This document shows, one piece after another, positions 1 through 23,522 of a stretch of DNA of 23,522 nucleotides (the first letter of the stretch is position 1; every line of letters starts with the position of its first letter). The DNA is from a virus. A program made the position numbers and the translations under genes. The notes below the pieces were generated by a model, which was not told the origin of the DNA, did not search any database, and saw only the letters and a program-made list of their open reading frames with translations. The DNA lies in IMG/VR virus record IMGVR_UViG_3300021512_000010, positions 1 through 23,522 of that record; one strand, given 5' to 3'.

Positions 1-390
1 CTTTCTGCATGTATTGCAACAGCAGTAGCAATATCACTTGCATCTACTAAAGCAGCTTTCTCGGCAACAGTTAGATGTTGATAATCACCTACATTAAGTC
101 CAGATAAATCATTATGGTCTGGTATTGTTATACCTGATATTGCATTATCTACGTAAGTTTGAGAAGCTATAACATCACAACCATGTGTATCATTTCTTTC
201 AGCATGTATTGCAACAGCATCAGCAATATCAGCAGCATCTACTAAAGCAGCTTTCTCGGCAACAGTTAGATGCTGATAATCACCTACATTAAGTCCAGAT
301 AAATCATTATGGTCTGGTATTGTTATACCAGCAACAGCATCATCAACGTAAGTTTGAGAAGCTATAATATCACAACCATGAGTATCATTT
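1..390 (-). repeat. Tandem 195-bp (65-residue) fibre stalk repeat
   Basis: Two adjacent nearly identical units occupy 1-195 and 196-390, and the next unit begins at 391 before diverging. The period of 195 bases is exactly 65 codons, so the frame is kept. Each encodes HAERNDTHGCD, SQTYVD, a PDHNDLSGLN stretch and GDYQHLTVAEKAALVDA. Partial copies of the same unit recur in the gene at about 1280-1385 and 1845-2103. High nucleotide identity points to recent duplication or recombination-driven homogenisation. Confidence 0.9.
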
Positions 391-2207
391 CTTTCTGCAT
401 GAGCTGTTAAAGCATCAGCGTTTGTTATGATATCAGTAGCGTTGGCTTCAATAGCTGTTGTTATTGTTGCTGTATCAACACCACCACCAGTACCAATTGC
501 TGAGCCATTAAGTAGTATAGTTCCAGTGAATTTATTCTCAGTAATGTTACCATCACCGAATACCATCTGGTTAGATTTGCTTACTCTTGCATCATAGCCA
601 AGAGCAGTTGAATTTGTGAATACAGTAGTATTAGCTATTGAAGAGTCACGAGAAGCCATAGCACCAAGGAATGTCATGTAAGTATCAGTTTTACTAGTGG
701 AATAACCTACTGTATCACCGTAACCTGCCAAGTCACCAAGTGCAGTATTGTTATCTGTTGTTGTTAGCTTTCCAAGGCTAAAGTAACCTATTCCACAATT
801 GTGGCTACCACTTGTTACTTGATTTAAGCTGTATGGAGCCAAACCAGTATTATTTATACCAGTGGTTAACTTACCTAAGCTACTATTACCCATTGCTATA
901 TTGTCGCCACCTGAAGTTACATCATCCAAACAAGAAGTTCCAATTGCAATATTTTTACTACCACTATTTTTACCAGCGTTTTTGCCGATTGCAATATTAC
1001 TAGTTCCTCCTGTCCCTAGCTTAGCAGCTTCGTAACCTATCGCTATACAACCATTACTACCTAAACTTTGGAGTAAGGTAGTTTGCCCTATTGCTATATT
1101 TTGATAGCCATATGTTGTAGCTTTAAGTGCTTCTCTACCTATCGCAATATTTTTATTACCAGTTGATAAAGCTTCTAATGCTTTGTAACCCATTATTGTA
1201 TTATCGTAAGCAGTTGTTACAGCTTCCATTGTATCTTTACCTACAAAGGTATTGCCAGCATCATCAAATAAATCTACAACAGGTATAGCAGCTATTGCAT
1301 CATCAACATATGTTTGAGAAGCTATTACATCACAACCATGTGTATCATTTCTTTCAGCATGTATTGCAACAGCATCATCAATATCAATAACAGTAGGCAT
1401 TGCTACGCTATCAAGCAAGATACTTCCAGTGAATTTATTCTCAGTAATGTTACCATCACCGAATACCATTTGATTAGATTTGCTTATTTTTGCATCATAG
1501 CCAAGAGCTGTTGAATTAGTAAAAGGTGTAGTGTTTGCAGTAACATTATCTCTTGAAGTATTAGCACCGACAAATGTCATGTTAGTATCTGTTATAGAAT
1601 TTGAATGCCCTAGATTGTTACCAAAACCTGCAAACCATCCTAAAGCTGTATTGTAGTCAGATGTTGTTAGCGAAGCTATCGCAGCTGCACCAATAGCGGT
1701 ATTATAACTACCTGATGTAAGAGAGCTTAAAGCATTGTAACCCATTAAAACATTTTGGGTAGCTGTTGTAATAACACTTAAAACATTATCACCAACAAAG
1801 GTGTTATACAAAGCATCATAATTAACAACCATAGCAATAGCTTTCTCAGCTACAGTTAAATGTTGATAATCACCTACATTAAGTCCAGATAAATCATTAT
1901 GGTCTGGTATTGTTACACCAGCAACAGCATCATCAACGTAAGTTTGAGAAGCTATTACATCACAACCATGTGTATCATTCAGTATAGCATGAGCTGCAAC
2001 TGCATCACTTATATCAGCAGCATCTACTAAAGCAGCTTTCTCAGCTACTGTTAGATGTTGATAATCACCATCATTTAAACCACTTAAGTTATTGTGCACT
2101 GATGTGCCACCGCCACCACCAGCAGTACCATCTTTTATAGCTTCAGCGTTAGCAAAGCTACACACAAGCAATAAAAATATTAGTAAAATATTTAATTTAA
2201 ATTTCAT
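1..2207 (-). CDS. Signal-peptide-bearing long tail-fibre/adhesin-like protein, 3' end beyond window
   Basis: An uninterrupted frame of 735 codons runs from the ATG at 2207-2205 off the left edge, so the C-terminus is missing. AAGGAG lies 7 bases before the ATG. Residues 1-21 form a Sec signal peptide (MKFK, a leucine/isoleucine-rich core, then SFANA before EA). The mature part alternates two module types. The first is a 65-residue stalk-like unit containing THGCD, SQTYVD, PDHNDLSGLN and GDYQHLTVAEKA, of a kind common in phage tail fibres. The second is a YadA-head-like block of short repeats (NIAIG, NTALG, STALGY) ending in SNQMVFGDGNITENKFTG, present twice. By family knowledge such proteins are trimeric and often end in an S74 intramolecular chaperone. 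A trimeric-autotransporter anchor is the alternative. Which one follows cannot be seen. Confident that it is real and fibre-like; its location on virion or cell is unknown. Confidence 0.85.
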   Translation of the reverse strand, partial: MKFKLNILLIFLLLVCSFANAEAIKDGTAGGGGGTSVHNNLSGLNDGDYQHLTVAEKAALVDAADISDAVAAHAILNDTHGCDVIASQTYVDDAVAGVTIPDHNDLSGLNVGDYQHLTVAEKAIAMVVNYDALYNTFVGDNVLSVITTATQNVLMGYNALSSLTSGSYNTAIGAAAIASLTTSDYNTALGWFAGFGNNLGHSNSITDTNMTFVGANTSRDNVTANTTPFTNSTALGYDAKISKSNQMVFGDGNITENKFTGSILLDSVAMPTVIDIDDAVAIHAERNDTHGCDVIASQTYVDDAIAAIPVVDLFDDAGNTFVGKDTMEAVTTAYDNTIMGYKALEALSTGNKNIAIGREALKATTYGYQNIAIGQTTLLQSLGSNGCIAIGYEAAKLGTGGTSNIAIGKNAGKNSGSKNIAIGTSCLDDVTSGGDNIAMGNSSLGKLTTGINNTGLAPYSLNQVTSGSHNCGIGYFSLGKLTTTDNNTALGDLAGYGDTVGYSTSKTDTYMTFLGAMASRDSSIANTTVFTNSTALGYDARVSKSNQMVFGDGNITENKFTGTILLNGSAIGTGGGVDTATITTAIEANATDIITNADALTAHAERNDTHGCDIIASQTYVDDAVAGITIPDHNDLSGLNVGDYQHLTVAEKAALVDAADIADAVAIHAERNDTHGCDVIASQTYVDNAISGITIPDHNDLSGLNVGDYQHLTVAEKAALVDASDIATAVAIHAE
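521..615 (-). repeat. Head-block end repeat, copy 2 of the fibre gene
   Basis: Nearly identical to 1424-1518 at an offset of 903 bases (301 codons). It encodes NSTALGYDA, then SNQMVFGDGNITENKFTG. It closes the second YadA-head-like block of the fibre gene. Confidence 0.85.
1424..1518 (-). repeat. Head-block end repeat, copy 1 of the fibre gene
   Basis: Partner of 521-615. It encodes the same NSTALGYDA...SNQMVFGDGNITENKFTG segment at the end of the first, shorter head block. The duplication covers a whole head domain boundary, so the gene appears built by duplicating a head-plus-stalk cassette and then expanding the repeats of one head. Confidence 0.85.
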
Positions 2208-2218
2208 TATTATTCTCC

Positions 2219-2797
2219 TTATTCTATTGCCGTAGCACCACGAGTAATGTAAACAGCTAATTCAGAAGCAGATATTACATATAAATCTTGTGTGCGAAGC
2301 TCAACATAAACTCTACCTTTACATGGTCTAGCATTGCCTTCTATTACAGCAGCACTACCAAAGCTTATCCAAAATACATCTTCATCACCAGCTGATTTAA
2401 TCTCAACGTATTTTTGGTTGTAATCAGGATTCCCAGCATATAAATCTTCAACAAGTGTTGATACACCAGCAGCTAACGTTACTTTGGCAACATTAATAGT
2501 AGGTGGTGATAATGGTGCACCTTGTATTGCTTCTACTAAGCCAATATTCTCAGAAGCAATATTAACTTTTACATTATCATCAGTATCTAGTTGAGCAGTA
2601 GCAGGGTCACCAGCAGCATCTTTATAAACTGGAAAAGCTTCTACTGTTATAGAGCCAATCGTTGCTGTTGTAGGCATTGGATTAGTAGGTGACATTAAAG
2701 TGCCATCAGGGAATTGTATCATTGGGTGAGAAGGGTCAGCTACCTGCCCAAAACACACAGTTGTTGTTAAAAGTAAAAGAATAAGTAATCTTTTCAT
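2219..2797 (-). CDS. Small secreted beta-rich phage protein, function unknown
   Basis: 192 residues, ATG start with AAGGAG 7 bases upstream. Residues 1-17 (MKRLLILLLLTTTVCFG) look like a Sec signal peptide; the cysteine is not in a lipobox, so a lipoprotein is unlikely. The first part of the mature protein is proline/threonine-rich. The second half (about 105-190) is a beta-type domain with YVEIKSAGDEDVFWISFGSAA and LYVISASELAVYI. This pattern resembles small phage structural or capping domains that report per-subunit contacts, but I recognise no named family. It sits 11 bases upstream of the long fibre gene and is probably co-translated with it, so it may be a partner or accessory of that fibre. 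Real gene: high confidence; role: unknown. Confidence 0.8.
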   Translation of the reverse strand: MKRLLILLLLTTTVCFGQVADPSHPMIQFPDGTLMSPTNPMPTTATIGSITVEAFPVYKDAAGDPATAQLDTDDNVKVNIASENIGLVEAIQGAPLSPPTINVAKVTLAAGVSTLVEDLYAGNPDYNQKYVEIKSAGDEDVFWISFGSAAVIEGNARPCKGRVYVELRTQDLYVISASELAVYITRGATAIE

Positions 2798-2829
2798 CGT
2801 AATTCTCCTTGAATATTTTACTTGCTTGA

Positions 2830-2851
2830 CACTCTTAGTATACTACAAGTG
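2830..2851. promoter_or_regulatory. Imperfect palindrome in the intergenic gap, possible operator with -10-like TATACT
   Basis: The 92-base gap 2798-2889 is the widest gap among the distal tail genes. It holds an imperfect 22-base palindrome centred on the perfect core AGTATACT with matching CACT and AGTG outer arms. On the coding strand TATACT resembles a sigma-70 -10 box, but no good -35 box lies 16-18 bases upstream. Candidate internal promoter or operator for the last two genes; tentative. Confidence 0.3.
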
Positions 2852-2889
2852 AGCTTTGTTAAAACCATTTACGGCTGTAAATTCAACAG

Positions 2890-4137
2890 CTAGTTAAAGA
2901 AGGGACGTATGGTTGTTGTGTAGTGATGGAATGTTAATGTATTTGCAGCCAAATCGCTTCTAACTGTAAGTTGAATGGCATCATCAGTATCCAAAGCAAC
3001 AACAATAGTTCCAGATAGAGTATATGGTTGATTAGCATTTTTAAGATATTGCCCCATAGTGGTAGGTGGTTCATCTACACCATTAACTTTAGCTGAGCAA
3101 TGAATAGTAGTATTGGCAGATGTTGCTGATATTGTTGCATGCCAATCTATCTCAAAGTATCTACCATCTTGCAAACCATCATATATTAAAGCTGGTGTTG
3201 TGCTTGCAGTAAAATTCTCAGTTATATCATTATTGAAAATACCCATAATTGGATAATAAGTATCTGCCAAGGTGCATACTGTATCTGATGCTGTTGTTAA
3301 ATAAGCAAAAGTTCCAGATTTCTCACCAGCACTAACTACAATCCAAGTTACACCATCGTGCATTTTAAGCACTTTGTTTACAGAATCAAACCAGAATGTA
3401 GAATGAGCACCACCAATAGATACAGGGGCAGTTGCCATGTGTGGTATAGCAAAGTAATCACCTATTACTGGTGTTGCAGTTCCAACATAACCAATATAAG
3501 CATCTTCATCTGTGCCATCACCAACTGTTACTGTTTTAGTAACTTGCATCTCATCACCATGTGGGTCAATTGTATCAGCAATATGAGCTAGTAAATCACT
3601 ATCTAAAGCAGCATCTAATATTCCATAACCACTTAATGTTGTTGGAGTATCTGTTAAGCTTGCAAATTCTTTTTCAAATAAACCAAGTAGTGTCCAGCTT
3701 GCAGAAGTAGGTTTACCATTTAAGTTTGAATAATCTTTCTCACCTAAATCATTTAAAGTAAAAGAAGCATTATTAGGGATATCAGTATCTCTAGCAAAAC
3801 CAGTATGCCCAGAAGCATCGTAATCTAAGCCAACTAAGCTATCATGTGGAATTGTACCACTTGCGTATGAGCTCGTGCCTTTTCTCCATCCACCAAAGTA
3901 ACACCATAAAATAGGAGCAGTTGGTGTAGCATTATTCCAATATAATTGCCCTTCAGAAGCCACAGCGGTAGGCTCTACTGTGCCACTTGCTATAAAACCA
4001 CTGTGCAATGTCCAGTTGGCAACATCGTAAGGTGATAATCGCTCAGGCAAGTTATATGTTTGAGCATTAACAACAAAACTTATTGTTGCTAACATTATTA
4101 ATATTGCAATACCAAATATTAGTTTTTCATTCTTCAT
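2890..4137 (-). CDS. Signal-peptide-bearing short-fibre-like protein with C1q/TNF-like C-terminus
   Basis: 415 residues, ATG start with GGGGAG 6 bases upstream and one base after the preceding stop. Residues 1-25 are a Sec signal peptide (MKNEK, long hydrophobic core, VVNA before QTYN). The middle (about 100-260) carries phage fibre-type linkers such as SLVGLDYDASGHTGFA, LLAHIADTIDPHGDE and a segment ending WFDSVNKVLKMHDGVTW. Residues 275-415 look like a jelly-roll of the C1q/TNF type, beginning GTFAYLTTASD and ending HHYTTTIRPFFN. Such C-terminal domains trimerise and bind ligands in phage fibres. That assignment is from pattern only. It lies between a secreted LamG gene and another secreted protein. 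Confident in the gene and signal peptide, moderate in the C1q-like fold. Confidence 0.8.
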   Translation of the reverse strand: MKNEKLIFGIAILIMLATISFVVNAQTYNLPERLSPYDVANWTLHSGFIASGTVEPTAVASEGQLYWNNATPTAPILWCYFGGWRKGTSSYASGTIPHDSLVGLDYDASGHTGFARDTDIPNNASFTLNDLGEKDYSNLNGKPTSASWTLLGLFEKEFASLTDTPTTLSGYGILDAALDSDLLAHIADTIDPHGDEMQVTKTVTVGDGTDEDAYIGYVGTATPVIGDYFAIPHMATAPVSIGGAHSTFWFDSVNKVLKMHDGVTWIVVSAGEKSGTFAYLTTASDTVCTLADTYYPIMGIFNNDITENFTASTTPALIYDGLQDGRYFEIDWHATISATSANTTIHCSAKVNGVDEPPTTMGQYLKNANQPYTLSGTIVVALDTDDAIQLTVRSDLAANTLTFHHYTTTIRPFFN

Positions 4138-4138
4138 T

Positions 4139-4966
4139 TTATTCTCCCCTATTCCAATCTAATTTTAATTCACCATCAGGCTTCATATGTGTTTTACCAT
4201 CTGTTTGCATGATAACTCTTCTTTGTATCGGTGCATATGCGTAAGGTGCATTATATGGTGTAAAGTTACTTGTCCATTTTGCCCCTTTTGTTATTCTAAA
4301 TTCATCTAAGCCAAACGCTATATTACCAAATGCGTTACCACTTACAAAAATATCACCTATGGTTAATACACTAAAATCAATAGCTTGTGATGTAGATACA
4401 ACTGATTCATCCAACACTCCATTCATGTAACTTTTTAACGTTAATCCTTCTCTAACAAAAGCGATATGATACCATTGGTTAGGCAAGTAATTTACATACA
4501 AAGCTGCACCAGGCTCCCAATAAACAAATTCATATTGTGAGTGCACTGGTGTGTGGTTTATAGCCCAATTAGGTGGATTAGATATTCTATTTGCACTATT
4601 ACACATAATGTAACCACTACCACCAAATTGCTGAAAATCTATGTAAATCCAAAAATCAATTGTGTAATCATCACCTGCTTCAATATTTGGTATATTTACA
4701 TATCGTAAGTAATTCCAATTGTATGAAAATCTTTTATCTTCTGCCGAGAAGTAATATTGGCTGAATTTACCACCATCTACAATTCTAGGTATACCAACAC
4801 TGCCAGCATTAGCAGAATAAGTATAAGCGTAGAATGGCATGTAATCAGGAATAAAATCTTGTGTATTATTCACACCATCAAAATGTTGATGGAATATTAT
4901 CTCATCATCAAAAGCAAAAGCAGAAGAGCTCAAGCAAATAAGAATTATTAGTAATAACTTTTTCAA
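4139..4966 (-). CDS. Secreted LamG/concanavalin A-like lectin-domain protein
   Basis: 275 residues from a TTG start at 4966-4964. I chose it because AAGGAG lies 8 bases upstream, it follows the previous stop by one base, and it gives a perfect signal peptide (MKKLLLIILICLSSSAFA, then FDDE). An in-frame ATG at 5017 lacks a comparable SD and would bury the signal peptide. The mature protein is one LamG-type jelly roll at about 25-230: HQHFDG near the start, YTIDFWIYID, NQWYHIAFVREG, LKSYMNGVL and GLDEFRITKGAKWTSNFTPY. The short tail ends with KTHMKPDGELKLDWNRG. LamG domains bind carbohydrate or protein ligands, and this subtype is common in phage adsorption proteins. Export suggests action in the periplasm, on the cell surface or in the medium. 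Confidence 0.85.
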   Translation of the reverse strand: MKKLLLIILICLSSSAFAFDDEIIFHQHFDGVNNTQDFIPDYMPFYAYTYSANAGSVGIPRIVDGGKFSQYYFSAEDKRFSYNWNYLRYVNIPNIEAGDDYTIDFWIYIDFQQFGGSGYIMCNSANRISNPPNWAINHTPVHSQYEFVYWEPGAALYVNYLPNQWYHIAFVREGLTLKSYMNGVLDESVVSTSQAIDFSVLTIGDIFVSGNAFGNIAFGLDEFRITKGAKWTSNFTPYNAPYAYAPIQRRVIMQTDGKTHMKPDGELKLDWNRGE

Positions 4967-4967
4967 T

Positions 4968-5318
4968 TTAAGCACTCCTTTTATATACTCTGTAATATAG
5001 TTTAGAAGCATTATCACTTCCAGAATTGATTACTGTGAATTGTGTGCTTGAATCTCTTACTATTTCAATCTCACCTTGTTGGCCAAGAGTCATTGAAGCG
5101 TCTCTTTCAACCCAGTAAAATACATCATAGTTTACTGTAAGCAAATCATCAATAGTAACTGCTACACCAGCTGATGTTCCAGCCAATGTTACACTGCCAG
5201 CTTCATCTCCGTAAGCCATGTTTAAAGCAGCTCTAATCTCTTCGTATACTTCTACTGTTGGTAATCCTGATACTCCTTGTGCTATTAATGCGTCAAGGTA
5301 AGGTGTTGATATTGCCAT
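4968..5318 (-). CDS. Small tail-region protein of unknown function
   Basis: 116 residues, ATG start with GGGGAG 8 bases upstream; that SD overlaps the stop of the previous gene. The N-terminal 45 residues are helical (YLDALIAQGVSG, YEEIRAALNMAYGDEAGS) and the rest is beta-rich, ending SKLYYRVYKRSA. No signal peptide and no family I recognise. Between an Ig/LamG tail protein and the secreted LamG protein, it is probably a virion component or assembly factor for the adsorption apparatus. It is the last gene before the run of exported proteins. Confidence 0.7.
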   Translation of the reverse strand: MAISTPYLDALIAQGVSGLPTVEVYEEIRAALNMAYGDEAGSVTLAGTSAGVAVTIDDLLTVNYDVFYWVERDASMTLGQQGEIEIVRDSSTQFTVINSGSDNASKLYYRVYKRSA

Positions 5319-5321
5319 TTG

Positions 5322-6653
5322 TTATACTCCCCATTTATATAATATGTAAGCTTGTAAATCAGCTTCTTCTGTTACTGTTAATTTTTTGTGATATACCATT
5401 AATTCTGCAATGTAGCCACCATTATCTAAATTATAAGAATAGCCAGCTACAGCACCTATCATTGCTGATACAACACCTGTATTTCTTGCAGTTGGCACAT
5501 CTGTTATTATATTGCCATTTGTATTGAGTTTACGTGTAGTGCCATCATAAGATGCAATTACTCGCATTGGTGTTAAAATTGCTGGTGTAGACTCTAAATC
5601 ATTAGTCCACCAAAAGTGCCTAATGCCTGTTAGGGTTGAATGAACACCTAAACTTAAATTCAAATATCCAGGTGTTCCCATACAAATTAAAGTTTGATTT
5701 AATTCTGGTGATTTCCACACACCTACAATAGTATATGGTTGATTTCCAGTTGGAATAACACCAGTTGGTATATTCATCCCATTTGTAAATAATAATACAT
5801 TTTTACTATTTAACGTTGCACTATTAGTTACAGGCTCTACACCTGTGCTTGTTGCATGATAATTATTACCACTCTTATCATCCCATTGCGATACTGCTCC
5901 ACCACTCTCTGTGATTGTAGAAGCATCATTTGCATCATACCAAGCAACTACACCTTCGGGTGGCACAGGCTCTGGCAATATTGTTAAATAAACACCATTA
6001 TATTTTGTTGTATCAGATGATACTGCAGTTACAATTGCTTTGCCAGCTCCAACAGTAGTTACAACTCCACTACTATCAATAGTAAACACATCTTCGTTAC
6101 TACTTTGCCATGTAACACTAGTATCAGCACCTACATCAGCAATAACAGTAGCAGTTAAAGTTGTAACAGGTAAACTACCTTTTGTAATATCTGATAATGG
6201 TGTTCCATCTATACTTATTGAAGTTACTTTAGCTTCTATGTTTGCTTTAAAACTTACAAGCAAAGAAAAGCTTATCTTGCCTTGCACTGTAATAGTATCT
6301 GGTATTACTAATTTAATATCAAAAGCTTTTGTTTCAAGCGAGTCTAATGTAAATGCAATTGGTGAGCTCCAATCATCAATAGGAGTATATGCAACATCAG
6401 TGCTCATTTTTGCTTGTACCCATTTCTCAGTGACTACTTTCTCACCAGCACCATCTTTTATTATTGCTGCTTCAAACATTGTATTGCTTGGCATTAAATC
6501 GGCTCTAAGCACATTAATCCTTACTTCTGAGCAATCTCTACTATCATTATTTGTAACAGTTATTCTTGTTGCTGAAGCATTCCTACCAGCTATCGTTAGT
6601 CCTGATAGATTTGGTGAGAATGTTACATCATATGGTTTTTGTATTTGCGTCAC
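5322..6653 (-). CDS. Tail adsorption protein with Ig-like (Big_2 type) and LamG-like domains
   Basis: 443 residues from a GTG start at 6653-6651 (AAAGGAG 6 bases upstream, 11 bases after the preceding stop). A longer in-frame version from 6755 would run deep into the previous gene and has no better SD. Domain order: N-terminal beta region (about 1-130) starting MTQIQKPYDV; a bacterial Ig-like domain at about 135-220 (VTSISIDG, VTWQSSNEDVFTIDSSG, GKAIVTAVSSDT); a proline linker (PEPVPPEG); then a LamG-like domain at about 225-443 (VAWYDANDASTI, WDDKSGNNYHA, and YIAELMVYHKKLTVTEEADL near the end). No signal peptide, unlike the LamG protein encoded just downstream. Likely a virion-associated receptor or glycan-binding protein at the tail tip. 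Domain calls are from motifs only. Confidence 0.8.
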   Translation of the reverse strand: MTQIQKPYDVTFSPNLSGLTIAGRNASATRITVTNNDSRDCSEVRINVLRADLMPSNTMFEAAIIKDGAGEKVVTEKWVQAKMSTDVAYTPIDDWSSPIAFTLDSLETKAFDIKLVIPDTITVQGKISFSLLVSFKANIEAKVTSISIDGTPLSDITKGSLPVTTLTATVIADVGADTSVTWQSSNEDVFTIDSSGVVTTVGAGKAIVTAVSSDTTKYNGVYLTILPEPVPPEGVVAWYDANDASTITESGGAVSQWDDKSGNNYHATSTGVEPVTNSATLNSKNVLLFTNGMNIPTGVIPTGNQPYTIVGVWKSPELNQTLICMGTPGYLNLSLGVHSTLTGIRHFWWTNDLESTPAILTPMRVIASYDGTTRKLNTNGNIITDVPTARNTGVVSAMIGAVAGYSYNLDNGGYIAELMVYHKKLTVTEEADLQAYILYKWGV

Positions 6654-6664
6654 TTGTATCTCCT

Positions 6665-8164
6665 TTAATAAGCACTGTAAATATGATTTTCTTTTGGTGC
6701 AGTTTGATAAAATGTGCCGAATGTGCCGAATGAACCTAGAAAGCATCTTAGCCACGTTCCATTACGTAACACTTGCCCATCATACCAAGGCTCGTATTCA
6801 TCACCTTCTGGTTGTGTTAAGCCTGTGCTGGCACTCATCGGTCTGTCCCAACGATAGAGTGGTGGAATAGCATCCGTGTAACTCCATGTGCCTGACGTGC
6901 CTAATGATGTAGGATTTATTCTAATTTTTTTATTTCCAACAAAAAAGTAATATCTATCATCAGCAGTATCATCATGTCCTTCATTACTCCATATTCCTGT
7001 AGAGCCAACATTATATTTGCTTGATAAGTATATATTACCATTCAATAAATTTACAGCACTTAAACGATAATCACTAGTAGAACCATATTTAATTCTGCTA
7101 ATAAAAAGTGGTTGGTTATTCATTACAAATAATCTTGTATAATCAATATCTTGTGTGCCACCATCAGCTTGATAGCGAGCAATAAAAGCTAACATATAAG
7201 CATCTGCATCAGATAAATAAGTGCCATCCCAATCACATAATTCCCACGTTGCACTAGCACCTACCATTAAACAATATTGGCAATCAGAATAAACAAACGA
7301 GCCACCCCTTGCTATTACAAACAAGCCACCGTTATCTTCAAAAAGTCTAGTATGTCTATTATATCTTCTGCGATAAGTATAACTTTGTGCACCATTCATC
7401 ATATTTGGATAAATATATTTTGATATAGGACTCATCATAGTAATAGATGGATAATTAGGAAAATCACCAGTTCCAGCTGGGTCACTCGGCACATTATAAA
7501 TAGTTTCGTTGATAGCTTTCCAAACGTAATATCCGCTTGGCTTTTTATAGCTTATATAATCCCCAAACTGCACTTGGAATGGTGCAGGTAAAATAACAAA
7601 GTTACGGTCTATACTATAACCAACTTGTGCAAGGTTAGGAGTGCCAGTATCAGGTAAAACATAATCAGGCACACTTAGCCAAAAGCCAATAACAATAGAA
7701 GTTGATACTTCAATTAAACAGCCATTGCCAGCTTCAAAATCTTGAGCCTTAACATTTGATACGTTTAAGGTTAATGATTGCCCTGTTACCCTATCGCTTA
7801 CGTTTAAAGTTGAAGTATTAACTTTTGTTACAGTAGCAGGGTGATATAACATTTTAATATTACCAACAAGATTGGCAATCATAGCCAAAGCAGTATTATT
7901 TGGATTTTGATTTGTAACAGCTCCAGTATTTTGTGGAGCAACATAAACTAATGATTGCTTGCTATCTAATTCAACAAAGCCAAATTCAGGAGCTTGACTC
8001 CAATTACGATATTGAATAACACCAACAACTTGACCAATATTCATTTTTGTAGCAAATAAGGATACTGCACTTACTTCAATAGAAGAATTAGTTGATATCT
8101 TAGCTTTATACCAACCAGTAGAAGGTGAGTTGATTGTTGTGATGATTGCAGATATATTTGCCAC
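6665..8164 (-). CDS. Large distal tail protein, beta-rich, function not assigned
   Basis: 499 residues from a GTG start at 8164-8162, chosen because AAGGAG lies 6 bases upstream; the SD overlaps the stop of the preceding gene. Residues 100-170 read like an OB-fold-type insert (HPATVTKVNTSTLNVSDRV, then an FEAGNGCLIEVS strand), as seen in phage hub and central fibre proteins. The later part is rich in aromatic and glycine residues (YTYRRRYNRHTRLFEDNGG, WELCDWDGTYL, GSFGTFGTFYQ) and could be a propeller-like or other beta fold. No signal peptide, no enzymatic motif seen. From gene order after hub-like genes it is probably part of the tail tip or central fibre. Confidence 0.75.
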   Translation of the reverse strand: MANISAIITTINSPSTGWYKAKISTNSSIEVSAVSLFATKMNIGQVVGVIQYRNWSQAPEFGFVELDSKQSLVYVAPQNTGAVTNQNPNNTALAMIANLVGNIKMLYHPATVTKVNTSTLNVSDRVTGQSLTLNVSNVKAQDFEAGNGCLIEVSTSIVIGFWLSVPDYVLPDTGTPNLAQVGYSIDRNFVILPAPFQVQFGDYISYKKPSGYYVWKAINETIYNVPSDPAGTGDFPNYPSITMMSPISKYIYPNMMNGAQSYTYRRRYNRHTRLFEDNGGLFVIARGGSFVYSDCQYCLMVGASATWELCDWDGTYLSDADAYMLAFIARYQADGGTQDIDYTRLFVMNNQPLFISRIKYGSTSDYRLSAVNLLNGNIYLSSKYNVGSTGIWSNEGHDDTADDRYYFFVGNKKIRINPTSLGTSGTWSYTDAIPPLYRWDRPMSASTGLTQPEGDEYEPWYDGQVLRNGTWLRCFLGSFGTFGTFYQTAPKENHIYSAY

Positions 8165-8174
8165 TATACACTCC

Positions 8175-9314
8175 TTACCACACATCTACACCATCGAGAA
8201 AGGTTTGTGCGTCACCATATGAATACTGATGCCTCACACCACCTAACGATGCTATGGTTGGGGATATATTAAATCTATCACTTTGGAAATTCATAATCAT
8301 TCCACTACATAGATAAGGGTTAAAAACTACGGAAGCTGCTAAGCCACCTTCTAATACTGAAGCTATCATTGTGGCTGCAATACTTTCTACATCAGTAAGT
8401 AAATCTTTATCAGTGCCAATAGTTGTAGAATATGTAATCCTGCCCCGTTTAGCTACATCAGCAGCATCATTAACAGAAGATGATATTAATGTTCCACCTA
8501 CTACATCTAATCCAACACATGATACTGTATTAAAACTTGAGCTATCACTTATACTTCTAGTTGCAGTATAAATAACTCTATCATCAAGCAAAGGAATATC
8601 ATCACCTAGAACTAAATTATTATTATTAGCACCCGAAGTGATACAACCAGCAGGACTTGCTTGCCATGTATGCTCTCCTGAGATTGCTTTATTGCTTGCA
8701 TCATATTTGTTACCAATAGAATTGAATATACCAACTCCATCTTGGTCGCTATAACATAATACCTGCCCACTATCTCTAAATGCTTGATTTGCTTGACGAT
8801 GCATCTCAAAATATTTTGTGTGCTCTGTTGTTTTTACACATGCATCTTCACGCTTCATAGTTACACGGAAATCAGAGCAATTGATATTAATAGCTCCACC
8901 GTTTGCACCTTGGCTTTCTATGCTTGAAGTAATTCTACCAAAATATATTGGTATCTCTTCACCAGGTATTCCACAATAAATTGTAAGCACTTTTTGGCTT
9001 GGTGATAATATGCCAGGATTTTCAGTTCCCCACACACTCCACACTTGAGCTTTTTGAATTGTAAGAGAAGCACTATCGTTAGAGCCGATGCTTTTACGTT
9101 GCACTTGGAAGTAAGAGCAAGTAACTAAATCAACAGTGCCACTATCAGTTTCTATTGTTACATAAGCGTTATATTTTCTTGCCTTGCTTGAAGATGTTAT
9201 TTCAGATATTACAGATTTAGAAAATGTAAAAGTTTGCAACGGTAAATAAACGTGTGAATAATTCAAACGTTGAGAACTAAGTTTTCCACCTGCACTATTT
9301 CCACCAAATATCAC
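8175..9314 (-). CDS. Probable tail hub/baseplate-like protein
   Basis: 379 residues from a GTG start at 9314-9312 with AAGGAG 8 bases upstream. The N-terminal half contains LTIYCGIPGEEIPIYFGRIT followed by a beta strand ending ININCSDFRVTMKRE. This is the pattern of phage hub proteins, where strands carry a G-x-I motif and a conserved cysteine-aspartate before a helix. The second half is less recognisable and ends DAQTFLDGVDVW. The position two genes after the tape measure is where siphophages encode the hub that closes the tail tube and carries fibres. Family assignment is inferred from position and pattern. Confidence 0.7.
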   Translation of the reverse strand: MIFGGNSAGGKLSSQRLNYSHVYLPLQTFTFSKSVISEITSSSKARKYNAYVTIETDSGTVDLVTCSYFQVQRKSIGSNDSASLTIQKAQVWSVWGTENPGILSPSQKVLTIYCGIPGEEIPIYFGRITSSIESQGANGGAININCSDFRVTMKREDACVKTTEHTKYFEMHRQANQAFRDSGQVLCYSDQDGVGIFNSIGNKYDASNKAISGEHTWQASPAGCITSGANNNNLVLGDDIPLLDDRVIYTATRSISDSSSFNTVSCVGLDVVGGTLISSSVNDAADVAKRGRITYSTTIGTDKDLLTDVESIAATMIASVLEGGLAASVVFNPYLCSGMIMNFQSDRFNISPTIASLGGVRHQYSYGDAQTFLDGVDVW

Positions 9315-9326
9315 GTTGGATGCTCC

Positions 9327-9704
9327 TTATAATACTTCTACAATAACAAAACCTATGTTTACTTCATGCCAATCACTACTACCATTTCTAACTACCTGCT
9401 TAGCAAGTGTTAAATCCACACTACAATTAAATCTATCATCATCTGATATTGTAAGCCATTCAAACACAGTTGCATGGTAAACTATCTTTTTTAAAATTTT
9501 ATATTGAGCGGAAGATATTGTTACTGTAATATTTTTGTTTGCTCCTACTCTTGATTTTCTCCATAAAGTTACAACAGGTATTCCAGAAAGTGTGTTAGCA
9601 ACCTTTTTTGCACGAGCAATATGTATATCTAAATTAGCAGGCAAAGTAACAGTGTAATCACTATGAGATAAACCTGATTCAGTTGTTGGTGTAATTTTAA
9701 TCAT
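9327..9704 (-). CDS. Small distal tail protein
   Basis: 125 residues from the ATG at 9704-9702, chosen because AAAGGAG sits 7 bases upstream. A longer in-frame start at 9746 would overlap the tape measure gene and add residues not preceded by an SD. The protein is beta-rich with no signal peptide: MIKITPTTESG, then VTLPANLDIHIARAKKVAN, ending HEVNIGFVIVEVL. Directly after the tape measure it holds the place of a distal tail (Dit-like) or tail-tip protein but is shorter than classical Dit. Function inferred from order only. Confidence 0.7.
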   Translation of the reverse strand: MIKITPTTESGLSHSDYTVTLPANLDIHIARAKKVANTLSGIPVVTLWRKSRVGANKNITVTISSAQYKILKKIVYHATVFEWLTISDDDRFNCSVDLTLAKQVVRNGSSDWHEVNIGFVIVEVL

Positions 9705-9717
9705 TATATATCTCCTT

Positions 9718-12492
9718 TTATGAATAAACCAAAGGTGTTGGCTCACCCTGTGCTAATTGCACTAAGCTATCTCGTAATAATTTTGATAAAGCAACTAACA
9801 TCTCATTCTCAGATATTCTTGATGCTAAGCTTTCATCTTTTTGCAACGACACTATTATCTCACCTTTAAGCTTCTCTATTTCTTTATCATTGACATTAAC
9901 ATTTACATCAATATCTTTATTGAATCTGCCTAGCTCTATATCTTCTAAGCCTTTTATGCCGAAACCATTCTGAATAGTATTTAATGCTTCTTGGCTTATG
10001 CCTATTTCAAGGCTTTTATCACCAGGAAAACCACCAAAGCCAGGTGCCTTCATAGCGCCTACTCGTTTTGCCCATTCTTCTACTGATTCATCATCAACTG
10101 TAATCTTAACTTTTTTATCCGTAGCAAAAATATCATCAAACTGTTTTTTTGATTTAGCAAACATGCCTTCTAAGCCACCTGTTAGTTTTTCGAATGAAGC
10201 CTTAATAGGTGCAAAATCAGGAGATTTAAAACCAAAAGAGAATTTATCAGCATTAAACTCACTTAAAATTGCTTCGGCTGCACCCCTTGCAAGTAATTTT
10301 GTTTCAGCAAGTGACTTTTTGAGTTTGCCTGCTACATCTAATGCTTTATACATCTCTATGGCTTCAAGCCCATTCTCGGCAGTTTCGCTAACATAGCTTA
10401 GTGGCTTTAATATTTTGGCTAACTTATTTGCCCAACCCAATAAAGTATCATTCAAGCCCTCTACCATTTTTAAAAATCCAGTTTGAACAAAAGAAAACAA
10501 GCCAACAAAAGCAAACTTTGTTTTGGTAATGTATGTATTAATACTGAAGGATTTAATTGTTTTGCTTATCTCTTTTGCAATGTTACCTATAACAGGCATT
10601 AAACTAGTAGCACCTTTTACAAGGTAATTAAATAAGCCTTTAGCAAAATTAAAAGTAAGTTTAAAACCTTTAGCAACAAAATCAAACAAATCAATAATAA
10701 ATACTTGAAGCTTAGATAAGCTTGTTTCGATGAAGCTAATCGCTTTATTTATATTAGTATAAATCTTCTTTGTGATACCATTGATGCCACCCATGTTTTT
10801 AAACACTTTTGTTAAGTATTTATCTATGTAATCTACACCTTGTAGCACCTTATTTACAGCAATTAAAGTGTAATCCCATAGTTTATTCCAATCAATATTA
10901 GTAGCAACCTTATACATAGCCTTACCAATTAATACTACAGTATCGTAAACAGCTTTAAAGCTATTCATTGCTTTTTGCTTTATCTCGATTGTATCAATGC
11001 TTCGTGACCATTGTTTAATTTGTAGTGTAGCATCATCCACGAGTTGTTTACTTTGTGTAAATACTCCTGAAATAATTGCAATAGCAGAAGGCACAGAAGC
11101 AGATATAAAACCAAATATTGCTTTGGTGCTAGCAAAAAATGCTTTGTTAATATCAGGCAAAAACTTTAATACATTTTTAATAATAGGAACTACAAGTTTT
11201 AAACCTTTACCAAGCCCTTTAATATAGCCTCTATAAGCTTTCATAGCTTCAACGAATAGAATATCAATAGAAGCTAACATATCAGGTATAACAGCACGGA
11301 TTGCACGTAAAGCATCTATAGTAGTTTTCATCATGTTTATTACAAACTTCTGAGCATAACCACCACTACCTAATGATGATAAAGCTTGGGAGAATGTATT
11401 GCCAATAGTTGAAGCAAGTGTTTTACCGAAGCTTCCACCTAATGTTGTTGATAAAAAGTCTCTAAAGCCTACAACTTGTTTTGTAACAGTATCCCATAAA
11501 CCAGTATCATTAACTTGCTTTTGAAACACAGTCCATATATCACCAATAGTAGTTACAGCACCTACAGTAGTGTTAGCTGCCTTCTTCATAGCACCTTCAT
11601 ACTTGGTACCTAGCGTATCAACGATAGCCTCAATAGCTTCATTAACATCCAAGCCAACATTACCAATGCTACCAAGTTGCTTACCAGTTAGGTTAAACTT
11701 CTTACCTAATATTTCATAAGCATTAATGTTGCGCTCAGCTAATTGTTGAAGCTCTTCTGCTGTAACTTTGCCTTTTAATTTCATTTGTCCGAGTGCTCTT
11801 ACGATACCATCAAAATCAGCACCTAAAGCAAAGGATGCATTTCCAAGCTTTTCAAACATGCCAGCCATAGGGTCAAAGCCGTAAGTTTTAAGCCTAATCA
11901 TGCCATCAGTAACTTCTTTAAGTGTTAAAGGTGTTTTAGCACCAAAACTAACAGCCCAGTCCAGAGCAGCTTGCGAAGCACCACCAGCACCAAAAATAGC
12001 ACCCATTTTAACATCTAATAATTCAAAATCTGTTCCCACTTTGTATAATGATTGAGTAAAATTAACAGCAAAATCTCGGGTAACACTCCACGCAAAATTA
12101 CCTAAATCTTTAACACGACCCCATATATAATCTAACGAGAACTTGAAACTATCATACAAGTAGCCAGATATTGATTTGATAGTATCCCATGAAAAATCTG
12201 CAGCATATTGAATACCACTCCAAAGAGTATCAAACAAAAAGGTTACAGCATCTCTAACAGCAATAACAGAATTATACATTGCTTCAAAAGCTAAAGTGAT
12301 AGGAGAAAAAGCCAAGCTAGTTAAAGTAGAAGCAGCTCTAAACAATAAACCAAAGCCGCCAGTAGCCAAGTCCGTAGCAACTCCAACTGCTGCAATGGAT
12401 TTACTTACAAGTTCCAAACCTTGATTTAAACCTGTAAGTGTTTGTGAATACTTATCTACTGCATTCAATACAATATTAATAGCTGCAGCCAT
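9718..12492 (-). CDS. Tail tape measure protein
   Basis: 924 residues, ATG start with AAGGAG 7 bases upstream. It sets tail length and is ejected with the DNA. The N-terminal 150 residues are long, hydrophobic and aromatic (INIVLNAVDKYSQTLTGLNQ first). At 155-345 is the conserved tape-measure domain: FELLDVKMGAIFG, FGAKTPLTLKEVTDGMIRLK, FDPMAGMFEKLGNASFALGA, KVTAEELQQLAERNINAYEIL. A long helical middle with hydrophobic segments (400-720) follows. The C-terminal part has SLEIGISQEALNTIQ and a charged coiled-coil-like stretch ending the protein. At about 1.5 angstroms per residue it would measure a tail near 140 nm. It follows the chaperone genes, as expected. A hairpin terminator lies just upstream. 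Confidence 0.93.
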   Translation of the reverse strand: MAAAINIVLNAVDKYSQTLTGLNQGLELVSKSIAAVGVATDLATGGFGLLFRAASTLTSLAFSPITLAFEAMYNSVIAVRDAVTFLFDTLWSGIQYAADFSWDTIKSISGYLYDSFKFSLDYIWGRVKDLGNFAWSVTRDFAVNFTQSLYKVGTDFELLDVKMGAIFGAGGASQAALDWAVSFGAKTPLTLKEVTDGMIRLKTYGFDPMAGMFEKLGNASFALGADFDGIVRALGQMKLKGKVTAEELQQLAERNINAYEILGKKFNLTGKQLGSIGNVGLDVNEAIEAIVDTLGTKYEGAMKKAANTTVGAVTTIGDIWTVFQKQVNDTGLWDTVTKQVVGFRDFLSTTLGGSFGKTLASTIGNTFSQALSSLGSGGYAQKFVINMMKTTIDALRAIRAVIPDMLASIDILFVEAMKAYRGYIKGLGKGLKLVVPIIKNVLKFLPDINKAFFASTKAIFGFISASVPSAIAIISGVFTQSKQLVDDATLQIKQWSRSIDTIEIKQKAMNSFKAVYDTVVLIGKAMYKVATNIDWNKLWDYTLIAVNKVLQGVDYIDKYLTKVFKNMGGINGITKKIYTNINKAISFIETSLSKLQVFIIDLFDFVAKGFKLTFNFAKGLFNYLVKGATSLMPVIGNIAKEISKTIKSFSINTYITKTKFAFVGLFSFVQTGFLKMVEGLNDTLLGWANKLAKILKPLSYVSETAENGLEAIEMYKALDVAGKLKKSLAETKLLARGAAEAILSEFNADKFSFGFKSPDFAPIKASFEKLTGGLEGMFAKSKKQFDDIFATDKKVKITVDDESVEEWAKRVGAMKAPGFGGFPGDKSLEIGISQEALNTIQNGFGIKGLEDIELGRFNKDIDVNVNVNDKEIEKLKGEIIVSLQKDESLASRISENEMLVALSKLLRDSLVQLAQGEPTPLVYS

Positions 12493-12505
12493 TATAACTC
12501 TCCTT

Positions 12506-12534
12506 ATAAAAAAGGGGATGTGTGGTCTCCCCTT
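12506..12534 (-). terminator. Rho-independent terminator-like hairpin between tail chaperone and tape measure
   Basis: On the coding strand AAGGGGA pairs with TCCCCTT (7 bp, 9-base loop; arms 12528-12534 and 12512-12518), followed by a T-rich run that includes the last stem bases. It lies 9 bases after the chaperone stop and about 20 bases before the tape measure start. Probably partial, attenuating read-through into the tape measure gene, which needs few copies. Confidence 0.6.
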
Positions 12535-12543
12535 CGTGTTTAC

Positions 12544-13178
12544 TTAATTCTCACTAGCAAAAGTAATAGGCTGTTGCTGTTGTTGCCTTGCCTCTTGCTC
12601 TGCCTGATGCTTCTGTTCAGGTGTTTCCGCTTCCTTCATCTTTAACGCAACTCTTATTGCTAAATCATCGTGCCCTCTATCTATAACATCATTAATAGCA
12701 ATTCCATCATCTTTGGCTATTATTGCAATAGCATAAAGCACTGGGTCGTTATCAAGTTGCGATATTACTTTTTTATATTCTTACTCTTTAATGCGTTACT
12801 GAACAAATCAGTATTAGAAATTACAGCTGTCATTAATTCAAGGTATCTTATTCCGTTTGATTTTTCTAATTCTACAAAATCTTCTTCTGTAAAATCAATC
12901 AAACTTGCACGAAACAAAGCATCATTGAATGCATCAGCATCTTTGTACTTCTCTCGTAACTTTTTAATAATTTTAGGTGTTGGAACTTGACCACGAATAT
13001 ATTGTTTCCAAGGCTCAATGTAAATTTCAACTATTTTTGCTTTACATTTTTTAACAACTTCTTTACCTGTTAAAAATACCTTCTTTTCTACAATTACTGC
13101 ATCTTCAATTTTTGCTTTTGATGCTTTAGCCTGTTTTTCTACCCTAGTTGCTTTTTTTGCTTTAATCTTTGTAACCAT
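12544..13178 (-). CDS. Tail assembly chaperone long form (G-T type) by -1 ribosomal frameshift
   Basis: Predicted 211-residue product: 137 codons read from 13178 to 12768, a slip back by one on A_AAA_AAG, then 74 further residues from 12768 to 12544. The extension begins VISQLDNDPVLYAIAIIAK and ends with a Gln/Glu-rich tail (EARQQQQQPITFASEN). The downstream segment has only a GTG (12741) with no SD as a possible own start, which argues for frameshift expression. In lambda, gpG and gpGT assemble around the tape measure and recruit tail tube subunits; gene position immediately before the tape measure fits. Frameshift efficiency is unknown. Confidence 0.8.
12765..13178 (-). CDS. Tail assembly chaperone short form (gpG-like)
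   Basis: 137 residues, ATG start with CAGGAG 9 bases upstream. The first 30 residues are lysine/alanine-rich and basic (MVTKIKAKKATRVEKQAKAS). The remainder is helical and includes KKLREKYKDADAFNDALFRA and FTEEDFVELEKSNGIRYLEL, ending LKSKNIKK just after the slippery site. It is the product when no frameshift occurs. Its length is close to lambda gpG (140 residues). No sequence family was recognised beyond size, position and frameshift signal, which together make the call strong. Confidence 0.85.
   Translation of the reverse strand: MVTKIKAKKATRVEKQAKASKAKIEDAVIVEKKVFLTGKEVVKKCKAKIVEIYIEPWKQYIRGQVPTPKIIKKLREKYKDADAFNDALFRASLIDFTEEDFVELEKSNGIRYLELMTAVISNTDLFSNALKSKNIKK
12768..12774 (-). promoter_or_regulatory. 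Slippery heptamer A_AAA_AAG for programmed -1 frameshift
   Basis: In the zero frame the mRNA reads ATA AAA AAG TAA. The heptamer A_AAA_AAG is the same as the E. coli dnaX slip site, one codon before the stop. After slipping, the next codon GTA (12768-12766) is in the frame of the downstream coding segment. A 6-bp hairpin (GCTATT/AATAGC) begins about 35 bases downstream, farther than is usual for a stimulator. Confidence 0.85.
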
Positions 13179-13296
13179 TTTTTGTATCTCCTGTTTACAG
13201 AAACGAAGCTTACACTTCTATCTCCTGTATATTTATTTATTTCTTTATTTATTTATTTAGAAGGCTTAGGGGGTTTCCCCCCTTTACCAGAATTAA
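13179..13296 (-). promoter_or_regulatory. Leader of the tail chaperone gene: hairpin, AAAT repeats, duplicated SD, start-stop
   Basis: 118 non-coding bases between major tail protein and chaperone. In transcription order they contain a GC hairpin (13282-13269), an AAAT-type tetranucleotide run (about 13260-13229), and two copies of ACAGGAGATA (13228-13219 and 13194-13185). The second copy is the chaperone's SD. The first is followed after 6 bases by GTG TAA (13215-13210), a minimal start-stop. Possibly translational control of the chaperone; no promoter recognised. Confidence 0.5.
13269..13282 (-). other. GC-rich hairpin with GAAA tetraloop 3' of the major tail protein gene
   Basis: On the coding strand GGGGG-GAAA-CCCCC, 14 bases after the stop codon. 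The GNRA-type loop and all-GC stem make it very stable in this AT-rich context. No U-tract follows, so it is not a standard terminator; a 3' mRNA-stabilising or processing element is likelier. Confidence 0.6.
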
Positions 13297-14325
13297 TTAT
13301 TGTCCTGACCAAAATGGTCTATCTTGAATACTACCAGAAAGCTGTTGCACAACGAATGAGCCAGGCTCAACGCTGACACCACCAGCAAAACTACCTACGA
13401 ATAAGAAGTAGTGTCCAGAAGGAAGCTCAAGCTTAACAGCTGAATAACCTTGGCGGTTATACATAGCGTCAAGTGCTTTTGCATCAGTGAATAGTTGGTT
13501 GAATGTAAATGACCAGTTATCAATGCTTGATTCAGAAGGTCCACCAGTAAAGGTAACAGCACTAACACTAGAAGTATTAGGTGTAACACTCCATTGTTGA
13601 GCATCACCTACTGTTGCCAATGCACCAGAGTCCCAATATTTACCAGAAAAGTATACATCTTTAGCAACATCACCTGTGTGAATTTTTGGTAAAGCTTCAG
13701 ATACAACAATACCACCAATAGAAGGTAACATTTGATAAGATATAGAAGCCCATTCTCTTTCGCCAAAATCCATCTCATCAGAAGCAATTATGCCAGCTGT
13801 GCTATCAATTCCAACATAAACTATAAGCAATTCATCTACAGCGATTAAAGGCTTCTCACCAGCTGCTGTTCCGAAAGTAGATAGCAATGCAGATTTACCT
13901 GTTCCAGCAGTAGTATCTGTTCCACTAACTTCTGATACAACACCAGTTCCAGTATTAACTACAATAGCGTTCCAAACAGCCTGAGTTGCAGCTGGTCGAG
14001 TTATTGCCAAAGATGCATTAGCTGTAATACCTGCTGTAACGTTAGCAACTAACATGTTACCTGCTGATATAATTGCTGTATCTGCTACTGTTGAGCTTAC
14101 ATCTGCTCCATCAAGAATACCATTAACATAAGCAAAAGGATTTGCTGCTGGTCTAGAATTTATCATTCTATCACTTCCAAGCAAATACATTCTGTTTACT
14201 AATGTCTCTCCTGCATAGCTGTAAGAAGCTTGAACTGTTAAAGCAGTTGTGATTGCTGTTCCATCATTAAAACTAAGGCTCACCTTAGCATTTTTACCCG
14301 TCTGGGCTACACTTGGTACTAACAT
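13297..14325 (-). CDS. Probable major tail (tube) protein
   Basis: 342 residues, ATG start; the SD TAGGAG is 12 bases upstream, a longer spacing than its neighbours. The sequence is Ala/Thr/Ser/Gly-rich and beta-type throughout, typical of tube subunits: MLVPSVAQTGKNAKVSLSF, GITANASLAITRPAATQAV, EWASISYQMLPSIGG, VKLELPSGHYFLFVGSFAGG, VQQLSGSIQDRPFWSG. The closing part, a QLSGSIQ strand after a GxFxV segment, fits tube proteins that end with a beta strand. It is larger than lambda gpV, so an extra domain is possible in the middle (about 60-190). Position between tail-completion genes and the chaperone supports the call, and the hairpin after it suggests high expression. Family not proven. Confidence 0.75.
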   Translation of the reverse strand: MLVPSVAQTGKNAKVSLSFNDGTAITTALTVQASYSYAGETLVNRMYLLGSDRMINSRPAANPFAYVNGILDGADVSSTVADTAIISAGNMLVANVTAGITANASLAITRPAATQAVWNAIVVNTGTGVVSEVSGTDTTAGTGKSALLSTFGTAAGEKPLIAVDELLIVYVGIDSTAGIIASDEMDFGEREWASISYQMLPSIGGIVVSEALPKIHTGDVAKDVYFSGKYWDSGALATVGDAQQWSVTPNTSSVSAVTFTGGPSESSIDNWSFTFNQLFTDAKALDAMYNRQGYSAVKLELPSGHYFLFVGSFAGGVSVEPGSFVVQQLSGSIQDRPFWSGQ

Positions 14326-14353
14326 AATTGTTATTTTCTCCTATTATTTTATT

Positions 14354-14818
14354 TTAAACGTGTTTTGCGGCTGTAAAAACTTTGGAAGCAATCCAACCTG
14401 GAAAATCCGAAATTGTTATTGAAGTTTGTTGCTCATTTACATAAGTCAAATTTAATTGAGTAGCACTTGTAGTAATAGAAGTTTCTATATTATTAAAAAC
14501 TAAATCTGATAAATCTTCTGTTGTTTCAAAGCCATTCAACGTTGTAATTTTACCTACTGTTGTTTCTTTATCTTCTGTGCAATATAAAGCTGATTCCACA
14601 TCAAACTGAACTAACACTACGTTATTCTCTACTGGTCTTCGATAACCTTGAATAGTTAAGCCTACCCATGGTGCTTTGCTTACCTTTGGTGGGTTTTTTG
14701 CATCAATATGAACATAAATAGAAATAGATTTACCATACTTAGCTTGGCAAAATGCTTCTATCGCTACATCATTTGCTAATGCAGTTGCAATATCATTTAA
14801 CACTACTGAAAGCTTCAT
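14354..14818 (-). CDS. Tail completion/terminator protein (gpU-like position)
   Basis: 154 residues, ATG start with GGGAG 7 bases upstream and two bases after the previous stop. Opens MKLSVVLNDIATALANDVAI and has an alpha-beta pattern: a helix, then IYVHIDAKNPPKVSKAPWVG, then strands such as NVVLVQFDVESALYC. The motif with P-W-V/I before a strand is familiar from tail terminator proteins that cap the tube at its head end. Placement directly before the major tail protein matches lambda gpU and SPP1 gp17. No catalytic features. Assignment from order and fold impression. Confidence 0.65.
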   Translation of the reverse strand: MKLSVVLNDIATALANDVAIEAFCQAKYGKSISIYVHIDAKNPPKVSKAPWVGLTIQGYRRPVENNVVLVQFDVESALYCTEDKETTVGKITTLNGFETTEDLSDLVFNNIETSITTSATQLNLTYVNEQQTSITISDFPGWIASKVFTAAKHV

Positions 14819-14820
14819 TT

Positions 14821-15519
14821 TTATTCTCCCACTCTTAATCTATCATTCAACATCTCTATAAAGGTTTTTTGGAAGTTCTTACCAATATCACCTTCTATAG
14901 CTAGCTTATCATACAGTGGACGTGGCTTAGAATTTAAAACAGTTGAACGTTTAACATACATACCCAAAGCAGCTAAATACCTTCTACTTCTCTCTGGGTC
15001 AAGCAAGTTAAAACTTCCACCAGTTTGGAACTGCCTCATCTTCTTTTTAACTTTATCTTGTTGAGTTTCCATTACACCAACTACCATACTATCAGCTTTG
15101 ATGTTGTAGCGAGTGCTCTTTACAAGCCTTCCACCAACAGGATAAATCTTAGGTGGTTTAATCATGCCTGTGCGTGAATAACCTTTCTTTCGCTTATTAC
15201 CTTTTTTTGTAAAAGCTTTCTTAGGTCGATTGGCAGCAATTAAACCTGCCATTGACACAGCACCAAATTTTCCAAACCAATTAGGATAATCACGATGTTT
15301 AGCCCAACCATATTTATTATCTTCATATATTGATATGATTTCTTTTCTAGTTCGAGCTGCTGTAACACGTAAGGCTGCTTTTCTCATCTTTTGAATATAT
15401 GAAGTAGTTGCTAAGCCAAACTTAACAGTATCACTTGGATTAGTAGAAACAGCTTGAGCTATTAATTTCTCAATAGTTGTTGCTTGTTCTAATTCATGTT
15501 CAACATCAAGAGTAATCAT
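14821..15519 (-). CDS. Tail completion/head-tail joining protein (gpZ/HK97 gp10-like position)
   Basis: 232 residues, ATG start; a GAGG sequence lies about 10 bases upstream. The protein is basic. The N-terminal half is helical with RKAALRVTAARTRKEIISIY and WAKHRDYPNWFGKFGAVSMA. A lysine/glycine-rich basic stretch (KKAFTKKGNKRKKGYSRTG) follows. The C-terminal part carries DPERSRRYLAALGMYVK and SKPRPLYDKLAIEG, the R-P plus terminal helix arrangement seen in minor tail Z, HK97 gp10 and Mu gpG-type proteins. In those phages it helps finish tail ends for joining to heads. Family call tentative. Confidence 0.65.
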   Translation of the reverse strand: MITLDVEHELEQATTIEKLIAQAVSTNPSDTVKFGLATTSYIQKMRKAALRVTAARTRKEIISIYEDNKYGWAKHRDYPNWFGKFGAVSMAGLIAANRPKKAFTKKGNKRKKGYSRTGMIKPPKIYPVGGRLVKSTRYNIKADSMVVGVMETQQDKVKKKMRQFQTGGSFNLLDPERSRRYLAALGMYVKRSTVLNSKPRPLYDKLAIEGDIGKNFQKTFIEMLNDRLRVGE

Positions 15520-15526
15520 TATCGCT

Positions 15527-15871
15527 TTACCTCATTCCTTGCGGTGATATTCTCATATCAGATACAGCAGATACATTAACAAAATCATCATCTATACCAA
15601 ACAATTGCTGAATAACATAAATAGTGCCAGCAGTATCTACAAGCTTACCGTGAATTTCAATATTATTGATATCACTTCGAGCTATAGATAAAGTAGAACC
15701 TAAACCTGAATAATCATCATACTCTTGAATAAACGTTTGTTGAGCTGGAACAACTCTTACATCGTTAGTAACAACACCAGCAGGAGATGTGTAAACCATT
15801 AGCACAGAAAATTCATCATTGTTTACAAATACATTTGTATCAAGTGCCATTTGCTGTTTAAATGTTACCAT
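15527..15871 (-). CDS. Head-tail joining/stopper-like protein (lambda FII-like position)
   Basis: 114 residues, ATG start with GGGGG 6 bases upstream; overlaps the end of the previous gene by 14 bases, suggesting translational coupling. Pattern: a short helix with MALDTNVFVNNDEFSVLMVY, then strands for a small beta barrel (VVTNDVRVVPAQQTFIQEYD, LSIARSDINNIEIHG, TIYVIQQLFGIDDDFVNVSA). Lambda FII and SPP1 gp16-type stoppers share this order of an N-terminal segment followed by a barrel. Would close the head portal and dock the tail. Role inferred from architecture and position. Confidence 0.65.
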   Translation of the reverse strand: MVTFKQQMALDTNVFVNNDEFSVLMVYTSPAGVVTNDVRVVPAQQTFIQEYDDYSGLGSTLSIARSDINNIEIHGKLVDTAGTIYVIQQLFGIDDDFVNVSAVSDMRISPQGMR

Positions 15872-16082
15872 CTGTATCCCCCTGTAATTTATTCTTTGCT
15901 TGAATCTTAAAAGCTTTCTCTATTGCTATATCAATACATTCAGCTACTTCATTTGCAGTATCATAAGGTGGCAATGCTAAGTATGTTAAACTAAAGTTAT
16001 CATCATACTTGTGTAACAATGATAATCTGCTATCAAAAGAAGCGTTAGCTTTCTTATCAAGCAAAAAATCATTGTTACTCAT
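15858..16082 (-). CDS. Small head-tail adaptor-like protein, unassigned
   Basis: 74 residues, ATG start with only a weak SD (AGGG about 11 bases upstream, beside the previous stop), so it may rely on coupling. Sequence is mixed helix, beginning MSNNDFLLDKKANASFDSR, with EVAECIDIAIEKAFKIQAKN near the end. The place between decoration-like protein and stopper is where head-completion or adaptor proteins occur. No family recognised. Confidence 0.6.
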   Translation of the reverse strand: MSNNDFLLDKKANASFDSRLSLLHKYDDNFSLTYLALPPYDTANEVAECIDIAIEKAFKIQAKNKLQGDTDGNI

Positions 16083-16087
16083 TGAAA

Positions 16088-16423
16088 TTAAAGCCCTAGT
16101 GTTACATCAACAGTAGTAGCAGCAGTTCCAGCAGCCTTAGCAGCTCTTCCTACTATTATAGCGTCAAGTGTGCTTCCAGCAGAAGCCATTTCAACACCAG
16201 AATCATATACAAGCACTGCACCCTGAGTGATATCATCACCAGCAGTTTTTTTAGTAAGGTTGAATTTACCTTTAATAACGAGTATGCCAGTTGCACCATC
16301 AATGATATCAACTACAGCAACACCAACCATTTTACCAATAACTACAAGTGCACCACCAGAGATTGTGCTTCCTGTTCCATTTGTGTACTCAATAGTAGCA
16401 CCAGAATCTATTTGATTAATCAT
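16088..16423 (-). CDS. Capsid decoration-like protein (DUF2190-type)
   Basis: 111 residues, ATG start with TAGGAG 7 bases upstream. The sequence is almost all short strands and turns with the repeating hydrophobic-glycine pattern of DUF2190 proteins: IEYTNGTGSTISGGALVVIG, MVGVAVVDIIDGATGILVIK, DDITQGAVLVYDSGVEM, then AIIVGRAAKAAGTAATTVDV. In head modules, this family is found right beside the major capsid gene, and members are reported or proposed to decorate capsids. Its location downstream of the capsid gene, after a stable hairpin, fits. Good match to family pattern, but not verified by search. Confidence 0.75.
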   Translation of the reverse strand: MINQIDSGATIEYTNGTGSTISGGALVVIGKMVGVAVVDIIDGATGILVIKGKFNLTKKTAGDDITQGAVLVYDSGVEMASAGSTLDAIIVGRAAKAAGTAATTVDVTLGL

Positions 16424-16452
16424 TTGTTTTCTCCTATCTAGAATTTTGTAAT

Positions 16453-16468
16453 GGGGAATTGCTTCCCC
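16453..16468 (-). other. GC-rich hairpin with GCAA tetraloop 3' of the capsid gene
   Basis: On the coding strand GGGGAA-GCAA-TTCCCC, 17 bases after the capsid stop. Six perfect base pairs and a GNRA tetraloop, no U-tract after it. Likely stabilises the 3' end of the capsid mRNA or marks a processing site rather than ending transcription. Confidence 0.6.
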
Positions 16469-16485
16469 TTAGTAATTGTTATTAA

Positions 16486-18519
16486 TTATACACCAGCGTT
16501 TTTGAATAAGCCTTGGAAGCCTATTGCACTAGCACCGATATCAAAATATGCAACAAATGATTGCCCAAGAATATCACCTTCGTTAGCAGTTTGATAAATT
16601 GTTGGTGTTTCTTTACCATCAAGGAAAGCTACTTCAACAGTATCATTAGCCATTGGAGATGCAGCCATATACCAATCTTTTCCAAGATGTGGTGTAGCAA
16701 TAGCAACTAGGTCACTAAATGCGTTAGATGCACCGTTAGCATTTGATGTAAGAGTAGTATCTTGCATAGAAGTTGTAAGGATATGAGCTCCAACTCTGTT
16801 TTTAGGACCAACAAGCAAGTAACGAGGTATAATACCAAGTTTCATTCCATCAGTTCCAACAGTTTGAGCCATCATTGCTTGATAACCTTTATCTACAGAT
16901 GAACCAGTTACAACAGCAGCAACACTAGCTAGGTTTCCACCACGATTAGTTGCAGATGTTTGGAATAAAGCTCCACCATCACTCATATTGCCATTAGCAG
17001 TAAGGATACCATAAGCAACAGCATCAATCATGTTACCAGCTCTAGCTCCGAATTTTGCAAACAAGCGATTGAAAAGATTCAAATCATCAGCAAGCAAAGC
17101 TCTTCGTGTGATAACAAGTTTACGTGCAAGAGTAGAAAGTTGAATTGCTTCACCTCTGTCCCCGATAACACCTTGCTTGATTTCTTCACCTTCATCTACT
17201 TCAAGAAGTAAAGGAGCATCATCAAGATTAACACGTTTAGCAGATTCTAGGTTGTTTAAACTACCTTTGTTTGCCCATAATTTCCAAGATTGCTGTGCAG
17301 ATGCAAAGCCTTTAGATATAGCCATATTAGCTGAACTGTCAAGGATGTGTGAGAAATCAGATGTTCCCATCATTCCACCACGTAAAGCGATTGTGAATAC
17401 TTCAGTATCAGACATGCCATAAACATTAGCAACACCACTTCTTCTTACACATTCTCTAGCGATGCTTTTAAAAGATGCGTTAGCCATACCATTGGTAGGA
17501 GCTTCAGTTGAGATACCTGCTCTATATAGCAAGCCTTCAGTAGCAGCACTTCTGAACTTCTCAGTATCAGTTGCACCTATTTCTACATTTACATTTGCAC
17601 CAGCAACAGGTTTAGCTTGTCTCTCAGCGATTTTTTCCAAAACTGCTGTTTGTGTTTCTTCGATAGTAGCATCTTTCTCAATGAAATCAGCAACCATATC
17701 ACTCAAATTGTGTTTTGTGCATAATGCAGTAATTGCACTCGCACGAGTTTTCTCAGCTTGAATAGCTGCTTTTTCTACAGCTTTAGTATCAATTACTAAT
17801 TCTGGCTGTGAATCTTTTTTAATTGTAAGCATAACATTCTCCTTAATATTGTTGTTATTATCAACAGCTGTTTGGCTGATATTTCCCTTTTCAGTTACTT
17901 CACTTTCTATACTACCATCAATATCTTCTTCTGTGGCTTTTGCTGTTGAGTTTACAGTGTCAGTAGTGGCTTCTCTTACTTTTGCGTCCGCATCAGCACC
18001 AACAGCAACTACACTATATTCATGCAAGTCCCATTGTGTGGTTAATTGCATTGGACCTTTGTAAGTTTTGCCTTCATATTCAAATTCTTTACCCTTCTCA
18101 ATCCAAGTTCCTGTAGCTGTGTAACCAACTGAACCAGAATCCAAATGCCCATCTTTAACCTTCTCAAAGGTTTCCTGTGATAAAGCATCTTTAGCAAAAT
18201 ACAATCTACCAGCAACTTGTCCTTCTTCAACCTTAATTTCCCTAACTGAGCCTAGAGTGTTTTTTACACTACCTCTGTTATGTGAATCTTGAAGTGGCAC
18301 TTGGTTGTTTTTTGGAATAACAACACCTTTTGCTACTAGCACTTCATCAATAATATCCCATCGCTCCCAACTCCATACTTGAGCAGGAGCTTCAGTAGTT
18401 AAAACAAATTCAACACTTCTATCGCTTTCACGTAATGTTGATGGTTTATAACTAACATCAGCTCTAACTGTTATTCCCTGTGGGATACCCGCTGGGGCTT
18501 GGCGTTTCACTATCGTCAT
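16486..18519 (-). CDS. Prohead protease - scaffold - major capsid protein fusion
   Basis: 677 residues from the ATG at 18519-18517 (AAGGAGG 9 bases upstream; an in-frame GTG 6 bases earlier has only 3 bases of spacing). Residues about 15-185 are an HK97-type (U35) prohead protease: PLQDSHNRGS with His80, GHLDSGSVGY with Ser130, and DLHEYSVVAVGAD with Glu167. Residues 185-229 are an acidic, Asn-rich linker. Residues 230-305 are helical and resemble a scaffold or delta domain (EKTRASAITALCTKHNLSDM). Residues 305-677 match Mu gpT-type capsid proteins (WKLWANKGSLNN, VDEGEEIKQGVIGDRGEAIQ, ARKLVITRRALLADDLNLF, and FDIGASAIGFQGLFKN near the end). An SD plus ATG at residue 230 may yield a separate scaffold-capsid product. 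Fused protease-capsid genes are known; a built-in second start would set the subunit ratio. Confidence 0.88.
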   Translation of the reverse strand: MTIVKRQAPAGIPQGITVRADVSYKPSTLRESDRSVEFVLTTEAPAQVWSWERWDIIDEVLVAKGVVIPKNNQVPLQDSHNRGSVKNTLGSVREIKVEEGQVAGRLYFAKDALSQETFEKVKDGHLDSGSVGYTATGTWIEKGKEFEYEGKTYKGPMQLTTQWDLHEYSVVAVGADADAKVREATTDTVNSTAKATEEDIDGSIESEVTEKGNISQTAVDNNNNIKENVMLTIKKDSQPELVIDTKAVEKAAIQAEKTRASAITALCTKHNLSDMVADFIEKDATIEETQTAVLEKIAERQAKPVAGANVNVEIGATDTEKFRSAATEGLLYRAGISTEAPTNGMANASFKSIARECVRRSGVANVYGMSDTEVFTIALRGGMMGTSDFSHILDSSANMAISKGFASAQQSWKLWANKGSLNNLESAKRVNLDDAPLLLEVDEGEEIKQGVIGDRGEAIQLSTLARKLVITRRALLADDLNLFNRLFAKFGARAGNMIDAVAYGILTANGNMSDGGALFQTSATNRGGNLASVAAVVTGSSVDKGYQAMMAQTVGTDGMKLGIIPRYLLVGPKNRVGAHILTTSMQDTTLTSNANGASNAFSDLVAIATPHLGKDWYMAASPMANDTVEVAFLDGKETPTIYQTANEGDILGQSFVAYFDIGASAIGFQGLFKNAGV
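17830..17844 (-). promoter_or_regulatory. Internal ribosome binding site and ATG for a separate scaffold-capsid product
   Basis: Inside the fusion ORF, AAGGAG (17844-17839) is followed after 6 bases by ATG (17832-17830), in frame with the capsid, precisely where the low-complexity linker ends. SD strength and spacing equal those of stand-alone genes here. Starting here gives 448 residues (scaffold domain plus capsid). Comparable nested starts are known, for example lambda Nu3 inside gene C. Confidence 0.7.
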
Positions 18520-20089
18520 TATCACTTTCCTCCTTATCTAATTCGACTTCATTTGTACCAGTATTCATATATTCAAAAATACCAGCTTCTTTCATTAAAC
18601 CAATTTCATATTTACGTGTAGCAACAATTTCTTCAATATCTTTGCCTGACGCTTCACATATATCAGTAAGAGTAGATGTGCCCATATCAACTTCCTGAGC
18701 ACCTGCTCGGGCATCTTTAAGTGGGTCAACCCAATCAACCTTAGCTCTTGAAAATGATACTTTTAAATATTTAAATGGATTAGCTTCATAATTTGGTAGA
18801 ACGAGACGTGATGGTTGCCCAAAATCCATCTCAAATTCGATAAACCAACGATATAATTTTGAATAGAATTGCTCCTCGAATATTCCAAAAATATATCTTA
18901 TCATTGCTTTTTCAAACAATAACATCTGACGAGTAGAGCTAAAGTTTGATTGTGAACCATCATTGCTGACAGACTCATAACTTACACCAGCACCTACTGA
19001 AGCAGCTCTTAATTCAGAGCGTAAAAACGGCTCATATTGTGTGCCAGGATTCTCAGGTTTAACAGTATTTATCTTTTCACCTTTTCTAAGATAATGAACC
19101 CCACCTGGTGTTATATATTGATACTGATTCCCACCTTGGTCGGTTTCAGCTTCTTCATCAAAAAAGCCACCTGGGTCATCTGTTTCAATAAACACACCAT
19201 AACCTAATGCTGTGCGTGCTAACTTCATAGTATCGGCTCTATACATACCGATGTTGTAGAAATTCATCACAGATGATGCCAAACGTGATATACCACCTAC
19301 ATCAGAAGCTCTTTGCCTATCAAATAAATCAATAATATCAGAGGCTGGGATTCTAACCGACTCTGTATCCTTTTCGGATGGGTGTCTCGGTTTCAGCCAG
19401 TATGCAATAACTTTATTGTATATATTTAATTCTTTACCACCTACAATTCTTAAATCTCCAGTATCGGTATCTTTTGATGTATCTAGATGGTCAAGCTCAA
19501 TTGGCTCTATTGCTAATTGCTTAGTTTTAGTGCCTTCGATTGGAATGTAAACCCTTCTAAATAACAAGCCACCATCAATGAAGAAATGACCACCGCCAAG
19601 ACGCTGTAGTTGATAAACACTATCTCCGTTTGCACCAGCAGTAGGTGCCCATTTTTCCCATCTATTTAAAATATCTTGATTTTTCTCAATATCAAAATCA
19701 TATGGATTTTCAGCTCCATTTTTTAATATCTTTGGTCGTGGAAAACTACCTTCACCAATAAGTGATGTAATAAATCTTTGCTTCATTCCAGCAACATGTG
19801 GATTGTTACGTGCCAATTCTCGTGTTGCGTTAGTTGTTTGTCTCCAACCTTGGCTTATCTCTTGAGCACCAGAAGTAGCCTGTGGCTTATAATTACGATA
19901 TGAATTACCCCTATCAGCTGCTGTATACTTACGTAATGCCATGTGTTGATTATAATATCTATTTGCGTATGAAGGGGCTACAACAGCTATTGTTTTTGCA
20001 ATAAATTGTGTAACATAATCATATGCAGTTTTTACGTATGGTTTATTTATGGTTTTTTCAGTTTTAATATAATTATCTTGCTTTTTCAT
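18464..20089 (-). CDS. Portal protein, lambda gpB family
   Basis: 541 residues from the ATG at 20089-20087, chosen because GGAG lies 6 bases upstream; a TTG four codons earlier lacks an SD. The portal forms the dodecameric DNA gate and the docking site for terminase and connectors. Family-like motifs: RGNSYRNYKPQATSGAQEIS then REL..NNPHVAGMKQRFI; HFFIDGGLLFRRVYIP; LAIEPIELDHLDTSKDTDTG; VIAYWLKPRHPSEK; and YESVSNDGSQSNFSSTRQML, ending in a Ser/Pro-rich tail. Length is typical. It overlaps the start of the protease-capsid ORF by 56 bases, implying coupled translation. Confidence 0.92.
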   Translation of the reverse strand: MKKQDNYIKTEKTINKPYVKTAYDYVTQFIAKTIAVVAPSYANRYYNQHMALRKYTAADRGNSYRNYKPQATSGAQEISQGWRQTTNATRELARNNPHVAGMKQRFITSLIGEGSFPRPKILKNGAENPYDFDIEKNQDILNRWEKWAPTAGANGDSVYQLQRLGGGHFFIDGGLLFRRVYIPIEGTKTKQLAIEPIELDHLDTSKDTDTGDLRIVGGKELNIYNKVIAYWLKPRHPSEKDTESVRIPASDIIDLFDRQRASDVGGISRLASSVMNFYNIGMYRADTMKLARTALGYGVFIETDDPGGFFDEEAETDQGGNQYQYITPGGVHYLRKGEKINTVKPENPGTQYEPFLRSELRAASVGAGVSYESVSNDGSQSNFSSTRQMLLFEKAMIRYIFGIFEEQFYSKLYRWFIEFEMDFGQPSRLVLPNYEANPFKYLKVSFSRAKVDWVDPLKDARAGAQEVDMGTSTLTDICEASGKDIEEIVATRKYEIGLMKEAGIFEYMNTGTNEVELDKEESDNDDSETPSPSGYPTGNNS

Positions 20090-20090
20090 A

Positions 20091-20303
20091 TTATGCTCCA
20101 AAAATAGGTGCTTTAATCAAGCCACCTTTGCCATAACGAGCAAGTGATGCTTCCAATCTACTTATCTCACTCAAAATTGTTTTTAAATCTGCCCTAGCCA
20201 AAGCTCTACCATTAATTGAATAAGATTGTGCTCCTGCCAAAATAGCATCTCTAGCAGCCCTAAAGCTTGTTAAATCTGCTTGTATTTCCGCTTTACTTGC
20301 CAT
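20091..20303 (-). CDS. gpW-like head-tail connector/head completion protein
   Basis: 70 residues, ATG start with AAGGAAG upstream. Opens with a helix (MASKAEIQADLTSFRAARDA), then the family's turn and beta hairpin (YSINGRALARADL), then a second helix with ISRLEASLARYG. That helix-hairpin-helix layout and length match lambda gpW, which completes the head by attaching under the portal. Between terminase and portal genes, as in lambda. Its 3' end supplies the SD of the portal gene. Confidence 0.8.
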   Translation of the reverse strand: MASKAEIQADLTSFRAARDAILAGAQSYSINGRALARADLKTILSEISRLEASLARYGKGGLIKAPIFGA

Positions 20304-20306
20304 TCT

Positions 20307-20660
20307 TTACTTCCTTTTTAGCTTTAACAGCCTTCTTTTTTGCTTTTCTGGCTTTGCTTTTGCCTTTTTAGTTGCTTCATTCTCAGTATGCTTCATTTTT
20401 TTCTTTTTGTCTGCTTTTGCTGTTGAATTTACAGCTGACACCTTAACCATGGTTTTATCTTCACCACGAGCTCTGAATGTATGCCCACATTGCTCACACG
20501 AACAATACCTTATCTCACCCATCGTGCTACTCACTAACACCTTAGATGGCAATATACCTGTAAATTCACACACAGGACATATTGTGTCACCTTCTTCATA
20601 TTTTACAACTCTATTTTGATTCCTAATAAAATCTTTTATTAATTCAAGTTTCCAAATCAT
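20307..20660 (-). CDS. Small zinc-ribbon protein with lysine-rich tail, function unknown
   Basis: 117 residues, ATG start with AAGGAG 9 bases upstream. Cys28-x2-Cys31 (ICPVCEFTG) and Cys55-x2-Cys58 (CSCEQCGHTFRARGE) form a probable zinc ribbon, with one further cysteine at 53. Residues 82-117 are a lysine/arginine-rich tail (KADKKKKMKH, KPEKQKRRLLKLKRK) that is likely disordered and nucleic-acid binding. It sits between the large terminase subunit and gpW. Mu Com, a zinc-finger translational regulator, is a loose analogy in size only; I do not claim homology. Could help DNA packaging, connect terminase to DNA or regulate late mRNA. Unassigned. Confidence 0.7.
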   Translation of the reverse strand: MIWKLELIKDFIRNQNRVVKYEEGDTICPVCEFTGILPSKVLVSSTMGEIRYCSCEQCGHTFRARGEDKTMVKVSAVNSTAKADKKKKMKHTENEATKKAKAKPEKQKRRLLKLKRK

Positions 20661-20673
20661 TCTATATCTCTCC

Positions 20674-22527
20674 TTAATGCTCTTTTATGCCAGAAGTATA
20701 CGGATTATCTCTATAAATAGGTAATCTACGCTTCTTTACTGGCTTTGTTTTAATTGGTGCATCTGATGCATCTACAGTGGTTTCTTCCTGCACTTTTGCT
20801 ATGCCTCTTCCAATTGGAAGGAAACGGAAAGACAACATATCAGCCACCACAAAACACAAGACTTCACAATCCCATGATTCATTCTTCTTATGCTTAGGGC
20901 ACTGCCATACACCTTTCTTATCACGTACTTCGGCACACATATGCTTTAAATAATCTGCATCTACATTTGAATGTAATCGAAATGCACCTGCTTCATCTAT
21001 ATCTAATGATAATTTTCCAGCTAACATATCTTTATGAAAAGTTGTATTAACCTTTACAAGTTTTAAACCACCTGGCATAGGATTGCCATTAGGATATTTA
21101 TCTAATTTACTAAGCTCAAAGCTTCGAGTCATTGTACGCATACCCTTAGATGGACGTAAACGTAAACTTCTATTCCTTCTGCAAAATTCATACACTTCGG
21201 CTGTGCGATGACCACCACTATCTATTAAACCACCTGTAATCTTAAAAATCTTATCACCATCAACACTTGGAAATTCTGATTGCATAATATTTTTTATAGC
21301 TTCAAAATCAGGCAAGACTTTATGCAAAACAAGCCAGCTCTCCATATTCTCAGCTCCCCAAGCTCTAATAGTGCACTCAAAGTAATTATCCTGTGTATCA
21401 ATACCAATGGTAATACCAACAGCTTCATCTGGAACTGTGCCAGCCACTCTATTATCCTGTAATGCCAATAATTGCTCAACATCTCGTGACGCATTCTCTA
21501 ATACATTCCATGGCTCAGCTAATGATGAATTGATAAAGTTATGAAGTTGACCAAAGTCACCTATCTTTGCTCTTGCTTGAGCCTTCAAAAATTTAACTGC
21601 AAGCTCTCCCCATTTTGTTATCGGGGAATAAAATTCTGGTAACTGAAAACTTCGATGCTCAATATCTGGATTTTCTTCTTTGCTTTGCCAAAATCCTTTT
21701 TGCATCATTTTATGTTTATACTTTTCAGTAATCTTTTCACCACAATATGGGCACTCAAAATGTGCTGTTGTTTTTGGCTTATCTTTATCAAACTTAAAAT
21801 GCTTCATCTCAAAATTAAAATAAATACCACAGTGTGGACATGGAACTTGGTATAAGCACATATCACCTTCATTATATAATTGCCATATCCTGCCATCTGG
21901 AATAGTAGGTGTAGAAACATCTACTTTTAAATGATTTTTATAAAACTTAGTTCTTTCATAAGCAAGTGAAACTAAATCTGCCTCTGCTTTATCTTCTCGA
22001 TATTCTTCGTATTTATCTGTTTCATCAAGGATAACCAACTTGCAACTCTCAGCTGATAACTGGTTAGCACTTGCACCACGAATGAATATAACCATATTCT
22101 TTAGCTTCATAGCTGTTTTGGTAAAATCATCCTTATCATTTGTTTTATGCTTCGATAGTGCCTTATTCTCATTAATTACAATTTGTATCTTATTTTCTGA
22201 TAAACTCTTGGCAGCTTGTAAAGAAGGACGCACAAGCAAAATATTACCTGGGTCATTAGCAATACTATAATACATCATTATCAAAGCAGTGGTAGTTTTT
22301 GAAGATTGAGCACTCCAACACATTGTTATATGCCTAGTGCGTGGATTAGATGCAGCTTCTAATACTGCTCTAACATATGGTGTCGAATTTGTTGAGTATC
22401 TTCCTGGAAGTGGTGATACTAAATTTGAAAAATGTAAGTTTGCTTCTGCCCATTTCCAAACATTCAACTTTGCGGGTATTTCCCAAGACGAATGCCATGA
22501 TTTTTTTAACCAATTCAAATCTGCCAT
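20674..22527 (-). CDS. terL: Terminase large subunit, lambda gpA/GpA family
   Basis: 617 residues, ATG start with GGAGG about 6 bases upstream. It is the ATP-driven DNA packaging motor and nuclease. Residues 71-79 (WSAQSSKTT) hold the Walker A region with Ser in place of the usual Gly before Lys. Walker B is LVILDETD (164-171). A zinc-binding pair follows at C230-x2-C233 (CPHC) and C259-x2-C262 (CPYC), typical of GpA terminases. Nuclease domain: IGIDTQ with Asp377 and LIDSGG with Asp436, then a basic stretch after CRRNRSLRLRPSKG. Residues 585 onward are a basic tail (KTKPVKKRRLPIYRDN). It pairs with the small subunit upstream and the portal downstream. Confidence 0.93.
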   Translation of the reverse strand: MADLNWLKKSWHSSWEIPAKLNVWKWAEANLHFSNLVSPLPGRYSTNSTPYVRAVLEAASNPRTRHITMCWSAQSSKTTTALIMMYYSIANDPGNILLVRPSLQAAKSLSENKIQIVINENKALSKHKTNDKDDFTKTAMKLKNMVIFIRGASANQLSAESCKLVILDETDKYEEYREDKAEADLVSLAYERTKFYKNHLKVDVSTPTIPDGRIWQLYNEGDMCLYQVPCPHCGIYFNFEMKHFKFDKDKPKTTAHFECPYCGEKITEKYKHKMMQKGFWQSKEENPDIEHRSFQLPEFYSPITKWGELAVKFLKAQARAKIGDFGQLHNFINSSLAEPWNVLENASRDVEQLLALQDNRVAGTVPDEAVGITIGIDTQDNYFECTIRAWGAENMESWLVLHKVLPDFEAIKNIMQSEFPSVDGDKIFKITGGLIDSGGHRTAEVYEFCRRNRSLRLRPSKGMRTMTRSFELSKLDKYPNGNPMPGGLKLVKVNTTFHKDMLAGKLSLDIDEAGAFRLHSNVDADYLKHMCAEVRDKKGVWQCPKHKKNESWDCEVLCFVVADMLSFRFLPIGRGIAKVQEETTVDASDAPIKTKPVKKRRLPIYRDNPYTSGIKEH

Positions 22528-22539
22528 ATATCCTCCAAT

Positions 22540-23298
22540 TTACTGATAATTAGCCAAACCTTCTAATATATCCCTAATCTCTATCTCTAATCTTTCTTGT
22601 ATCTCTTGCCATTCTAAGCCATCAAGTGAAGGTGCCATCTTGCTAGGCATATTCAACATCGTTTGCTTTACAGTCTCAATCATAGTCTCGATATAACTTT
22701 GAACTTCTGTTTTCTCGACCAGCATTCTACTTCTTTCCATTACTTTTAAAAAATCTGTTTCACATTTTCTGAGAATTTCTAATGTTTTTTGCCAATTCTC
22801 AAGAGCCATGGCACTTATCATATGAGTTTCATCCAAAGCTTTTTGATAAATTGTATGGGCATCAACTTCTGCCTGCCTTGCCCTCTCCAACGCTGCAACC
22901 ATACCCAATACCTTACCGCAACTTGCTTTTGACCTAGTGCCTATAGAAGGTGATTTAATAATAGGCTTCTGCTTCGTTGGCTTCTTCTCTTTCTTCTTCT
23001 TAGGCTTTGGGATAATTGCGATACTATCTAATGTTGGTTTAGGAATAGGTGGGTCATCTGGATGGGGTGTCTTGCCTTGAGCTGTATCGGTTAAAAATTT
23101 TTGTGCATTTTCTCTCGCTGATGATTTATTTTGATTCCTTCTAACAGGACTTTGCACTAAAAATTCACAAAATAACTTTACATCAAACTTCCTATCAACA
23201 GGTTTAGGGCAACCCTTATTTAAATAATGCCGTATTGAAGACCGCTCAATACCCAAATACCTACTTAGCTGTGCCTGATTCCATAAAACTTTACCCAT
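22540..23298 (-). CDS. terS: Terminase small subunit-like DNA-binding protein
   Basis: 252 residues, ATG start; the region upstream has GGGG about 7-10 bases away but no strong SD. Residues 1-45 form a winged-helix-like DNA-binding domain (WNQAQLSRYLGIERSSIRHY, then KGCPKP), as in lambda gpNu1. A proline/lysine-rich linker follows (about 96-118, KPKKKKEKKPTKQKPII), then a helical region (ALERARQAEVDAHTIYQKAL) likely for oligomerisation. The C-terminus is an amphipathic helix (IRDILEGLANYQ) that would contact the large subunit. It recognises the packaging site and stimulates the motor. First gene after the promoter. Confidence 0.85.
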   Translation of the reverse strand: MGKVLWNQAQLSRYLGIERSSIRHYLNKGCPKPVDRKFDVKLFCEFLVQSPVRRNQNKSSARENAQKFLTDTAQGKTPHPDDPPIPKPTLDSIAIIPKPKKKKEKKPTKQKPIIKSPSIGTRSKASCGKVLGMVAALERARQAEVDAHTIYQKALDETHMISAMALENWQKTLEILRKCETDFLKVMERSRMLVEKTEVQSYIETMIETVKQTMLNMPSKMAPSLDGLEWQEIQERLEIEIRDILEGLANYQ

Positions 23299-23348
23299 AC
23301 ATTTACCCCGCTTAGCACTATTACATACAACTCTGCACTACTATGTAT

Positions 23349-23377
23349 ATTATACCCTTATATACTATTCTGTGCAA
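23349..23377 (-). promoter_or_regulatory. Sigma-70-type promoter for the late operon
   Basis: Coding-strand TTGCAC (23377-23372), 17-base spacer, TATAAT (23354-23349), about 50 bases before the terminase start. A perfect -10 box and a 4-of-6 -35 box at ideal spacing. It would drive the whole structural operon leftward. Late genes may also need an antiterminator or activator that is not visible. Confidence 0.6.
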
Positions 23378-23421
23378 ATTATATATTAACCCCCCCACTC
23401 ATAAACAAACAGGTTAAATGT

Positions 23422-23435
23422 AATAATTAATTATT
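23422..23435. promoter_or_regulatory. 14-bp perfect palindrome upstream of the promoter
   Basis: AATAATTAATTATT is fully self-complementary and lies about 45 bases upstream of the -35 box. Candidate regulator or DNA-bending site. Being pure A/T in an AT-rich genome, it may be chance. Confidence 0.25.
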
Positions 23436-23474
23436 GGTTTTGAGATGCCTATCAACAGCGGGTTGCACGGTGGT

Positions 23475-23519
23475 AGCGTCAAAAAACTGACACGCTCAGA
23501 AAAAAAAAGGTGCCTTTTT
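23475..23519. other. Right-edge inverted repeats, possible terminator of an upstream gene
   Basis: Two elements: AGCGT (23475-23479) pairing with ACGCT (23492-23496) around an A-rich loop, and AAAAAGG-TG-CCTTTTT (23504-23519) adjoining a 9-base A run. Read on the minus strand, the second is a short stem followed by a T run, so it could end a leftward gene lying beyond the right edge. The loop is only 2 bases, so the stem must open; weak evidence. The rest of 23299-23522 shows no coding sequence. Confidence 0.25.
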
Positions 23520-23522
23520 ACC

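Follow-up and report, generated by a model that had tools for sequence, protein, structure and literature searches.

The analysed window, a virus record of 23.5 kb, has a GC content of 36%, and its minus strand reads as a tailed-phage late gene string in which terminase, portal, protease-capsid fusion, tape measure and further tail genes precede a fibre block (Table 1). No tRNA genes were found in the 23.5 kb. The block genes lie on one strand with 1–92 nt between neighbours, and no terminator-like site was detected on the coding strand inside the leader-bearing part. Two tail-region proteins of 506 and 379 aa are cysteine-rich (1.4 and 2.1 per 100) and have neither an INPHARED match nor a significant Pfam or PHROGs match.

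Table 1. Features of the window and of its fibre block
Feature	Position	Strand	Details
Terminase	20674-23298	-	
Portal	18464-20101	-	
Protease-capsid fusion	16486-18525	-	
Tape measure	9718-12492	-	Pfam TMP_3
Tail-region protein	8175-9314		379 aa
Tail-region protein	6665-8185		506 aa
Fibre block	1-6653	-	after tape measure and further tail genes
LamG/Big_2 fibre gene	5322-6653	-	no leader; 443 aa from GTG 6653
116-aa gene	4968-5318	-	no leader; immediately upstream of the leader-bearing genes (boundary)
LamG (ConA-like lectin) protein	4139-4966	-	275 aa; TTG start; Pfam Laminin_G_3, 2.2e-11
Sec-type leader of the LamG gene	4913-4966	-	18 codons; MKKLLLIILICLSSSAFA/F; score 46.1
415-aa fibre-like protein	2890-4137	-	leader followed by a conserved region; C-terminal part variable
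Sec-type leader of the 415-aa gene	4063-4137	-	25 codons; ...SFVVNA/Q; score 51.1
192-aa protein	2219-2797	-	no family assigned
Sec-type leader of the 192-aa gene	2747-2797	-	17 codons; MKRLLILLLLTTTVCFG/Q; score 39.6
YadA-like repeat fibre	1-2207	-	735 aa in the window, runs off its edge; PHROG tail spike, 4.7e-35
Sec-type leader of the YadA-like gene	2145-2207	-	21 codons; ...LLVCSFANA/E; score 52.3
Segment replaced between the two phages	2897-5853	-	flanked by near-identical sequence

Leaders and bodies of four consecutive genes

Four consecutive genes of the block begin with Sec-type leaders, as the original prediction had claimed. All four ORFs are present, and all four pass a home-made, rule-based Sec/SPI scorer that uses n-region charge, an uncharged h-region and the −3/−1 site (scores 39.6–52.3), whereas none of the other 20 window genes scored does. 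Known E. coli leaders passed in 18 of 18 cases, with scores of 29.5–47.4. Only one of 91 annotated late CDS from eight other phages passed, at 20.9 and thus under every positive, and in more extensive collections of ORFs, taken from related viral loci, 5 of 918 and 8 of 692 passed at a score of at least 34. At this background, about 1% at most, four consecutive leaders would arise by chance with a probability of the order of 1e-7.

The leaders sit at real translation starts, each of the four being preceded by its own SD site 6–8 nt upstream (AAAAGGAG for the LamG gene, then GGGGAG, AAGGAG and AAGGAG). For the LamG gene the ORF tool had placed the start at GTG 5017; the SD-preceded TTG 4966 is the likelier one and was preferred. 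The h-regions of the window leaders are strong, with mean hydropathies as high as 3.2, and the putative cleavage sites read AFA/F, VNA/Q, CFG/Q and ANA/E, although for the YadA-like leader the top-ranked site lies two residues later than ANA/E. Thus, the four leaders look like real Sec signals of the typical signal-peptidase-I type, for which export and cleavage are predicted. The boundary of the leader-bearing genes is sharp, also as proposed: the 116-aa gene is leaderless, as is the preceding LamG/Big_2 fibre gene, whose product is likely the virion receptor-binding protein.

The bodies behind the leaders had been described as fibre and lectin modules, and mostly they are. Fibre-family sequence matches were obtained for the LamG protein and the YadA-like repeat protein, as well as for a WD-like 504-aa protein of a related phage described below; for the 415-aa protein they are weak and confined to its counterpart from that relative, and the protein itself has no Pfam or PDB sequence match. 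The YadA-like label is based on the repeat pattern and the PHROG tail-spike matches, but no Pfam YadA head or anchor was detected in this fibre, and the C1q-like label found no support in Pfam, PHROG and further sequence searches. Searches of INPHARED, PHROGs and NCBIfam gave nothing for the 192-aa protein, and Pfam nothing significant. For this protein and the 415-aa one, AlphaFold2 produced low-confidence models (mean pLDDT 35 and 33).

Exchange and drift between two near-identical phages

One close relative, the 38 kb contig IMGVR_UViG_3300013103_000027, is 97.6% identical to the window over positions 5854–23522 and 99.4% identical over 1–2896; queries with the terminase and the 192-aa, 415-aa and 1284-aa proteins found no further close relatives in viral contigs. 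A leader-bearing block, sought in related phage genomes, is present in this contig and extends further than in the window: a run of six neighbouring genes, all of which score as leader-bearing, reaches the lysis genes; five of them are fibre-like and one is holin-like. Their order is LamG, 403-aa, 192-aa, 1284-aa YadA-like fibre, 504-aa WD-like and 154-aa holin-like protein, followed by a pair of short genes (129 and 105 aa) that encode hydrophobic segments, and by an Amidase_3 endolysin that lacks a leader. Cleavage sites in the relative's block leaders read LDA, AFA, LQA and YCA. The holin-like protein (L015:11629-12093) has a leader-like N-terminus ahead of a transmembrane segment. The YadA-like fibre is full-length here (1284 aa, L015:6181-10035) and contains many near-identical NDTHGCDVIASQTYVDD / HNDLSGLNVGDYQHLT repeats, with one cysteine each, which cross-match within the gene. 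Elsewhere in the relative (L016:4047-5276), a ParB-like N-terminal part and an MT-A70 methyltransferase domain are joined in one protein.

Between the highly similar flanks, a segment has been replaced. It takes in the 116-aa, LamG and 415-aa genes as well as the leaderless fibre in its C-terminal part; this fibre contains one LamG-like region in the window and two in the relative. Both leader genes of the segment (LamG and 415/403-aa) carry leaders in both phages, so that the leaders are maintained across the cassette swap.

Comparison of the 415/403-aa gene pair showed how the leaders themselves drift. Within the leader, 35 of 75 nt differ, evenly over the codon positions (13/10/12), which alters 17 of 25 residues, whereas differences in the next 165 nt are mainly at third positions (12/6/24). 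Among simulated stop-free variants with an equal number of changes only 2.7% still scored as leaders, or 10% if the same sites were changed, indicating that the leader property was kept while the sequence was not. The 415/403-aa leader is a free sequence with a maintained property, as expected of signal peptides. Moreover, 32 nt of the window's LamG leader are identical to the leader of the relative's 504-aa gene (L015:10130-10161). Since these leaders precede different bodies, leader DNA has recombined at least once; within the window, the view that the leaders did not arise by duplication of a single start still applies.

Homologues, anchors and host

Homologues of the block proteins differ in their leaders between phages and bacteria. 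YadA-like fibre homologues from IMG/VR (80 loci) had leaders in 0 of 84 ORFs and those in named phage genomes in 0 of 8, while 29 of 38 YadA-like-repeat ORFs in bacterial genomes carried one, most of them in Bacteroidota. LamG homologues in four phages had no leaders, and the only scoring WD-like homologue among 22 from viral contigs was judged by eye to be spurious, lying inside the mature region. Leaders are thus absent from the sampled phage homologues and common in the bacterial ones, indicating that this phage carries a cellular architecture in a phage gene string. For the 415-aa family no bacterial relative was found in a sequence search. A terminase alignment covered 80 loci at 28–37% identity, most of them too short to extend into the fibre region. 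Full-text literature searches returned no described case of a leader-bearing tail-fibre block in tailed phages, and DGR target proteins of phages have been reported to lack signal peptides (PMC6199706).

The original prediction had left open secretion or surface display of the set. The full-length 1284-aa homologue has no match to a YadA anchor and ends in ...ALDGILNP; the fibre bodies contain no transmembrane helix beyond the leader and no outer-membrane anchor or barrel; the block proteins have no LPXTG or wall-sorting motif with a C-terminal transmembrane segment, and the block cleavage sites lack a lipobox cysteine. Together, these absences make release more likely than stable surface display. 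Disulphide formation or glycosylation as the reason for export was considered and dropped, the cysteine content and sequons of the block being not clearly outstanding. The 1284-aa repeat protein contains 12 bacterial-type sequons.

Cleavage before Q is a feature pointing to Bacteroidota, and such a host was suggested by two of the four leaders and by the mostly Bacteroidota bacterial homologues. It was set aside because SD-like sites precede 16 of 19 window genes but none of 14 genes of a Flavobacterium phage. Leader lengths of 17–30 and short n-regions would fit a diderm host.

Possible roles and nearest known systems

As the related phage fibres sampled are leaderless and these bear leaders, the block fibres probably act outside the cytoplasm. 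What lies beyond the leaders themselves, from export and cleavage to their timing and any later role, we infer as follows. In the late phase, the gene string that encodes the tail proteins would also yield fibre and lectin adhesins; these would cross the host Sec translocon and have their leaders cut off by signal peptidase I. In a two-membrane host the anchorless mature proteins would gather in the periplasm and exit at lysis, any display before lysis needing some way through the outer membrane; with a one-membrane host, secretion would be direct. Once outside the cytoplasm, they could bind cell-surface glycans. Their most likely use would be to occupy receptors on the producing cell, on debris and on neighbours, which would save virions from being wasted and exclude competing phages, with addition to virions after export as the second-ranked use. 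This ranking follows T5, whose purified receptor-binding protein pb5, added to cells, prevents later T5 infection (PMC9586334); the exported T5 exclusion lipoprotein Llp, encoded beside it, also speaks for such a role. We give even odds to the reading as late Sec-exported adhesins, with receptor occupation as their most likely use. That fibre genes with and without leaders were exchanged in a single cassette suggests a receptor specificity common to both.

Several features bear on other readings. The bodies are of virion type, which speaks against free adhesins, and a conserved post-leader region with a variable C-terminal part would also fit a fibre docked on the virion. Tail fibres might thus be exported through Sec, processed and docked, either outside the cell or in the periplasm during lysis, completing the virion there; such maturation would suit a block of phage fibre modules placed between tail and lysis genes, the 415/403-aa pair with its conservation directly after the leader and its diverged C-terminal part, and the matched specificity suggested by the swap. 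However, the leaderless LamG/Big_2 fibre could already serve the usual receptor-binding role, the sampled homologous fibres of other phages have no leader, and the literature searches gave no tailed-phage precedent. To our knowledge, no tailed phage docks fibres after export, and we consider this route rather unlikely. Strong h-regions would also be in keeping with hydrophobic N-termini that stay uncleaved and serve as inner-membrane anchors of the fibres or as docking pegs, but signal-peptidase-like sites close the block leaders, lengths of 17–30 are typical of leaders, and the mostly unrelated leader sequences are ill-suited to a specific peg, leaving this reading improbable.

We give a similarly low probability to cargo that serves the infected or lysogenic cell through adhesion, aggregation or biofilm formation and not the infection cycle directly. 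The bacterial homologues bear leaders, and the Bdellovibrio MAT fibres are both leader-bearing and surface-displayed (PMC10769870), but the genes stand in a late string beside lysis genes, no anchor was found, and the scanned proteins of the relative's 38 kb, a contig that may be incomplete, included no recognisable integrase or repressor. That the leaders reflect wrong start codons or chance hydrophobic N-termini is very hard to credit: one of the four starts is a TTG, yet every leader start has an SD site, the leaders persist across the cassette swap and the background is low.

Beyond the preferred reading of released adhesins, it is possible, though doubtful, that a tailed phage exports its own fibre family via Sec and so finishes or equips its particles, or arms its surroundings, outside the cytoplasm, with the set swapped together with a cytoplasmic virion fibre. 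By textbook account, tailed phages assemble every fibre in the cytoplasm. A late string with export signals on five neighbouring fibre genes would mean that some of them either finish particles outside it or set receptor-binding proteins free, to serve as a weapon or a shield. It also yields a simple scanning rule for phage genomes, namely to seek fibre genes with leaders.

Leaderless tail fibres and spikes of other phages (phrog_4636, phrog_6002 and LamG fibres) have the same repeat and lectin modules and the same position between tail and lysis genes, and differ from the block genes in that their sampled homologues lack leaders. In filamentous phages the virion proteins pIII and pVIII have Sec or membrane-targeting leaders and are assembled at the membrane, but these phages are not tailed and assemble by extrusion through the inner membrane. 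The endolysin Lys44 of fOg44 and the T4 antiholin RI are phage proteins exported over the inner membrane during infection (PMC6116005); they have lysis functions, whereas the block encodes fibres. T5 Llp and Cor are small exported superinfection-exclusion lipoproteins, and Llp is encoded next to the receptor-binding gene (PMC9586334). They resemble the block in having an exported product beside a receptor-binding gene; the block proteins, in contrast, are large, have no lipobox and are themselves receptor-binding-like, and Llp is expressed early whereas the block proteins would be late. With PblA/PblB of streptococcal prophages, a phage tail protein serves as a bacterial surface adhesin, and SMART predicts a signal peptide in pneumococcal PblB (PMC4508584); here a single tail protein stands against a run of separate leader-bearing fibre genes.

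The closest known system is that of the Bdellovibrio bacteriovorus MAT proteins, to which the block shows a resemblance in layout. These fibres have a signal peptide, a conserved N-terminal domain of ∼130 aa and variable, phage-fibre-like adhesive tips, and occur as many paralogues, with an S74 chaperone in 13 of 21 members and others lacking it (PMC10769870). No S74 chaperone domain was matched in proteins of the window or of the relative's block. The 415/403-aa pair, with ∼105 conserved aa after the leader and a variable C-terminal part, may follow the MAT layout; such a conserved stretch was not seen in other block genes. MAT proteins are the products of a bacterium, which presents them on its surface to make contact with prey, whereas the block belongs to a phage late gene string.
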